Assembly: GCF_027924185.1 (NCBI RefSeq)
Contig: NZ_BRVO01000002.1
Coordinates: forward strand, 186,001-250,000
DNA: 64,000 nucleotides
Direction: 5' to 3'
Source: Neptunitalea lumnitzerae
GTDB taxonomy: Bacteria > Bacteroidota > Bacteroidia > Flavobacteriales > Flavobacteriaceae
The notes under the pieces are model-generated. The model had not been told where the DNA came from, did no database searches, and saw only the letters and a program-made list of their open reading frames with translations. Below, piece after piece: positions 1 to 64,000 of the stretch (position 1 is its first letter; each line of letters starts with the position of its first letter). A program made the translations under genes and the position numbers.

Positions 1-9
1 CTTTTTTAT

Positions 10-411
10 TTACTGATTCATTTTCATTTCATGATCGTAATGGCAACATGCCGGTAACTTTTCATAAGCTGCTTCAGAGCCTGTAAAGCCTTCTGTATCA
101 TAACCAGATGCAGCAATAGCCTTCTTAATGCTTGTTACATCTGTTTTAGTGCTATCAAAGGCTACTTTAATAATTTTATGATCTACATCCCAAGTAGATT
201 TAGCCACACCATCTACACTATTGGCAGCTTTTTCAATGGTAGCTTTACACATACCACAATTACCTCTTACACCAAAGGTTTCCACAGCTTTTCCTTCTAT
301 ACTTGCTGTGTCAAGGTTTTCAGTAGTTGTTTTTTCCTCTTTTTTAGTTTCTTCACAACTAGTAAATCCGATTGCAGCAATAACTGCTACTGCTAAAATT
401 ACTTTTCTCAT
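10..411 (-). CDS. Heavy-metal-associated (HMA) domain lipoprotein
   Basis: A 133-residue predicted lipoprotein: a short hydrophobic N-terminus ends in FTSC, with Cys19 as the probable lipidation site. It is followed by a charged linker and a single HMA-type ferredoxin-like domain (about residues 42-110). The metal-binding motif reads GNCGMC (Cys52, Cys55), the two-cysteine loop used by MerP/CopZ-like carriers of Cu(I) or Hg(II). The C-terminus adds a second possible metal site, PACCHYDHEM. It is the last gene of the copper/silver efflux operon, 29 bp behind cusB, so it probably hands metal to the RND pump in the periplasm. The metal is inferred from the neighbours; other soft metals are possible. 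Confidence 0.85.
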   Translation of the reverse strand: MRKVILAVAVIAAIGFTSCEETKKEEKTTTENLDTASIEGKAVETFGVRGNCGMCKATIEKAANSVDGVAKSTWDVDHKIIKVAFDSTKTDVTSIKKAIAASGYDTEGFTGSEAAYEKLPACCHYDHEMKMNQ

Positions 412-440
412 TTGTCTAGATTTTGTTTTATTATATGTTA

Positions 441-2168
441 TTAATGAATTGTATCTTTTGTGCTACCGCATGTTAGCATTGATTTTCCGAAATATGGGTT
501 TTTAATTTCTGTTTGATTACTTAACCAATAAGCACCCTCATTATTATCTGCCATTGGACAATATTGAAGATAAGCTGCTTCTTCAACTCCAAAAGCTTTA
601 ACTAAGAATATCATCTCTTTAGAAATTTCAAGGAAATGTTCTCTTTGTATTTCTATAGTTGATGCTTTCGTGAATTTGGATAATGCTGCTATAAGTTTCT
701 TTTTACTATTCATCCAAATAGGATGAGAGTTTTTATTTTTTAGTGACTTCATTTTCGCTGCTTGAACAGCACTACTTAATGCTTTACCATTTTCTTTCGC
801 TGCCTTAAAATTATCTTCTGATAAGTTTACTTTAAGGGTAATATAAGCTTTGTAAACGTAATGTAATTGATTGATAAAACTTTGAGATTCTTCTATTCTT
901 TCCACCGTCATATTAGACATAGCTCCGGTATGTTTTTTAGATGGTACAGAGGTTGTCATCATAGATGGTTTACCTTGTAATTGTGCTGCTGCGTCTACTG
1001 TAAAAGTTCCGTTGGTAACAATTTCCTCACCATTTTCAAGTCCGTCTAGTATGGTATAAGATGTGCCTACTTTACTGCCTAAAGTAACAGGTCTCATCTC
1101 AAAAATAGGTTCGTTTTTAGAGGTTTTTACATATACAATAGATTGTTTTCCTGTCCATAAAACTGCAGATGCCGGAACATTAATATTATTAGTTTCATCA
1201 GTTTCTGTTTTTAAAGAAGCTTTTACAAACATACCTGGTTTCCATTTTTTATTGTTGTTTTTTAGGGTTACCCTTAAAGCAGTAGTTCTGGTATTTGAAT
1301 TCAAAACAGGATCAATAAAATCTACTTTAGCCTTTACTTCCTCTGAAGGATATGCATTACTTGTAATGGTTATTTGCTGTCCTTCTTTGATATGTTTCAA
1401 ATCTCTTTCATAGACATCAAAAATAGCCCAAACACTGTTCAGATTACTTATTTTAAGCAGGGATTGCCCCGCTTTTATTTGATCGCCTTCATTCACTAAC
1501 TTATCAATTACAGTACCGTTTACTGTTGCGTAAATGGGAAAGTACTCTTGAATAGTTTGTGAACTTTCAATATGCTCAATTTGCTTATCGGTAAGCTTCC
1601 AAAGTTTAAGTTTGTTCTTTACAGCTTTGTATAATTTAGGTTGACTCTCTTTTATTTTTGAAGCCGTTAAAAGTTCTTGCTGGGCTGTTATTAATTCAGG
1701 AGCATATATGGTGGCTAATAATTGTCCGGAAGAAATAGTTTGTCCTGTGTAATTAATGTATAGTTTTTCTATTCTACCATTAAAGTAACTTACCTGTACT
1801 TGGTTTAACTCTTCGTTAGCTTCAATGGTGCCTGATAAGATGTTTTGGGCATTGTTAGCTAAAGAATCACCTACTAGTGTAGTTTGTATATTAGCAAGTG
1901 CTACAGCATTTTCAGATAGCCTTAATTGGTTTGCTGATAGCCCACTGGTTTCATTTTCTAACGGAATTAATTCCATACCACAAATTGGGCAATCACCAGG
2001 TTCTTTTTTTACTATTTGTGGATGCATGGAGCATGTCCATAATTCTTCTTTATGTGCAGTACTCTCGTGATGCGTATTACTGGTAGAGGTATTTGAATTG
2101 TTAAATAACATCCAACCCAAAAACAAGCCTACTAATAGAATTAGAATGTATGTTATATATTTTTTCAT
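441..2168 (-). CDS. cusB: CusB-type RND efflux periplasmic adaptor with heavy-metal-binding and DUF3347 domains
   Basis: A 575-residue membrane-fusion protein. An N-terminal anchor (residues 5-22) precedes a heavy-metal-binding domain with Cys46, His49 and a CPICGM motif (Cys60, Cys63). The HlyD/CusB hairpin, lipoyl and beta-barrel domains occupy roughly residues 95-400. A C-terminal DUF3347-like helical domain (about 435-560) ends in a Cys-rich stretch (YCPMAD, LTCGS). CusB links the inner-membrane pump to the outer-membrane channel and passes Cu(I)/Ag(I) to CusA. Ordinary CusB has about 400 residues, so both terminal domains are additions. The start codon overlaps the end of the cusC-like gene upstream by one base, indicating coupled translation. 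Confidence 0.92.
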   Translation of the reverse strand: MKKYITYILILLVGLFLGWMLFNNSNTSTSNTHHESTAHKEELWTCSMHPQIVKKEPGDCPICGMELIPLENETSGLSANQLRLSENAVALANIQTTLVGDSLANNAQNILSGTIEANEELNQVQVSYFNGRIEKLYINYTGQTISSGQLLATIYAPELITAQQELLTASKIKESQPKLYKAVKNKLKLWKLTDKQIEHIESSQTIQEYFPIYATVNGTVIDKLVNEGDQIKAGQSLLKISNLNSVWAIFDVYERDLKHIKEGQQITITSNAYPSEEVKAKVDFIDPVLNSNTRTTALRVTLKNNNKKWKPGMFVKASLKTETDETNNINVPASAVLWTGKQSIVYVKTSKNEPIFEMRPVTLGSKVGTSYTILDGLENGEEIVTNGTFTVDAAAQLQGKPSMMTTSVPSKKHTGAMSNMTVERIEESQSFINQLHYVYKAYITLKVNLSEDNFKAAKENGKALSSAVQAAKMKSLKNKNSHPIWMNSKKKLIAALSKFTKASTIEIQREHFLEISKEMIFLVKAFGVEEAAYLQYCPMADNNEGAYWLSNQTEIKNPYFGKSMLTCGSTKDTIH

Positions 2169-3403
2169 TAGTATGTACTTAAATAGTTAATAGTAGTAGT
2201 TTGCAAATGGTAATCTAATGTAGCATCTACTTTGTTTAGTTCAAACCCAAGCATGAGTTCCTGAACGTCTAATAAATCTTGATATTTTAAGGTTCCATTT
2301 TCATAGTTAGACATTAAAATGGTTTCAGCATTTTTAGCTTGTTCAATGTTTTTAAGTTGCGTCTTGTACTTTATTAAAGAAGCCTTTCTATCAGAAATGC
2401 TCTTTTTCAAGCGTGCAGCCAAAAAGTTATAGCGTTCAACTTTTGCTAATTCAATTTCTTGTTGCGCTAATTGATGTTGCTTCGATTTTGATTTGAATGA
2501 AGCGTTAAAAATGGGGATGGATACTGAAACCATAGGCATAAATATGTCTTTGCCATTATCTAAAACATTCATATCTGTGCGTTCTGCTACATTAATATAA
2601 TCTACACCTACGCCAATCATGGCACTTTTACTTTTATTATTTACAATTTCTGATTGCACTACAGACTCATACATTTTATCATACTTTATAAGTTCAGGAT
2701 GCAATTGTAAGCTATCTATATTAATGGGAGTCTGTTCTTTATCAATAGACGATTCTTCAGGAAAAGAAACAACAAGCATATCTTCGGTATTCAAAAGTTC
2801 TGTAAATGTGGCTAATTCAGCCGTGTAATTTTGTTTCAATTGTTCTTGTTTCCCTTCTAATTCATTTTTTCGCATTTGAATTTTTAATGCGTCTACAGCA
2901 GTAGCTTTATTCACTTCTAACGATTTTAAAACCAAGGTTTCGTAGGTGTTTAATAATTCAATTTGCTTAGTTAGTACATTTTCTTTTTGCTTAATGCTGT
3001 ACAACTTATAATAGGATTGCGCTACTTTGAATATTAATTTACGTTTAGCGATAACAACATCTTGGTGAGCAACATCCGCTAAGGAAGATTGATAATCTTC
3101 TTTAGAAGTAATAGTTCCAAACCATGGAAACATTTGTTTAGCTGATAGTTTAAAAGTTTGTGGACCTGTTCTTGTTTCGGGCTCACTTACAAAATAGCCT
3201 GCACCAAATTCGGTATTAGGTAATACAGCTACTTCATTTACTTTTTCTTTGGAAATAGCATATCTCAGTTCTAGCTTTTGAATCTCCGGATTGTTATCAA
3301 TAGCTTTTTCTATGTATGTGTTAACATCTTGAGCATGTACTGAAACATACATTAACCAAAAACAGAAAACCATGCCTATGTTATGTATTTTACTTAGTCT
3401 CAT
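2168..3403 (-). CDS. cusC: TolC/CusC-family outer-membrane efflux protein
   Basis: A 411-residue outer-membrane factor. A signal peptide (cleavage near VHAQ, about residue 25) is followed by two long amphipathic coiled-coil halves of the OEP family, with typical stretches such as EIQKLELRYAISKEKV near the start of the first half and repeated Gln/Lys-rich helices. It would form the outer-membrane/periplasmic channel of the CusCBA complex. The gene overlaps the 3' end of cusA by 14 bp and cusB by one base, so the three subunits are translationally coupled. Its place between pump and adaptor genes is the main support for the copper/silver role, since OEP sequences alone do not show substrate. 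Confidence 0.9.
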   Translation of the reverse strand: MRLSKIHNIGMVFCFWLMYVSVHAQDVNTYIEKAIDNNPEIQKLELRYAISKEKVNEVAVLPNTEFGAGYFVSEPETRTGPQTFKLSAKQMFPWFGTITSKEDYQSSLADVAHQDVVIAKRKLIFKVAQSYYKLYSIKQKENVLTKQIELLNTYETLVLKSLEVNKATAVDALKIQMRKNELEGKQEQLKQNYTAELATFTELLNTEDMLVVSFPEESSIDKEQTPINIDSLQLHPELIKYDKMYESVVQSEIVNNKSKSAMIGVGVDYINVAERTDMNVLDNGKDIFMPMVSVSIPIFNASFKSKSKQHQLAQQEIELAKVERYNFLAARLKKSISDRKASLIKYKTQLKNIEQAKNAETILMSNYENGTLKYQDLLDVQELMLGFELNKVDATLDYHLQTTTINYLSTY

Positions 3404-6400
3404 GAGCTACTTTAGATTTTAATTGAAACTCTTGTTTCCATGAAAATAATATGGGAACTACAAATAAGGTGATGAGTGCTACCAGCATACCACCAAAAGC
3501 TGGTATAGCCATAGGAATCATTATATCACTACCGCGTCCAGTAGATGTTAATACTGGTAATAAGGCTAATAGGGTAGTGGCAGTTGTCATTAAACAAGGT
3601 CTAATTCTTTTTTCTCCTGCTATAATTACAGCTTTTCTAATGTTATCTATGGTATTGGTTTTTTCTTTTTCAAAAGTTTGTGTTAGGTAGGTAGCCATTA
3701 CCACACCATCATCTGTAGCAATACCAAATAATGCAATGAAACCTACCCAAATAGCTACACTTAAATTTATAGTGTGCATTTGAAATAGCTCTCGCATATT
3801 TTCACCAAACAAAGAGAAATTAAAAAACCATGATTCTCCATACAGCCATAACATTAATAAGCCACCAGAAAAAGCTACGGCAATACCCGTGAAAACCATA
3901 AGTGATGTACTAACCGATTTGAATTGGAAGTATAAAATGAGAAATATGATTAATAACGCTAGCGGAACTACAATTTGCAGGGTTTTATCAGCACGTACCT
4001 GATTTTCATAGGTACCTGTAAATTGATAGCTAACACCATTTGGTATTGTTAAAGCTCCACTTTCAATTTTCTCTTTTATTTTTTGTTGTGCATTTTCTAC
4101 AACATTCACTTCTGCAAAATCATTTTGTTTATCAAATAGAACATAGCCTGTTAAAAAGGTATCCTCACTTTTTATTACTTGTGGTCCTTGTTCATATTTT
4201 ATACTAGCCACTTCACTTAATGGAATTGTATTTCCATCTTTAAGAGGAATGTAAATTTGTTCTAAGTCGGTAGGAGTTCCTCTAAGTTCTCTAGGGTATC
4301 TTACTCGTATGCTATAGCGTTCACGACCTTCTACGGTTTGAGAAAGAACCATACCACCAACAGCCACTTTTAGTTGATTTTGAATAGCTTGAATAGATAA
4401 CCCATATCGTGCAATTTTTTCTCTATTAATATCAATTAATAAATAAGGTTTACCAACAATTCTATCTGCAAAAACAGCTTCGTTTTTAACTCCTTCTGTT
4501 TCTTTAAGAATATCCTCTAGTTGTATACCAAAATCTTCAATTTGTTTTAAGTTTTGACCTTTTACTTTAATCCCCATAGGAGCACGCATACCTGTTTGTA
4601 GCATTACAAGGCGCGTTTCTATTGGCTGTAATTTTGGTGCAGATGTAATACCTGGTAACTTGGTAGCACTTACAATTTCTGACCATATATCATCTGGACT
4701 TTTAATTTCAGGGCGCCAATTTCTAAACAGCTCTCCATCTTCATCAATTACTAGTTCAGAGGAATTTATGCGTAATGCGTTTATAACATTTTGTTCCTTT
4801 GTATTTGGAGTATCAAAACTAGTATTGGGGTTATACGCTAATGAACCATTTTTTAAAATAAATAGACCATCTTTATTTACTTTAAAACGAAGTTTTTCGC
4901 CTTGCTCGTTTTCTATGTATTCTGTTTTGTATTGAATAATATTTTCATACATAGATAGGGGTGCTGGGTCTAATGCACTTTCTGTTCTCCCTGCTTTACC
5001 AACAACAGTTTCAATTTCTGGTATCGAAGCAACTGCCATATCTAACTGTTGTAAGACTCTTTTGTTTTCTTCTATTCCTGCATGAGGTAAAGAGGTTGGC
5101 ATTAATAGAAAAGATCCCTCATTTAAAGAGGGCATAAACTCCTTACCCGTATTTTTAAGAATAAATACCGCCCCAACAAGTAAAGCTGTTGGTATTGTTA
5201 GAAATAATATTTTGTGAGCTAACGCCCAGGTTAATATTTGTGTATATAGTTTTCTAAACACGGTAATTAGAGCAAGTATTCCCAAGCAAATTAATGCCAC
5301 AAATAGAAAGTTAATAGCATAACTTTTTTGCATCCCTAAAGGTCTCCAATAGTTGGCCAACAAACATATAATGGTTGTAACACAAATGGCAACCTGTAAA
5401 GTAGCAACTCTTTTTAAGGTTATATAATTTAGTTTAGCACCTATTGCTATAAGACTAAAAGCAATAAGTGTGAGTCCAATCCAATAGCCATTTATAAGTG
5501 CTACAGTTGCTATTACTAGTAGCAATGTATTCCATAACCAGAAAGTAGTATGCTTTAATGTTCGCTTTTTAAAAAGTATTGCGGCAAAAGGAGGAAGAAT
5601 AAACAGGGCAACTATGATAGAAGCTGTTAAGGCAAAGGTTTTTGTAAAAGCCAAAGGTCTAAACAGTTTTCCTTCGGCACCTACCATGGTAAATACAGGG
5701 ATAAAACTAATGATAGTAGTTAATACAGCGGTAATAATTGCTCCAGACACTTCTGATGTTGCATTGTAAATAACGGTATTTAGAGGTAACTTATCTTTGT
5801 CTTCGTCTAAATGTCTAATAATATTTTCGCATAAAATAATACCTACATCTACCATGGTACCAATGGCAATAGCAATACCTGAAAGTGCTACAATATTAGC
5901 GTCTATTTGAAACCATTTCATAGCTATAAAAACCATGAGAACTGCTACAGGTAGTAGGGATGAAATTAAAATAGAAGCTCTTAGATTGAATACCATAACC
6001 ATAATCACAAAAATGGTAATGAGAATTTCCATAGTTAATGCTTCATTTAAAGTGCCTATGGTTTCTTTAATTAACACAGATCTATCATAGAAAGGAACTA
6101 TGGTAAGCTTAGATAGGGTGCCATCTTTTAGGGTTTTAGTAGGTAAGCCATTACTAAGTTCTTTAATTTTACTTTTTACATTAGTAATAACTTCCATAGG
6201 ATTGGCTCCATATCTTGCTACTACAACTCCACCAACCACTTCAGCACCTTCTTTATCTAAAATCCCTCTTCTGGCTGCAGGACCCAAAGTAACTTTGGCT
6301 ACGTCTTTTACCAATAGAGGAGTATAGTTAGTACTTGTGACTACCGAATTTTCAATATCTGATATAGATTTCACGTAACCTAGTCCTCTAACTAAATATT

Positions 6401-7136
6401 CTGCTTTGTTAATTTCTAAAGTTTGAGCACCTATATCTTCGTTACTTTGTTTAATAGCTGCTACTATTTGTGGCAACGTAATATTGTATTGCCTCATTAA
6501 TTCTGGTTGCACATCAATTTGGTATTCCTTTACATAACCACCAATGGAAGCTACTTCTGAAACACCAGCTGCAGAAGAAAGTGCGTATTTTACAATATAA
6601 TCTTGAGTACTTCTCAACTCTTGTAAATCCCATCCTCCAGTAACGTTCCCATTTTCATCTCGACCTTCAAGGGTGTACCAAAAAATTTGTCCTAATCCTG
6701 TAGCATCTGGCCCTAAGGTAGGTTGTACATCGGTAGGTAATACATTAGTAGGAAGTGAGTTTAGTTTTTCTAAAATTCTACTTCTACTCCAATAAAATTC
6801 TACATCCTCTTCAAAAATGATATAGATGGTAGAAAAACCAAACATAGAAGAACTTCTGATAGTTTTTACCCCTGGTATACCCAATAGAGAAGAGGTAAGG
6901 GGATAGGTGATTTGATCTTCAATATCTTGAGGAGATCTACCTTCCCATTTTGTAAATACAATTTGTTGATTTTCTCCAATATCTGGGATAGCATCTACCG
7001 CTACCGGGTTGGTAGGTAATAGCCCTTTATTCCACTCAAATGGAGCGTAAACAATACCTGTTGTAACTAATGTTAGTAATAGAAGAATAGCTACAAGCTT
7101 ATTTTCTATTAGAAATTTAATGCTTTTGTTAAGCAT
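3390..7136 (-). CDS. cusA: CusA/CzcA-family heavy-metal RND efflux pump with two large insertions
   Basis: A 1248-residue HME-type RND transporter, proton-driven, in the inner membrane. The transmembrane proton-relay segment is present (TMVDVGIILCEN, about residues 427-438). Three methionines match the CusA metal site: Met679 in LLMPTSLP, Met729 in PAPLSMYE and Met845 in RLVMLQTG, which favours Cu(I)/Ag(I) over Zn/Co. It is about 200 residues longer than E. coli CusA. One extra block (about 525-630) carries additional hydrophobic segments between TM6 and TM7; another of about 65 residues (735-800) interrupts the porter domain. The gene follows the HYC_CC_PP-type gene by 92 bp and overlaps cusC. 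The extra blocks appear in frame and not degraded, so I read them as real protein. Confidence 0.93.
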   Translation of the reverse strand: MLNKSIKFLIENKLVAILLLLTLVTTGIVYAPFEWNKGLLPTNPVAVDAIPDIGENQQIVFTKWEGRSPQDIEDQITYPLTSSLLGIPGVKTIRSSSMFGFSTIYIIFEEDVEFYWSRSRILEKLNSLPTNVLPTDVQPTLGPDATGLGQIFWYTLEGRDENGNVTGGWDLQELRSTQDYIVKYALSSAAGVSEVASIGGYVKEYQIDVQPELMRQYNITLPQIVAAIKQSNEDIGAQTLEINKAEYLVRGLGYVKSISDIENSVVTSTNYTPLLVKDVAKVTLGPAARRGILDKEGAEVVGGVVVARYGANPMEVITNVKSKIKELSNGLPTKTLKDGTLSKLTIVPFYDRSVLIKETIGTLNEALTMEILITIFVIMVMVFNLRASILISSLLPVAVLMVFIAMKWFQIDANIVALSGIAIAIGTMVDVGIILCENIIRHLDEDKDKLPLNTVIYNATSEVSGAIITAVLTTIISFIPVFTMVGAEGKLFRPLAFTKTFALTASIIVALFILPPFAAILFKKRTLKHTTFWLWNTLLLVIATVALINGYWIGLTLIAFSLIAIGAKLNYITLKRVATLQVAICVTTIICLLANYWRPLGMQKSYAINFLFVALICLGILALITVFRKLYTQILTWALAHKILFLTIPTALLVGAVFILKNTGKEFMPSLNEGSFLLMPTSLPHAGIEENKRVLQQLDMAVASIPEIETVVGKAGRTESALDPAPLSMYENIIQYKTEYIENEQGEKLRFKVNKDGLFILKNGSLAYNPNTSFDTPNTKEQNVINALRINSSELVIDEDGELFRNWRPEIKSPDDIWSEIVSATKLPGITSAPKLQPIETRLVMLQTGMRAPMGIKVKGQNLKQIEDFGIQLEDILKETEGVKNEAVFADRIVGKPYLLIDINREKIARYGLSIQAIQNQLKVAVGGMVLSQTVEGRERYSIRVRYPRELRGTPTDLEQIYIPLKDGNTIPLSEVASIKYEQGPQVIKSEDTFLTGYVLFDKQNDFAEVNVVENAQQKIKEKIESGALTIPNGVSYQFTGTYENQVRADKTLQIVVPLALLIIFLILYFQFKSVSTSLMVFTGIAVAFSGGLLMLWLYGESWFFNFSLFGENMRELFQMHTINLSVAIWVGFIALFGIATDDGVVMATYLTQTFEKEKTNTIDNIRKAVIIAGEKRIRPCLMTTATTLLALLPVLTSTGRGSDIMIPMAIPAFGGMLVALITLFVVPILFSWKQEFQLKSKVAHETK

Positions 7137-7228
7137 AAGAAATCATTATTAAATAATTAGACATTTTGTGATATTCATCAAATACCCCCTTAATAAAATT
7201 TTGGGGTACTGCCTATACTACTTAATAA

Positions 7229-7651
7229 TCAAATTAAATATACCTCGTGCAATTTGTGTATGGACTTAACAACCAGATCGGGTTCATAGCTATTTAGAGA
7301 AGATACCTCTTCATCAAACCCTTCAAATAAGTTTATATAAGAATAAACAAAGGAAGTTAAGAATAGTTGTTGAGAAAATGTTAAGTCAGAAAATGAAGTT
7401 TGTAGTTCGTTCTGTCCTTTAACTAACTGTGTTTTATTATGGCAGCATTGCTTTTTTAAAATGTTATTACATTTTTCAGTGGTGCTTACTTTCTCTGCCA
7501 TTTCCATACCACATGAATCAGCTTTAGTAAAAACTGATAATGATACAAGTTGATCTCCGCAATAATGCTCATCTATAGTAAAAGACACTGTAGAAAAGAA
7601 CACTACTACTGCGAGTACACTACTTAATATTTTACTAAGTATGGATTTCAT
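7229..7651 (-). CDS. Small exported Cys/His protein of the HYC_CC_PP type
   Basis: A 140-residue predicted exported protein: a hydrophobic N-terminus (about residues 8-26) followed by a conserved EHYCGD motif, a further Cys (DSCGMEM) and KQCCHN. Proteins of this type are recurrent companions of flavobacterial copper-efflux operons; the name comes from the His-Tyr-Cys and Cys-Cys motifs, and no biochemical function is established that I know of. The spaced cysteines and histidines suggest periplasmic metal binding. It is the first gene of the operon leading into cusA. A CAAATATA on the plus strand at 7657-7664 reads TATATTTG on the coding strand, but it lies so close to the ATG that I do not call it a promoter. 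Confidence 0.75.
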   Translation of the reverse strand: MKSILSKILSSVLAVVVFFSTVSFTIDEHYCGDQLVSLSVFTKADSCGMEMAEKVSTTEKCNNILKKQCCHNKTQLVKGQNELQTSFSDLTFSQQLFLTSFVYSYINLFEGFDEEVSSLNSYEPDLVVKSIHKLHEVYLI

Positions 7652-8064
7652 AATTACAAATATACAAAGAATAACTATTAGTGATGTACGAAAATTATCT
7701 TAAAAATAAATTTATATCATTTTGTTTTCTCAAATAATCAGTTGATTTATAAAAGATTGTTATAACCCTTAGAGGAGATTTATCTATGGATTGTCATACT
7801 TTGTAGAGAGAATACCTGTTAACGTAGAATCAATTTTTTACTAAGATTATAAAATTGGACATTCGTAGTGTGATTAATAAAAATTTGAGTTTTTGATAGC
7901 AAAATCAATGTAGAATTTAAGACCCTATTTCAAGTTTTCATAGCAGTTATATAAGAAATGGGTTTTTTTAATTATTTCAGTCTAAGTTTTAGAATGATGT
8001 AATTATGGTTAAAATTTTTGGGTTATCTAATTAAAAAAAGGGTTTTCTGTAAAGGAATCCCTTT
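7652..8064. other. Intergenic region without a recognisable gene
   Basis: This 413-bp AT-rich stretch between the metal operon and the GTPase gene shows no convincing coding frame. It contains the GTPase terminator at its right end. In the middle, 7922-7931 (ACCCTATTTC) can pair with 7955-7963 (GAAATGGGT, one bulged base), followed on the plus strand by seven T. That resembles a plus-strand terminator with no gene in front of it. Confidence 0.6.
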
Positions 8065-8066
8065 TT
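8029..8066 (-). terminator. Probable terminator of the GTPase gene
   Basis: On the minus strand, directly after the stop codon, AAAAAGGG and CCCTTTTT can pair around a 16-nt loop; the descending arm is extended to seven T. Confidence 0.6.
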
Positions 8067-9165
8067 AATTGGTTTCTACATTATTTTTTTTACCCTTAAA
8101 TCGTTTTTTTAATTCAGTTAATATATCGGTTTGCGTAATATCTTTCATATCTTTTTTGACCAATAAGTGGGCAAGTGTTTGTATGTAGGCTTCACCAAAA
8201 GCTGTAGTAACCGCTGCTGCTGTACCTGCAGAAATAATACCACCGGCAACACTACCAACTCCAGGAATAAATTTTAATAAATTAGAAGCTATACTTCTTC
8301 CAATTAGGGTGGCACCGCTTCCGGTAATTACTGATGCTATTAAGGTTTTTAGAAAGCCTTCTTCTAGGGTGAACCCAAAAACTGATGTAATACCTGCCAG
8401 CATAGTTACTTGTACAGGTACTAATGCAACAGCATCTGAAAAAGGTATAGGGGTGGCTCCAATACTACCAGCAATTCCCGCAGCCGAAACTACTATTTTA
8501 TGGGCTGTCTTTTTTTTTATATCTATAGAAACTTTTTGAGAAGCAGCAAAAGCTCTATGTTGTCCTTCTGGCACTATTTCCATAGTAGCTTCTACAAGTT
8601 CTTGTAAACCGAATTTTTTAATTACATATCCATCATCTAAGGTTTCATCAATAGAGTTTACCCTGATAATGTTTTTTACATCTTTTAAATGTTCAAAAAC
8701 AATTGCTCTAAAACCTCTATCTGCTTGTGCTTTTGTAATAACCCCTAAAACAGGTATATAACTCGCAAGCATTTTGGTTAACTGTATTTCAGCATCTTCA
8801 ATTCTTCTAGAGCTTTCATCAATGCATACCCAGGCAGCATGTATATGTTCATCGGGGTTTTTACGTTTAGAACGTTCTTTAACCAATTCTTCTAATTGCG
8901 AATAGGTAGTTTCAAATTCGCTAACTTCCATTCCTCTAGTGTCAAACAACGTTAAAGGAATCCCTTCTTTTTTTATTTCCCGAGTACTTTTTGTAACAGG
9001 TTTACCCTGTCCGGTGGTAGCGTAGTTACCTTGAAATACAGCATTAATGAGCGTAGATTTTCCAACACCCGTTTTTCCAGCAATTAAAATATTTATATTG
9101 CCTGTTTCTGTTTTTGCTTTATCAATAGCCTCTTTAACTACTTTACCTATATCTAGTTGACTCAT
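8065..9165 (-). CDS. GTPase of the Era/YcjF-like type with C-terminal DUF697 domain
   Basis: A 366-residue protein with an intact G domain: P-loop GKTGVGKS (residues 30-37), G3 as DTRG (Asp75) and a G4-like TKAQ (about 144-147), in which Ala replaces the first residue after TK of the usual NKxD pattern. About residues 205-350 form a hydrophobic Gly/Ala-rich region matching DUF697, often associated with membranes (AAGIAGSIGATPIPF, IPGVGSVAGGIISAG). Such GTPases are thought to act at the membrane or in stress responses, but their targets are poorly defined. The gene stands alone, with its own terminator, 67 bp from the DoxX-like gene. Molecular role unknown. Confidence 0.8.
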   Translation of the reverse strand: MSQLDIGKVVKEAIDKAKTETGNINILIAGKTGVGKSTLINAVFQGNYATTGQGKPVTKSTREIKKEGIPLTLFDTRGMEVSEFETTYSQLEELVKERSKRKNPDEHIHAAWVCIDESSRRIEDAEIQLTKMLASYIPVLGVITKAQADRGFRAIVFEHLKDVKNIIRVNSIDETLDDGYVIKKFGLQELVEATMEIVPEGQHRAFAASQKVSIDIKKKTAHKIVVSAAGIAGSIGATPIPFSDAVALVPVQVTMLAGITSVFGFTLEEGFLKTLIASVITGSGATLIGRSIASNLLKFIPGVGSVAGGIISAGTAAAVTTAFGEAYIQTLAHLLVKKDMKDITQTDILTELKKRFKGKKNNVETN

Positions 9166-9232
9166 ATATTTATGCTATACATATAAATATAAGAATCTTA
9201 TTAGCTTGATTATTGTTTTTAAGAAAATGTTA

Positions 9233-9688
9233 TTACAATTTTATAATACAAAGGAAGTATAGCCAACCTATATAAAAGAGTTGAATAGGTATTCTAAGCC
9301 ATAAATATGAAAGTCCGGGACCTTCAATTTTTGGGTTTTGATAGTTTATCTTTTCAACTGCGCTATAAATATTAAAAGGTAAAACACATATAAGGTATAC
9401 TATAATAACCCACGCAAATAACTTTTCATATTTTGGAATTAATAGCACGAACGCTAAGACAATTTCTAGAATACCACTTAGTACTATAAGTTGAAAACGA
9501 AATGGAAAGAAAGAAGGAATCATATATTGCATTCCTTCGGTGTACATAAAGTGGCCTAATGAGGCAAATAGCAACATACCCGTAATAGCAAAAATTGCGG
9601 CTTTATGTACATGATAATATCCAAAAGCTATTTTGGTTATAAATAAGGTAACTACAAAAACAACTAATAGGGCTATAAAAGGTTTCAT
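9233..9688 (-). CDS. DoxX-like four-helix membrane protein
   Basis: A 151-residue integral membrane protein with four predicted hydrophobic helices (about residues 3-22, 30-50, 65-86 and 90-110, plus a hydrophobic C-terminal stretch). The layout, with ASLGHFMYTEGM in the first loop and LEIVLAFVLLIPKYEK before the last helices, is that of the DoxX/DoxD-like superfamily. Members are linked to quinone, thiol or redox metabolism, but most flavobacterial ones have no assigned role. It lies 53 bp downstream of, and co-directional with, the Crp/Fnr gene, so it may be co-transcribed with it or controlled by it. Confidence 0.7.
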   Translation of the reverse strand: MKPFIALLVVFVVTLFITKIAFGYYHVHKAAIFAITGMLLFASLGHFMYTEGMQYMIPSFFPFRFQLIVLSGILEIVLAFVLLIPKYEKLFAWVIIVYLICVLPFNIYSAVEKINYQNPKIEGPGLSYLWLRIPIQLFYIGWLYFLCIIKL

Positions 9689-9741
9689 ATGTTTTTGTTA
9701 CAAACTTAGGTAACCAAAATATGTGATAAAATGAACCCGAG

Positions 9742-10308
9742 TTAATTAATTCGTTTCCTAATTCTACTTAATGCTTGTGGAGTTACCCCTATATAAGAAG
9801 CTATATATTTTAGTGGAATTTGAGCTATCACATTTGGTCGGTCTTTAAATAAATTTATATATCGTTTTTCAGGTGTTTCTTGAAGAAATGAATACTCTCT
9901 TTTAGTTTTCAGCAAGAACAGATTTTCTGCAATGTGTCTGCCTATTTCATTTCCAGATGAGGTATTTTGATAAATGAAATGGAGATCATTATAATGTATC
10001 TTATAGAGTACTGTGCTAGTTAGGCTTTCAATAGTAAAGTTACTAGGTGTTCGGGTAATAAAGGAATCATAACCACTCATAAAGGTATTGCTAAAACCAA
10101 AACCTAGAGTAATCTCTTTTTCTTCTAATGGAATATATTGTCGTAAAATTCCATCTTTTATAAAATAGATATAGTTTTCAACATACCCTTGTTTTAATAT
10201 GGATGTTTTTTTTGAGACCGCACATTTGATAAGTTTTTCGCTGAATAGTTTCCAATCCTTATCGTTTATCGGGCTAAGTAGTTCTAATTGTTCTCTAATT
10301 TCATGCAT
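9742..10308 (-). CDS. Crp/Fnr-family transcriptional regulator
   Basis: A 188-residue regulator with an N-terminal cyclic-nucleotide-binding-like beta-roll (about residues 20-125; FIKDGILRQYIPLEEKEIT is the typical strand pair) and a short C-terminal helix-turn-helix (about 150-188; LKYIASYIGVTPQALSRIR). The HTH ending in SRIRKR is characteristic of the small Crp/Fnr-like regulators of Bacteroidota. There is no cysteine pattern for an Fnr iron-sulfur cluster. It is transcribed divergently from the ankyrin/DUF2271/PepSY operon, so the shared 285-bp intergenic region may hold its target. The effector is not deducible. Confidence 0.85.
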   Translation of the reverse strand: MHEIREQLELLSPINDKDWKLFSEKLIKCAVSKKTSILKQGYVENYIYFIKDGILRQYIPLEEKEITLGFGFSNTFMSGYDSFITRTPSNFTIESLTSTVLYKIHYNDLHFIYQNTSSGNEIGRHIAENLFLLKTKREYSFLQETPEKRYINLFKDRPNVIAQIPLKYIASYIGVTPQALSRIRKRIN

Positions 10309-10475
10309 TAAAAAGCCGTTTGTAAGTATATTATAAAGGATTATTTATTAAAGTTATGTTATTATTTAAAATAAATATAAATAATTTTTGATGGTTATGG
10401 GTATACCTTTCCATAAATATTTATGGTTTTATATTGTTGATAATTAAATATTTATAATGAAAGTTATTTAGTTTA

Positions 10476-10504
10476 GGTTTAATTTGTTAGGTTCAAATTA
10501 AACC
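10476..10504. promoter_or_regulatory. Perfect 11-bp inverted repeat in the divergent regulatory region
   Basis: GGTTTAATTTG (10476-10486) and CAAATTAAACC (10494-10504) are exact reverse complements around a 7-nt centre. It lies between the Crp/Fnr gene and the ankyrin operon and about 50 bp upstream of the predicted -7 element of the latter, so it could be an operator for the adjacent regulator. This is inference from position and symmetry only. Confidence 0.5.
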
Positions 10505-10547
10505 ATTTCAATACTTATGAGTCCTATAAACTCTAGGATAACTCGTT

Positions 10548-10566
10548 ATTTAGAATTATTTTTGAT
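10548..10566 (+). promoter_or_regulatory. Candidate Fur box upstream of the ankyrin-DUF2271-PepSY operon
   Basis: The 19-bp sequence ATTTAGAATTATTTTTGAT is an imperfect palindrome. It agrees at 16 of 19 positions with the AT-rich Fur box I recall for flavobacterial relatives (ATTTAGAATTATTCTAAAT; recalled, not checked). It overlaps the predicted -7 element, where a repressor would block RNA polymerase. Iron control would fit a ferric-reductase-like operon. Confidence 0.5.
10557..10564 (+). promoter_or_regulatory. Predicted -7 promoter element (TATTTTTG)
   Basis: TATTTTTG matches the Bacteroidota -7 consensus TAnnTTTG exactly and lies 29 bp before the ATG at 10594, giving a short leader. No clear TTG is seen at the -33 position. 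Confidence 0.5.
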
Positions 10567-10593
10567 AACGAAAATTGAACATTAAATATAGTA

Positions 10594-12084
10594 ATGAAAA
10601 AAGTCTATTTAACCTTTATAGGTTTACTTATGGTAATGCTTGTATCGGCACAGCAAAACATTTTAATTCAGAATGATTTTTGGAAAAAAAATCCGTCAGT
10701 ATCAACTATAAAAAAAGCTATTAAAGATGGTAATAGTCCAGTAGAAAAAAATTCAAGAAGTTTTGATGCTACTGCGCTTGCTATTTTAGAAGGAGCTTCT
10801 GTTGATGCGGTTGATTATTTAATCTCTTTGAAAGAAGTTTCTGTGAATACAAGAACACATGATGGTCGTACGTATTTAATATGGGCAGCTTACAAGGGAA
10901 ACTTACCAGTAATACAACTGTTATTAAAAAAGGGAGCAGATGTTAGTTTGAAAGGAACACATGGATTTGATGCTATTAATTTTGCAGCCTTTGCTGGTAT
11001 AGATAATAAGGAATTGTATGATGCTTTAATAAATGGTGGTGCAGATATTACCCAAACTAATAATGATGGAGCATCGGCAATACTTTTAGTAGCTTCTAGA
11101 GTTAAAGATGCATCTTTAATTGATTATTTTGTTTCAAAAGGATTGGATATTAATAGTGTTGATGAAGAAGGGAATGGCATTTTTAATTATGCCGCAAGAG
11201 GTGGAAATATACCACTTATGAAAATTTTAGTAGATAGAGGTATTGCTTATAAAAATACGAATAAAGAGGGAGCAAATGCTGTTCTTTTTGCTGCTAAAGG
11301 AACACGTAGAGGAGCTCCAGATTTAGAAACGTTTGAGTTTTTAGCCTCGTTGGGTTTAAAAATGAATACAACAGATCGTATAGGAAATACACCATTAACT
11401 ATTATTAGTGGTAAAGCTAAAAATTTGGAGCTAATTAATTACTTTATTAAGAAAGGTGTAGAAGTAAATAGAGTAAACGAAGAAGGCACAAATGCATTGC
11501 TTAGTGCAGCAGGAAATACTATAGAAATAGTAGAAAGATTAGCTACACTTACTAAAGATTTGAATCATGCTAATAAAGATGGAGTAACCGCTTTAGCTAT
11601 AGCTATGAAATATAATTCTGCCGAGGTGGTTTCTATGCTTTTAGAGAGAGGAGCTTCTGTAGATGTAAACGACAAAGATGGTAATAGTATACTTTACTAT
11701 TGGGCAACTACCAATTCTGTTAGACGTTCTGCTACTAAAGTAGACCAAACTAAATTAGCTCTATTAAAAAAACAAGGTTTTGATGTAGCTAAAGCTCAGC
11801 CAAATGGCAATAATTTATTTCATATTGCAGTAGAGACAGAAAATATGGATTTACTTAAATTAGCTTTGGCAGAGGATGTTGATATCAATGCTAAAAATAA
11901 AGAAGGGTATACGCCATTGTTAAAAGCAGCTTTATTAGCTAAGGATACACAAATACTAAAATTTTTAGTGGCTAATGGAGCAGATGTAAAAGCAACTACT
12001 GATTTTGAGGAAAGTGCTTATGATTTGGCTAGCGAAAATGAATTGTTAAAAGAAGCCAAAGCTTCTATAGAATTTTTAAAATAA
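10594..12084 (+). CDS. Exported ankyrin-repeat protein
   Basis: A 496-residue protein with a signal peptide (cleavage after VSAQ, about residue 20) and roughly a dozen ankyrin repeats from about residue 60 to the end. Repeat signatures such as DGRTYLIWAAYKGNLPVIQL and EGYTPLLKAALLAKDTQIL are clear. Ankyrin repeats are protein-binding scaffolds; exported bacterial ones are usually periplasmic partners of another protein. Here it leads an operon with a DUF2271 protein (start 10 bp downstream) and a PepSY/flavodoxin reductase, under a candidate Fur box. That context suggests a role in iron or redox handling in the cell envelope. The partner is unknown. Confidence 0.85.
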   Translation: MKKVYLTFIGLLMVMLVSAQQNILIQNDFWKKNPSVSTIKKAIKDGNSPVEKNSRSFDATALAILEGASVDAVDYLISLKEVSVNTRTHDGRTYLIWAAYKGNLPVIQLLLKKGADVSLKGTHGFDAINFAAFAGIDNKELYDALINGGADITQTNNDGASAILLVASRVKDASLIDYFVSKGLDINSVDEEGNGIFNYAARGGNIPLMKILVDRGIAYKNTNKEGANAVLFAAKGTRRGAPDLETFEFLASLGLKMNTTDRIGNTPLTIISGKAKNLELINYFIKKGVEVNRVNEEGTNALLSAAGNTIEIVERLATLTKDLNHANKDGVTALAIAMKYNSAEVVSMLLERGASVDVNDKDGNSILYYWATTNSVRRSATKVDQTKLALLKKQGFDVAKAQPNGNNLFHIAVETENMDLLKLALAEDVDINAKNKEGYTPLLKAALLAKDTQILKFLVANGADVKATTDFEESAYDLASENELLKEAKASIEFLK

Positions 12085-12094
12085 GAAGTTGATT

Positions 12095-12589
12095 ATGAAA
12101 AATATAACGTATAAAATGGTATTACTTGCTGTAGCTATATTCTCTATGGTAGGTTTTACGGCTTCTAACACCTTTGAAGCACAAACAGTAAAGTGTTTGT
12201 TACAAACAAAAAATTATACAGGGGAAGGCGCTTACATTGCCGTATCATTAATTAATGATAAAGGAGGATACGAGCAAACACTATATATGGTAGGTGATGA
12301 TAGTGAATGGTATGAGTCTTTACAACAGTGGTACAGAGGTATTGGGCACAAAGAGGATGATGTAGATGCTATTAGTGGAGCTACCATAAACCCTGGAGCA
12401 AGAGCTATTATTGCATTTGATGTTCCAAAAGAGAAACTTGATAAAGGTTACAAAATTAGATTTGAAAGTGCAGTAGAGGATCAAGAATATTACACTTCTG
12501 ATTTGGAAGTTCCTTTTACAACTGAGAGTTTAAATGGTAAATTTGAAGGAACGGGATATATTCGTTATATCCGTTTAATTTCAAAATAA
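12095..12589 (+). CDS. Exported DUF2271 protein
   Basis: A 164-residue exported protein. I take the ATG at 12095 as the start, two codons after an in-frame TTG, because it places a normal signal peptide (MKNITYKMVLLAVAIFSMVG) at the N-terminus. The rest is a DUF2271 beta-sandwich with NYTGEGAYIAVSLIND near the start, WYRGIGHKEDDVDAISGAT in the middle and IRYIRLI at the end. DUF2271 proteins commonly sit next to PepSY-domain flavoproteins, as here. Their function is not established; a role in periplasmic iron or flavin handling is only a guess from neighbours. It ends 4 bp before the PepSY gene, indicating one transcript. Confidence 0.8.
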   Translation: MKNITYKMVLLAVAIFSMVGFTASNTFEAQTVKCLLQTKNYTGEGAYIAVSLINDKGGYEQTLYMVGDDSEWYESLQQWYRGIGHKEDDVDAISGATINPGARAIIAFDVPKEKLDKGYKIRFESAVEDQEYYTSDLEVPFTTESLNGKFEGTGYIRYIRLISK

Positions 12590-12593
12590 GTTT

Positions 12594-14795
12594 ATGACAT
12601 TATCAATATGGAGATACAGCCACTTAGCGTTGGCTGTATGCTCTTTTTTATTTTTAATTATTGCTTCTTTAACCGGAATTGTATTGGCATTTCAGCCAAT
12701 TAATAATGAATTTCAATTATCTTCTAACACTAATTTAAATGAAATTCCGGTTGCCAAAACTATAGATGCTCTTCAACAAAATTACCTTGAAATTTTAGAG
12801 GTAAAAATAACCCCTAGCCACTTAGTTACAGCTTCTGTAATTACAGATGAAGGCGATTTGGAGGAGTTTTATATAGACCCAATTACTACTGAAAAAATAT
12901 GTGATATTATACCTGAAACAGCTACCTATAAGTTTGCAAAAACCTTACACAGATCATTGTTTTTACATACAACAGGTCGAATTTTTATGATGCTAACTTC
13001 CTTTATACTTGTAATTATTACTATTTCAGGATTTGTACTTATTATAAAAAGACAACAGGGTATTAGGCATTTTTTTGATAGAATTATCAATGATCATTTT
13101 TTTCAGTATAGTCACGTTTATCTTGGTAGAGTACTTTTAATACCCATATTGATTATTAGTATTAGTGGAGTGTTGCTATCGGTTTATCAATTAAATATTG
13201 TTACACATACGGTATTAGAGCACAGTATAGATGAAGATAATTTAAGTGAGGAACCTACTTTATTAGTTGAAGAATTTCCTGGTATACATGATGTTTACTT
13301 GAGTGACATAAAATCTATTGAATTTCCTTTTTCACCAGATGTAACCGATTTTTATAAATTTTATCTAGAAGATAGAGAGCTTGTTATCAATCAGTATACA
13401 GGGGAGGTAGAAAGTAGTATTAGGTATCCTTTCTCTGAAATAGCATATCAATGGGGATATATTTTGCATACTGGTGAAAGTAGCTATTGGTGGGCAACAA
13501 TTTTATTATTAGCGGCAATTGCTATTTTATTCTTTGTAGTATCAGGATTTAAAATAACTTTTAAAAGAAGAGAAGCTAAATTAAAGAATAAGTACAAAAG
13601 GGTAGAAGCCACTCATGTGATATTAGTAGGTTCAGAAGGGGGTACCACCCTTAAGTTTGCTGTATGGCTACAAGAACAGCTAACGAATAACCAAAAGAAG
13701 GTATATATAGATCATTTAAACAACTATACCCACTATCCTAAACTCCAACAGCTTTTAATTTTAACGGCAAGTTATGGGGTAGGAGAAGCACCTTCTAATG
13801 CCAGCAAATTTATAAGTAAGTTTAGTAATGTAAGTAATACTAATTTTCAATTTACCGTTTTAGGTTTTGGATCATTAGCTTATAAAGACTATTGTAAATT
13901 TGCTTATGAGGTACAAGCTGTTTTAAAAAAATCTCCTAATTGTACTCCAGTATTGCCTTTACATACTGTAAACAATCAATCTGCTGAGTCGTTTAACCAA
14001 TGGGTTTTACAATATGCAGAGGTAAGTGGTGTAGCACTTGGTAATTATAAAAGAAATGAAGATGCTTTTAAGCATAGTAGGGAAAAAGAGTTCGTGGTAC
14101 AGGTTAAAACTGAATTAGAAACTTCTAGTAACGCGTTTATGTTGTTTTTAAAACCTACGGATAAAAGCAAGTTTAAGTCGGGTGATTTAGTAGGTATTTC
14201 TCCAGCCCAAGAGGAACATCAACGGTTGTATTCTGTTGGGGTTTTACCTAATCAAGAACTTGTACTTAGTATTAAGTTACACGAATATGGTAAGTGTTCA
14301 AATTTCTTAAATAATTTATCTGCAGGAGAAACAATTAAGGCTTCTAGAATTAAAAATAAGAGTTTCTATTTTCCTAAACGTGCTAACCATGTGGTTTTAA
14401 TAGCTACTGGTACTGGTATAGCGCCTTTTTTAGGAATGGTAAAGCAAAATACTAGCAAAATAGCTACACATCTTTTTTGGGGTGCTAAAAATAGTATTTC
14501 ATATAATTTATATGCAGATATTGTTTCAGAAGCATTACAAAATAAGCAATTAGAAGATTTTATACCCGCATATTCTAGAGAGTTTACTGAAAAACAATAT
14601 GTTCAGGATAAGCTAAAAGAAAAATCGGAATGGTTGGCAGGTGTTCTAGATTCAGGCGGAGTGATAATGATTTGTGGTTCCGTTTTAATGCAAAAAGATG
14701 TGCTTGAATTATTACAAAGTATTTGTTTAGAATATAACGGTAAACCTCTTAGTTACTATCAGAAGAAAAAGCAATTATTAATGGATTGCTACTAA
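12594..14795 (+). CDS. PepSY-transmembrane / flavodoxin / FAD-NAD(P)H reductase fusion (sulfite-reductase-flavoprotein-like)
   Basis: A 733-residue inner-membrane oxidoreductase. PepSY-TM helices lie near residues 8-33, 125-150, 178-203 and 300-322, with conserved histidines (His10, and HRSLFLHTTG around residue 120) that could bind haem. A cytoplasmic flavodoxin-like FMN domain follows (about 340-475; VGSEGGTTLKFA at its start), then a CysJ-like FAD/NAD(P)H module (about 500-733) with RLYSVG for FAD and GTGIAPFLG for NAD(P)H. Electrons would run from NAD(P)H through FAD and FMN to membrane haem and on to a periplasmic acceptor. Related proteins are thought to act as ferric-siderophore reductases. 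It is the last gene of the putatively Fur-controlled operon. Confidence 0.85.
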   Translation: MTLSIWRYSHLALAVCSFLFLIIASLTGIVLAFQPINNEFQLSSNTNLNEIPVAKTIDALQQNYLEILEVKITPSHLVTASVITDEGDLEEFYIDPITTEKICDIIPETATYKFAKTLHRSLFLHTTGRIFMMLTSFILVIITISGFVLIIKRQQGIRHFFDRIINDHFFQYSHVYLGRVLLIPILIISISGVLLSVYQLNIVTHTVLEHSIDEDNLSEEPTLLVEEFPGIHDVYLSDIKSIEFPFSPDVTDFYKFYLEDRELVINQYTGEVESSIRYPFSEIAYQWGYILHTGESSYWWATILLLAAIAILFFVVSGFKITFKRREAKLKNKYKRVEATHVILVGSEGGTTLKFAVWLQEQLTNNQKKVYIDHLNNYTHYPKLQQLLILTASYGVGEAPSNASKFISKFSNVSNTNFQFTVLGFGSLAYKDYCKFAYEVQAVLKKSPNCTPVLPLHTVNNQSAESFNQWVLQYAEVSGVALGNYKRNEDAFKHSREKEFVVQVKTELETSSNAFMLFLKPTDKSKFKSGDLVGISPAQEEHQRLYSVGVLPNQELVLSIKLHEYGKCSNFLNNLSAGETIKASRIKNKSFYFPKRANHVVLIATGTGIAPFLGMVKQNTSKIATHLFWGAKNSISYNLYADIVSEALQNKQLEDFIPAYSREFTEKQYVQDKLKEKSEWLAGVLDSGGVIMICGSVLMQKDVLELLQSICLEYNGKPLSYYQKKKQLLMDCY

Positions 14796-14800
14796 ATAAA

Positions 14801-14830
14801 AAAGGCTGCTTAAATGTTTAAGCAGCCTTT
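14801..14830. terminator. Bidirectional terminator between convergent genes
   Basis: A perfect 14-bp inverted repeat (AAAGGCTGCTTAAA / TTTAAGCAGCCTTT, two bases between the arms), flanked by A and T runs. It serves the PepSY gene on the plus strand and the acyl-CoA dehydrogenase gene on the minus strand. Confidence 0.93.
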
Positions 14831-14860
14831 CTTTTTATGTGTGATAATTGTAAGCTAATT

Positions 14861-16351
14861 TTAAATAAAATTCATCCAATCAGAATTTTCATTGTAGGCA
14901 ACAATTGGTTCTGCGTTATTGTAATCAATAAAATCAGAAAGTAATCTAGTAATATCCATAGACATATGTTTGAAACAATTATCAAATAAATCATTTCTAA
15001 AGCCTTTATCTACCATCTCACTAACATACTGTAAACTCACCATTCTTGCTACAACCTGTCCCAAAACAACCATTTGTCTTTGAACCATGTTGTCAGGTAA
15101 GTTAAAATCTAATTGTTTTTTCAGCATTGGAGCAATTCTGCTAGTTCTATCCATTTCAGAAAGAGCTTTACCAAGCTTTGTCTCCTTAAGCCTTTTCATT
15201 TGCTTAGTAACAACTTCTGCAATTTGAGTATAAAGCATTTCGTTAGAACCTTCAAAAATTTGGAAAGGTCTACTATCTACAATACCACGGCCTGCAATAT
15301 GATCTAGTTTATATCCACTAGAACCAGAAAGTTGTGTGCATAGTTGAGCAGATTCTTGCATCATGTCTGTTACCAAAGCTTTCATACTGTTTGCTTCTAA
15401 ACCTTGACCAGATAGTTCAAAATCAATTCCACTCATAGAAGAACTTCTAGCGCACATACCAGAACATAAACTATAAGCAGCTTGAATTCTAGAAATCTGG
15501 AATTTTACAGAATCTAAATGCAGTAAGCTCTGTCCGCCAACAATACGGTTGGTACAATGCTCAATAGCTTCGTCTAACATTCTTTTAATAAAGCCCATTC
15601 CCATACCCGGAAATTGTAATCTACTACGGTGTAGTATATCAAGCATCATTTTAATACCTGTGCGTGGTGCTTCTAATTTCTGATTTGCAGGAACTTTTAA
15701 GTCAATATTATTCAAACCGTAAGGTATCATATATAACCCTAGGTTGTTGAAATAGTTCTCTACATTGATTTTTTGTTCAGGCTTACTTTCATCTGTAACA
15801 AAAAAGTCAATATCTCTTGCTAGATCTCCATTATCATTTTTCTTTCTAGATGTTACTAACCAATAGTCTGCCATGCCAGTTAGACCTTGCCAGTGCTTTT
15901 GACCTTTAAGTGCATATCCTTCTTCCGTTAGCACATTACTGGTTTGCATACTTAAAGCATCACTACCATAATCTGGTTCAGTAATCATAAGGCCACCCAT
16001 AGCGCCATGATTTATAAAACGATTGTAGACTTCTGGTTTAATAGCATCGTTACTATATTTAGCAAATGGTTCTAAAAATAGGGCAATGTTAATACCAAAA
16101 GTTAGAGATAACGGTAAGGCTTCATAAGATGCTGCAGAAAGCACACTTAAACACTCCTTTACTTCTAATCCGCGTCCACCAAATTGTTCTGGCACAGCAA
16201 CTGATAATGGTTTTAATGCCATTATTTCACTCCAAACTTTTTCTGGTAATCCACGAGAAAGACTTAAGTTATCAATATCCGTTTTGTTATGAAATAAATC
16301 ATGCAATCGGTCTTTAAATCTAGTAATAAACTCCTCAAAATTTTCTTTCAT
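14861..16351 (-). CDS. Acyl-CoA dehydrogenase family protein
   Basis: A 496-residue flavoprotein of the acyl-CoA dehydrogenase family, which oxidizes acyl-CoA to trans-2-enoyl-CoA and passes electrons to ETF. Seen are the N-terminal helical domain (VAVPEQFGGRGL), the middle beta domain with ITEPDYGSD and the flavin-contact stretch KGQKHWQGLTGMADY, and a C-terminal helical domain with the FEGSNEM segment, where the family carries its catalytic Glu. The roughly 100-residue C-terminal extension makes it longer than the usual 380 residues. It is monocistronic, ending at the bidirectional terminator. The acyl substrate is not deducible; a palindrome 44 bp upstream may regulate it. Confidence 0.88.
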   Translation of the reverse strand: MKENFEEFITRFKDRLHDLFHNKTDIDNLSLSRGLPEKVWSEIMALKPLSVAVPEQFGGRGLEVKECLSVLSAASYEALPLSLTFGINIALFLEPFAKYSNDAIKPEVYNRFINHGAMGGLMITEPDYGSDALSMQTSNVLTEEGYALKGQKHWQGLTGMADYWLVTSRKKNDNGDLARDIDFFVTDESKPEQKINVENYFNNLGLYMIPYGLNNIDLKVPANQKLEAPRTGIKMMLDILHRSRLQFPGMGMGFIKRMLDEAIEHCTNRIVGGQSLLHLDSVKFQISRIQAAYSLCSGMCARSSSMSGIDFELSGQGLEANSMKALVTDMMQESAQLCTQLSGSSGYKLDHIAGRGIVDSRPFQIFEGSNEMLYTQIAEVVTKQMKRLKETKLGKALSEMDRTSRIAPMLKKQLDFNLPDNMVQRQMVVLGQVVARMVSLQYVSEMVDKGFRNDLFDNCFKHMSMDITRLLSDFIDYNNAEPIVAYNENSDWMNFI

Positions 16352-16394
16352 AATAGGGGTCGTTAATTTTCTAAACTTTATATATCTAAGTACT

Positions 16395-16404
16395 TACGTA
16401 CGTA
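16395..16404. promoter_or_regulatory. Perfect palindrome upstream of the acyl-CoA dehydrogenase gene
   Basis: TACGTACGTA is a perfect 10-bp palindrome 44-53 bp upstream of the ATG, the position of a promoter-proximal operator. The GC content of this word stands out in AT-rich DNA. A TetR-like operator is possible but unproven. Confidence 0.35.
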
Positions 16405-16600
16405 TTACTTTCTTATTTCTTGAACTTATTTCACGAAAAATAAGACGATTTTATAAATATAACTTTTTCTCCTAGCTATAAGGGGTTAAAGGTCTGATAT
16501 TCTTTTGAAATAATAAGAATTTTTGATAAATAATTTTAACTTTTTATAATAATTTCATTAAAAAAGTACGCTATAATTATTTTTTTATTTAATAGACGTT

Positions 16601-18475
16601 CTATTTGTAAGGAATAACGTGTGGAGGTTGATAGTCATAATTTTCTAAACCGAAATTATTATTTGTAGATGCTTTAATTTGGAAATTGCCTCCATTAGCT
16701 CCTGGAATTTCGGGTATATAGAAGAACGAAATAGTAATATTTTCAAATACAAAGTAATCATTACTTATTAGAAAACCGAACCCAAACTTTTTATAAGATT
16801 CATTTTGAAATAAAGGCTGCTTTTCTTGCCCTATGTATCCTAAATCTACGTTTATGAATGGACTCATACGAAAACCCAACCAATTGAAGGGAACATAAGA
16901 TTGCGTTTTAAAACTAAACACAAACTTTCGAGTTCCATGCACTATTGGACTGTCAAAGCCTTGTATACCATTGTCTTCATTTAAGGTAATTCTATCTAAA
17001 ACAAAGTCTTTTCTACCAAAACCCATTACGGAGTTTATTCTTGCAAATTGTCTAAAATACCAAGCGCCAATTCTAAAAACCGGAGTAAAATATGTACTTT
17101 CTAGTCTAAGTAAAGATTGTGTAGTTTTACCATCATTAAAGTAACTTCCATATTCAAAATTTCCTGCCAAGTAGCCAAAATTTTTAAAATAGTTATTTAA
17201 AGTAATACTGGTACCTAAATAACAATTACCACCCATAGGATACTGTTGGTATCCGGCATTTAAAAATAAACTACTTCCTATAGCAATATCTTCAATATCA
17301 CCATTTCTAAATATATAACGGTCTCTAACGTAATTTACGTGTCTTACTCCAATGGAAGTCATATATAAATCTTCATCTTGAAAATAAGAAACAGAGTCAA
17401 TAGTAGCATCGGGTTTATCCATATAATCTGTATGAGTGTACCTAGCTGCCAAAATTAAATTTGTGGGTAATTTTTCTGAATTCTTTTGGTTACTAATAGG
17501 AATTGCTAAACCACTCCATACATCAAAGGTATTATCTTCTACAGGCTCATAAATAATGGTATCTAACTGGTTAATATAAAGTCCTTCTAGTTTAAGTTGT
17601 TCTGTATAGCCTATTTTACCCGCCCACCTAGTAAATGGAGAGTAAAAAGTTCTATCAACTACAAATTTATTTTCAAAGGTATTGTCAATTTCTAAATCTC
17701 TTGATGCTTCTGCGTTTATAAAGGTGTTGTACAAGTTGGCTGCTCTGTATCCTAATGTATAGGCGTTTCCTTTATTGTCTTTATAGCCTTGTTTATAAGC
17801 CATAGTTAATCGGTGCCCCAACCCCATAAAGTTAAATTCCCTTAATCTAATTTCTCCACTGCTTCCACTAACGTCACCATCTACAAGAAAACTCCAACTA
17901 TCTAAAACATATATGTAGAGGTCTACTTCTTCATCATTATTTTGAATTGGAGTAGGTTTTATAAGGGCACGTCTTATAAAATTACGGCGTCTTAATAAAC
18001 GTTCAGATTCTAGTATGAGTAAGGAATCTAATGGCTGATTTTCTTTAACTAAAAGTAAACCTCTCACCGTGAAGGGGGTAGTTTTCAGGTGCACAGAATT
18101 AGCTAGTATGTCTAATTTTCTTGTGGGTACTTGCGTGGTATCCTTTTCATTGTAACCAATAGGGTCTAAAGATTTAATAACAATTTTTCTGATTGTTTTG
18201 CCTTGATATTCTTTAAAATTTCTTTGAAGATCTCTTTCTAAAGTTGCAGCTGTGGCTTTTTTATCAGAAGGATTTACAGGTTTAAAAATAAAGTCGTGTA
18301 ACATATGTCCGAATTTACTTTTACCGGATTTATCCTGTAGGTTTTGATAGAATTGTTGATTTTTAAGTTGCCTTACACTATCAATTTCTTTTCGTTTTGT
18401 GGAGATAGAGTCTTTCTTTTGAGCATATAAGGAAGCTCCACAAAAAAAAATGATAATTAAAACAACATACTTCAA
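16601..18475 (-). CDS. BamA/TamA-like outer-membrane beta-barrel protein (TTG start)
   Basis: A 624-residue outer-membrane protein. The only start giving a signal peptide is a TTG codon at 18475 (signal KYVVLIIIFFCGASLYAQ); a stop codon lies two codons upstream and no in-frame ATG replaces it. Residues about 95-200 resemble a POTRA domain (IRKIVIKSLDPIG, then RRRNFIRRALIKPTPIQNN) and the remainder is a beta-barrel of alternating hydrophobic strands ending in aromatic-rich segments. The family resembles surface-antigen/BamA relatives of Bacteroidota, distinct from the essential BamA itself. The role could be lipid or protein transport at the outer membrane; nothing nearby specifies it. Confidence 0.75.
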   Translation of the reverse strand: MKYVVLIIIFFCGASLYAQKKDSISTKRKEIDSVRQLKNQQFYQNLQDKSGKSKFGHMLHDFIFKPVNPSDKKATAATLERDLQRNFKEYQGKTIRKIVIKSLDPIGYNEKDTTQVPTRKLDILANSVHLKTTPFTVRGLLLVKENQPLDSLLILESERLLRRRNFIRRALIKPTPIQNNDEEVDLYIYVLDSWSFLVDGDVSGSSGEIRLREFNFMGLGHRLTMAYKQGYKDNKGNAYTLGYRAANLYNTFINAEASRDLEIDNTFENKFVVDRTFYSPFTRWAGKIGYTEQLKLEGLYINQLDTIIYEPVEDNTFDVWSGLAIPISNQKNSEKLPTNLILAARYTHTDYMDKPDATIDSVSYFQDEDLYMTSIGVRHVNYVRDRYIFRNGDIEDIAIGSSLFLNAGYQQYPMGGNCYLGTSITLNNYFKNFGYLAGNFEYGSYFNDGKTTQSLLRLESTYFTPVFRIGAWYFRQFARINSVMGFGRKDFVLDRITLNEDNGIQGFDSPIVHGTRKFVFSFKTQSYVPFNWLGFRMSPFINVDLGYIGQEKQPLFQNESYKKFGFGFLISNDYFVFENITISFFYIPEIPGANGGNFQIKASTNNNFGLENYDYQPPHVIPYK

Positions 18476-18601
18476 TTCCTACTCATTTTAACGGTAACCA
18501 AACATACTATTTTTTTAAGTAGTGGGAACCATTTTAACTTTAAAAGTTCAAGTTTAAGAGTGTTTTTAAGATATATTTAAAGTATACTTCTATAAGTAAA
18601 A

Positions 18602-18633
18602 GCTACCCCTCAAAATTTATTGAATGGGGTAGC
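18602..18633 (-). terminator. Terminator of the CoA-disulfide reductase gene
   Basis: GCTACCCC (18602-18609) pairs with GGGGTAGC (18626-18633) around a 16-nt loop. On the minus strand it lies 9 bp past the stop codon at 18643 and is followed by TTTTA. Confidence 0.85.
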
Positions 18634-18642
18634 AAAGTTATA

Positions 18643-20289
18643 CTACTTATTTGTCATATTTTTCCAAGCAGTAAATCCTCCTGCTAAATTGTAGATATTA
18701 TTAAATCCGTTATGTGCTAGAATAAGAGATGATAAATAGCCTCTTAGTCCTTTTGCACAGTAAACTAGTATGGACTTGTTAGGATCTAATTCTTCCAATC
18801 TGTTTCTTAATTCATCCAAAGGAATATTTACAGCATTATCTAGAGCACCATTTTTATGTAATTCTGCAACGTTTCTTACATCTAATAGAATCAAATCTTT
18901 ATTCGTATGTATTAGCTCTGCTGCTTTAGTTACATTTACTTCCTGATACTTTTGTTTTAAAGAGTTTTCTGCTACATAGCCGGCAACTACAACAGGGTCT
19001 TTTGCTGGGGAGTAGGGCGGGGCATACGCTAAATCTAATCGAGGTAAATCACTAATAGTTAGTTTAGCATATATTGCGGTGGCTAGTACATCAACTCTCT
19101 TATCTACACCTTTTTCTCCAATCATTTCTGCTCCAAGAATAACTCCTGAATCAGCATCAAAATAAATTTCTAAAAATAAGTCTTTCGGATCAGGATAGAA
19201 ACCTGGAGTAGTACCAGCTATAATCATGGACGATTTATAATTTATCTGTTTTCTTTCCAATTCTTTAATTCCCATTCCTGTTCTGGCAATCGTATAATCA
19301 AACAATTTCATAATGGCAGTACCATAAGCACCTTCAAAGGTTTCATTACCTCCTGCGGCATTAGCCCCTGCAACACGGCCTGCCTTGTTAGAATGCGTAC
19401 CCATAGGGTACCAAGACGACTCTCCTGTGAGCAGGTTGGGTATAGAAGCGCAATCACCAGCAGCATAAATATTTGGTAACGATGTTTCCATGCGTTCATT
19501 AACAATTAGTGCCCCATTTTGTAAATGTTCAGCCCCTTTAGCTATTAACATTTCAGTATTTGGTTTTACACTAATACCTACTAACATATAGTCTGTGTAA
19601 AACCGTTCTCCATTGGTTAGAATAAGTTCTTGAACTGAAGTGTCTATTTCCTTAACAGTGGTGTTTAATTTTACTTCAACACCATTTTTGGTAAGTTCAT
19701 GTAGAGCTATTTGTGCAAATTTTTTATCCCAGTTTCCTAATACCTGATCTGCGTATTCTACTATGGTTACTTTTTTACCTGCATGTACTAAATTTTCAGC
19801 AGTTTCTAATCCAATAAGTCCGGCGCCTACTATGGTAATATGTTGTGCTTTATCAATAACACCGTTTTTCATGATTTTATCAAAATCTTCTATAGTTTTA
19901 GCAAATGCCCAATTTTGATAGTTTTGAATGTTTTTAATAGGAGGTAAGAAGGCGTTTCCACCAGTAGCAAGTACAAGTTTGTCGTAAGAATAAGATCCAT
20001 TGCTGGTGTAAACTAATTGTGCATTTGGGTCAATATCTATAACGGGTTCATTTAAATGTAAGTCTACCCCAAATCTTTTTTTTAGTAATTCGGGTTGCAC
20101 TACCATAAGCTTGTCTCTAGTTTTAATTTTACCAGACATAGCATACGGGATACCACAAGTAGCATAACTTATATGTTTGGTTTTTTCAAAGAGTATAATT
20201 TCAGCATTTTCATTGGTTCTTCTTGCTTTAGCAGCTGCAGAAGGTCCAGCAGATAGTCCTCCTATAATAATTATTTTAGTTCGTTTCAT
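18643..20289 (-). CDS. CoA-disulfide reductase/NADH oxidase-like flavoprotein with C-terminal rhodanese domain
   Basis: A 548-residue FAD- and NAD(P)H-dependent oxidoreductase. The N-terminal FAD motif (GGLSAGPSAAA) is followed by the single-cysteine active site SYATCGIPYA (Cys45) typical of CoA-disulfide reductases. An NAD(P) motif GAGLIGLETAENL lies in the middle. A rhodanese domain occupies about residues 455-548 with Cys in VYCAKGLRG. CoADR-rhodanese fusions reduce CoA disulfide or CoA polysulfide, linking thiol balance to sulfane-sulfur handling. The gene is monocistronic. It could instead act as an NADH oxidase or peroxidase-like enzyme; the single Cys favours the CoA-disulfide/persulfide role. 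Confidence 0.87.
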   Translation of the reverse strand: MKRTKIIIIGGLSAGPSAAAKARRTNENAEIILFEKTKHISYATCGIPYAMSGKIKTRDKLMVVQPELLKKRFGVDLHLNEPVIDIDPNAQLVYTSNGSYSYDKLVLATGGNAFLPPIKNIQNYQNWAFAKTIEDFDKIMKNGVIDKAQHITIVGAGLIGLETAENLVHAGKKVTIVEYADQVLGNWDKKFAQIALHELTKNGVEVKLNTTVKEIDTSVQELILTNGERFYTDYMLVGISVKPNTEMLIAKGAEHLQNGALIVNERMETSLPNIYAAGDCASIPNLLTGESSWYPMGTHSNKAGRVAGANAAGGNETFEGAYGTAIMKLFDYTIARTGMGIKELERKQINYKSSMIIAGTTPGFYPDPKDLFLEIYFDADSGVILGAEMIGEKGVDKRVDVLATAIYAKLTISDLPRLDLAYAPPYSPAKDPVVVAGYVAENSLKQKYQEVNVTKAAELIHTNKDLILLDVRNVAELHKNGALDNAVNIPLDELRNRLEELDPNKSILVYCAKGLRGYLSSLILAHNGFNNIYNLAGGFTAWKNMTNK

Positions 20290-20422
20290 ATAGAAAACTT
20301 TAGTAGTATTTATTAGTAAAATATAGCTCTAAAGTACTTAATAAATTAGCAATGGTAAGTAACATAGGTAACATACACTATAAAGTTTTAAACGTCTATT
20401 TATTAGTGTTTTATTTAATAAA

Positions 20423-20454
20423 AAAAGATCTCAGAAGTTAATCTGAGATCTTTT
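20423..20454 (-). terminator. Terminator of the methylmalonyl-CoA operon
   Basis: A perfect 13-bp stem (AAAAGATCTCAGA / TCTGAGATCTTTT) with a six-base loop, 54 bp past the stop codon of the large mutase subunit gene. Confidence 0.92.
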
Positions 20455-20507
20455 AAACTTAAAACTTAATCGAGTATTTAAAGTCAACTAATGACTTTAT
20501 ATTTTAA

Positions 20508-22652
20508 TTACTTGTCTTCTTCGGTAACCATTAATTTTTTCATCATGGTTTGTGCACAAATTGGTATGATAGAACCGGGTCCAAATACCTCAAAAATGCC
20601 TCGTTCGTACAAATATTCATAATCTTGACGTGGAATTACACCTCCTGCAAATACTAAGATATCTCCTCTTCCTAATTTTTTAAGTTCTTCTACTAGTTTA
20701 GGAATTAAAGTTTTGTGTCCACCTGCAAGTGAAGATGCACCTACAAAATCAACATCATTCTCTGCAGCTTGGCGGGCTACCTCTTCTGGTGTTTGGAATA
20801 ATGGTCCCATATCTACATCAAATCCCATATCAGCAAAAGAAGACGCAATTACTTTAGCACCACGGTCGTGACCATCTTGTCCCATCTTAGCAATCATAAC
20901 TCTAGGTCTTCTACCAACTTCTTCAGCAAATGAATCGGTTAATTCTTTTACTTTTAAAAATTCGGCATCGTTTCCTGTTTCTTGAGAGTATACTCCAGAA
21001 ATGGTTTTTACAACTGCTTTATGTCTTCCAAAATGTTTCTCCATCGCATCTGATATTTCACCAAGTGAAGCACGTTCTCGGGCAGCATTAATAGCAAGTT
21101 CTAATAAATTACCTTCTCCTGTTTTTGCACATTCAGATAACGCTTCTAATGCTTTTTCAACAGCTTCTTGATTTCTTTCAGCTCTTAGTTTTTTCAAGCG
21201 TGCAATTTGGCTATCTCTTACAGCGGAGTTATCTACTTCAAGAACTTCAATATCAGATTCTTCGTTTACTTTGTATTTATTTACACCAACTAAAACATCT
21301 TTACCTGCATCAATTCTGGCTTGTTTTCTGGCAGATGCTTCTTCAATTCTCATTTTTGGTAAACCGGTTTCAATAGCTTTTGCCATTCCACCAAGTTCTT
21401 CAATTTCCTGAATATGTTTCCAAGCTTTGTCTATAAGCTCTTTGGTTAAATACTCTACATAATAACTACCTGCCCATGGGTCTACTACCTTGGTCATGTT
21501 GGTTTCATCTTGCAGGTATAACTGTGTATTTCTAGCAATACGTGCAGAGAAATCTGTAGGTAAGGCAATAGCTTCATCTAGTGCATTGGTATGTAAACTT
21601 TGTGTATGTCCGCAAGCAGCGGCCATAGCTTCTATACAAGTACGTGCTACATTGTTGTAAGGGTCTGCTTCACTAAGACTATATCCACTGGTTTGTGAGT
21701 GGGTTCTTAATGCCATTGATTTAGGGTTCTTAGGATTAAATTGCTTTACAATTCTTGCCCAAAGAACACGACCTGCACGCATTTTAGCTATTTCCATAAA
21801 ATGGTTCATACCAACTGCCCAAAAGAATGAAAGTCTAGGCGCAAACTGGTCTATGGTTAAACCTGCTTCTATACCTGTTCTTAAATATTCTAGTCCATCG
21901 GCTAGGGTGTAGGCTAACTCAATATCTGCGGTAGCACCTGCTTCTTGCATGTGGTAACCTGAGATAGAAATAGAGTTAAAGCGTGGCATGTTCTGACTGG
22001 TAAACTTAAAGATGTCACCAATAATTTTCATAGATGGTTTAGGTGGATAGATATAGGTATTACGTACCATGAATTCTTTTAGAATATCATTTTGAATAGT
22101 ACCACTTAACTGATCCATAGAAACTCCTTGTTCTTCCGCAGCTAAAATGTAAAATGCCATTACTGGAATTACGGCTCCGTTCATAGTCATAGATACTGAC
22201 ATTTTATCTAATGGTATATCATCAAATAAAACTTTCATATCTAGAATTGAGTCAATTGCTACCCCAGCTTTACCTACATCTCCTTCTACACGTGGGTGAT
22301 CAGAATCATATCCTCGGTGAGTAGGTAAATCAAAGGCTACAGATAATCCTTTTTGCCCTGCGGCAAGGTTTCTTTTATAAAATGCATTAGATTCTTCAGC
22401 AGTAGAAAACCCTGCATACTGACGTATAGTCCAAGGTCGGTTTGCATACATAGTAGAGTAAGGACCTCTTAGGTAAGGAGGTAACCCTGCTGCATACTGA
22501 AGATGATTTGCATCTTTTATGTCGTTTTCTGAGAATGAATTTTTAACGGGAATATGTTCTGCGGTTTGCCAAGAATCTATATTGTTTACAGGCTGTTTTG
22601 CAGTGCTATTCATAGCCGCTTTTATGGTTGTGAAATCTGGTCTTTTCATCAT
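20508..22652 (-). CDS. mutB: Methylmalonyl-CoA mutase, large (catalytic) subunit
   Basis: A 714-residue adenosylcobalamin-dependent enzyme that interconverts succinyl-CoA and (R)-methylmalonyl-CoA. The N-terminal TIM barrel carries the family landmarks ([11 protein letters not shown], the RQYAGF substrate loop, [10 protein letters not shown]). The C-terminal B12-binding domain has the base-off DxHxxG motif in [10 protein letters not shown], near residue 600. Length equals that of typical large subunits. The start codon overlaps the stop of the small-subunit gene (TAATG-type junction), so the heterodimer is translationally coupled. It is the last gene of an eight-gene operon. I see no cobalamin riboswitch upstream. 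Confidence 0.97.
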
Positions 22653-24478
22653 TACAAAGTTTTAGAAGGTTCAAACAACATGTTCTGATATTCACTTAAT
22701 GCTTCAATAGCATTTGTTTTAACATGAATAAATGAGTCTACACCTGCAGCTTTTAAGCTATCTACCATATCGGCAGGGTAACCTGCTAATACCAATTGTT
22801 TTTCAGGAGCAATTGATTTGAATGTAGTTGCAAACTCAACACCATCACTTACATAATCTTGGTCAGACGAACACATAACAATAATATCACCTTCGCTATT
22901 AGCCGCTTGTTTAGCCGCTTCTTCTATAGCGCTGTACATGTGTTCTCCAAGAATTTGGAATCCGGCAATACCAAAAAATTCTGCAGCAAAGGTGGCTCTT
23001 GCTTTTCTCATGGCTAAATTACCAAAGCACGAAAGGTATACTTTAGGAATGTTGCCTGTTTCCTTAAAGTTTTTCAACGTGGTTAATCGTAATGTATCAA
23101 AAGCGTTAGAGGCTCTTTGCGGTTGTAATACAGCGGTATTATCAGCTACTTTTTCTATAGTTTCCACTGTAACTTTTTCCGTAAGATTAGGGTATTTATT
23201 AGTACCCACAATTACTTTTTTACGAGCCGTGATGTCTTTCTCTTTTTGTGCTTTACTTTGTTGAATTATTTCAGGTATAAATCCTGATGAAAAGGCTTTT
23301 ACAAAACCATTTTTTGATTCTACTTCTTTAAAAAGCTCTAGTGCTTTTTCAACCAATCCGTCGGTAAGATTTTCTATATAATAGGAACCAGCAGATGGGT
23401 CGGTTACTTTATCAAAGTGAGATTCTCCTTTTAAAAGGTTCGAAACATTTAACGCAATTCTATGGCTAAAATCAGAAGGTTTTTGGAAACTACTATCGTG
23501 GGGTTGAATAAGTAGTCCGTCACAACCTCCTAATACTGCTGCCATAGCTTCGGTGGTGTTTCTAAGTAGGTTAACATTTGGGTCAAATAAAGACTTTGTC
23601 CATAAACCACTTGAAGCAACTATTTGCACTGTGGTTTGTGGAACTCCATAATGAGCTGCGATAGATTGAAATACCAATCTTAGGGCTCTAATTTTACTTA
23701 TCTCAAAGAAATAATCGCCACCTATAGCCGTGTGGAAGAGTACATTTTTAAACACTTCGTCAATAGCTAATTCACTTACTTCTGTTAATTCAGTAATATA
23801 TTCTACTAACTTATTATTTACTAATGCTATTTCTTGAGCAATATTAGCACCACTATCTGCAAAGGCATGAGATTGAATAGTTAAGCCGTAAAATTTAGTT
23901 GCTTTACTAGTTAACTCAAGTATTTTTGCTAGTTCTGTATACTCAGGTTTAATACCTTGGGTAGTTAATAATTCTAATACATCAGATTGGTAAAAACCAG
24001 TAAGTTTTTCTAATGCAACAGATTTACTAGAGCAGTAGTTAAAATAGTTTTCAATTAATTGAGCACTTGGTTTTTCCGTTTTAAAAGAAACTGCTAAGTT
24101 TTCTAAATCTAATCCTTTTAATAAAATTTCCAAGTTGGTTGATGCAGGCTCCCTTAGAATAAAAAGTATTCCTGTAGCATCAAACGCAATCATTTTAACA
24201 GCTAATCTATTTGCTTCACTTTCATCAGCAACTTCAATTTGAAGATAATTGTTCCAAGTTCTATGGTTTGGATCTTCAATATTTAAAATTTCAGAAGGCA
24301 ATTGTTTGCCTTCAGTATCTTCTGCGGTATAGAATGGTTGTACTGGTATCCCCTCGTAGGTTTTCCATACAAGCTTTCTGTCAAAGTCGGCACCTTTTAA
24401 ATCTTCAGTGGCTTTTTGAACCCATTCCTCCTTGTTTACAGGAGGAAAGGTTTTTAATAAATTAAGTTCTTTTTCCAT
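22652..24478 (-). CDS. mutA: Methylmalonyl-CoA mutase, small subunit
   Basis: A 608-residue homologue of the large subunit and its non-catalytic partner. The TIM-barrel region is recognisable ([27 protein letters not shown]). The C-terminal domain has the flavodoxin-like B12-fold but lacks the DxHxxG histidine motif ([15 protein letters not shown] in its place), as is normal for small subunits. It stabilises the mutase heterodimer. It lies between the CoA-transferase gene (22 bp upstream) and mutB (overlapping), consistent with one transcript. Confidence 0.95.
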
Positions 24479-24500
24479 GACTCATCTAGGTTACATCACA

Positions 24501-25808
24501 TTAATGATTCAGTTCTAATTGATTAAAAGAAACAAAGCTGTTACCAAAGCGCTCATGTGCTTCTCTATCTAATTCTTCTCTAGCATCTGGGTGAGCTACA
24601 TCTATTAGAGCTTTGGCTCTTTGCGCAAGGTTTCTACCTTTTAGTTCTGCCACACCAAATTCAGTAACCACATATTGTACATGGGCACGCGTAGTTACTA
24701 CACCGGCCCCTGATTTTAGTACAGGAACAATTTTAGAAACACCTTTATGTGTGATAGAAGGTAATGCGCATATAGCTTTACCACCTGGTGATAATGCTGC
24801 ACCACGCATAAAGTCCATTTGTCCACCAACACCAGAATACATTCTGGTACCAATACTATCTGCACAAATTTGTCCGGTAATGTCTACCTCAATGGCAGAG
24901 TTAATGGCAATTGCCTTAGGGTTTTGACGTATTACTGCGGTATCATTTACAAACGCAATGTCCATCATCCAAACTTCTGGGTTATCATCCATAAAGTCAT
25001 ATAACTTTTTAGACCCCATAGCAAATCCTGATACTATTTTATAAGGTAAAACAGTTTTTTTAGACCCATTCACAACTCCCTTTTCAATTAAAGGAAGAAT
25101 ACCTTCTGAAAACATTTCTGTATGTACTCCTAAATCTTTATGATTTCCTAAACATGACAATACAGCATTTGGTATACCACCAATTCCCATTTGTAAGGTG
25201 GAGCCATCTTCTATCATGTTGGCAATGTGCGTACCTATTAATTGCTCTTCATCTGTAGGAGCTCCTGGTATTAATTCGTATAAAGGATCATTAACTTCTA
25301 CACAAGCGTCAAACTTGTCTATGTGAATAATACCATCTCCCATAGTACGTGGTACATTAGGATTTATCTGTGCAATTACGGTTTTAGCAGACTCTAATCC
25401 GCCAATCATAATATCTACAGATACTCCTAATGAGCAATAACCATGTTTATCTGGCGGCGATACATTCACTAATGCTACATCAATAGGTAAATTACCGCTT
25501 CTGAATAGGTGAGGGATATCACTTAAAAATACAGGGTTGTATTGTGCATGCCCTTGTTGAACGGCTTTTCTAATATTACCGCCCATAAAGAAACAACTTG
25601 TTTTAAAGCTATCTGCATATTCTGGTAATACATAATCAATATATCCTTCAGTATGTATATGTACTATTTCTACATCTCTTAATTCAGAAGCTCTACCTAC
25701 CATTGCTTTTAACAATGTCTGAGGGGTTGCGGCTGCAGCCTGTACTAGTACACGATCTCCTGATTTTATTAATTTTACTGCTTCTTCTGGTGTTGAATAA
25801 TTTCTCAT
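24501..25808 (-). CDS. Acetyl-CoA hydrolase/transferase family CoA-transferase
   Basis: A 435-residue family I CoA-transferase (acetyl-CoA hydrolase/transferase N- and C-terminal domains; GIGGIPNAVL and HTEMFSEGILPLIEKG are conserved, with a Glu in the latter as the probable nucleophile that forms the glutamyl-CoA intermediate). In this operon it most likely swaps CoA between propionyl-CoA and acetate or succinate, closing the succinate/propionate cycle. Homologues also act on 4-hydroxybutyrate or acetate alone, so the donor and acceptor are inferred from context. It lies 18 bp after the decarboxylase beta-subunit gene and 22 bp before mutA. Confidence 0.85.
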   Translation of the reverse strand: MRNYSTPEEAVKLIKSGDRVLVQAAAATPQTLLKAMVGRASELRDVEIVHIHTEGYIDYVLPEYADSFKTSCFFMGGNIRKAVQQGHAQYNPVFLSDIPHLFRSGNLPIDVALVNVSPPDKHGYCSLGVSVDIMIGGLESAKTVIAQINPNVPRTMGDGIIHIDKFDACVEVNDPLYELIPGAPTDEEQLIGTHIANMIEDGSTLQMGIGGIPNAVLSCLGNHKDLGVHTEMFSEGILPLIEKGVVNGSKKTVLPYKIVSGFAMGSKKLYDFMDDNPEVWMMDIAFVNDTAVIRQNPKAIAINSAIEVDITGQICADSIGTRMYSGVGGQMDFMRGAALSPGGKAICALPSITHKGVSKIVPVLKSGAGVVTTRAHVQYVVTEFGVAELKGRNLAQRAKALIDVAHPDAREELDREAHERFGNSFVSFNQLELNH

Positions 25809-25826
25809 GGTGTTGAATTTAGATGA

Positions 25827-27113
25827 TTATCCTAAAAAACTTAAAAGAATACCTGCTGCAACTGCACTACCAATTACACCTGCTACGTTAGGTGCCATAG
25901 CATGCATTAGCAAGTAATTACTTTTATCATATTTTAATGCTTCTACGTGAACAACTCTTGCACTATCTGGTACTGCAGAAACTCCGGCAGCTCCAATAAG
26001 TGGGTTAATTTTATTATCTCCTTTTAAGAAAAGGTTCATGAATTTAGCAAATAGTAAACCTCCCATAGTTGCAATTACAAATGATATAGCTCCTAAACAG
26101 AATATTTTCATAGAATCGAATGTTAAGAAAACGTCTGCTTGTGTAGAAGCTCCAACGGTTACCCCTAATAAGATGGTTACAATATCAATTAATTTTGTTC
26201 TTGCAGTTTCTGCTAAACGTTCAGTATGTCCAGATTCTTTTAAGATATTTCCAAAGAATAACATACCTAACAATGGTAATGCAGAAGGTGAAATAAAAGT
26301 GGTTAATAACAACCCTACAATAGGGAATATTATTTTCTCTTTTTTAGAAACGGCTCTTGGTGGTTTCATTTTAATAACACGCTCTTTTTGAGATGTTAAT
26401 AATCTCATAATTGGCGGTTGTATTACTGGTACTAATGCCATATAACTATAAGCTGCAATAGCAATAGGACCAATAAGGTTTTGAGAACCGTTTAAACCAT
26501 TAGCTAATTTGGATGATAAAAAGATTGCTGTAGGACCATCTGCACCACCAATAATACCAATAGCACCCGATTCTTGTAATGTAAATCCTAAAGCTATAGC
26601 TCCTAAGAATGTTAAGAAAACACCTATCTGAGCTGCAGCACCAAGCAACATTAGTTTTGGGTTAGATAAGAGTGATGAAAAGTCGGTCATGGCACCAATA
26701 CCTAAGAATATCAGAGGTGGGTATATACCTTTTACAACTCCAAAATATAAATAATTTAAAACAGATCCTGTTTCATAAATTCCTATTTGGTTACCGGCCA
26801 CAAACGGAATATTACCAATTAATATACCGGTACCAATGGGTATAAGTAACAAGGGCTCATAATCATAATTAATTGCTAGAAATATGAAGAATAAACCAAC
26901 CACAATCATTACTATGTGGGCTATTGTTACATTTGCAAATCCTGTATAGCTTAAGAAAGTTGCAATACCATCTAAAGCTCTCTGGAATAAAGAACCATCT
27001 GCCGCCATAGTGGCATCAGTTCCCGAAACTTGGGCTAGGGCAAAGCCTGTTATAAAAAACGCCAAGGCCCCAATTACAAGTTTATTATATGTTCTTTTTT
27101 TATTGAATAGCAT
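25827..27113 (-). CDS. mmdB: Sodium-pumping decarboxylase, beta subunit
   Basis: The integral membrane subunit of Na+-translocating carboxybiotin decarboxylases (OadB/MmdB/GcdB). I start it at the ATG at 27113 (428 residues) because the longer frame begins with TTG and adds an unlikely polar leader. Roughly ten hydrophobic segments are visible. The family motif GGADGPTAIF, whose Asp takes part in Na+ transport, lies in the middle, and SAVPDSARVV near the C-terminus. The subunit decarboxylates carboxybiotin and exports Na+. Its neighbours (biotin carrier, gamma-like anchor, carboxyltransferase, epimerase, mutase) indicate methylmalonyl-CoA rather than oxaloacetate as substrate. Confidence 0.93.
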   Translation of the reverse strand: MLFNKKRTYNKLVIGALAFFITGFALAQVSGTDATMAADGSLFQRALDGIATFLSYTGFANVTIAHIVMIVVGLFFIFLAINYDYEPLLLIPIGTGILIGNIPFVAGNQIGIYETGSVLNYLYFGVVKGIYPPLIFLGIGAMTDFSSLLSNPKLMLLGAAAQIGVFLTFLGAIALGFTLQESGAIGIIGGADGPTAIFLSSKLANGLNGSQNLIGPIAIAAYSYMALVPVIQPPIMRLLTSQKERVIKMKPPRAVSKKEKIIFPIVGLLLTTFISPSALPLLGMLFFGNILKESGHTERLAETARTKLIDIVTILLGVTVGASTQADVFLTFDSMKIFCLGAISFVIATMGGLLFAKFMNLFLKGDNKINPLIGAAGVSAVPDSARVVHVEALKYDKSNYLLMHAMAPNVAGVIGSAVAAGILLSFLG

Positions 27114-27154
27114 GGTAAATGTTTTTACATGGGTTAAACAAAACAAATTGTTTG

Positions 27155-27580
27155 TTAACCAATTTCTAATAAGATGTCTCCTTGTAATACGTTGGCGTTA
27201 GCCTGTACCTGTATAGATTTAATAGTACCAGAGCTTTCTGCCTGAATTATATTTTCCATTTTCATGGCTTCTAATACAATAAGTTCATCTCCTGTTTTAA
27301 TGGTGTCACCCACATTTACGCATATTTTTAATACAGTACCAGGTAGTGGAGCTGTAATTTTCTTTACAGACGTGCTTGTTTGTAAAGGTTTAGTAGCCTT
27401 AGCTACAGGAGCTGAAGGTTGAGATCTTACCAAACGAGGTGTTTTAGTAGTTTTAATTTCTTTTTCTAATTCCACTTCGTAGGAAGTTCCGTTTACTTGC
27501 ATCTGTATTTTATTCTGATCGGCATCAGTAATATGTACAGCGTAAGAATTTCCGTTTATTTTTAAATTATATTTTTTCAT
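27155..27580 (-). CDS. Biotin carboxyl carrier subunit of the decarboxylase
   Basis: A 141-residue protein with an N-terminal beta region, a Pro/Ala/Thr-rich flexible linker (about residues 45-75) and a C-terminal biotinyl domain (about 74-141). The biotin-accepting lysine is Lys107 in VLEAMKMEN. It shuttles CO2 as carboxybiotin from the carboxyltransferase (MmdA) to the membrane beta subunit. It starts 2 bp after the OadG-like gene and ends 41 bp before the beta subunit gene. Confidence 0.93.
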   Translation of the reverse strand: MKKYNLKINGNSYAVHITDADQNKIQMQVNGTSYEVELEKEIKTTKTPRLVRSQPSAPVAKATKPLQTSTSVKKITAPLPGTVLKICVNVGDTIKTGDELIVLEAMKMENIIQAESSGTIKSIQVQANANVLQGDILLEIG

Positions 27581-27582
27581 TT

Positions 27583-27942
27583 TTATCTATTATTAAAGCG
27601 ATGGGTTACGTAAATCTTACTACTCCAAGGAGAGTAATTTTTAGCTACGGAGTTGATCGTTACAATAGCGTTTTCTTCGTCGTGTGCTTCTTCTAAAAAC
27701 AGGTATACTGCTGTAGAAACTGCTGCCATTTGTTCACCAGAAACGTACGATTCTTTGTTGGAGGTTTCTGATGAATTGGATACTTTTTTAACCGCCGTTT
27801 TAGGTTTTTTGCTAAAGGCATTTAAAAGTTTAGGCATTAGGGTAAACAAAGTAAATAACACTAGTAACGCTATGAAAACGATAAACATTCCTACTAGTAA
27901 AATCACAAACCCTTCATCCATATTTGCGTTTAAGAACATCAT
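27583..27942 (-). CDS. OadG-like membrane anchor subunit (gamma/delta type)
   Basis: A 119-residue protein with one N-terminal transmembrane helix (about residues 10-35; GFVILLVGMFIVFIALLVLF) and a short cytoplasmic tail. The tail includes VSTAVYLFLEEAHDEE and a C-terminal SPWSSKIYVTHRFNNR, typical of OadG/DUF-like gamma subunits of Na+-pumping decarboxylases. It tethers the carboxyltransferase and biotin carrier to the beta subunit. Two adjacent Met codons begin the frame; either may be used. It lies 12 bp after mmdA. Confidence 0.85.
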   Translation of the reverse strand: MMFLNANMDEGFVILLVGMFIVFIALLVLFTLFTLMPKLLNAFSKKPKTAVKKVSNSSETSNKESYVSGEQMAAVSTAVYLFLEEAHDEENAIVTINSVAKNYSPWSSKIYVTHRFNNR

Positions 27943-27954
27943 AATACGTGTGGT

Positions 27955-29517
27955 TTATAGTGGAAGGTTTGAGTGTTTTTTAGGAGGATTCATTTCCTTC
28001 TTAGTAGCTAAAGATTCTAGCGCTCTAATAATTCTGAAACGTGTATTTCTTGGTTCAATGATATCATCAATAAAGCCATATTTTGCTGCAAGATATGGTG
28101 TAGCAAATTTTTCAGAATATTCAGTTTCTTTCTTTTCAATGAATTCTGCACGTTCTTCTTCATCCGGAATAGCGGCTAGGGCTTTACCTTCAAGAACTTC
28201 AATAGCTCCTTTGGCTCCCATAACTGCAATTTCAGCTGTTGGCCATGCATAGTTTAAATCACCTCTAAGTTGTTTACAACTCATTACATCATGCGCACCA
28301 CCATATGATTTACGTAACGTAATGGTTACTTTTGGCACTGTAGCTTCACCGTAAGCAAATAATAATTTTGCTCCGTGAATAATAATACCACCATACTCTT
28401 GCGTACTACCTGGTAAGAAACCTGGTACATCTACTAAAGTTACTAATGGAATATTAAATGAATCGCAAAAACGAACAAAACGAGCTGCTTTTCTAGAGGC
28501 ATCAATGTCTAGTACACCCGCAAGGAATTTTGGTTGGTTAGCCACAATACCTACTGGTCTACCATTATATCTGGCAAAACCTACAACAATGTTTTTGGCG
28601 TAATTTCTCTGTACTTCTAAAAATTCTCCATAATCTGTAGTAGCACTAATTACATCAATAATGTCATAAGGTTTGTTAGGGTTTTCTGGAATAATTTCAT
28701 TTAAAGAATCCTCTAAACGATCTATAGGATCAGAGCAATCGATTACAGGAGGATCTTCAAGATTATTTTGTGGTAGGTAACTTATTAATTTTCTCATTAA
28801 TAATAAACCTTCTTCTTCGGTACTTGCTAAGAAGTGAGAAACCCCAGATTTGGTGGCATGTACATTAGCACCTCCTAAATCGTCTGTGGTAATTACTTCT
28901 CCAGTAACTGTTTGTACTACTTTAGGACCGGTAACAAACATATAAGAAGTATTCTCTGTCATCATGATAAAGTCGGTAAGGGCAGGAGAGTATACTGCAC
29001 CACCGGCACATGGACCAAAGATTCCTGATATTTGAGGTATTACCCCTGAGGCCATAATGTTTCTTTGGAAGATTTCTGCATATCCTGCAAGAGATCTAAC
29101 CCCTTCTTGGATACGTGCTCCACCTGAATCATTTAAACCAATTACAGGAGCTCCAACTTTCATAGCCTGATCTAAAATTTTACATACTTTGTTTGCAAAG
29201 GTTTCGGATAAGGATCCTCCGAAAACTGTAAAATCCTGACTAAAAACAAAAACAATTCTTCCGTCAATGGTTCCTCTACCGGTTACTACCCCATCTGAAT
29301 AGTATTTTTGTTTTTCTAGACCAAAGGAATGCGATCTGTGCGTTACAAACATATCGTACTCTTCAAAGCTATCTTCGTCAAGTAGATATTCAATACGCTC
29401 CCTTGCAGTTAGTTTACCTTTTTTGTGCTGGGCATCTATTCTTTTTTGTCCACCACCAAGCCTTGCTTCTTCTCGTTTGTCAACGAGTTCTTTAATTTTA
29501 ATACTGGTAACTGACAT
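27955..29517 (-). CDS. mmdA: Methylmalonyl-CoA decarboxylase / acyl-CoA carboxylase, carboxyltransferase subunit
   Basis: A 520-residue carboxyltransferase with the two crotonase-fold domains of propionyl-CoA carboxylase beta and MmdA ([20 protein letters not shown] for the CoA/carboxybiotin oxyanion region; [19 protein letters not shown] in the second domain). It moves the carboxyl group between methylmalonyl-CoA and biotin. No biotin carboxylase gene is present in the operon, whereas the Na+-pump subunits are, so decarboxylation of methylmalonyl-CoA to propionyl-CoA is the expected direction. A biotin carboxylase encoded elsewhere would allow the reverse. It starts 43 bp after the epimerase gene. 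Confidence 0.92.
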
Positions 29518-29560
29518 ATTATGGTGTTTATAATGTTATATTAAATTAGTGTTGTTAGTT

Positions 29561-29968
29561 TCAGTCTTTTTTTTCACATAATTCGGTTAATACACCGTGA
29601 GTAGATTTAGGATGTAAGAAGGCTATGTGAAGTCCTTCTGCACCTTTTCTTGGAGTTTTGTCTATCAAGCGTACTCCTTTTTCTTCAGCATCTGCTAACT
29701 GATCTTCTAATTTGTTAACAGCAAATGCTATGTGGTGAATGCCTTCACCTTTTTTCTCTAAATACTTACCAATTGGACCTTCAGGATCTGTACTTTCAAG
29801 AAGTTCAATTTTTGTTTGACCAATCATAAAAAATGCTGTTTTCACTTTTTGGTCTGTTACCTCTTCTACAGAATAACATTTAAGTCCAAGAACGTTTTCG
29901 TAGTACGCAGTAGCTTCTTCAAGATTGTTAACTGCAATACCAATATGTTCTATATAATTTAAATCCAT
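29561..29968 (-). CDS. mce: Methylmalonyl-CoA epimerase
   Basis: A 135-residue VOC/glyoxalase-fold enzyme interconverting (R)- and (S)-methylmalonyl-CoA. Metal ligands are evident in NYIEHIGIAV (His), VKTAFFMIGQTKIELLE (Glu) and GEGIHHIAFAV (His). A catalytic Glu is expected near the C-terminus (VLTELCEKKD). Length is standard. It is the first gene of the operon and converts the mutase product to the stereoisomer used by the decarboxylase. Confidence 0.95.
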   Translation of the reverse strand: MDLNYIEHIGIAVNNLEEATAYYENVLGLKCYSVEEVTDQKVKTAFFMIGQTKIELLESTDPEGPIGKYLEKKGEGIHHIAFAVNKLEDQLADAEEKGVRLIDKTPRKGAEGLHIAFLHPKSTHGVLTELCEKKD

Positions 29969-30297
29969 AATCCTATGTTTTTTGGAAATTTTATTGCTAT
30001 TGTTTTATTGAGTTTTAGGCCTCAGTTTTTTTGTTACTTTTTTTGTTTTTTTTATCTATTCAAATTTTAAAGGAAAAAAATTAAAAAAAACTGTTTAATA
30101 TCATGTTTTATTACAGTTTTCATTGTTATAAATAGAGAATGGGTGTAATGCTGTAATTTTAATATTTTAAAAAAATGGATTTTATAAAATGCAGTAATAA
30201 TGCTTGTTGTGAAGGATTATTTAAAGTATAACAATAGATGAATACCCTTTAAAAAATTAATTTTAAAGGGTTTAAGTAAGTTTTTAGCAAAAAAGGA
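29969..30297. other. Intergenic region: methylmalonyl operon promoter side and lyase terminator
   Basis: This 329-bp AT-rich gap has no convincing gene. It should hold the promoter of the epimerase-led operon, but I find no clear TAnnTTTG/TTG pair. A dyad AAAACTGT (30087-30094) / ACAGTTTT (30113-30120) with an 18-nt centre lies about 120-150 bp upstream of the epimerase ATG and might be an operator. The PL11 terminator is at the right end. Confidence 0.6.
30244..30271 (-). terminator. Terminator of the CE12-GH2-PL11 operon
   Basis: ACCCTTTAAAA (30244-30254) and TTTTAAAGGGT (30261-30271) form a perfect 11-bp stem with a six-base loop, 26 bp after the lyase stop codon. The following T-run is short. 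Confidence 0.6.
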
Positions 30298-32124
30298 CTA
30301 TTCTAATTCCATACCTGTACCAATATAAAAACTAGGATGAGGTGGCTGGTTATAACCAACATTTTGCCATACTAAACTTAGTCTATATTGTCGGTCTTGT
30401 AATAGGGTAGGTAAGAGTATATTAGTAGGGTAGGTTGTAGCATAAACTCTTAACTCTTTATTGTCTTTACTTCTAAGAATTAGTTCTTCTCGCCAATCTC
30501 CTAAAATATCTCCAGAAAGTACAGGAGTTGCTTTTGTACCGTTGTTGGAAACAGCTCCTTCTGCTTGTAATAAAATACCTTGATTGTATTTTAAGATGTA
30601 ATTTTTATCTAGAATTTCTCTGGTGGCATCACCATCCCACCAAATTAGAAAATTAACTTCTTTAGGCGCTTGTCCAATAATATTACCCTTAATATCGTAA
30701 AGGTTTGGATTACCGCTCCACCACATTTGAGCTCCTTTAGTCTGAGTATCAATGTTACCACATACACCTCTACCAACATCTCGGTTAGGAGCTTCTTTAA
30801 ACAAGAGCTCTCCTGATTTAGCTTTGTATAATGTTACTCCAGGTCCTGTAGTGTTATCTTCTATTTCATGGATGTTAAATATTTCTAATCCTTCTATGTC
30901 AGGATCTAAATCGCCTACATGTAAGGCATCTCCATGTCTAAAACCTGTGGAGTAAAGTCCTTTTCCGTTGTTATCTACTACCATAGCGCCAAATACAATT
31001 TCATCTTTTCCATCTTCATCTACATCAGCTATCGATAAGCCATGATTTCCCATTCCAGAGTATGGGTTTTCTCTATTTTTAGAATCAAATATCCACCTCG
31101 ATATTATTTTTCCGTCTATGTAATCAAAAGCTGCTAAAACAGATCTGCCATAATACCCTCGTCCCATAATAAAACTAGGATGTTTTCCATCTAAAAAAGC
31201 TACCCCAGCTGTAAATCTATCGGCTCTGTTGGCAGTATTATCATTTTTCCCATTTCCTCCAACACCTCCCCAGCCAGATAAATCTCCACGTGGGGGGATG
31301 TAATCTACTGTAGCCATTGCTTTTCCATTTTCTCCGTTAAAAATGGTCAAGTACTCAGGACCTTTAATTATTTTACCATAGGTTTTTGATTCTGGATTGG
31401 TATCTCTCCAATCTTGGTGAGCATCGCCTATTATATTACCTAGGGCATCAGTGGTGCCATCTGCTGTTTTACAAGCCATTTCAGCTTTTCCATCCCCATC
31501 AAAATCGTACACTAAAAATTGGGTATAGTGGGCACCTTCTCTTATGTTTTTACCAAGATTTATTTCCCACAAAAGTGTACCATCCATTTTGTAGGCTTGA
31601 AAAATTGGAGGGTCTGTTAGTCCTCTGTGCGAATTGTCATGTGCTTTTCCTGTTTGGTGTAAGATAATTTCAAGTTGTCCATCACCGGTTAAATCTGCTA
31701 CCGAAGCATCATTGAGTGTATAACCTTTGGGTGTTTTTAAAGGAATTGAAAAATAGGGTTTCGCATGTATTGTTGGTGTTATTGTAAAAGAACCAGATTC
31801 TTCATTTTCCTCTTGTTTAATAACCGTTTTGATCAGATAGGTATATTCTGTACCATTGTTAAAAGTACTATCAATAAACCATGTCTGTTGCTTAATTGGC
31901 GTATTATTTAATTTATGTATTGGCCTGTTAGCTTCTTTTCTATACAGATTAAAACTAATATTTTTAGGGTCATTTTTGAATAGTCTCCAGTTTACAAAAA
32001 GTTCATTACTACTTTTCTGAGTTGCTATAATACCCCTATCTAAATATTCTGTTTGTACTTGAGCATTCGTATTACTTATAGTTACTATGATATTGATGAT
32101 ATATATAAACACATATTTTTTCAT
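30298..32124 (-). CDS. Rhamnogalacturonan lyase, PL11 family
   Basis: A 608-residue secreted lyase that cleaves the rhamnogalacturonan-I backbone between rhamnose and galacturonate by beta-elimination. A signal peptide (about residues 1-21) precedes an N-terminal beta domain (YLDRGIIATQKSSNELFVNW) and an eight-bladed propeller typical of YesW/YesX. The propeller has calcium-binding repeats such as DFDGDGKAEMACKTADGT, DVDEDGKDEIVFGAM and GDLDPDIEGLEIFN. Length matches PL11. It is the last gene of a three-gene set with the CE12 esterase and GH2 enzyme (48 bp downstream of GH2), followed by a terminator. Endo- or exo-action cannot be told from the sequence. Confidence 0.93.
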   Translation of the reverse strand: MKKYVFIYIINIIVTISNTNAQVQTEYLDRGIIATQKSSNELFVNWRLFKNDPKNISFNLYRKEANRPIHKLNNTPIKQQTWFIDSTFNNGTEYTYLIKTVIKQEENEESGSFTITPTIHAKPYFSIPLKTPKGYTLNDASVADLTGDGQLEIILHQTGKAHDNSHRGLTDPPIFQAYKMDGTLLWEINLGKNIREGAHYTQFLVYDFDGDGKAEMACKTADGTTDALGNIIGDAHQDWRDTNPESKTYGKIIKGPEYLTIFNGENGKAMATVDYIPPRGDLSGWGGVGGNGKNDNTANRADRFTAGVAFLDGKHPSFIMGRGYYGRSVLAAFDYIDGKIISRWIFDSKNRENPYSGMGNHGLSIADVDEDGKDEIVFGAMVVDNNGKGLYSTGFRHGDALHVGDLDPDIEGLEIFNIHEIEDNTTGPGVTLYKAKSGELLFKEAPNRDVGRGVCGNIDTQTKGAQMWWSGNPNLYDIKGNIIGQAPKEVNFLIWWDGDATREILDKNYILKYNQGILLQAEGAVSNNGTKATPVLSGDILGDWREELILRSKDNKELRVYATTYPTNILLPTLLQDRQYRLSLVWQNVGYNQPPHPSFYIGTGMELE

Positions 32125-32172
32125 AACTAGATACTTTTAAATAGCTTACAAGTAAAGGGAGAAACACTATAC

Positions 32173-35007
32173 TTAATTTTTAAAATCAAACCAGACTTTC
32201 ATCGTAATTCCATCATCACCACTTTTAATTCTAATATTTGTTGGTTGACTTGAAGGACCTTGATGCTCAAGGGGTTTAAAAGCTCTCATACCTGGGATTT
32301 CGTACATGAAAGATAAATTACCGCTTGGAAATTCAGGTTGCGGAAAGCATTTACTAATACTATTCTTAGGCATATCAGGAGTAAATAGATGTAGAAATAA
32401 GTTATCTGACTCACTGAACAAACGTAATGTGTTTTCTCCAGAAATTTTTCCTGCTATAAAGTTTGCATGATATCCTTTAAACTCAGGATAGATTAGATTT
32501 TCAAAGCTTTCTCCTGTTATGGTAGTATTATATTCCTTTTCCCATATGTTGTATTCTACACCATCTAAACGGTTTTTCCAGACATGATAAGGACCCTTTC
32601 CAAACCAAGTGAACTTATCAATGTTTTTTTCAGAAAAATCAAATGTGAGTCCAAATTTATCTATACTTCCTTCAAAAAAGGCTCCATCAAATCCGCTATT
32701 TCTTCCTGCATCTTTTAACATCAAAGCATCCATTAGCAATCTGCCATCAGTATCTATTGTCCATTCAATCTTTTTTAGTCCACCGGCATAATTTATGGTA
32801 CACTTAGCAACGCTATCTGTTTGTGTTATTTTATATCCTGTAACTTTTGCTTTCATACCAATAGGGGTAGGACCATTAGATAACGGAAAATCTTTACCAT
32901 TGGTTGAGATTGAAGTTATATTACCAGTACTTTTATCTAAACTAACTTTCACCTTATTAGCTTCTAGCACAACGGTATTACCAACCTCTTTTACAGATGG
33001 TTTAATAGTACTTTTGGGCGTAGACATAAATTTATTTACGTAATAATCGGCATGATGCATTTTCCAGGTCCAAGTATATATTTCTCTACCAAAAGAATCT
33101 GTTGCTGTTACTTCTAACAAATCTGCATTCAAATCGTTTTTAGTAATTGGAATATGTATCTTTCTCATTTCTCCAGGAGCAATATCAGCAACTTCTATAG
33201 TACCTTCATTTACTACTTTTATAGAGGCTTCTTCATAAAATGTATGTTCATTCGCAATCTTAACTTTAAATGAAAAATCACACTTATTTAAATTGGTATA
33301 CAAGTATTCATTTTTTACAAAAATGTCACCTTTAAAACTATCTGTAATTTGAAGTGGTGCAATTTGAACTGGTGACCATACTTCTTTTACAGTATAAAAG
33401 CTACCTTCCTTTTCTCTATGAGGCCCTAAGACTCCATCTGGTGCTAAGTTTCCTTTAGAATCATATTTTTGAGGTCCTGTCCAATCGGTTCTATAGACAG
33501 CTTCATCACCAAATACCCAAATGAAACCACCTGCAAAAAGTGGACTTTCTTTATAGTGTGTCCAAAAATCTTTTAATCCGGCACCAATTCCATTATCATA
33601 GGTTCCATGCATGAATTCTGTTGGGAAAAATACATTTTCTCCATTACCAAATCTATGAACACCTGTTAGGTACGTAGGGTAATGATGTGCATCCCATCCA
33701 TTAAAGTCAGCCCAAGGATGAATTACAATTCTATTTTGAGGATCATGTTTCGAAAATTCTCCATCAATTTCTTCATTCCATCCGCCTTCATTTCCATGAT
33801 CCCAAATAATAATTGAAGGATGATTCACATCTCGTTCAATCATTTCTTGAATCAATTGTGTGCCCGTTTCTGTATCATAACCATTTTGCCAACCTGCAAG
33901 CTCATCCAAAACAAATAGCCCCAAAGAATCACAAACCTCTAAGAAATGTGAGTCAGGCGGATAATGACTACGCACAGCATTCATGTTCATATCTTTAATT
34001 AAGTTCACGTCCATAATACTGATACGCTTACTGGTGCTACGTCCAGATTCGGGCCAAAATGTATGCCTATTAATCCCCTTCATTAATATTTTAGTTCCAT
34101 TTACATAAATACCATCTTTCTTTTTGAATTCTAATTTTCTAAACCCAATTCTTTTTTTGGTGGTGTGGAGCACATCCCCATTTCTAACCAACCTCAATTC
34201 TAACCAATATAGATTTGGAGATTCAGGAGACCAAGGCTCTACGTTTTCCCATTTGACTGATATGGTTTGTTCTGTTTCTTTGGAAAGATCCATTGAAAAG
34301 GTTTCTAATTGCTGATGGTTAGTATCACCGTATAAAGTAGCTTGTAACTTGGTATTGTTTTTTAAGTTGTTTATTTCTAAGTCAGCAGTTAGACTTCCGT
34401 CCATTTTAGGGTCAACCGCTATTTTAGCGATATGAGTTTCAGGTAACACAGTTAACCAAACAGGGCGATAAATACCTCCAAAAAGCCACCAATCTGCCTT
34501 ACGTTCCGCATTATTTACAGATGCATTAGCAGAATGTTTCCATACATGTACTTCTACTGTATTTGGCTTATTGTATTGTATCAACTTAGAAATGTCATAA
34601 CTAAACTCATAAAAGCCACCTTGATGCTTTTTACCAGCTAATTTTCCGTTTATCTTCACTTCGGTATCGGTCATTACCCCGCTAAAGTGAATAATTACCC
34701 TCTGATGCTTATACGTTTTAGGAACTTCAAATTCGTATTTATAATAGCCTTCTTCTTTGCTTGGTTCATCTTGGTTTAGCTCTTTATACCAACGTCCATA
34801 GGTATATTCTCCAAATCCTTCGGTCTCCCATTGAGAGGGTACATTTATCTTAGACCATACATTACTGTTTTGTCCATTTGTTACTTTAAAATCCCATTCA
34901 ACTGGATGTTCAAAATCGGTACCCGAAAGCATTATTTTTTTGGTCTCTTGTGAGTATACACCTGAATAGGTAAAGAGAAGTAACAGTATGGTTGTTAATC
35001 TTATCAT
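32173..35007 (-). CDS. Glycoside hydrolase family 2 (beta-galactosidase-like)
   Basis: A 944-residue exported GH2 enzyme. A signal peptide (about residues 1-19) is followed by a sugar-binding jelly-roll (about 25-190), an Ig-like domain and the TIM barrel. The acid/base Glu is seen in IWDHGNEGGWN and the nucleophile Glu in FPTEFMHGTYDNG. A long C-terminal part resembles beta-galactosidase small-chain domains (FGLTFDFSEKNIDKFTWFGKGP). In a rhamnogalacturonan locus it may remove galactose side chains or unsaturated-end sugars; beta-galactosidase, beta-glucuronidase and arabinosidase activities all occur in the family. Its ATG overlaps the stop codon of the esterase gene by one base (TAATG), so translation is coupled. 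Confidence 0.88.
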   Translation of the reverse strand: MIRLTTILLLLFTYSGVYSQETKKIMLSGTDFEHPVEWDFKVTNGQNSNVWSKINVPSQWETEGFGEYTYGRWYKELNQDEPSKEEGYYKYEFEVPKTYKHQRVIIHFSGVMTDTEVKINGKLAGKKHQGGFYEFSYDISKLIQYNKPNTVEVHVWKHSANASVNNAERKADWWLFGGIYRPVWLTVLPETHIAKIAVDPKMDGSLTADLEINNLKNNTKLQATLYGDTNHQQLETFSMDLSKETEQTISVKWENVEPWSPESPNLYWLELRLVRNGDVLHTTKKRIGFRKLEFKKKDGIYVNGTKILMKGINRHTFWPESGRSTSKRISIMDVNLIKDMNMNAVRSHYPPDSHFLEVCDSLGLFVLDELAGWQNGYDTETGTQLIQEMIERDVNHPSIIIWDHGNEGGWNEEIDGEFSKHDPQNRIVIHPWADFNGWDAHHYPTYLTGVHRFGNGENVFFPTEFMHGTYDNGIGAGLKDFWTHYKESPLFAGGFIWVFGDEAVYRTDWTGPQKYDSKGNLAPDGVLGPHREKEGSFYTVKEVWSPVQIAPLQITDSFKGDIFVKNEYLYTNLNKCDFSFKVKIANEHTFYEEASIKVVNEGTIEVADIAPGEMRKIHIPITKNDLNADLLEVTATDSFGREIYTWTWKMHHADYYVNKFMSTPKSTIKPSVKEVGNTVVLEANKVKVSLDKSTGNITSISTNGKDFPLSNGPTPIGMKAKVTGYKITQTDSVAKCTINYAGGLKKIEWTIDTDGRLLMDALMLKDAGRNSGFDGAFFEGSIDKFGLTFDFSEKNIDKFTWFGKGPYHVWKNRLDGVEYNIWEKEYNTTITGESFENLIYPEFKGYHANFIAGKISGENTLRLFSESDNLFLHLFTPDMPKNSISKCFPQPEFPSGNLSFMYEIPGMRAFKPLEHQGPSSQPTNIRIKSGDDGITMKVWFDFKN

Positions 35008-36287
35008 TAGTTTCCGTAAGGTTTAGTATTATCATATCTAGGACTCATTGGTAAATCCCATTTTTTGTAGTGATTAGGTTGCTTTGCATTGTATGCAGGC
35101 ATTCCTTTTTTGAAATATTTAGCTAGGGCTAATTTTTGTTCTTTAATGTCTTGAATAACTGCTAATGATATTTCATTGGCTCCAAAACTATTAAAATGTG
35201 TATTATCCTCTAATGCATCTGATTGTCCAGGAAAAGTATGTGCAGGATACTGAACAAATGCATTTCTTGAAACCTCATCTCCCCAACTTTCATACATGTA
35301 GGTAGTTAATTGTGTAATATCTATTAAAGGTACATTAAGGTCTTCCGATACTTTGCGCATGGCATTAGGAAAATCTCCATGAGTAGGCTTTAATTTATCA
35401 TTTTCAAATGCTCTTCGTTGGGTAGGAGTAAGTAAAATTGGAGTGGCGCCTTTACTTTTTGCCACTTGAATAAACTCTTTCAACAAATTAGTATATAAAC
35501 CATAAGCACCATTACCTTCCCCTTTTATTTTCTCATCGTTATGGCCAAACTCTATAAGTAAATAGTCTCCCTTTTGTAAAAGAGAAACAATTTTCTCTAG
35601 TCGTTTCATCCCTTTAAACGATTGTAATGAAGCACCCGAAAAAGCATAATTAGCCACTACTGCTTTTTTGTTAACGTAGGCAGGTAAAAATTGTCCCCAC
35701 GAAGCCCATGGTTCCACATCTTGATTGGTGACAGTTGAGTCTCCTGCTAAGAAAATAGTAGTTATATTTTTAATAGGTTTTATTTTTATGTTCTGAATAG
35801 TGGTAGTCCCTAAAAACTCAAGAGTCAATTTTTTATCCCAATCCATTTTAGGTTCTTCACGTTCTTTTAAAATAACCGTTTCTAAACTATTTTTGATGGT
35901 TTTATGATGTAGATGTACATTAAATGTAAGGGTTTCAAAGCTTCCTTTATGGGTTAAATGTTGGGCAATCATGAGTTGCCTTGATTCAGCTTTGATAGTG
36001 GTATTACAATCTTGTGTATTACTTCCTAATTTCACCTTTACTTGGTAGTTGCCCTCAGGTAAAGTAAAAGAGAAATAGGCACTACTATTAATGCACATCC
36101 CTTCCTCTGTAAATTCCACATTTTTGTCTGTATTAAAGTCAAATCCATATTGTCCATTTTCTAAAAATGAAACTGAATTTAAAACTTCATAATCTGCTTT
36201 TTTCGATTTTTGAAATGATATAGTTTGAGCATACGTAGTTACCGTGAAGCACAAGCATATATATACAATTTTTCTTTTTAAATACAT
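35007..36287 (-). CDS. Rhamnogalacturonan acetylesterase, CE12 (SGNH hydrolase) with N-terminal beta domain
   Basis: A 426-residue exported esterase. A signal peptide (about residues 1-20) precedes a beta-rich, carbohydrate-binding-like domain (about 25-170). The SGNH catalytic domain follows: block I AGDSTV (Ser184), block III EFGHND (about 247-252) and block V DNTHFNSFGANE with the Asp/His pair. CE12 enzymes remove O-acetyl groups from galacturonate of rhamnogalacturonan, opening it to the lyase. It is first in the CE12-GH2-PL11 operon and has one of the five matching operator/-7 promoters, so it begins a transcript. Confidence 0.9.
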   Translation of the reverse strand: MYLKRKIVYICLCFTVTTYAQTISFQKSKKADYEVLNSVSFLENGQYGFDFNTDKNVEFTEEGMCINSSAYFSFTLPEGNYQVKVKLGSNTQDCNTTIKAESRQLMIAQHLTHKGSFETLTFNVHLHHKTIKNSLETVILKEREEPKMDWDKKLTLEFLGTTTIQNIKIKPIKNITTIFLAGDSTVTNQDVEPWASWGQFLPAYVNKKAVVANYAFSGASLQSFKGMKRLEKIVSLLQKGDYLLIEFGHNDEKIKGEGNGAYGLYTNLLKEFIQVAKSKGATPILLTPTQRRAFENDKLKPTHGDFPNAMRKVSEDLNVPLIDITQLTTYMYESWGDEVSRNAFVQYPAHTFPGQSDALEDNTHFNSFGANEISLAVIQDIKEQKLALAKYFKKGMPAYNAKQPNHYKKWDLPMSPRYDNTKPYGN

Positions 36288-36311
36288 GGATTAATACATT
36301 ACAGATATTAC

Positions 36312-36319
36312 TAAATGTA
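36312..36319 (-). promoter_or_regulatory. Predicted -7 element of the CE12-GH2-PL11 operon
   Basis: On the minus strand TACATTTA, close to TAnnTTTG, lies 24 bp before the CE12 ATG and exactly 20 bp downstream of the shared operator. Confidence 0.6.
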
Positions 36320-36339
36320 AATAGATTTACAAAATAAGG

Positions 36340-36356
36340 TGTCCTGTACTGTTATG
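36340..36356 (-). promoter_or_regulatory. Rhamnose-regulon operator candidate, site 4
   Basis: The minus strand reads CATAACAGTACAGGACA, 14 of 17 matches to the consensus CAGKAYRSNACRGGATA derived from all five sites. It is the weakest of the set. I prefer this alignment over a shifted one because only here is the spacing to the -7 element exactly 20 bp, as at the other four promoters. Confidence 0.6.
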
Positions 36357-36379
36357 AAATGATAGTTGTCAAACTATTT

Positions 36380-36694
36380 CTATTCCAAATAAAAAACTTC
36401 TTTTAGTGGTATTGCTACGGGAGAATTATCTTCATTAACTTCCATAATATCGCTCATATGATCCCACCATTTTTTCATTATAGAAGTTTGAGGTAAATCA
36501 TTTGAGGTATGTTCTTCTGTTAATTTTTGGAAGGCAAACAGTACACCTGTTTCTTCATCTAAAAATATATGATAATCTCTAATTCCTGAGACCGTTAATA
36601 AACTTGAAAGTTCCGGCCATATTTCATCATGTCTTTTCTTATATTCAGTCTCACATCCTGACTTTAATTTCATTTTAAAAGCTACTGTTTGCAT
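36380..36694 (-). CDS. rhaM: L-rhamnose mutarotase
   Basis: A 104-residue ferredoxin-like-fold enzyme that interconverts alpha- and beta-L-rhamnose so that the isomerase can use it. Starting at the ATG at 36694 gives the standard length and the usual N-terminus (MQTVAFKMKLKSG). A longer frame upstream would only extend into the neighbouring gene. The His in YKKRHDEIWPEL and the aromatic IMKKWWDHMSDIME segment match RhaM. It is the last gene behind the NCS1 permease and the two large enzymes, 17 bp after the stop of the 707-residue protein. RhaM is cytoplasmic, so this transcript mixes export and catabolic genes. Confidence 0.93.
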   Translation of the reverse strand: MQTVAFKMKLKSGCETEYKKRHDEIWPELSSLLTVSGIRDYHIFLDEETGVLFAFQKLTEEHTSNDLPQTSIMKKWWDHMSDIMEVNEDNSPVAIPLKEVFYLE

Positions 36695-36711
36695 TTCTTG
36701 TGGTGTGTTTG

Positions 36712-38835
36712 TTAAAACATTTTTTCTAGTCCTTCCCATTGTACTTTCCAAGTACCGTCTTTTGGGAATCCTGGGTTTTTCTCGGTACAACCATCCCAAC
36801 CTGCACACATCATAGCTACGGCAGTTAATAAGCCACCATTACCAGGAAGATAAATAGGTAACCTTTCCTCTTGATAATTATGGCCATTAGCAGTATATGT
36901 ATTGGTTTGTACATCCATAAAGAGTGCATCAATGGCTTTATCTGGTTTACCTAGTCTTGCAGCAGACATGGCTGTCATAGGAAAATCCCACCCCCAAGTA
37001 TCTTCCCAAGTCCATGTATCCCAAACCAAATTAAAGGTATTGTTCATAATACTTTTATCCAGTAGAGGTGTTTCGGGTAGCATTCCGTAAGTTCCTAACA
37101 CAGAAGGGTGGTCTGTTTTATACTCTGGATTGGTATAGGAGTCAGTAGCACTTTCAGTGGCTAGGTAAACTCCTTCTTGAATAGGCAATTCTGATAAGTT
37201 AGATACTACATGAACCCATTTCTCTGGAACTTCTTGGTGCAAGCGTTCCTTCCATTTAATGGCTGTTGTTAAAGCCCAATTCCAATACGCTAATTCATAC
37301 GTAGGGTTGAATGTTTCCATAGCTTTAAAGCGTTCCTGTGCAGGTATCACACCAGGGCCTAATACATAGCTATGCGTTTTAGTATCATAATGAGCAAAAG
37401 AGCTCATAAAATCAGCAGTTGCAAATACTTCTTTTTTATAAGTATCTAAAGTTTCAATGGTGCTTTTATTTCGGTACATTAATTCAGCAAAGGTTATAAA
37501 ATGTGGTTGTTGCCATATTAAAAAGGATCCTACTGAAGAAGGACTTTCATTCCCGTAATTATCAGTCATTTTTTGCCATCTCACCCCATCAAAACCTTGT
37601 CTTTTAGCTCTATTTTTAGCTTTGTTTGCCACCTTAGTATACCATGGTAAACTCTTTTCTAGTAATTCGGGTCTTCCCCATAAGGCAAAATGAACTCCAT
37701 GCCACCAATGCATTTCTAAATGAGGCTTTCCATACCAACTATTAAAAGTAAGTCCGGTTTCTTGCGGAGGTACGTTCCCTGTGCATTGTACTTTGGTAAG
37801 GTACTGTGATAATATAATTCTTCTTTCCAATTCATGAGCCCTACTGTCTGTGCTTCCAGTAAAATCTACAGCACCTCCTGATTTCCAAAAATGTTCCCAT
37901 TCTTTGGTACTACTTTCTTTAATAGCTTTTGCGCTTGGTATTTCTGTTTCTCCATTGGTAAATTCACAAACAATAGTGAAAACATTTTTTGTTTTTGGAA
38001 TGATACTATAGTAACTATCGCTTTCCTTTTGTATGGAGGCTTTTTCTTCCCATAAGAATTTAGTTTTATATACAAGCGAATCTAACTTTCTGGAGATAAT
38101 AGCTTGTTTATCATTACTAGAAATTTCACTAACATATTTTCTAGGTCCTGTTTTCTCTGTACCATAATCTGACCAGCCTGCTGTTGGGTATGGAAAACGT
38201 ACGTATAACTTAATCTGTTTTTTCTTTAATAGAGCTGATTCTATCTTGAATCCTAATGCATCTGCGTTTTGATGACAATTGGTAAATACGGTTACCAAAG
38301 TTCCTTCTAAAGTAAATTTACTAGTGATTTCTCCAGTCCATAAATTTAAGGTTTGTTGTATGTTTTTAAGATCGGCGATACTCGCTTTAGACCCATCTTT
38401 TTTGTACAATTCCATTCCCACATTTCCTAATTGAACTCTATGTGGGTTTGCTCTGAAATAGTTAATAGCAGCTTTATGTCTTTCATTCGAGGTAGATTGT
38501 ACAGAATAGGTTATTTTTCTACCATACTGGTCATATTCTTTCAACGTTTCGTCAAATGTATACTTTTCTGTGTTAGGGTAGGAGTTCCATCCCCATTCAG
38601 ATTCGGTTCCTAGAGGCACTCCGGCTTGGTAATAATCGGGGAAGGATTGCATACCAGTGATGTCTACAGTATAAGCAAAAGTTCCGTTCCCTACAGATAA
38701 CGATCCTAAGGTATCAATTTTAGTAAGCTCAACATTGTGCCTGTTCACCAGTGCTTTTCTATCAATTTTTTGCTGTGCTATCACTAGTGAAGTAGCAAGT
38801 ATGCAAAACATTGTTATATAACGATTTTGTTTCAT
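36712..38835 (-). CDS. Exported six-hairpin glycosidase-like protein of unassigned family
   Basis: A 707-residue exported protein (signal peptide to about residue 20, VIAQ). The N-terminal half is beta-rich (LGSLSVGNGTFAYTVDITG). The C-terminal half has features of (alpha/alpha)6-barrel enzymes: TFNSWYGKPHLEMHWWHGVH, VLGPGVIPAQERF and WTWEDTWGWDFPMTAMSAARL resemble active-site strands of GH65/GH95-like proteins, with Glu and Asp residues that could be catalytic. I do not recognise the CAZy family. Its place between a DUF4450 protein and RhaM, under a rhamnose-catabolic operon, suggests it acts on a rhamnose-containing linkage. Function is inferred from context only. Confidence 0.6.
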   Translation of the reverse strand: MKQNRYITMFCILATSLVIAQQKIDRKALVNRHNVELTKIDTLGSLSVGNGTFAYTVDITGMQSFPDYYQAGVPLGTESEWGWNSYPNTEKYTFDETLKEYDQYGRKITYSVQSTSNERHKAAINYFRANPHRVQLGNVGMELYKKDGSKASIADLKNIQQTLNLWTGEITSKFTLEGTLVTVFTNCHQNADALGFKIESALLKKKQIKLYVRFPYPTAGWSDYGTEKTGPRKYVSEISSNDKQAIISRKLDSLVYKTKFLWEEKASIQKESDSYYSIIPKTKNVFTIVCEFTNGETEIPSAKAIKESSTKEWEHFWKSGGAVDFTGSTDSRAHELERRIILSQYLTKVQCTGNVPPQETGLTFNSWYGKPHLEMHWWHGVHFALWGRPELLEKSLPWYTKVANKAKNRAKRQGFDGVRWQKMTDNYGNESPSSVGSFLIWQQPHFITFAELMYRNKSTIETLDTYKKEVFATADFMSSFAHYDTKTHSYVLGPGVIPAQERFKAMETFNPTYELAYWNWALTTAIKWKERLHQEVPEKWVHVVSNLSELPIQEGVYLATESATDSYTNPEYKTDHPSVLGTYGMLPETPLLDKSIMNNTFNLVWDTWTWEDTWGWDFPMTAMSAARLGKPDKAIDALFMDVQTNTYTANGHNYQEERLPIYLPGNGGLLTAVAMMCAGWDGCTEKNPGFPKDGTWKVQWEGLEKMF

Positions 38836-38837
38836 TT

Positions 38838-41800
38838 TTACTCTCTTTTTAATGTTAGTGCCATTAACCCGATAACTACATCATTGGCAATGGTTTTTAG
38901 CTGAATATTTTTAAGTTTTTTACTTTTATCTAGCGGAATATCTAGTAGTGTACCGGCTCCTCCATCAATGCCGTACTTTGTAAAACCGTGTATATCTATA
39001 TAATCTTTGTATACCGTAGTTACTTCACCTGTTTTAAAGTAAACTCTTGGTGGAGTAGGAGCATCAGTAGTAAAAGCATATCCGTCAACATAATAATCTT
39101 GCTCAATAGGCCACCAGTTTTCTGGATTTTTAAGCTCTAAAACTGTTTGGGTTCCATCGGTATAGTTAATTTGTATGGTACCATTACAAATTCTGGTTTG
39201 CATTGGGTTTGTAGTACCTGCCATAAGTAGATAGGCATGAGAAGCCTTCCCCTTTAGAGGAATTGAAATACTTTCTGGATATACATCCCACATGGAGGTA
39301 TAGATAATGTCATTCTCTTTTTCTTTATGAGGAATTGAAAATGGTATTCCTAGTTCTGTTAAAAATATTCCAGATGAATTTACTTTTTCTTTGAGCCCCT
39401 TGGTATCTATTTTAATATCTTCTGCTATTGTAGGATAGCACCAATTGCCAATACCTGTAGTAGGAAGTTGTAGTGTGGGAGAACTAGGTCTAGGTGTTAG
39501 GTATTGGTTTTTAAACGTATAGTTTAGATTACTGTTGTAATAATCTTTTAAATTGATGGGGTCAAGCTTATAATCTTGCTCTTTGAGTTCCCAATTTTGA
39601 AAATGGAAATTATAATTATGTCCGTCGGAAGCTTTCAATTCAAGGTTATTACTTCCTGTAACAAGTAGCTGATGATTGATGTTAATTTCTTTATTCTGAT
39701 GTGCTTCTAATGCGATGGATTTATAAAATGTATGATTTACATAAAGTTTTCCTTTAATTGTTTGGTTCAAATTATTGTAAAGAGTGAGCGCTGATTTTGA
39801 TTTAGAAGGTTGACTTTTAGTAAGCTCAACGGTTGTTAAACTTTCCTGATTCACAGGTGTCCACCAAGTCATTTCGTTTTGATTCATTTTAACGAAATAC
39901 AAAACATTTCCCTTTTTGGTATTTAAGGTTACTGAAGCTTTGTTATTATCTATGTCATAAGATTGTAACCATTTTTGAGGATCATATACTTCTGAAATAT
40001 GTGCATTTTCTGAAGTAATTAAGTGATGATTTACTATTTGTAATGTTTCAAGTTTAGACCCCGACCAATCAATTGTAATGTTGTACTCTTTAGCAGAGGC
40101 AGCACTTATTTCTAGTATCGGATGATGGATACTTTCAATAATTTTATAATCAGCCGTTTTTCCATTAATAGCAATAGCCTTTACGTGGTCATACAAAACT
40201 GGAATCCTAAACTTTAAATTCATGTTTGCTGTTAGTTTAGGTTGAATGGTATAGCTTTCTTTAGTTCCATTTTTTTTCATAGTAAATGAAATATCAGGAA
40301 TGTCTAACGAGGCATGCTTCCATTCTTTTGGGAACCCGGGTTGTATGGTTAAAGTATCAGTAAATGCATCCGGATAAATACCAAACAATCCTTCAACTAA
40401 AGAGCGAGCGGCAACCCCAATTGGATCTGCAAAATCACGGTATAGTTCACCTCGTATTGCATCATAAAATGATAGTTGCTGGAATCCTCCTGGCGATGCA
40501 CTTGTATACATACTTTCAATAAGAGCACTCTTCCATAATTTAAAAGCAGTTTCTTTATCATTACCTTGCCAAAAGGCTAGTGCCATATTAAGATTTTCTG
40601 CTAGTGCTACGTTGTTTACCGACCATGTGTATGGTTGCCAATTTGTGGTGGATAACAAAAAGAGGTTCTCGTTGGTATAACCGTCTATATCAACTGGAAT
40701 TTGAGGTATTTCATTTTTCACATAGTTCAATGCCTCATAGGCTTGAAAGTTAGAAGCTATATTTTTGTCAATGCTATGATAGATTGTCCAAATACCAGGG
40801 GTATCGTGTAATAATTGATTTCCCATAGTATCTTTATACTCCGCAAAAGTCCCTTTTTCAGCAATCCATAATTGAGATTCAATAGCATTTTTTATTTTTT
40901 TAGCCTCTTTTAGATATGGTTCAGGGTTTTCTCCGAGTGTTTTAGCAATAATAGCTGCCATTTGATTAGCTCTGTAGTTGTATGCTGAGGTATAGGTTAC
41001 TTTTCCACCGCTGTATTGTAAAGCATCACTAGCCCAAATTGCCGCATAGGCATCATAGAGTCCGTCATCGTCGGTATCAAAATTTCTTTTTTCCCAAGCA
41101 AGATGTCTTTTGATAGTAGGCCACATTTGTTGCATAAATGCTTTATCTCCTGTCCATTTAAAGTGGGTAAGCATTTGGTCTATAAACACCAAATTCATAT
41201 CGTAATGATGGGCAACGTTATTTCTGTTAGGACGTCTACTAATGTATCCATTAGTAAACATAGCAGTACCTATTTTTTCCTTTTGTCTAGCAAAATATCT
41301 TGATGTATCTGGTGTAACAGGACCTTCCATAGGAGATAGTACCTGTGATTTGCTGTAACTTTCAAAATGAGATTTTGCTCTGTCATGCCATCCTAATAAG
41401 TCTGCACAATAAGCACCTCTCCATGCATTCAAATGCATACGCCAAGCTACAGCACCGTGTAAATATGCAGGAGATTCCCATATAGCATCAGCCGCATAAG
41501 CCAAAGTACCACCAAGTGTATTTAAATATGGATCAGGAGTATCTATGGTTACCCTAGAGGTAAGTTCTTGAATACTCTTTAATGTATGCTCAAAATCTTT
41601 TTGAATTTTTGTTTGTGAATAGTCAGTTTTGTTAGTGTTTCCTATTTTCCAGTAATAGGTATTTTTAACAAAGTTTTCTAAAACACCACATACGGCAGGG
41701 GTGTCCGTTTCTTCACTTCTAATAAATGTATTTGGATTTAAAAGCTTTTTGGCGTCTTTTATATACGTCTTTGTACTATTAGGAAATGAACCGCTTATTA

Positions 41801-42449
41801 TTTTGTTCTGAATTTCTTTTTTGATTTTTAATTGATAATGTAGTTCAAAGTTGGTTTCAGCTATTTCAAAAACATTGTTTTCGCAGTATTCTGGTTGCAG
41901 ATAAAATACAGATTCTGGGTCGGCACCAATATCACCATCTCTGTGGAATTTTTTACCAGTGACACCACCATATGCCCAAATAAGTTTTACATCATTTGGT
42001 ATATTCTCAGTAGTAAGTTTAAGTATCATATCTTCTGTGATATCAGAAGCTACAACTTCTAAATGTAATGTTCCTTTAGCTAACAAGGTATCAGAAATAA
42101 CATATTTCATGATACCTGGAGTATAAACTGTTTGAATGGAATCTGCTTCGGTTATCCATTTACTATGTTGATTCTTGATAATACCTAGCTTAAAATTGCC
42201 TCCCATGCCCGGCATATAAAGTGCAAATTCGGGCAAATCACCTGTTTCTACTCTAAAACCTGTATTGGTACCATATAGTGCTCTGTTAAATTTCCTATGA
42301 CCATTATGAAGTAAAAAATCTTTTCCCCTAGGCGTATAATGTAATTTTTTCTTTTGTTGATGCCATATATTTTCTTCTTGAGCAAGCAGTGTCTGATTGC
42401 CAATAAGTAGCCATACTATAAGGGTTATGAATCTTATAATAAGTTTCAT
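38838..42449 (-). CDS. Exported DUF4450-type protein with six-hairpin glycosidase-like core
   Basis: A 1203-residue exported protein (signal peptide to about residue 23, LLAQ). The N-terminus has a DUF4450-like start (YTPRGKDFLLHNGHRKFNRA, then FRVETGDLPEFALYMPGMGG). The centre (about residues 300-720) resembles an (alpha/alpha)6 glycosidase barrel: AWRMHLNAWRGAYCADLLGW, YDAYAAIWASDALQY and WTIYHSIDKN, followed by NLNMALAFWQGNDKETAFKLW. The C-terminal third is beta-rich and may bind carbohydrate. DUF4450 proteins recur in pectin loci of Bacteroidota; an enzymatic activity is not known to me. It starts 23 bp after the NCS1 gene and ends 2 bp before the next gene. Confidence 0.7.
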   Translation of the reverse strand: MKLIIRFITLIVWLLIGNQTLLAQEENIWHQQKKKLHYTPRGKDFLLHNGHRKFNRALYGTNTGFRVETGDLPEFALYMPGMGGNFKLGIIKNQHSKWITEADSIQTVYTPGIMKYVISDTLLAKGTLHLEVVASDITEDMILKLTTENIPNDVKLIWAYGGVTGKKFHRDGDIGADPESVFYLQPEYCENNVFEIAETNFELHYQLKIKKEIQNKIISGSFPNSTKTYIKDAKKLLNPNTFIRSEETDTPAVCGVLENFVKNTYYWKIGNTNKTDYSQTKIQKDFEHTLKSIQELTSRVTIDTPDPYLNTLGGTLAYAADAIWESPAYLHGAVAWRMHLNAWRGAYCADLLGWHDRAKSHFESYSKSQVLSPMEGPVTPDTSRYFARQKEKIGTAMFTNGYISRRPNRNNVAHHYDMNLVFIDQMLTHFKWTGDKAFMQQMWPTIKRHLAWEKRNFDTDDDGLYDAYAAIWASDALQYSGGKVTYTSAYNYRANQMAAIIAKTLGENPEPYLKEAKKIKNAIESQLWIAEKGTFAEYKDTMGNQLLHDTPGIWTIYHSIDKNIASNFQAYEALNYVKNEIPQIPVDIDGYTNENLFLLSTTNWQPYTWSVNNVALAENLNMALAFWQGNDKETAFKLWKSALIESMYTSASPGGFQQLSFYDAIRGELYRDFADPIGVAARSLVEGLFGIYPDAFTDTLTIQPGFPKEWKHASLDIPDISFTMKKNGTKESYTIQPKLTANMNLKFRIPVLYDHVKAIAINGKTADYKIIESIHHPILEISAASAKEYNITIDWSGSKLETLQIVNHHLITSENAHISEVYDPQKWLQSYDIDNNKASVTLNTKKGNVLYFVKMNQNEMTWWTPVNQESLTTVELTKSQPSKSKSALTLYNNLNQTIKGKLYVNHTFYKSIALEAHQNKEININHQLLVTGSNNLELKASDGHNYNFHFQNWELKEQDYKLDPINLKDYYNSNLNYTFKNQYLTPRPSSPTLQLPTTGIGNWCYPTIAEDIKIDTKGLKEKVNSSGIFLTELGIPFSIPHKEKENDIIYTSMWDVYPESISIPLKGKASHAYLLMAGTTNPMQTRICNGTIQINYTDGTQTVLELKNPENWWPIEQDYYVDGYAFTTDAPTPPRVYFKTGEVTTVYKDYIDIHGFTKYGIDGGAGTLLDIPLDKSKKLKNIQLKTIANDVVIGLMALTLKRE

Positions 42450-42472
42450 ATGATAAAATACTTTATTACTAT

Positions 42473-43900
42473 TTAGGTTGATTTTTTTTGCATCTTTTTA
42501 CTAAATACTAAGTATAGTATTCCGCATAATAACCATGCTGGTAAGGTTACAAACGATAAGAATACATTAAACTGAACTGATATAAAGTAGAAAATTCCAA
42601 AGCTTATAATCCATGCCCAAAAAACAGCATGATTAAATTTAGTTCCAGTTTTTTCAGCATAGAAAGCTTGTATACCATACTTTTTACCGAAGAAATATTC
42701 AAAAACTATAATGGCACCTACAGGAGCCAAGATGAATCCGTAAAGAGAAACAAAACCTAATAGCTTCATAGCAAATGCAGGAAACAAGCCTGCAATGGTG
42801 GCTACCGAGCCTGCAATAATGGTTACCCAAAAAGTAGATACTTTAGGAATAATGGCTTGAAAAGCTAGTCCAGCTCTGTAGATTGTTGGGTTAGCTGTAG
42901 TCCAACCTGCTAGTATTACTGCAATAATTCCAAAGATTCCTATAGCATTATAGGCTAAAGGACCCGGAGCTACGGTAGGTGCTTGCCCACTAGCTAACAT
43001 TTGTTGTGCTTCTGGAGTTTTTAAATATACAGCATATAGCAGGGCAGCTGCTATCCATGCTATGTAATGGCCAATATAAATACCAGCAGCTGTTGTCCAT
43101 CCGGCTCTTGGTTTTTTTGCAAAACGGAATACAGATAGATCTGACATTCCTATGTGCATTGCCGCATTAGCAAACCAAGACCATAGAAAAACGTGCCAAA
43201 ATGTATATTTTATTTGTCCTGGAAATGGTTCTGATCCATTTCCCCATATATTCCAAAAATCAGAAAAAGAAGCTACATTTAATTTAGATAGCGAAACAAC
43301 ACCACATGCAATAAAAGCTAAAACTATAATAGGAGACATATAGTTGGCTGCTTTTGCTACTGTTGCATAGCCTCTTGCAGCTATTACAGAAATAACAATT
43401 CCTAAGAATAGAACTATAACAACCCATGTAGCACTATTAGGATATGAGTCTGTTAGTTTAGGCATTTCCATATTAAAAGGTATTCCTACCGCTGTAGCTG
43501 ACACAGTTATCATAGCCCCAGCCAAGAAGCAGAAGAGCACACCGTTAGCCAAATTGTACAAGGTTACCAACTGTTTACCACATATTTTTTCTAAATGATA
43601 GTATAAAGTATATCTAAACTTAGTACCAATTTCAGCAGTTAAAAATCGCCAACTTAATACAGCCATTAAGTTACCAAGTAATAAACCAATGATGAGGTCA
43701 AAAGCACTGACTCCTGTAGTTAGAAATAGGGGACCAATTACAAATTCGGTTCCTGCGGCATGTTCACCTGCATACATTCCTAGAAAACTTTTCCAGTCTT
43801 TTAGGGAGGTATTAGGGACTCTTTCTCTTTCAAATTCTCCAGACATTTCGTTGGATATTACTTCTTCTTCAAGATGTGCTTGGCTCATATTTGGTAACAT
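42473..43900 (-). CDS. NCS1-family (cytosine/purine/hydantoin-type) permease, candidate L-rhamnose transporter
   Basis: A 475-residue inner-membrane permease with about twelve hydrophobic helices. It has the NCS1 layout: an acidic N-terminus, then GEHAAGTEFVIGPLF in TM1, WFANAAMHIGMSDLSVFRFA in the middle, and TTANPTIYRAGLAFQAIIPK before the last helices, which matches the TTxxxNxYxAGLA pattern of codB-like transporters. Characterised NCS1 members carry nucleobases, hydantoins, thiamine or vitamins. Here it is embedded in rhamnose catabolism, and no RhaT, MFS or ABC sugar transporter is visible in the window, so rhamnose, lactate or a rhamnogalacturonan product is a plausible substrate. This is inference; it may belong to a subfamily of its own. 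Confidence 0.7.
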   Translation of the reverse strand: MLPNMSQAHLEEEVISNEMSGEFERERVPNTSLKDWKSFLGMYAGEHAAGTEFVIGPLFLTTGVSAFDLIIGLLLGNLMAVLSWRFLTAEIGTKFRYTLYYHLEKICGKQLVTLYNLANGVLFCFLAGAMITVSATAVGIPFNMEMPKLTDSYPNSATWVVIVLFLGIVISVIAARGYATVAKAANYMSPIIVLAFIACGVVSLSKLNVASFSDFWNIWGNGSEPFPGQIKYTFWHVFLWSWFANAAMHIGMSDLSVFRFAKKPRAGWTTAAGIYIGHYIAWIAAALLYAVYLKTPEAQQMLASGQAPTVAPGPLAYNAIGIFGIIAVILAGWTTANPTIYRAGLAFQAIIPKVSTFWVTIIAGSVATIAGLFPAFAMKLLGFVSLYGFILAPVGAIIVFEYFFGKKYGIQAFYAEKTGTKFNHAVFWAWIISFGIFYFISVQFNVFLSFVTLPAWLLCGILYLVFSKKMQKKST

Positions 43901-44005
43901 TTTCTTGGTATATTAATTTAGGAACGCAGGTAATAAAACGTTTTCGTTAATACCCGCAATCATTTTTGATTTTAATAATTATTTGCGACAGATTTTAAAT
44001 ATAGT

Positions 44006-44043
44006 AAAAATGATAGTATAAAAATTATTATACTACCATTTTT
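44006..44043 (-). terminator. Hairpin between rhaEW copy 1 and the NCS1 gene
   Basis: A 16-bp stem with one mismatch (arms 44006-44021 and 44028-44043, six-base loop), just past the rhaEW stop codon on the minus strand. It is AT-rich and lies before the NCS1 gene, for which I find no matching operator or promoter. It may be leaky and reduce downstream expression. Confidence 0.65.
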
Positions 44044-44046
44044 ATA

Positions 44047-46148
44047 AAGGTTATCTTACAAATGCATTAGCCATACCGCCATCTACGTTAATGGTGTTAC
44101 CTGTACTTTTGTTAAGTATGGCCACACAAGCATAGACACCGTTTGCAATGTCATCTGGTAAAATAATTTCGTTTAATAAGTTTCTTTTAGCATAATGAGC
44201 TGGTAAGTCTTTAACATCAATACCGTATGCTTTAGCACGCCCTTGAGCCCAAGCACCTTCCCATATTTTACTACCTACAATAACGCCATCTGGGTTAACG
44301 GTGTTAACTCTAATATGGTCTTTGCCAACTTCAGCAGCTAGTAGTCTGCTCATATGTTGTTGAGCTGCTTTTGCGGTACCGTATCCTACATTGTTAGGTC
44401 CAGCTACGAGTCCGTTTTTACTAGCAATGCTCACAATATCGCCTCCTAGTTTTTGCTGTCTCATAATCTCAATACCTTTTTGAGCTAGCATAAACTGACC
44501 TTTTACGAGTACATTTTGTAAAATATCCCAGTCTTTAGTGGTCGTCTCTTCAATAGGTTTTGAGATAGCTAATCCTGCAGAATGCACAACAATGTCAATA
44601 CCACCGAATGCGAGGCATGCTTTTTTAAATGCTTTTTCAATATCGTTAGCATCTGTAACGTCACACAATACCGCTGTGGCATCATCTTTTTTGTAGTTAT
44701 GTAATGCCTTTTCAATACTTTCTTCACTAATATCAGTTACTACTACATTGGCACCTTCTGCAATTAGTTTATCGGCTATAGCTTTACCAATACCTCCTGT
44801 ACCTCCTGTAACCAAGGCTACTTTTCTAGAAAGCGGTTTTTCAGCCGGCATATGCTTTAATTTAGCCTCTTCTAGTAACCAATATTCAATATCAAAAGCT
44901 TCTTGTCTTGGTAGGGCAGTGTAGGCACTAATGGCTTCAGCCCCTCTCATAACATTAATAGCATTTACATAAAACTCACTAGCCACTCTAGCGGTTTGTT
45001 TGTTTTTAGCAAAGCTGAACATACCAACTCCCGGGTAGATAATAATAACCGGATTCGGGTCTCTCATATCCGGACTATTCGGATGTTTACATTTTTGGTA
45101 ATACTCGGCGTATTCTTGTCTGTACTTTTCAAAGGAAGGCTTTAGAAGCTCCATTACAGTATTAGCATCACTCAGGTCTTGCTCAGGAGATAGGTTAAGA
45201 ATGAGCGGTTGAATTTTAGTACGTAAGAAATGATCAGGGCAAGAGGTCCCCATAGGAGCCAACCTTTCTAAATCATTACTGTTAATGTATTGTAGTACGG
45301 TGTCACTATGAGTAAAATGTCCAATCATGGCATTTTCAGAGGAAGCTAATCCTCTCAGAGTAGGCATTAGATCAGCAGCTTTTTCCAATCTTTTTTCAGC
45401 TGGTAAGGCTTCAATTTTTTGTCCACCAAACACCTGTCCTTTTTGTTTAATTTTTTGTTCAATATATTCAGAAGCCATTTCAATAACCTCTAAACTATTA
45501 ATGTAACATTCGTATGAGGTATCTCCCCAAGTAAATAATCCGTGACTACCTAAAACAATACCTCTAATACCAGGGTTTTCTTCGAGACATTTTTCTAGTT
45601 GTAATCCCAGATCAAAACCCGGACGTTGCCACGGCACCCATCCCATGGTATCGCCCCATATTTCTTTTGTTACTTGCTGGCTATCTTTAGCAGCTGCAAC
45701 AGCAATCAGGGCATCAGGGTGTAGGTGGTCAATATGTTTAAAGGGTAATAGCCCATGTAAAGGGGTATCAATAGAAGGAGCTTTACTATCTAAATCATAA
45801 ATACAATGATTAAAAAGTCCAACCATTCTATCTTCATCATCTAGCCCTTTGTAAACTTTCTTTAAATCTCTAAGTCTTTCAGTGTACAGCCCTGCAATAC
45901 CTTTTCTGGTTAAGGTACCAATATCACCACCTGAACCTTTTACCCACATAACTTCTACTTCTTTGTTAGTAAGAGGATCTTTTTCAATAGTTTTACAAGA
46001 GGTGTTTCCTCCTCCGTAATTTGTAATTCTAAGATCGGCCCCAAGAATATTAGACCTATATAGAAACAGTGCTACTTGATCATTTGCCATAGATGCTGCT
46101 TTTTGCTCATCCCACAAATAATCTACATATTCAAATGTTTTTTCCATT
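44047..46148. repeat. Direct repeat copy A (rhaEW gene)
   Basis: This 2102-bp block matches 55916-58017 without gaps. I count roughly 37 base differences: about 27 in the first 850 bp (SDR half) and about 10 in the remaining 1250 bp (aldolase half). Homology starts 4 bp past the stop codon and ends 1 bp before the start codon. Confidence 0.95.
44051..46147 (-). CDS. rhaEW: Bifunctional L-rhamnulose-1-phosphate aldolase / L-lactaldehyde dehydrogenase, copy 1
   Basis: A 698-residue fusion. Residues about 1-410 are a class II aldolase/adducin domain: YGGGNTSCK, VKGSGGDIGTL, the metal-binding DTPLHGLLPFKHIDHLHPDA and GSHGLFTWG. From about residue 430 an SDR dehydrogenase follows, with VTGGTGGIGKA for NAD binding and catalytic YGTAK. 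The aldolase splits L-rhamnulose-1-phosphate to DHAP and L-lactaldehyde; the SDR should oxidize lactaldehyde to L-lactate. An almost identical copy lies at 55920-58016; the proteins differ at six residues. This copy has its own operator and -7 element and precedes the NCS1-DUF4450-rhaM group. Confidence 0.94.
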   Translation of the reverse strand: MEKTFEYVDYLWDEQKAASMANDQVALFLYRSNILGADLRITNYGGGNTSCKTIEKDPLTNKEVEVMWVKGSGGDIGTLTRKGIAGLYTERLRDLKKVYKGLDDEDRMVGLFNHCIYDLDSKAPSIDTPLHGLLPFKHIDHLHPDALIAVAAAKDSQQVTKEIWGDTMGWVPWQRPGFDLGLQLEKCLEENPGIRGIVLGSHGLFTWGDTSYECYINSLEVIEMASEYIEQKIKQKGQVFGGQKIEALPAEKRLEKAADLMPTLRGLASSENAMIGHFTHSDTVLQYINSNDLERLAPMGTSCPDHFLRTKIQPLILNLSPEQDLSDANTVMELLKPSFEKYRQEYAEYYQKCKHPNSPDMRDPNPVIIIYPGVGMFSFAKNKQTARVASEFYVNAINVMRGAEAISAYTALPRQEAFDIEYWLLEEAKLKHMPAEKPLSRKVALVTGGTGGIGKAIADKLIAEGANVVVTDISEESIEKALHNYKKDDATAVLCDVTDANDIEKAFKKACLAFGGIDIVVHSAGLAISKPIEETTTKDWDILQNVLVKGQFMLAQKGIEIMRQQKLGGDIVSIASKNGLVAGPNNVGYGTAKAAQQHMSRLLAAEVGKDHIRVNTVNPDGVIVGSKIWEGAWAQGRAKAYGIDVKDLPAHYAKRNLLNEIILPDDIANGVYACVAILNKSTGNTINVDGGMANAFVR

Positions 46149-46183
46149 ATAAGAAGCTTATTTTTTTATTACAATTAGATATT

Positions 46184-46191
46184 TAAAAGTA
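46184..46191 (-). promoter_or_regulatory. Predicted -7 element of rhaEW copy 1
   Basis: Minus strand TACTTTTA, exactly 20 bp downstream of operator site 1 and 36 bp before the ATG. Confidence 0.6.
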
Positions 46192-46211
46192 AAGCTTACA
46201 AGAAGTATCGG

Positions 46212-46228
46212 TATCCTGTGCTGTACTG
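46212..46228 (-). promoter_or_regulatory. Rhamnose-regulon operator candidate, site 1
   Basis: The minus strand reads CAGTACAGCACAGGATA: two direct half-sites, CAGTACA and CAGGATA, ten bases apart. The 20-bp spacer to the -7 element contains GTAAGCTTT, as at site 2. Confidence 0.72.
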
Positions 46229-46346
46229 TTTCAATAATAAAACTGAAATAAAAACATAGGAAATGTCTGATAAATATTAGCCTACGTTATAAGAATAAAA
46301 ACTATATTTATTTTATAAATAGGTCATACATTTAAAAAACAATTTT

Positions 46347-46363
46347 CAGGATAGAACAGGATA
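46347..46363 (+). promoter_or_regulatory. Rhamnose-regulon operator candidate, site 5
   Basis: The plus strand reads CAGGATAGAACAGGATA, the clearest case: two identical CAGGATA half-sites with a 10-bp period, upstream of GH106 and in the same orientation relative to the gene as the four minus-strand sites. Confidence 0.75.
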
Positions 46364-46383
46364 GCATACGGATTTGTTTCAAT

Positions 46384-46391
46384 TAATTTAG
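46384..46391 (+). promoter_or_regulatory. Predicted -7 element of the GH106-GH105 operon
   Basis: TAATTTAG, a one-mismatch form of TAnnTTTG, exactly 20 bp downstream of operator site 5 and 42 bp before the GH106 ATG. Confidence 0.5.
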
Positions 46392-46433
46392 ATTTTACGA
46401 AAACGTTGTTGTTCGTTTTTAAATTATTAGAAT

Positions 46434-49163
46434 ATGATATTAAAAAGTGGAGTACCTTTTAAATTAACTTGTTTGCTTATTGTGTGTTTTGCAACTTTTT
46501 GTAATGCTCAGAAGCAAGATACTCCTGATGATAATATTCATAAACCTTGGACACGCTGGTGGTGGATGGGCAGTGCTGTAGATGAACCTGGAATAAAATC
46601 TAATTTAGTAACTTTTAGTAAAGCTGGTTTGGGAGGCGTTGAGATTACACCTATTTATGGAGTAAAAGGGGAAGAAGCTAATTTTATTGATTTTTTATCT
46701 CCTAAGTATTTAAAGATACTGTCTTACACTATACAAGTAGCCGATAGTTTAGGTTTAGGGGTAGATATGGTTTTAGGAACCGGTTGGCCTTATGGTGGTC
46801 CACAAGTAGAAAAACAATATGCGGCTACTAATGTTGTTTTTAGAAGTTATAATTTACAAAAAGGAGAAAGGTTTAAAGAGACTATTGTACACGAAAGTAA
46901 ATATGATAAGTATAAACCAGAACTTACAAATGTATTGGTATACGGTAGTGAGGGGTACTATCAAGATGTAACGGATAAATTGGAGGATGGAAACTTTTTA
47001 AACTGGAAAGCTAAAAAAGAAGATGTAACTATAATAGCTGTTTTTACTGGTAAAACAGGGCAAAAAGTAAAAAGAGCAGCACCAGGCGGAGAGGGTTATA
47101 CCTTAGACCATTATAGTACAGAAGCATTTAACCATTATGTACAAACCTATGATACTGCTTTCAATAAATTGAATGGTTCTTTAAGAGCTATTTTTAATGA
47201 TAGTTATGAAGTATACGGAACCACCTTTACGCCAAAATTTTTTAGTGAATTTGAAAAGAAAAGAGGATATGATATTAAACCCTTTTTGCCACAACTATTA
47301 GATACTGTTTCTAATGATATAGGAGATAGAATTAAAGCAGATTATAGAGCTACAATATCTGATCTTTTACTGGACTTTGATACTACTTGGACAGCATGGG
47401 CAAACGGACATCATTTAAAATCTAGATTGCAAGCACATGGATCACCAGGAAATTTAATTGATTTATATGCTGCTGCAGATATACCTGAATGTGAAACTTT
47501 TGGGTCTATGCCTTTTGATATCGAAGGTTTTAGAAGATTACCAGAAAATATAAGATCTGGTGATGCTGATCCTGTAATGCTAAAGTTTTCTTCTTCTGCG
47601 GCTCATGTTTCAGGTAAACCGTTAGTGTCTTCTGAAACATTTACTTGGTTGAGAGATCATTTTAAAACGGCATTATCTCAATGTAAACCAGAAGTAGAAT
47701 CGTTGTTTTTAATGGGGGTTAATCATGTTTTTCTGCATGGTAGTACCTATTCGCCACCACGTGCCAAATGGCCAGGATGGAAGTTTTATGCTTCAGTAAA
47801 TTTTAATGAAAACAATACCATTTGGAAAGATGCACCTGCATTATTTGATTATATAAAAAATTGTCAGGAGTTTTTACAAGAGGGGAAACCTGATAATCAA
47901 ACGCTTTTATATTGGCCTGTTTACGATGTATGGCAAAAAACAATGAAAGCCGATTTAATGGTTCAGTTTCCTATTCATGGATTAGAGAAATGGCTTCATG
48001 GTACATCCTTTTATGAAACGGCAAATCAGTTAATATTTAATGGATATCAAACTGATTTTATATCAGATCGTTTCCTAGAAAAAGTATCTGTAAAAAATGG
48101 TATGATCCAAACTGAAGGAGGATTATATAAATGTATTATTGTTCCTGATTGTACTTATATGCCTTTAGAAACAATGAAAAAACTATTAAGTTTAAGAGAA
48201 GCAGGAGCAAAGATTATATTTAAAGGATTACCAGAAAGTGTTCCAGGTTTTTTAAACTTTGAAACTAAAAATAATGAGCTAAAAAAATTAATTAGTCACA
48301 GTAACATTGAAGTAAGTAGCCATTTAGAAAAAGATTTAGCTCTTGTTAATGTTTTTAATGAATCGCTTGTTAATACGGGTTTAAAATATATTAGCCGTTT
48401 AGATGAAAAGGGAGATAAAATATACTTTTTAGTAAATCATACAGATCATACTATTGACGAATTTATAACACTAAATACAGATTCAAATATACTTCAGTTT
48501 ACAAATCCTCAGAATTCTAAAACAGGCTTAGCAACGGTTAAAGTGACATCTGAGAATACCAAAAGAGTTAGAGTTTCCTTATTATCTGGGGAGTCTATTT
48601 TTATCTCTAGAGGAACTACTGACCAGCCGAAATGGAATTATAGGGACAAAGTTAATGATGAGGAATATAAACTTACTAATGAGTGGAACTTAACTTTTTT
48701 AGATGGAGGTCCTGAACTGCCAGATGTTCAATCGATTTCTAAACTTGCATCTTGGACCACGCTCGGCGAAAAAATGGAAGCATTTTCTGGAACTGTAGCC
48801 TACAAAACTACTTTTGATAGCCCAACTGATAATCAACATTGGCTTTTGGATCTTGGTGATGTGAGAGAAAGTGCAAACGTTTGGATTAACGGCCAATATG
48901 TTGGATGTGCTTGGGCTAATCCTTACGTACTAGAAATAGATAACCTGAAACCTACCGATAATACACTACGAATTGAAGTAACCAATTTACCTGCCAATAG
49001 AATACGAGATTTAGAATTACGTGGTGAAGAATGGCAAATATTTTATGAAATAAATATGGTTAACAAAGATTATAAAAAGTTTGATGCTACTGTATGGGAA
49101 CCAGTTCCATCGGGTCTTATAGGTACTGTAAAACTGATACCTATTACAGTGGCGGTTAAATAA
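46434..49163 (+). CDS. Alpha-L-rhamnosidase, GH106 family
   Basis: A 909-residue exported enzyme. A signal peptide (cleavage about residue 25, CNAQ) is followed by the family hallmark PWTRWWWMGSAVDEPGI, then GLGGVEITPIYGVKGEE and GVDMVLGTGWPYGGPQV. The barrel continues with FNDSYEVYGTTF and SETFTWLRDHF, where conserved acidic residues lie. A C-terminal jelly-roll (WLLDLGDVRESANVWINGQ, then LRIEVTNLPANRIRDLE) completes the typical layout. It would release terminal L-rhamnose from rhamnogalacturonan fragments. It is somewhat shorter than the longest GH106 proteins but appears complete. It is co-transcribed with the GH105 gene 30 bp downstream. Confidence 0.9.
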   Translation: MILKSGVPFKLTCLLIVCFATFCNAQKQDTPDDNIHKPWTRWWWMGSAVDEPGIKSNLVTFSKAGLGGVEITPIYGVKGEEANFIDFLSPKYLKILSYTIQVADSLGLGVDMVLGTGWPYGGPQVEKQYAATNVVFRSYNLQKGERFKETIVHESKYDKYKPELTNVLVYGSEGYYQDVTDKLEDGNFLNWKAKKEDVTIIAVFTGKTGQKVKRAAPGGEGYTLDHYSTEAFNHYVQTYDTAFNKLNGSLRAIFNDSYEVYGTTFTPKFFSEFEKKRGYDIKPFLPQLLDTVSNDIGDRIKADYRATISDLLLDFDTTWTAWANGHHLKSRLQAHGSPGNLIDLYAAADIPECETFGSMPFDIEGFRRLPENIRSGDADPVMLKFSSSAAHVSGKPLVSSETFTWLRDHFKTALSQCKPEVESLFLMGVNHVFLHGSTYSPPRAKWPGWKFYASVNFNENNTIWKDAPALFDYIKNCQEFLQEGKPDNQTLLYWPVYDVWQKTMKADLMVQFPIHGLEKWLHGTSFYETANQLIFNGYQTDFISDRFLEKVSVKNGMIQTEGGLYKCIIVPDCTYMPLETMKKLLSLREAGAKIIFKGLPESVPGFLNFETKNNELKKLISHSNIEVSSHLEKDLALVNVFNESLVNTGLKYISRLDEKGDKIYFLVNHTDHTIDEFITLNTDSNILQFTNPQNSKTGLATVKVTSENTKRVRVSLLSGESIFISRGTTDQPKWNYRDKVNDEEYKLTNEWNLTFLDGGPELPDVQSISKLASWTTLGEKMEAFSGTVAYKTTFDSPTDNQHWLLDLGDVRESANVWINGQYVGCAWANPYVLEIDNLKPTDNTLRIEVTNLPANRIRDLELRGEEWQIFYEINMVNKDYKKFDATVWEPVPSGLIGTVKLIPITVAVK

Positions 49164-49193
49164 TAATAAGAGTTCAATTTAAACTATAAACAA

Positions 49194-50318
49194 ATGAAAA
49201 AATCTTTTTTAATAGTTGCTTGTCTATTGATATATGGATTTGCTACGGCACAATCTACTGAAGAACGCAGGCAAAAAATCTTAGCCGATATGATATTGGC
49301 CAACGAGTATTTTATGAAAAAATGGCCTGATGTAGGCAAAACTATCATTACAAACAAGGAACGTGCAAGTAATATTTGGACTAGAGCTGTATACTATGAA
49401 GGTTTAATGGAACTTTATAAGGTGTATCCTGATGAAGCTTATTATAAGTACGCTTATGATTGGGCAAATTTTCATAAATGGGGATTCCGTTATGGAAATA
49501 CAAACAGAAATGCAGATGATTATTGTGCGGCACAAACCTATATAGAACTATATAAGCTTGAGCCTAAACCTGAAAAACTAAAAAATACGAGGGCTGCTTT
49601 AGGGAAGTTCTTATACACCCCTGAAAATGATGATTGGTCTTGGATTGATGCCATTCAAATGGGGATGCCTGCATTGGCTATGATGGGCGTTTTAGAGGAT
49701 AATCCTGCTTATTTTGAGAAGATGTATGACATGTATATGTTCACAAGAAATAGTCATGGTAAAAATGGATTATTTAATACTGATGATGGCTTGTGGTGGA
49801 GAGATGCCGATTTTACACCACCCTATAAAGAACCTAATGGAGAGGATTGTTATTGGAGTAGAGGGAACGGTTGGGTAATTGCAGCATTGGCACGTGTACT
49901 TACTATTATACCAGAAAATGCACCACACAGAAAGCAATATGAAGAAGATCTTGTAGCGATGTCTGAAGCATTAATTAAAGTTCAGCGTAAAGATGGATTA
50001 TGGAATGTAAGTTTACATGATGATAAACATTTTGGAGGCAAAGAGTTAACGGGTACAGCTATGTTTGTATATGGTATGGCATATGGTGTTAATAACGGAT
50101 TACTAGATAAAAAGAAGTACGAGCCTATTATTTGGAAAGCTTGGAATGCTATGATTGAGGATTGTTTGCACAAAAATGGATTTCTTGGATATGTACAATC
50201 TACTGGTAAGGAACCTAAAGATGGTCAGCCATTATCGTATGATAAAATACCAGATTTTGAAGATTATGGTTTAGGAGCCTTTTTAATGGCTGGAGCTGAA
50301 GTATACCGTATAGAATAA
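49194..50318 (+). CDS. Unsaturated rhamnogalacturonyl hydrolase, GH105 family
   Basis: A 374-residue exported enzyme with a signal peptide (cleavage after ATAQ, residue 20) and an (alpha/alpha)6 barrel like YteR/YesR. Active-site landmarks are NADDYC (about 106-111), DDWSWIDAIQMG with the probable catalytic Asp152, and YWSRGNGWVIAALARVL. It removes the unsaturated galacturonate left by lyase action (here PL11) from the non-reducing end of oligosaccharides, exposing rhamnose to GH106. The signal peptide places it in the periplasm or outside, whereas many GH105 are cytoplasmic. It is second in the GH106 operon and followed by a bidirectional terminator. Confidence 0.92.
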   Translation: MKKSFLIVACLLIYGFATAQSTEERRQKILADMILANEYFMKKWPDVGKTIITNKERASNIWTRAVYYEGLMELYKVYPDEAYYKYAYDWANFHKWGFRYGNTNRNADDYCAAQTYIELYKLEPKPEKLKNTRAALGKFLYTPENDDWSWIDAIQMGMPALAMMGVLEDNPAYFEKMYDMYMFTRNSHGKNGLFNTDDGLWWRDADFTPPYKEPNGEDCYWSRGNGWVIAALARVLTIIPENAPHRKQYEEDLVAMSEALIKVQRKDGLWNVSLHDDKHFGGKELTGTAMFVYGMAYGVNNGLLDKKKYEPIIWKAWNAMIEDCLHKNGFLGYVQSTGKEPKDGQPLSYDKIPDFEDYGLGAFLMAGAEVYRIE

Positions 50319-50377
50319 AGGAAGTGTTTGATACTACTACAGTATGTTGTTGTTTTATATTATTTAGTTAATTTTTC

Positions 50378-50409
50378 AAAAGGCATTAGGTATTTAACTA
50401 ATGCCTTTT
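50378..50409. terminator. Bidirectional terminator between GH105 and lutC
   Basis: A perfect 12-bp stem, AAAAGGCATTAG / CTAATGCCTTTT, with an eight-base loop between the two convergent genes. Confidence 0.92.
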
Positions 50410-50423
50410 TATTATTCTATATT

Positions 50424-51005
50424 TTAAATAAGAATTATGGTGTTACTTACAGCGCCTTGTGCTCCTATAACAAGTGATTGTTCTATATCGGCAGTTTTAG
50501 AAGGCCCTGCAATAAAAACGCCATATTCTCCTATATTTTCTTTCACTTTTGAATAAGCCTGGTGCATTGTAGGTACTATATTTTTATGATCTACAATAAA
50601 CAAGGTATTTTCACTACCAAACGCTGAGATACGTTGTGGTAATTGTTCATTTGTAATCCACATACAACCGTTTTCTGCTACAGCAATTTTTGGTAATGCT
50701 ACAAAAACATCTACATGGGTAGTCTTAAAATCTATCTCAGGAATGTCGTTACCATTAAGTGTATTATATACTTTACTATGCTCACCAAAGTTTTCAGCAA
50801 TAAATTTTGCTAAAAACAACTCTAGGGAAGTTTCTGTATTTACTAAGTTTACAACAGTACTGGCATTAGTGGTAGACACCTCTATAAAGGTATCTATTAA
50901 GTTTTCGGTTGTTACGTTGTGGGTGAAAATAGATAAGTCCGGTAATTCTACTAATTCCGGTTTATTATTTCTTATTTTCTCTAGTATAGAAGCTCTACTA
51001 CTCAT
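50424..51005 (-). CDS. lutC: Lactate utilization protein C (LUD domain)
   Basis: A 193-residue LUD-domain protein, subunit of the LutABC L-lactate oxidation complex. I start it at the ATG at 51005 (MSSRASILEKIRNNKPE), the conserved N-terminus; a longer frame upstream would overlap lutB more. The chosen start overlaps the lutB stop by 8 bp, typical of coupled genes. Visible landmarks are CMWITNEQLPQRISAFGSENT and VFIAGPSKTADIEQSLVIGAQG. LutABC oxidizes L-lactate to pyruvate, here the lactate made from rhamnose by RhaEW. It is the last gene of the rhaI-rhaB-lutABC group. Confidence 0.9.
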   Translation of the reverse strand: MSSRASILEKIRNNKPELVELPDLSIFTHNVTTENLIDTFIEVSTTNASTVVNLVNTETSLELFLAKFIAENFGEHSKVYNTLNGNDIPEIDFKTTHVDVFVALPKIAVAENGCMWITNEQLPQRISAFGSENTLFIVDHKNIVPTMHQAYSKVKENIGEYGVFIAGPSKTADIEQSLVIGAQGAVSNTIILI

Positions 51006-52365
51006 TGTTTTTATTTTTATACCATTCTTTAAAAGATTGCTTTGGAGGTTGTGGAAGTTCTCGATGTTTACCCCAGTCATTAAACTTGTTATACATCATA
51101 AATCTTGGTAAAGCCTTCATGGAAGCTCTAGCAAACTTTCCTAAAAAGTCATAGGTAGAAGGACTTTTAAACACTTTCGTAGCTATTTTTAAAGAGGTTA
51201 CTTTAGATTTTGGTAACTCATTGTTTTTATAGATTTCTTGGCGCCATTTATATAGCTGTTCATGGATGTTTATTTTAACAGGACAAACATCACTACAAGA
51301 TCCGCAGAGGGTAGAGGCAAAAGGCAAATCACTGTAAGCTTTTAAATCTCTATTTGGTTGTAAAATGGCACCAATAGGTCCTGGAATGGTTGCATGGTAG
51401 CTATGACCACCACTTCTTCGATAAATAGGGCATGTATTCATACAAGCACCACATCGTATGCATTTTAAGCTATTTCTGAAATCTTCTTTAGCTAATTGTT
51501 CACTTCTACCATTATCTACAATAACAATATGCATTTCTTTAGAGCTTTCGGGCTTATGGTAATGCGATGTATAAATAGTAGACGGTTGCCCTGTAGCACT
51601 TCTAGCCAATAGTCTGGTAAAAACACCTAAGTGTTCTAGTTTAGGTAAAATCTTTTCCATACCCATACAATGTATGTGTACTGGTGCTGCGTGGCATCCC
51701 ATATCAGCGTTCCCTTCATTGGTACAAATTACTACACCCCCTGTTTCTGCTATGGCAAAATTAACTCCTGTGATGGCTATATCTGCTTCAAAGAATTTAT
51801 TTTGTAAATGGGTTCTAGCAGCTTTGGTTAAATAGGTAGGGTCTGCATTACCTTTTTCTGTGCCTAATTGTGCATGGAATAACTCTCCAACTTCTTCCTT
51901 TTTAATATGAATTGCGGGCAATACGATATGACTGGGAGGTTCATTACGCATTTGTATAATACGTTCGCCCAAATCGGTGTCAATTATTTCAATACCGTTA
52001 TCTTCTAAAAAATGATTTAAACCACATTCTTCTGTTAACATGGATTTACTTTTCACTATTTTTCTGGCATTATGTTTATCAATAATATCACCTATGATGG
52101 CGTTGTGTTCATTTCCATTGGCAGCCCAATGTATATGTACACCATTCGCTTTAGCTGCGGCTTCAAATTGTATGAGATACGTATCTAAATTACTAAGAAC
52201 ATTATCTTTTATCTGTGATGCTGTATTGCGCAAAGCTTCCCATTCTGGTACGCCAGAAGCACTTATATCACGTTTGTTTCGTACATGCCATAAAGCACCA
52301 TCATGCCAGTTGGTTCGTTCTTCATTTGCTATAAAATCCTTTGCTTTTTGGGCATGTATACTCAT
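50998..52365 (-). CDS. lutB: Lactate utilization iron-sulfur protein B
   Basis: A 455-residue protein with an N-terminal LUD domain (about residues 60-290; VNFAIAETGGVVICTNEGNA) and a C-terminal 4Fe-4S ferredoxin part with two cluster motifs, CIRCGACMNTCPIYRRSGGH and LCGSCSDVCPVKINIHEQ. The domain order and length match LutB/YkgF. It acts with LutA and LutC in cytoplasmic L-lactate oxidation. Its ATG overlaps the lutA stop by 4 bp (ATGA) and its 3' end overlaps lutC. Confidence 0.94.
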   Translation of the reverse strand: MSIHAQKAKDFIANEERTNWHDGALWHVRNKRDISASGVPEWEALRNTASQIKDNVLSNLDTYLIQFEAAAKANGVHIHWAANGNEHNAIIGDIIDKHNARKIVKSKSMLTEECGLNHFLEDNGIEIIDTDLGERIIQMRNEPPSHIVLPAIHIKKEEVGELFHAQLGTEKGNADPTYLTKAARTHLQNKFFEADIAITGVNFAIAETGGVVICTNEGNADMGCHAAPVHIHCMGMEKILPKLEHLGVFTRLLARSATGQPSTIYTSHYHKPESSKEMHIVIVDNGRSEQLAKEDFRNSLKCIRCGACMNTCPIYRRSGGHSYHATIPGPIGAILQPNRDLKAYSDLPFASTLCGSCSDVCPVKINIHEQLYKWRQEIYKNNELPKSKVTSLKIATKVFKSPSTYDFLGKFARASMKALPRFMMYNKFNDWGKHRELPQPPKQSFKEWYKNKNNE

Positions 52366-53108
52366 AGTGTATCTCCGTTTAAAATATTAGCAATGTGCAT
52401 AATTTTAGGTCCATTTTTCTGACGTTTAATAATACCTTGTAAATGCATTAAGCAAGACATATCACCAGATGTAATTACTTCTACTTGGTTATTTATATGG
52501 TCTTGCACTCTGTCTTTACCCATTTTAACTGAAATAGCTTCTTCTGCAACGGCAAAAGTTCCTCCAAAACCACAACATTCATCTGTTCTGGTTAGGTCTG
52601 CTATTTCAATATCATTAACCATATGTAAAATAGTAGTCCATTTAGGAGCAACCTCTTTTTGTAGTTCTGAAGGTTTATCTAGTTGCATACCTCTTAAACC
52701 ATGACAACCTTTGTGTAAACCCACACGATGTGGAAAAGACACATCTAACTGGGTTATCTTTAGTACGTCATATAAGAATTCTACTAAATCATAACAATTT
52801 GCTCGCAGGTGTTTAATTTCCTCTGTTTGCTCTGCAACATCATAATGTTTTCTTATATGATATACACAACTAGGTGAGGGGCCTACTATGTAATCGCAAT
52901 TTTTAAAAAGTTCAGCCATTTGCTGATATATTTTTTTTCCTTCTTGTTCCATACCTGTGTTTGCCATAGGCTGTCCGCAACAGGTTTGTTGTTCAGGAAA
53001 AATTACATTACAATTATGTTTTTCCAACAAGCGTAATGTAGCAATACCTACTTCAGGAAAAAATTGATCTACATAACAAGGTATAAATAAGCCTACATTA
53101 TACTTCAT
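52362..53108 (-). CDS. lutA: Lactate utilization iron-sulfur protein A (CCG domain)
   Basis: A 248-residue protein with two cysteine-rich CCG domains: TCCGQPMANTG near residue 42 and DECCGFGGTFAVAEE near residue 180, plus Cys-containing GPSPSCVYHIRKHY. These are the LutA/YkgE signatures; they bind an iron-sulfur cofactor in heterodisulfide-reductase-like proteins. It forms the L-lactate oxidizing complex with LutB and LutC and lies 4 bp after the kinase gene, so sugar and lactate steps are on one transcript. Confidence 0.93.
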   Translation of the reverse strand: MKYNVGLFIPCYVDQFFPEVGIATLRLLEKHNCNVIFPEQQTCCGQPMANTGMEQEGKKIYQQMAELFKNCDYIVGPSPSCVYHIRKHYDVAEQTEEIKHLRANCYDLVEFLYDVLKITQLDVSFPHRVGLHKGCHGLRGMQLDKPSELQKEVAPKWTTILHMVNDIEIADLTRTDECCGFGGTFAVAEEAISVKMGKDRVQDHINNQVEVITSGDMSCLMHLQGIIKRQKNGPKIMHIANILNGDTL

Positions 53109-53112
53109 ACAA

Positions 53113-54510
53113 TTAAATTTTGTGTGGAGTTTTTAGTATTAGGGGTACTAATTGTCTCATTTGATAATTTTGCTTTAAGAACGAACCATCTATTTCTTTC
53201 TTTGAGATAACCATAGCAGCGCCCAAAGCAGATCCCAAAGGAGATTTTGTACTTAATACGTTAAATTCACTAAAATGATGAGCCATCAGTTTCATAAAAA
53301 CATCATTATCTGTAAAGCCACCATCTATATAAATGGTATTTATAGTAGAATTACCAATAGCATTTCTTATGGTATCAATTTGCAGTTCCATAAGTTCTAT
53401 CATTAGTTGATGATAGGCTTCTTCAAAGGTTTTAAATTCTTCTAATTTTGTTTTTTCTAGTTTCTTTCTCTTGAGTTTTATGCCTTCAAATCGGAAGTAT
53501 AAAGATGGATTTTCAATCAATTTTAAATAAAGTTCTTGATCAAATTTTACACTTCTGTGATACCCATAATCCTTATTATAATAAGTACCTAATTTTTCAA
53601 CCTGACAACGATATTCATTACCCATGAAAAAGCGAGAAGCTTTAACACGTTTGCCATCAATCCTCATATAATTTAGACAATTGTTTAAAATATCTGCTTC
53701 CGTTAAGTTTTCTTCATTAAACGGATTTAGTGATATGCTCCAAGTACCTGTAGACAATAATAAAAATGGATTTTTTTTACTTAAAATATAAGGTAGAAGG
53801 GCAGAAGAGCTATCATGAATTCCAACTCCTATTTTAATGTTTTTTCCAAAATATGAAGTATTTATAGAAGCTCCTGTAGGTACAATGGGAGCTAGAATTT
53901 TATCGATTTCTTCTTTATAAACCCATTCATGATAATCTCCTTTCTGATAGTTCCATAAGTTAGTATGGCAACCAATAGATGTGTATTCACTTACTGGAAT
54001 ACTAGTGAACATAAAAGATAAGTATTGTGGTAAGTGAAGACTATACTTAATCTTACTATAGATTTCAGGATATTTTTTCTTAATCCAATAAAGCTGCATA
54101 CCAGAATTAAGCATTCCCGATTGTGGAGATGCCGTTTCTGTAGCAATTTTTAGTTCTCCTCCGTAAGTTTCGTAAAATTCTTTTTGAATATCATCATCTA
54201 TCTGTTTTGTATAATTATATAAAGGCGTTAAGGCTTTACCTTGATGGTCAATATGTACAAAACTAGCACCGTAAGTAGAAAAATTAATAGCTTTTACCTC
54301 GTATTTATCACTTTCCAGTATTTGATGAAATATATTCTTCATCCATTCCTCAAGCTGATGTAAATCTTCTGTTTCAAAACCATCTTCATCAACTGTTAGT
54401 GGCAAATTGGTATAATCTCTAAAAACCTCCTGATAATTTTTATCAAACAGGAAGAATTTTTTGTTGGTTTTACCAATATCAAAAATAGCAGTAACCTTCT
54501 TTTTCCCCAT
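53113..54510 (-). CDS. rhaB: L-rhamnulokinase-like FGGY carbohydrate kinase
   Basis: A 465-residue FGGY-family kinase. I use the ATG at 54510; the frame could begin three codons earlier at a TTG. The N-terminal phosphate-binding motif IFDIGKTNKKFFLF and the C-terminal YIDGGFTDNDVFMKLMA are present, as is STGTWSISLNPF in the middle. It should phosphorylate L-rhamnulose to L-rhamnulose-1-phosphate. FGGY kinases vary in sugar specificity, so the assignment rests on the isomerase gene 12 bp upstream and rhaEW beside it. Length is normal for this non-enterobacterial rhamnulokinase group. Confidence 0.87.
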   Translation of the reverse strand: MGKKKVTAIFDIGKTNKKFFLFDKNYQEVFRDYTNLPLTVDEDGFETEDLHQLEEWMKNIFHQILESDKYEVKAINFSTYGASFVHIDHQGKALTPLYNYTKQIDDDIQKEFYETYGGELKIATETASPQSGMLNSGMQLYWIKKKYPEIYSKIKYSLHLPQYLSFMFTSIPVSEYTSIGCHTNLWNYQKGDYHEWVYKEEIDKILAPIVPTGASINTSYFGKNIKIGVGIHDSSSALLPYILSKKNPFLLLSTGTWSISLNPFNEENLTEADILNNCLNYMRIDGKRVKASRFFMGNEYRCQVEKLGTYYNKDYGYHRSVKFDQELYLKLIENPSLYFRFEGIKLKRKKLEKTKLEEFKTFEEAYHQLMIELMELQIDTIRNAIGNSTINTIYIDGGFTDNDVFMKLMAHHFSEFNVLSTKSPLGSALGAAMVISKKEIDGSFLKQNYQMRQLVPLILKTPHKI

Positions 54511-54522
54511 AACACTCAAATT

Positions 54523-55797
54523 TTATAATCCGGTTGCTACTACTTTAGTACCTCTTTCGTTAATCAGTTCTTTTCTAACATTAAAGGATCTATAGGCTTT
54601 TAAAGGATCTATAGCGGCACCTGACTGTACTCTTGCAGCCTTAAGTAAACCTCTTACATCAGTTCTATAAGCGTCTTGCAGTATTTCTTGACAAGTAACT
54701 GTATCGTTTTCTAATTGTGCTATTTCCAATGCTTTTCTGTCTACAATTAAAGCTTGGGCATAAGCAATAAGAATTGCTTCAAGAGATTGTATTAGGTCTT
54801 CTAATGGGTCTTTAATGTTATGGCTGGCATCTATCATCCAAGCTGGATATGGATTGTGTTTATTTTGCTCCATACCATACACCAATTCATTAAAAATTAA
54901 GAATAAGTTATATGGTTTAATAGCGCCTACAGTTAAGTCATCGTCTCCGTATTTACTGTCGTTAAAATGGAACCCACCTAATTTACCTTTCATCATTAAG
55001 GTGGCTACAATTTGTTCAATATTTGTATTTGGTAAATGATGTCCTAAATCTACTAGCGTATAAGCACGGTCTCCACAAGCATTTGCTAACATAAAAGAAG
55101 TACCCCAATCTTGTATTGTAGTACTATAAAAATTAGGTTCATAAGGTTTATATTCAATAAACAATTTCCAATCTTCAGGCATATTACCGTAAATCGTTTT
55201 TAAACTATCTTCAGTATTGTAAAGTGCCTTTTGAAAATTTATTTGACCGGGAAAACTTGCGCCATCAGCTAGCCAAACCGTTAAGCTTTTAGACCCGAGC
55301 TTTTCACCAATTTTTACCACTTCAATATTGTGTTCAACTGCATATTCTCTAGAAGCTTGATTGATAGAATTGAGAGAACCATATTTATAAGATTCTTTTG
55401 CATTTGGTTGATCTTGAAAGGTGTTGGAGTTCATGGCATCAAATAGGATACCATTGTCTAGCGCAATATCTTTAATAGCTTGTATGTCTTCTGGAATATC
55501 CCAAGGAATATGTAATGACACTGCTCCAGCGGTTTTAGTTAACGCGTGTATAAGACCAATATCTTCAAGTTTTTGCTCTAACGAAGAAGGTTCCCCTCCA
55601 AAAGAGAATCTACCAAAGCGTGTACCACCTGCTCCCAAAGCCCAGCTAGGTATGGCTACTTGAAAATCTATAATTTTTTGGATGATTTCATCCATATTTT
55701 TTCCTTGCGATTGTAACTTCTTATTTAAGAAATCGTTTTCGTAAGATGATTTGTTTTTATCGTTAAAATCAAATATCTGATCCTTAGTTATTTTCAT
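54523..55797 (-). CDS. rhaI: L-rhamnose isomerase, Pseudomonas/RhaI type
   Basis: A 424-residue sugar isomerase with a xylose-isomerase-like TIM barrel. Metal and substrate residues lie in LFIEYKPYEPNFYSTTIQDW, YTLVDLGHHLPNTNIEQ and KLGGFHFNDSKYGDDDL, as in RhaI enzymes. It isomerizes L-rhamnose to L-rhamnulose, the first committed step. The gene begins 122 bp downstream of rhaEW copy 2, beyond a terminator hairpin, and I see no operator match in that gap; it may rely on read-through or on an undetected promoter. It leads the tight rhaI-rhaB-lutA-lutB-lutC cluster. Confidence 0.92.
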   Translation of the reverse strand: MKITKDQIFDFNDKNKSSYENDFLNKKLQSQGKNMDEIIQKIIDFQVAIPSWALGAGGTRFGRFSFGGEPSSLEQKLEDIGLIHALTKTAGAVSLHIPWDIPEDIQAIKDIALDNGILFDAMNSNTFQDQPNAKESYKYGSLNSINQASREYAVEHNIEVVKIGEKLGSKSLTVWLADGASFPGQINFQKALYNTEDSLKTIYGNMPEDWKLFIEYKPYEPNFYSTTIQDWGTSFMLANACGDRAYTLVDLGHHLPNTNIEQIVATLMMKGKLGGFHFNDSKYGDDDLTVGAIKPYNLFLIFNELVYGMEQNKHNPYPAWMIDASHNIKDPLEDLIQSLEAILIAYAQALIVDRKALEIAQLENDTVTCQEILQDAYRTDVRGLLKAARVQSGAAIDPLKAYRSFNVRKELINERGTKVVATGL

Positions 55798-55872
55798 AGT
55801 TTTAGTTAGTTATTTTTGTTAGAGGTAATTTCGTGAAAAAATACCATAAAACATCACTTTTAGAAATAAAAA

Positions 55873-55905
55873 GCAGCAAGGAAGTTACATCATCAACCTT
55901 GCTGC
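55873..55905 (-). terminator. Intrinsic terminator after rhaEW copy 2
   Basis: GCAGCAAGG (55873-55881) pairs with CCTTGCTGC (55897-55905); on the minus strand the stem is followed by TTTTTATTT. It lies 15 bp past the rhaEW stop and before rhaI, so it probably sets a ratio between the two parts of the operon. Confidence 0.87.
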
Positions 55906-55915
55906 ATACCAATCC

Positions 55916-58017
55916 AAGGTTATCTTACAAATGCATTAGCCATACCGCCATCTACGTTAATGGTGTTACCTGTACTTTTGTTAAGTATGGCTACACAAGC
56001 ATAGACACCGTTTGCAATGTCATCTGGTAAAATAATTTCGTTTAATAAGTTTCTTTTTGCGTAATGAGCTGGTAAGTCTTTAACATCAATACCGTATGCT
56101 TTAGCACGTCCTTGAGCCCAAGCACCTTCCCATATTTTACTACCTACAATAACGCCATCTGGGTTAACGGTGTTAACTCTAATATGGTCTTTGCCAACTT
56201 CAGCAGCTAGTAATCTGCTCATATGTTGTTGAGCTGCTTTTGCGGTACCGTATCCTACATTGTTAGGGCCAGCTACGAGTCCGTTTTTACTAGCAATGCT
56301 TACAATATCACCTCCTAGTTTTTGCTGTCTCATAATCTCGATACCTTTTTGAGCTAGCATAAACTGACCTTTTACGAGTACATTTTGTAAAATATCCCAG
56401 TCTTTAGTGGTCGTCTCTTCAATAGGTTTTGAGATAGCTAGTCCTGCAGAATGCACAACAATGTCAATTCCACCGAAGGCGAGGCATGCTTTTTTAAATG
56501 CTTTTTCAATATCGTTAGGCTCTGTAACATCACATAATACTGCTGTAGCATCATCTTTTTTGTAGTTATTTAAGGCCTTTTCAATACTTTCTTCACTAAT
56601 ATCAGTCACTACTACATTGGCACCTTCTGCAATAAGTTTATCCGCAATAGCTTTACCAATACCTCCTGTACCTCCTGTAACCAAGGCTACTTTTCTAGAA
56701 AGCGGTTTTTCAGCCGGCATACGCTTTAATTTGGCTTCTTCTAGTAACCAATATTCAATATCAAAAGCTTCTTGTCTTGGTAGGGCAGTGTAGGCACTAA
56801 TAGCTTCAGCCCCTCTCATAACATTAATAGCATTTACATAAAACTCACTAGCCACTCTAGCGGTTTGTTTGTTTTTAGCAAAGCTGAACATACCAACTCC
56901 CGGGTAGATAATAATAACCGGATTCGGGTCTCTCATATCCGGACTATTCGGATGTTTACATTTTTGGTAATACTCGGCGTATTCTTGTCTGTACTTTTCA
57001 AAGGAAGGCTTTAGAAGCTCCACTACAGTATTAGCATCACTCAGGTCTTGCTCAGGAGATAGGTTAAGAATGAGCGGTTGAATTTTAGTACGTAAGAAAT
57101 GATCAGGGCAAGAGGTCCCCATAGGAGCCAACCTTTCTAAATCATTACTGTTAATGTATTGTAGTACGGTGTCACTATGAGTAAAATGTCCAATCATAGC
57201 ATTTTCAGAGGAAGCTAATCCTCTTAGAGTAGGCATTAGAGCGGCAGCTTTTTCCAATCTTTTTTCAGCTGGTAAGGCTTCAATTTTTTGTCCACCAAAC
57301 ACCTGTCCTTTTTGTTTAATTTTTTGTTCAATATATTCAGAAGCCATTTCAATAACCTCTAAACTATTAATGTAACATTCGTATGAGGTATCTCCCCAAG
57401 TAAATAATCCGTGACTACCTAAAACAATACCTCTAATACCAGGGTTTTCTTCGAGACATTTTTCTAGTTGTAATCCCAGATCAAAACCCGGACGTTGCCA
57501 CGGCACCCATCCCATGGTATCGCCCCATATTTCTTTTGTTACTTGCTGGCTATCTTTAGCAGCTGCAACAGCAATCAGGGCATCAGGATGTAGATGGTCA
57601 ATATGTTTAAAGGGTAATAGCCCATGTAAAGGGGTATCAATAGAAGGAGCTTTACTATCTAAATCATAAATACAATGATTAAAAAGTCCAACCATTCTAT
57701 CTTCATCATCTAGCCCTTTGTAAACTTTCTTTAAATCTCTAAGTCTTTCGGTGTACAGCCCTGCAATACCTTTTCTGGTTAAGGTACCAATATCACCACC
57801 TGAACCTTTCACCCACATAACTTCTACTTCTTTGTTAGTAAGAGGATCTTTTTCAATAGTTTTACAAGAGGTGTTTCCTCCTCCGTAATTTGTAATTCTA
57901 AGATCGGCCCCAAGAATATTAGACCTATATAGAAACAGTGCTACTTGATCATTTGCCATAGATGCTGCTTTTTGCTCATCCCACAAATAATCTACATATT
58001 CAAATGTTTTTTCCATT
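55916..58017. repeat. Direct repeat copy B (rhaEW gene)
   Basis: Second copy of the 2102-bp block at 44047-46148, same orientation, offset 11,869 bp, no gaps. The flanking DNA on both sides is unrelated between the copies. Confidence 0.95.
55920..58016 (-). CDS. rhaEW: Bifunctional L-rhamnulose-1-phosphate aldolase / L-lactaldehyde dehydrogenase, copy 2
   Basis: A 698-residue protein with the same domains and catalytic motifs as copy 1. It differs at six positions: KAAALMPT for KAADLMPT, NTVVELL for NTVMELL, KLKRMPA for KLKHMPA, ALNNYKK for ALHNYKK, and VTEPNDI for VTDANDI (two changes). None touches the aldolase metal motif or the SDR YGTAK/TGGTGGIG motifs, so both copies should be active. 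It precedes rhaI-rhaB-lutABC and is divergent from the GntR regulator, with operator site 2 in the shared promoter region. Confidence 0.94.
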   Translation of the reverse strand: MEKTFEYVDYLWDEQKAASMANDQVALFLYRSNILGADLRITNYGGGNTSCKTIEKDPLTNKEVEVMWVKGSGGDIGTLTRKGIAGLYTERLRDLKKVYKGLDDEDRMVGLFNHCIYDLDSKAPSIDTPLHGLLPFKHIDHLHPDALIAVAAAKDSQQVTKEIWGDTMGWVPWQRPGFDLGLQLEKCLEENPGIRGIVLGSHGLFTWGDTSYECYINSLEVIEMASEYIEQKIKQKGQVFGGQKIEALPAEKRLEKAAALMPTLRGLASSENAMIGHFTHSDTVLQYINSNDLERLAPMGTSCPDHFLRTKIQPLILNLSPEQDLSDANTVVELLKPSFEKYRQEYAEYYQKCKHPNSPDMRDPNPVIIIYPGVGMFSFAKNKQTARVASEFYVNAINVMRGAEAISAYTALPRQEAFDIEYWLLEEAKLKRMPAEKPLSRKVALVTGGTGGIGKAIADKLIAEGANVVVTDISEESIEKALNNYKKDDATAVLCDVTEPNDIEKAFKKACLAFGGIDIVVHSAGLAISKPIEETTTKDWDILQNVLVKGQFMLAQKGIEIMRQQKLGGDIVSIASKNGLVAGPNNVGYGTAKAAQQHMSRLLAAEVGKDHIRVNTVNPDGVIVGSKIWEGAWAQGRAKAYGIDVKDLPAHYAKRNLLNEIILPDDIANGVYACVAILNKSTGNTINVDGGMANAFVR

Positions 58018-58051
58018 TTAATTGGTTGAAGTGTAACTTAATGTAATTACT

Positions 58052-58059
58052 CAAATATA
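58052..58059 (-). promoter_or_regulatory. Predicted -7 element of rhaEW copy 2
   Basis: Minus strand TATATTTG matches TAnnTTTG exactly. It is 20 bp downstream of operator site 2; no TTG is seen at -33, where the operator sits instead. Confidence 0.7.
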
Positions 58060-58079
58060 GATTTATTGAGAAAGCTTAC

Positions 58080-58096
58080 TATCCTGTAGTGTACTG
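58080..58096 (-). promoter_or_regulatory. Rhamnose-regulon operator candidate, site 2
   Basis: The minus strand reads CAGTACACTACAGGATA, half-sites CAGTACA and CAGGATA ten bases apart. It lies between rhaEW copy 2 and the divergent GntR gene, the common place for a regulator's own site. Confidence 0.72.
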
Positions 58097-58152
58097 CTAA
58101 AATTTCAGAAATAACTGATATGATTCTACCAATGGGTTATGTAATATTTGAT

Positions 58153-58160
58153 TATATTTA
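58153..58160 (+). promoter_or_regulatory. Possible -7 element of the GntR gene
   Basis: TATATTTA resembles TAnnTTTG and lies 51 bp before the ATG. There is no clear -33 element, so this is weak. Confidence 0.3.
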
Positions 58161-58211
58161 CTGCGATATCTATAAAAAGACTATTGAATTTTTTAAAAAT
58201 TACTATTTCCT

Positions 58212-59258
58212 ATGTGTTCAGCATTTGATATTATTATAAATGAAGATTCCAGAATACCTAAATATAAACAGATAGTAGATTCTATCATAGATGATATTGG
58301 TAATGGTAAATTGAAAATAGGAGAGAAGATTCCTTCTATCAATGAACTTAGTGAACATTTATTATTATCTAGAGATACCGTTGAAAAAGCTTATAAAAAA
58401 TTAAAGGAGCAACAAGTAATTGTTTCTGTAAAGGGAAAAGGATATTACACTACTAAAACAGATCTTATAGCTAAAAAAAGTATATTTTTTATAATTAATA
58501 AACCGAGTGTTTACAAAATGCTTATTTACAATTCTTTTGTGAATGCAATTGGGGTTAATGGACATGTTAACTTATTTATTTATCATTGTGAAGAATCATT
58601 GTTTATTCGCTTTTTAGAAAAGAATTTAGGAGCGTATGATTATTACGTAATTATGCCTCACTTTAAAGATAAAGATTTAAAACATGTAAGTTTTACCGAT
58701 AACGTTTTAGCTATATTAGAACAAATACCTAAGGACAAACTTATAATGCTTGATAATATGAAACCTTTTATTAAAGGTGAGTATGGAAGTATTTATCAAG
58801 ATTTTCAGAATGATATTTATGAAGCATTGAAAGAGGGTATAGAACGTATTAAAAATTATAATAAGATAATTTTAGTGTATCCCACAAAATCAGTGAATCC
58901 ATATCCTAAAAGAATTTTACACGGGTTTAAGCAGTTCTGTGTGGAGCAGAAGTTTGATTTTGAAATTCTTGATGAGATTTATGAAGATATGGAGCTTCAG
59001 GAAAAAGATTTATATATAACTATTCAAGAAAGAGATTTGGTGAATCTTGTAAGACAAATACGTAAAACTTCTCTAGAATTGGGTAAAGATATTGGTATTA
59101 TTTCTTATAATGATACTCCTCTAAAAGACTTATTAGGTATAACTGTGATAAGTACCGATTTTAAAGCTATGGGTGAATCTGCAGCTTATATGGTAATGAA
59201 GAATAAGAAAGAACGAGTGAAAAATGTATTTAAATATATTGAGCGTAACTCTTTATAA
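58212..59258 (+). CDS. GntR-family regulator with periplasmic-binding-protein-like sensor domain (candidate rhamnose regulator)
   Basis: A 348-residue cytoplasmic regulator. Residues about 8-80 form a GntR winged helix (PKYKQIVDSIIDDIGNGKL, then INELSEHLLLSRDTVEKAYK). The rest (about 90-340) resembles a LacI/PBP-type sugar-sensing domain (YDYYVIMPHFKDKDL, IGIISYNDTPLKDLLGITVI, FKAMGESAAYMVM). AraR uses the same GntR-plus-sensor arrangement. It is divergent from rhaEW copy 2, so rhamnose, rhamnulose or a phosphorylated intermediate is a plausible effector. GntR proteins are usually repressors on palindromes, whereas the shared sites here are direct repeats, so its link to those sites remains a hypothesis. 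Confidence 0.85.
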   Translation: MCSAFDIIINEDSRIPKYKQIVDSIIDDIGNGKLKIGEKIPSINELSEHLLLSRDTVEKAYKKLKEQQVIVSVKGKGYYTTKTDLIAKKSIFFIINKPSVYKMLIYNSFVNAIGVNGHVNLFIYHCEESLFIRFLEKNLGAYDYYVIMPHFKDKDLKHVSFTDNVLAILEQIPKDKLIMLDNMKPFIKGEYGSIYQDFQNDIYEALKEGIERIKNYNKIILVYPTKSVNPYPKRILHGFKQFCVEQKFDFEILDEIYEDMELQEKDLYITIQERDLVNLVRQIRKTSLELGKDIGIISYNDTPLKDLLGITVISTDFKAMGESAAYMVMKNKKERVKNVFKYIERNSL

Positions 59259-59259
59259 T

Positions 59260-59294
59260 AAAAAAGAAAGTATCATAACGATGCTTTCTTTTTT
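59260..59294. terminator. Bidirectional terminator between the GntR and GH28 genes
   Basis: A stem of about 15 bp with one G-T pair (arms around 59260-59274 and 59280-59294, five-base loop) and A/T runs on both sides, between two convergent genes. Confidence 0.85.
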
Positions 59295-59321
59295 ATTATG
59301 TTGTAAAGGATATAATATATT

Positions 59322-60701
59322 TTACTCAATAGAAAAGTTTTCTACATTTTCGTTAATGTAGAGTTGTTCTGTTACATTAGTAGCTTCTACATTTCTTAAT
59401 GATACATTAGTAACGGGTAATTCTGATTGTGCTGATATGCGCGAAACAAATTTTACATCTTCAGCTTTTACATTTGTCAAGTAGATATTAGAAATGGGGG
59501 TTAACCGTTTTTCATAAGTTGGGACTAAATCTCTCCATTGGTATAATACATCGGTTTCTATTCCTAAAATACCTTTATCTATGTGTCCAGAGGAAACATT
59601 TTGTACATACATGTTCTTAACATATCCACCTCTACGTTCATTGGTTTTTATAAAAAGTAAGTGGTTTAGTTTAGCACCTTCTTCTACAACACAATTATCA
59701 ACAAATACGTTTTCTATACCTCCAGAAAGTTCACTACCAATTGCTACTAGTTGGTGCCCGTTTTTTACAATGCAGTTTCTAAAAATAACATTTTTTGTTG
59801 GTGAATTTAGTCTCCATGCATCTTGATTTCGCCCTGATTTAATTGCTATTGCATCATCTCCTTGGTCAAAAATGCAGTCTTCTATAAGTACATTTTCGCT
59901 CATTTCTGGGTCAACACCATCATTATTATGTCCGTGTGCAAATACATTTACATTTCTAATAGTTACGTTTTTAGACATATATGGATGTATTACCCAAAAT
60001 GGACTATCTTTAATAGAAATGCCTTCTAGTTTTACATTTTCACAACGATTGAACTGAATAAACTGTGGTCTTAAGTGTGCAGAGTCATTTACCATTTGTC
60101 TTTCTTCCACAGGAATACCAGTAGAAGCTAATGTGTATAGACGTTTTAAACTATTCATATGAGGAGCAGGTCTAGCAAACCAAATTTTCCAAGTATCCAT
60201 TTGAGCTTTTAGAGTACCTTTCCCTGTTATGGCTACGTTTTTGCATTCATAAGCATAAATTAGTGGAGAGTAATTGTAGCACTCCATGCCCTCCCAAGTA
60301 GTATGTACTGGTGGTAAATAATCATTTGGTTCTGATGAAAACGCTAATGTAGCACCTTCTTTTAAATGTAAATTCACATTACTTTTTAAATGTATTTTTT
60401 TAGTTATCCAAGTTCCTTTGGGTATGATAACAATACCTCCCTTTGCTTCATTAGCCATATCTATAGCTTGGGCAATAGCTTTAGTTGTGGCTTCTTTGTT
60501 ATTTATTTCGGCTCCGAAGTTTGTAATATTAAACTTTGAAGCATTTTTGAATGTAGGAGACTGAATTTCTACTTTACCAAAAGGAGTTTCAATTTTGGTA
60601 GTATCTATAACAACAGTTTGCAGTTTGTTAGTTTTAGTTGGAGTATTGCAAGAATTGAGTATAATAAAAGCAAGGCCTATAATGTATAATATCTTTTTCA
60701 T
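59322..60701 (-). CDS. Polygalacturonase-like enzyme, GH28 family (lipoprotein)
   Basis: A 459-residue predicted lipoprotein (lipobox around ILNSC, Cys18). It has the right-handed beta-helix of GH28: NNDGVDPEMSENVLIED and FDQGDDAIAIKSGRN carry the three catalytic Asp residues, and GHQLVAIGSELSGG and IKTNERRGGYV follow at the expected distances. The first residues of the classical RIK motif are altered. GH28 members in such loci are often exo-acting galacturonidases or rhamnogalacturonan hydrolases, not classical endo-polygalacturonases. The gene has its own operator and -7 element just after the SusD terminator and is therefore a separate transcript of the regulon. Confidence 0.9.
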   Translation of the reverse strand: MKKILYIIGLAFIILNSCNTPTKTNKLQTVVIDTTKIETPFGKVEIQSPTFKNASKFNITNFGAEINNKEATTKAIAQAIDMANEAKGGIVIIPKGTWITKKIHLKSNVNLHLKEGATLAFSSEPNDYLPPVHTTWEGMECYNYSPLIYAYECKNVAITGKGTLKAQMDTWKIWFARPAPHMNSLKRLYTLASTGIPVEERQMVNDSAHLRPQFIQFNRCENVKLEGISIKDSPFWVIHPYMSKNVTIRNVNVFAHGHNNDGVDPEMSENVLIEDCIFDQGDDAIAIKSGRNQDAWRLNSPTKNVIFRNCIVKNGHQLVAIGSELSGGIENVFVDNCVVEEGAKLNHLLFIKTNERRGGYVKNMYVQNVSSGHIDKGILGIETDVLYQWRDLVPTYEKRLTPISNIYLTNVKAEDVKFVSRISAQSELPVTNVSLRNVEATNVTEQLYINENVENFSIE

Positions 60702-60728
60702 AACTATGTATTCATTAATTAAGTGTTT

Positions 60729-60736
60729 TAAATATA
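60729..60736 (-). promoter_or_regulatory. Predicted -7 element of the GH28 gene
   Basis: Minus strand TATATTTA, 20 bp downstream of operator site 3 and 27 bp before the ATG. Confidence 0.6.
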
Positions 60737-60756
60737 ATTTTTATACAAAGCTTGTG

Positions 60757-60773
60757 TATCCCGTGGCATCCTG
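60757..60773 (-). promoter_or_regulatory. Rhamnose-regulon operator candidate, site 3
   Basis: The minus strand reads CAGGATGCCACGGGATA, half-sites CAGGATG and CGGGATA. It begins directly after the T-run of the SusD terminator. Confidence 0.68.
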
Positions 60774-60808
60774 AAAAAACGATACCTATCAAAAAGCTGA
60801 TAGGTACC
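60774..60808 (-). terminator. Terminator of the susCD operon
   Basis: A 10-bp stem with one mismatch (60781-60790 / 60799-60808, eight-base loop), followed on the minus strand by GTTTTTT. It lies 46 bp past the susD stop. Confidence 0.85.
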
Positions 60809-60854
60809 GAAATGCTATATAATAATAGCTAACCAAATTTTCAAAAAGTGAATT

Positions 60855-62810
60855 CTAATAACCAGGATTCTGCATAGCCGATTTTTCTTCATTTGTTAAT
60901 GCAGTACCATTAGAGGTGATAGCATCTAAAAAGGTCTGAGGAATAGGTCTTAATAGATGATGTTCCTGAATATTTATTGCCGCAGACGGATTGTAAGCCT
61001 GAACTCTTTCAACTAAAGTTTCGGTTCTGGCTAGATCTTCCCATCTGTGAAATTCTCCACAAAGTTCTCTTGTACGTTCATTTAGTACAAGGCAAAGCAT
61101 ACGTTCATAATTACCTGAATACCCTAAGGTTGCAATAATGTCTTCATCTTCATCAGGTAAATTGTTAATATCTGTTATAGTTAAATCTGTAGCATCTGTA
61201 GTTTCTGCTATATGTGTAGATTCATAATATGCATTTTCTGTCATAAATGAATTGATATCTGGATCTTGGTTAAGTGGAGACACAACATAGGCAGCGGCTC
61301 CATCTGTATAAGCATCACGTTCTTCGCCGGCTTTAAATGCAGCTCTTTGTCGTACAGCGTTTATATAGTTTAGCGCATTTGCATAAGAACCATTAGAACC
61401 TAGGTTAGCTAATCTAATTTCTGCTTCGGCAGCCATTAAATATGTTTCTCCAGATCTTGCTAATATTTCATCTCTAAAACCACGATTGTCATTTACTGAG
61501 ATTCTAGCACCATCATAATGTTTTGTTAGAGAAGGAAAACGTGGTTCATCAAATAATGAATTGCCATCAAGGGCATGAGCAACGTAAACGGTAGGAATCG
61601 TTTTTCCTGTTTCATCATATACAATTTGATCTTGGTACTTAGTATCACTATAATAAGTGTCGTTTTTGTCATTAATAACAAACATCATCCCAAGGTCTCC
61701 GTTTTCGTATATACCAGAACCATTATTAACTCTGTGTTTTGTTCTGAAAGTTTTCCAGATTCTAGAATCATTAACTACATCGTACGCTTCATACGTAAAG
61801 TAAGAAGGAGCCAATCTAGTATAAGGTCTCATACCAGTTAAATCTCTTCTCATGTATGGCATATCATCATATTTAGCGGTAAAAATTACATGGCTAAAAT
61901 TATTTGCTGAAGCTGATAGATCTCCTGTAAACTGTGCAGATAATATAAGTTCTGGTAAAAACTCGTTCGTTCCATCGGGTCCTGTGTAATCCCATAACTC
62001 TTGAAAGTTATTGGCTAATGGGTGATTAGCTATTACTTCATCACATAATGACTTTACCATATTTAAATCAGCATCTTTTGTTCCCCCATTCCAAGAATCG
62101 TTAATTTCACTAGCTCTTGATAAATACGCCTTTGCTAAATAGTGCGCTGCAGCATCTTTGGTTACTTTAGACGGATCTCCGCTATTAGGTAATAGGTTGT
62201 ATGCTTCTGTAAAGTCTGCAATTATTTGAGTATAAATTTCTTCAGCTGATGCTCTTGTAAATTCAGTTTCAACTGTAGTGGTAACATTTAATTTTAAAGG
62301 AACACCTCCATATTGTCTAACCAATCTTAGATAGCTGAAGGCTCTAAAAAAATATCCTTCCCCTAAAGCAGTCTGTTTTATTTCAGGATTTTCAGAATCT
62401 ATATCAGTGGCATACTGAATAATTTGATTTGCAATGTGTATGCCTAAATAGAATTCATCCCATTGTCTTTGCGCACTTACTGTGTTAGAATTTACTGAAG
62501 GAATGATAGATTGTAAACTACTAGAATAGTCGTTCCAAGGCCTATTAGAATCATCTCCACCAATTACAAATTCATCGGTACCATAATTAGTGGTAGCAAA
62601 TTGCATCTCGCTTCTAAATGGGTAGGCTAAAACTCTGTAATAGCCACCTATAGTTAATGATAAAATACCTTCTTCGGTTTGATAATAATCTATATTTCTG
62701 GATGTTGTGAGTTCTTCATCCAGAAAGTCTTTATCACACGAGTGTATAAAACCAACGGCCATAAAAAGGAGTAAGGTTTTAGTAATTTTATTTATATAAG
62801 TGTTTTTCAT
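60855..62810 (-). CDS. susD: SusD/RagB-family nutrient-binding outer-membrane lipoprotein
   Basis: A 651-residue lipoprotein: the signal ends in FIHSC (lipidated Cys about residue 25) and DKDFLDEELTT follows, the usual SusD start. TPR-rich features of the family are visible (FFRAFSYLRLVRQYGGVPL, RELCGEFHRWEDLARTETL near the C-terminus). SusD caps the SusC channel and binds the polysaccharide at the cell surface. It lies 23 bp after the susC-like gene. The substrate, from the neighbouring CE12, PL11, GH28, GH105 and GH106 genes, is probably rhamnogalacturonan-I. It is longer than the 500-550 residues of many SusD proteins. Confidence 0.93.
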   Translation of the reverse strand: MKNTYINKITKTLLLFMAVGFIHSCDKDFLDEELTTSRNIDYYQTEEGILSLTIGGYYRVLAYPFRSEMQFATTNYGTDEFVIGGDDSNRPWNDYSSSLQSIIPSVNSNTVSAQRQWDEFYLGIHIANQIIQYATDIDSENPEIKQTALGEGYFFRAFSYLRLVRQYGGVPLKLNVTTTVETEFTRASAEEIYTQIIADFTEAYNLLPNSGDPSKVTKDAAAHYLAKAYLSRASEINDSWNGGTKDADLNMVKSLCDEVIANHPLANNFQELWDYTGPDGTNEFLPELILSAQFTGDLSASANNFSHVIFTAKYDDMPYMRRDLTGMRPYTRLAPSYFTYEAYDVVNDSRIWKTFRTKHRVNNGSGIYENGDLGMMFVINDKNDTYYSDTKYQDQIVYDETGKTIPTVYVAHALDGNSLFDEPRFPSLTKHYDGARISVNDNRGFRDEILARSGETYLMAAEAEIRLANLGSNGSYANALNYINAVRQRAAFKAGEERDAYTDGAAAYVVSPLNQDPDINSFMTENAYYESTHIAETTDATDLTITDINNLPDEDEDIIATLGYSGNYERMLCLVLNERTRELCGEFHRWEDLARTETLVERVQAYNPSAAINIQEHHLLRPIPQTFLDAITSNGTALTNEEKSAMQNPGY

Positions 62811-62833
62811 ATTTCTTCTACTTTTAAATTTCT

Positions 62834-64000
62834 TTAAAAATCCATGTTTAATCCTGCAGTAAACCCTCTGTTAAAGGTTGGGCTGTCAACATCTAAGTCT
62901 AACCAATCAATATTGGAATAAATCATTCCAGGATTAAGTACCTGAACATATAATTTTAGTCCATCAATATTTAAATTATTGGTAAATGACTTAGAGAAGT
63001 TATATCCTAAAGATATGTTTCTAATTTTCAAGAAGGATCCATCTCTATATCCAAGAGCCACGGCATATGGGTCACCAGTACCAGCAGTATAAATTGGTTT
63101 TTGGTATTCTGCATTCGTATTATTTTCGGTGTAGTAATCTATTTGGCGTTGATTAAATCTTCCTGTTTGTGCTTCACCACCTGTGTCATAAGTATAATCT
63201 AATCGACCGTAAATAAATATAGAAAGATCAAAGTTTTTATAACTAAAATTATTGGTTACCCCTACAATATATTTCGGTAAGGTGCTACCTATTATAACTC
63301 GGTCGTTAGTTGCGTCAATTTTATTATCACCGTTTTGGTCCACAGGTTTTGTTAAACCAGGAGAGAAGGTATGTCCGTTAGCATTATAGAGTGCCATTTC
63401 GGCTGCATCTTCAGCTTGCCATAAACCATCATTTTCAAAACCATAGATAACACCTAATTGCTGACCTATAAACCAATTATTATTAATATCATTTTCAGCT
63501 CCGTTAGAAAGTTCAATAATTTCATTTGTTTGGTATGAAGCGCTTAGTGTGGTTTCCCAACCAAAATTTTCTGTTTGAATATTGGTAGTGTTTAATGTTA
63601 AATCAATACCACTACTTTTAGTTTCTCCAACGTTTGCGTAAGTATCTGTATAACCTGTTACCGTTGGAATTGATTTTAATAAAAGTAAGTCTTTAGTTCT
63701 AGAAGTATAAAAATCTAATCCACCAGTAATTCTATAATTGAACAATGAATAATCAATACCAATGTTGTACTGGGTTGTTTTTTCCCATGTTAGGTCTTGG
63801 TTTGCAAGGTTTGTATTTGTAGTAGTACCAGGAACTAAAGTTCCTCCGTTAGGATAAAATAAAGGAGTTAAAGCTCCTTTAGTGGAATAAGGATTAATAG
63901 CAGAGTTACCTGTTGTACCAACACCAAAACGCAGTTTTAATTGATTCAACCATTCTTCATTTTTAAGAAAGTTCTCTTTTGTTAAAATCCAACTGGCAGC
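62834..64000 (-). CDS. susC: SusC/RagA-family TonB-dependent transporter, C-terminal part (cut by window end)
   Basis: The frame is open to the window end and encodes at least 389 residues of the C-terminal beta-barrel; the apparent TTG start at 63949 is internal. Family landmarks are LKLRFGVGTTGNSAI, then WEKTTQYNIGIDYSLF and TNNFSYKNFDLSIFIYGR, and the barrel-closing end FTAGLNMDF. The N-terminal carboxypeptidase-like, plug and first barrel parts are outside the window. It would import rhamnogalacturonan oligosaccharides across the outer membrane with energy from TonB/ExbBD. The promoter of susCD is not visible. Confidence 0.93.
   Translation of the reverse strand, partial: AASWILTKENFLKNEEWLNQLKLRFGVGTTGNSAINPYSTKGALTPLFYPNGGTLVPGTTTNTNLANQDLTWEKTTQYNIGIDYSLFNYRITGGLDFYTSRTKDLLLLKSIPTVTGYTDTYANVGETKSSGIDLTLNTTNIQTENFGWETTLSASYQTNEIIELSNGAENDINNNWFIGQQLGVIYGFENDGLWQAEDAAEMALYNANGHTFSPGLTKPVDQNGDNKIDATNDRVIIGSTLPKYIVGVTNNFSYKNFDLSIFIYGRLDYTYDTGGEAQTGRFNQRQIDYYTENNTNAEYQKPIYTAGTGDPYAVALGYRDGSFLKIRNISLGYNFSKSFTNNLNIDGLKLYVQVLNPGMIYSNIDWLDLDVDSPTFNRGFTAGLNMDF

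Follow-up and report, generated by a model that had tools for sequence, protein, structure and literature searches.

A predicted L-rhamnose permease of NCS1-like fold that may stand in for RhaT in Bacteroidota

Much of the rhamnose of algae and plants is recycled by Bacteroidota. RhaT (PF06379, DMT superfamily) is an L-rhamnose:H+ symporter. For L-rhamnose uptake, the accessible text of a survey of rhamnose regulons from 2013 names three carriers, RhaT, the MFS protein RhaY and an ABC system, and the term NCS1 does not occur in that text (PMC3870299). According to the accessible part of a 2026 paper, the characterised bacterial NCS1 proteins carry nitrogenous heterocycles, to which the paper adds metformin (PMC13390362). 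The metformin transporter MetT, as described there, resembles the permease studied here, by description only, in being an NCS1-type carrier of something other than a nitrogenous ring; unlike the permease it is filed in NCS1 by its authors, and its substrate is unrelated to sugars. The closest match in terms of fold is CodB. The accessible sections of PMC9379551 describe an aromatic pair of CodB, Trp108/Phe204, as conserved throughout NCS1, a Na+ held by Thr278/Thr279 among others, and substrates of CodB and Mhp1 that make no specific contact with TM1.

Here, we compare with these systems a permease of the flavobacterium Neptunitalea lumnitzerae, found in a window (the whole stretch of DNA analysed) of 64,000 nucleotides. 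We predict that it is the inner-membrane L-rhamnose importer of a pectin-degradation locus, where it stands in for RhaT, and put the probability of this reading at roughly 0.88. It draws support from synteny, from an almost perfect exchange with RhaT and from a common operator-like motif.

The permease and its locus

The permease ORF is found on the minus strand exactly at the coordinates given by the first-pass annotation. It codes for 475 aa. The predicted structure is almost all helix and confident (mean pLDDT 86.7, pTM 0.87). Homologues with 46-79% identity are present in 32 of 395 genomes of the phylum beyond the window's own copy, so this is not a chance ORF. The features of the locus are:

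36380..36808, minus strand: rhaM, L-rhamnose mutarotase (Pfam/NCBIfam)
36712..38835, minus strand: 707-aa ORF, without Pfam or NCBIfam match
38838..42449, minus strand: DUF4450 protein (Pfam)
42473..43900, minus strand: NCS1-like permease, predicted L-rhamnose symporter (P0001; context, co-occurrence, fold, profile)
44051..46147, minus strand: rhaEW1, rhamnulose-1-P aldolase / lactaldehyde dehydrogenase, directly upstream of the permease
46213..46228, plus strand: operator-like site ATCCTGTGCTGTACTG in the gap that separates GH106 from rhaEW1, which leads to the permease
46434..49163, plus strand: GH106 alpha-L-rhamnosidase (Pfam/NCBIfam)
50424..53108, minus strand: lutC, lutB, lutA, L-lactate oxidation
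53113..54519, minus strand: rhaB-type FGGY kinase (best named match rhamnulokinase, under its cut-off)
54523..55797, minus strand: rhaI-type L-rhamnose isomerase (best named match TIGR02629, under its cut-off)
55920..58016, minus strand: rhaEW2
58081..58096, plus strand: operator-like site ATCCTGTAGTGTACTG in the gap that separates rhaEW2 from the GntR-type regulator
58212..59258, plus strand: GntR-type regulator with a sugar-binding-like domain, candidate RhaR

As first annotated, the permease lies between rhaEW and the DUF4450/rhaM genes: the minus-strand order is rhaEW1, permease, DUF4450, 707-aa ORF and rhaM, followed by a GDSL esterase, a GH2 gene and an RGL11 lyase. The gap from rhaEW1 to the permease is 150 bases, and that from the permease stop to DUF4450 is 23 bases. 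Judging from its Pfam match, rhaM probably starts some 41 codons past the listed GTG. The GH106 and GH88 genes run in the opposite direction; then come lutABC, rhaB, rhaI, rhaEW2, the divergent GntR-type regulator, GH28, SusD and SusC, with the remaining genes of the rhamnose pathway (rhaEW2, rhaI, rhaB, lutABC) at 50424-58016. The stretch between the permease and rhaI/rhaB is thus occupied by lutABC and GH genes, which counts against the reading as a rhamnose importer. The two rhaEW copies are 98.2% identical in DNA over 2106 bases and therefore represent a duplication, which extends no further than the gene and a few flanking bases.

The Pfam scan identifies the locus as rhamnogalacturonan-type (RGL11, GH28, GH88, GH106). 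Such a locus would also suit a permease for rhamnose-containing di- or oligosaccharides instead of the free sugar, and according to the accessible text of PMC3870299 some bacteria are proposed to use oligosaccharide importers for rhamnose too. However, the permease replaces RhaT, a carrier of free rhamnose, even where the fetched stretch shows few such hydrolases, and its sister clade (see below) points toward monomeric polyols. On these grounds, we rejected the oligosaccharide carrier, to which we leave only a very small chance.

No other inner-membrane carrier was detected by Pfam in the 20 main ORFs at 30298-63949, nor in the 10 ORFs of the 22 kb beyond the window end, and RhaT (PF06379) has zero matches across the whole genome; the window scans began at 14,861 and passed over ORF 29561-29968. 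The permease is thereby, as had been claimed, the only inner-membrane carrier found in the locus, and the proposed look just outside the window for a conventional rhamnose carrier brought none to light in those 22 kb. Farther out, the closest carriers seen are an SSS protein whose gene adjoins a GH26 gene 30 kb past the end of the window and, some 20 kb ahead of its start, an MFS protein that resembles a drug exporter by eye. As candidate rhamnose importers, the MFS and SSS carriers of this genome were set aside, none being found in the locus; an MFS or SSS importer of rhamnose may exist elsewhere in the genome.

Three further observations concern the surroundings. Of the 80 named loci (see below), 8 have a relative of the 707-aa ORF (36712-38835) close to the permease, and the ORF may represent a new family of enzymes in rhamnogalacturonan loci. 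Immediately past the window end there are GH115 and UxuA genes (L031:6269-10356), which suggests that glucuronate side chains are handled by the locus as well. At 20508-29517, methylmalonyl-CoA mutase subunits adjoin subunits of a Na+-pump type decarboxylase (OAD beta, OAD gamma, biotin carrier, carboxyltransferase), which could create a Na+ gradient useful to Na+ symporters.

Fold, family and conserved residues

The permease has no match to PF02133 (Transp_cyt_pur, NCS1) at E up to 10, and the genome has none at E <= 0.001; matches to this model are present in 28 of 198 phylum genomes. Among the Pfam and NCBIfam models none matches the protein meaningfully, and sequence searches of the PDB at E up to 10, one of them made with a 36-row profile, returned nothing. 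The predicted model (not a solved structure) fits CodB best (PDB 7QOA; Z 39.5, rmsd 2.8 over 395 residues), followed by Mhp1 (Z 32.1) and the next family (Z 24.8). Foldseek also ranks CodB first. In profile comparisons, the permease scores 98.5% (E 3.5e-15) against A3, a CodB-like NCS1 set of three sequences, and weakly, 27.8%, against the Mhp1-like set A2; the controls gave 0.7% for SSS, 5.8% for MFS and 99.7% for A3 against A2.

We built a tree, a check proposed in the first-pass annotation, in which the permease clade stands apart from the CodB-like and Mhp1-like NCS1 proteins. The rhamnose-linked clade (33 sequences) has a support of 0.997, a mannitol-linked clade (9 sequences) 1.0, and their union 0.982. 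Each of these groups is separate from the CodB-like proteins, whose own set the tree does not resolve, and from the Mhp1-like ones.

The residues of CodB were mapped onto the permease via L192. Thr278/Thr279 (Na2 site, TM8) align ungapped with T334/T335, which are invariant in 36 of 36 rows. Trp108 aligns with L126 (33 Leu and 3 Ile rows), Gln105 falls on a Phe, and Phe204 aligns with N245, an Asn in all 36 rows. None of the 36 rows has a Trp at columns 118-138, and seven have one at 110, 114 or 117. A register shift in TM6 is possible, since a tryptophan three positions ahead of N245, W242, is invariant; the mapping of Phe204 is accordingly less certain. With respect to the features of NCS1, the clamp of two aromatic residues is not present at the aligned positions, and the Na2 threonine pair is. 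The invariant polar residues of the permease clade are E46, H47, T51, E52, N119, N245, H249 and R342.

In summary of the comparison with CodB, the two proteins are alike in predicted fold over 395 residues and in the Thr-Thr of the Na2 site, part of a local W-T-T...Y..GL match in TM8. They are unlike in that the permease finds no sequence match in the PDB, has Leu/Phe for Trp108/Gln105 and Asn for Phe204, and occurs in rhamnose operons. The lack of a PF02133 match, the CodB-like fold and profile, the missing clamp and the kept threonines together lead us to file the protein as NCS1-like, not as a member of NCS1. Its predicted fold and its profile place it on a divergent branch that is sister to the LeuT-fold carriers of the NCS1/CodB-like kind. 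The original assignment to the NCS1 family thus holds for the neighbourhood of CodB, given by fold and profile, and fails at PF02133 and the other Pfam and NCBIfam models; the suggestion of a new transporter class was overstated for a branch of this kind.

If the protein were simply an NCS1 carrier of the ordinary type (nucleobase, hydantoin or vitamin), located here by chance, it would have CodB and Mhp1 as its best fold matches, and this is what the permease shows. Such a carrier would not be expected to lack a PF02133 match or to be linked to rhamnose genes across the phylum, and Leu or Ile at the Trp108 position, with no Trp at columns 118-138, disagrees with a clamp described as NCS1-wide in the accessible part of PMC9379551. 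A nucleobase carrier was rejected for these three reasons, and we regard an ordinary NCS1 function as extremely improbable.

Linkage to rhamnose genes and exchange with RhaT

Conservation of the permease with rhaI and rhaB was the other check proposed, and it came out in favour of the link. We used 32 survey loci and 80 named loci from GTDB genomes, the latter being the best 80 of more than 500 candidates and not a random sample; the two sets overlap in at least two loci (L034/L131, L038/L108). At least one of rhaI, rhaB and rhaEW is found in the fetched flank of the permease in 28 of the 32 survey loci, one of which (L040) has only a 30%-identity isomerase. The four without are L035, L042, L057 and L064, and in L057 a GH78-type rhamnosidase gene adjoins the permease. 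Among the named loci (best 80 of more than 500), a rha gene is near the permease in 70, with rhaI in 68 and rhaB in 68; ten have no nearby rhaI, rhaB or rhaEW, including L150 and L151 with 10 kb on either side.

In Mesonia oceanica (L085), the permease is 87% identical to that of the window and the order is rhaEW, rhaI, rhaB, permease, GH28, DUF4450 and 707-aa ORF; an lldD-like ORF separates rhaB from the permease. Compared with this order, the window seems to have had its permease and rhaB moved away from each other, with a rhaEW copy standing before the permease. In another member of the clade (G809), the permease is 48% identical to the window's, stands beside a GntR-type regulator, GH106 and rhaM, and has an operator-like site just upstream. 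A permease 73% identical to the window's lies on a contig labelled as a Thermoanaerobaculia MAG (L152), either by transfer or by a binning error.

A protein search of 395 phylum genomes found the permease in 35. Two of these (G107, G130) have only the distant sister form, about 36% identical, and were removed before co-occurrence was counted, which leaves the rhamnose-type clade in 33 genomes, the window's own included. All 33 contain rhaI, which is present in 67 of the 395 genomes. RhaT was found in 48 genomes, in 43 of them strongly; the five weak matches (E 2e-24 to 4e-22) were set aside in the main count. The 67 rhaI genomes then comprise 31 with the permease only, 32 with strong RhaT only, two with both (G162, G304) and two with neither (G004, G096). 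Counting the weak matches, the numbers are 28, 32, five and two. The exclusion has a Fisher p of about 2e-14, which is overstated because related genomes are not independent. In nine of the 43 genomes with strong RhaT, the search, which was for this type of rhaI, gave no match.

The exchange is also seen in gene order. RhaT lies in the rhaI stretch of 29 of the 32 RhaT-only genomes, commonly in the order RhaT, rhaEW, rhaI, rhaB, lut or lldD, and the permease in none of the 32 stretches. The permease is like RhaT in its linkage to the same rhamnose catabolic enzymes and in the operator-like motif, which precedes RhaT in three loci; it is unlike RhaT in family, having no PF06379 match, and the two occur together, RhaT being strong, in 2 of 67 rhaI genomes (five with weak matches). 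One of the two, G162, carries its permease (L042) beside GH92 and DUF1549/DUF1553/DUF1501 genes, away from the rha genes, and the substrate of this copy may differ.

The first-pass annotation had left the choice between rhamnose and lactate, and a permease for L-lactate (or L-lactaldehyde), the product of RhaEW, moving it outward or inward, has to be weighed. Genes of lactate oxidation, lldD or lut, occur in 18 of 32 survey loci and in 56 of the named loci (best 80 of more than 500); in 47 of the latter, lldD stands between rhaB and the permease, on one strand in the order rhaB-lldD-permease, so a lactate-related role is not absurd. The lldD product is an FMN-dependent dehydrogenase (PF01070 in both loci tested), which we read as L-lactate dehydrogenase. 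However, these genes are about as frequent (23 of 32) in RhaT-only clusters, which lack the permease, and the sister clade goes with a polyol dehydrogenase. The permease therefore replaces RhaT rather than a lactate carrier: the enzymes stay the same and the carrier is swapped, which separates rhamnose from lactate as the substrate. The lactate carrier was rejected on the frequency in RhaT-only clusters, and we consider it very unlikely. Of the two substrates named at first, rhamnose is thus retained on synteny, RhaT replacement and the shared motif.

The operator-like motif, ATCCTGTNNTGTACTG, was read by eye from words common to 44 intergenic stretches before rhaEW (42 from relatives and two from the window). 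In the window it has two exact matches, 46213 and 58081, which are both rha promoters, where 0.03 matches would be expected with no more than one mismatch allowed; allowing three leaves a weak excess (12 against 5.4 expected). Loci with at least one site number 10 of 32 in the survey set, 47 of 80 in the named set, 11 of 40 among the RhaT-type loci and 10 of 20 among further loci, the enrichment in the survey and named loci being partly built in because those loci gave the pattern. A control of 380 kb from G809 contains three sites. The motif was derived independently of the RhaT loci and of the G076-family loci, apart from those of the latter that belong to the survey. In the RhaT loci, 7 of 12 sites are upstream of rha-type genes (0.8 expected by area), and in the G076-family loci 5 of 11 (0.5 expected by area). 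With up to two mismatches, a site precedes the permease by no more than 400 bases in L041, L043, L126, L136, L155, L269, L273, L277, L279 and L280, that of L280 lying inside the neighbouring regulator gene and that of L277 near the 400-base limit. The same holds upstream of RhaT in L229, L236 and L255. The GntR-type protein is the candidate regulator that would bind this motif.

A second motif, ACGNNNNCGT, is over-represented with 8 sites in the window where 1.4 are expected, 5 of the 8 being inside listed ORFs. It is found in the gap from rhaEW1 to the permease, at 43938, and in front of rhaEW1, at 46397. Three intergenic copies of ACGTTTTCGT, of which ACGNNNNCGT is a looser form, or of its complement are at 29892, 43938 and 46397, perhaps the site of a second regulator.

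Sister clade, proposed transport and wider reading

The sister permeases have about 570 aa and are about 36% identical to the window permease. In all 20 loci examined, the gene lies directly beside one for a mannitol-type dehydrogenase. The 20 loci are 14 of 14 with a gene similar to the L066 Mannitol_dh, L068, and five of five from another family (L276, L281-L284); sister-clade fragments in G497:C95, G395 and G519 were left out of this count. PF01232/PF08125 was confirmed in all five dehydrogenases tested (L066, L067, L068, L207, L276). The loci are:

L066:9307-12509, L068, L195-L208, L276, L281-L284: sister clade with mannitol/arabinitol-type dehydrogenase

From this neighbourhood, the sister clade is predicted to be a polyol importer of NCS1-like fold.

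For the window permease, we infer the substrate, the direction, the coupling ion, the roles of residues and the periplasmic place of the hydrolases. SusC/D and the rhamnosidases would deliver L-rhamnose into the periplasm. The permease would then move it inward by alternating access, probably together with Na+ at the Na2 site of the LeuT-type fold, i.e. it is most likely a Na+/L-rhamnose symporter. RhaM, RhaI, RhaB, RhaEW and LutABC would convert the rhamnose to dihydroxyacetone phosphate and pyruvate. The permease would thus do the job of RhaT though unrelated to it. Its branch, next to the CodB-type NCS1 carriers, would have lost the aromatic nucleobase clamp; it has its own invariant polar residues, among which E46, H47, T51 and E52 at the TM1 break are candidate sugar contacts, unlike the situation in CodB and Mhp1.

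More broadly, it is likely that in Bacteroidota and neighbours the NCS1/CodB-like fold gave rise to a sugar/polyol branch. One clade, for L-rhamnose, would have displaced RhaT in about half of the sampled rhamnose users (33 of 67), and another would carry a hexitol or pentitol such as mannitol; the clamp would have been given up, the site rebuilt on polar residues of the TM1 break, and the Na2 site kept.

Echvi_1617 of Echinicola vietnamensis, which we take to be a relative of the permease, is presumably listed as an L-rhamnose transporter in the Fitness Browser/GapMind. Our literature search returned neither this tag nor an earlier account of the permease among the matches listed, and the accessible text of papers on GapMind and annotation tools (PMC9007349, PMC11378808) makes no mention of Echvi_1617. 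If Echvi_1617 belongs to the permease clade, the rhamnose function already has genetic support from mutant fitness, and the new parts would be the NCS1-like fold, the replacement of RhaT and the polyol sister clade.

A further type of rhamnose carrier would close a gap in the known carriers for much of the phylum, and the assignment would name proteins left nameless by Pfam and NCBIfam. It would also show, in a clean example, how a single fold changes its substrates from nucleobases to sugars and polyols, and the pair of sister clades could be used to map specificity.
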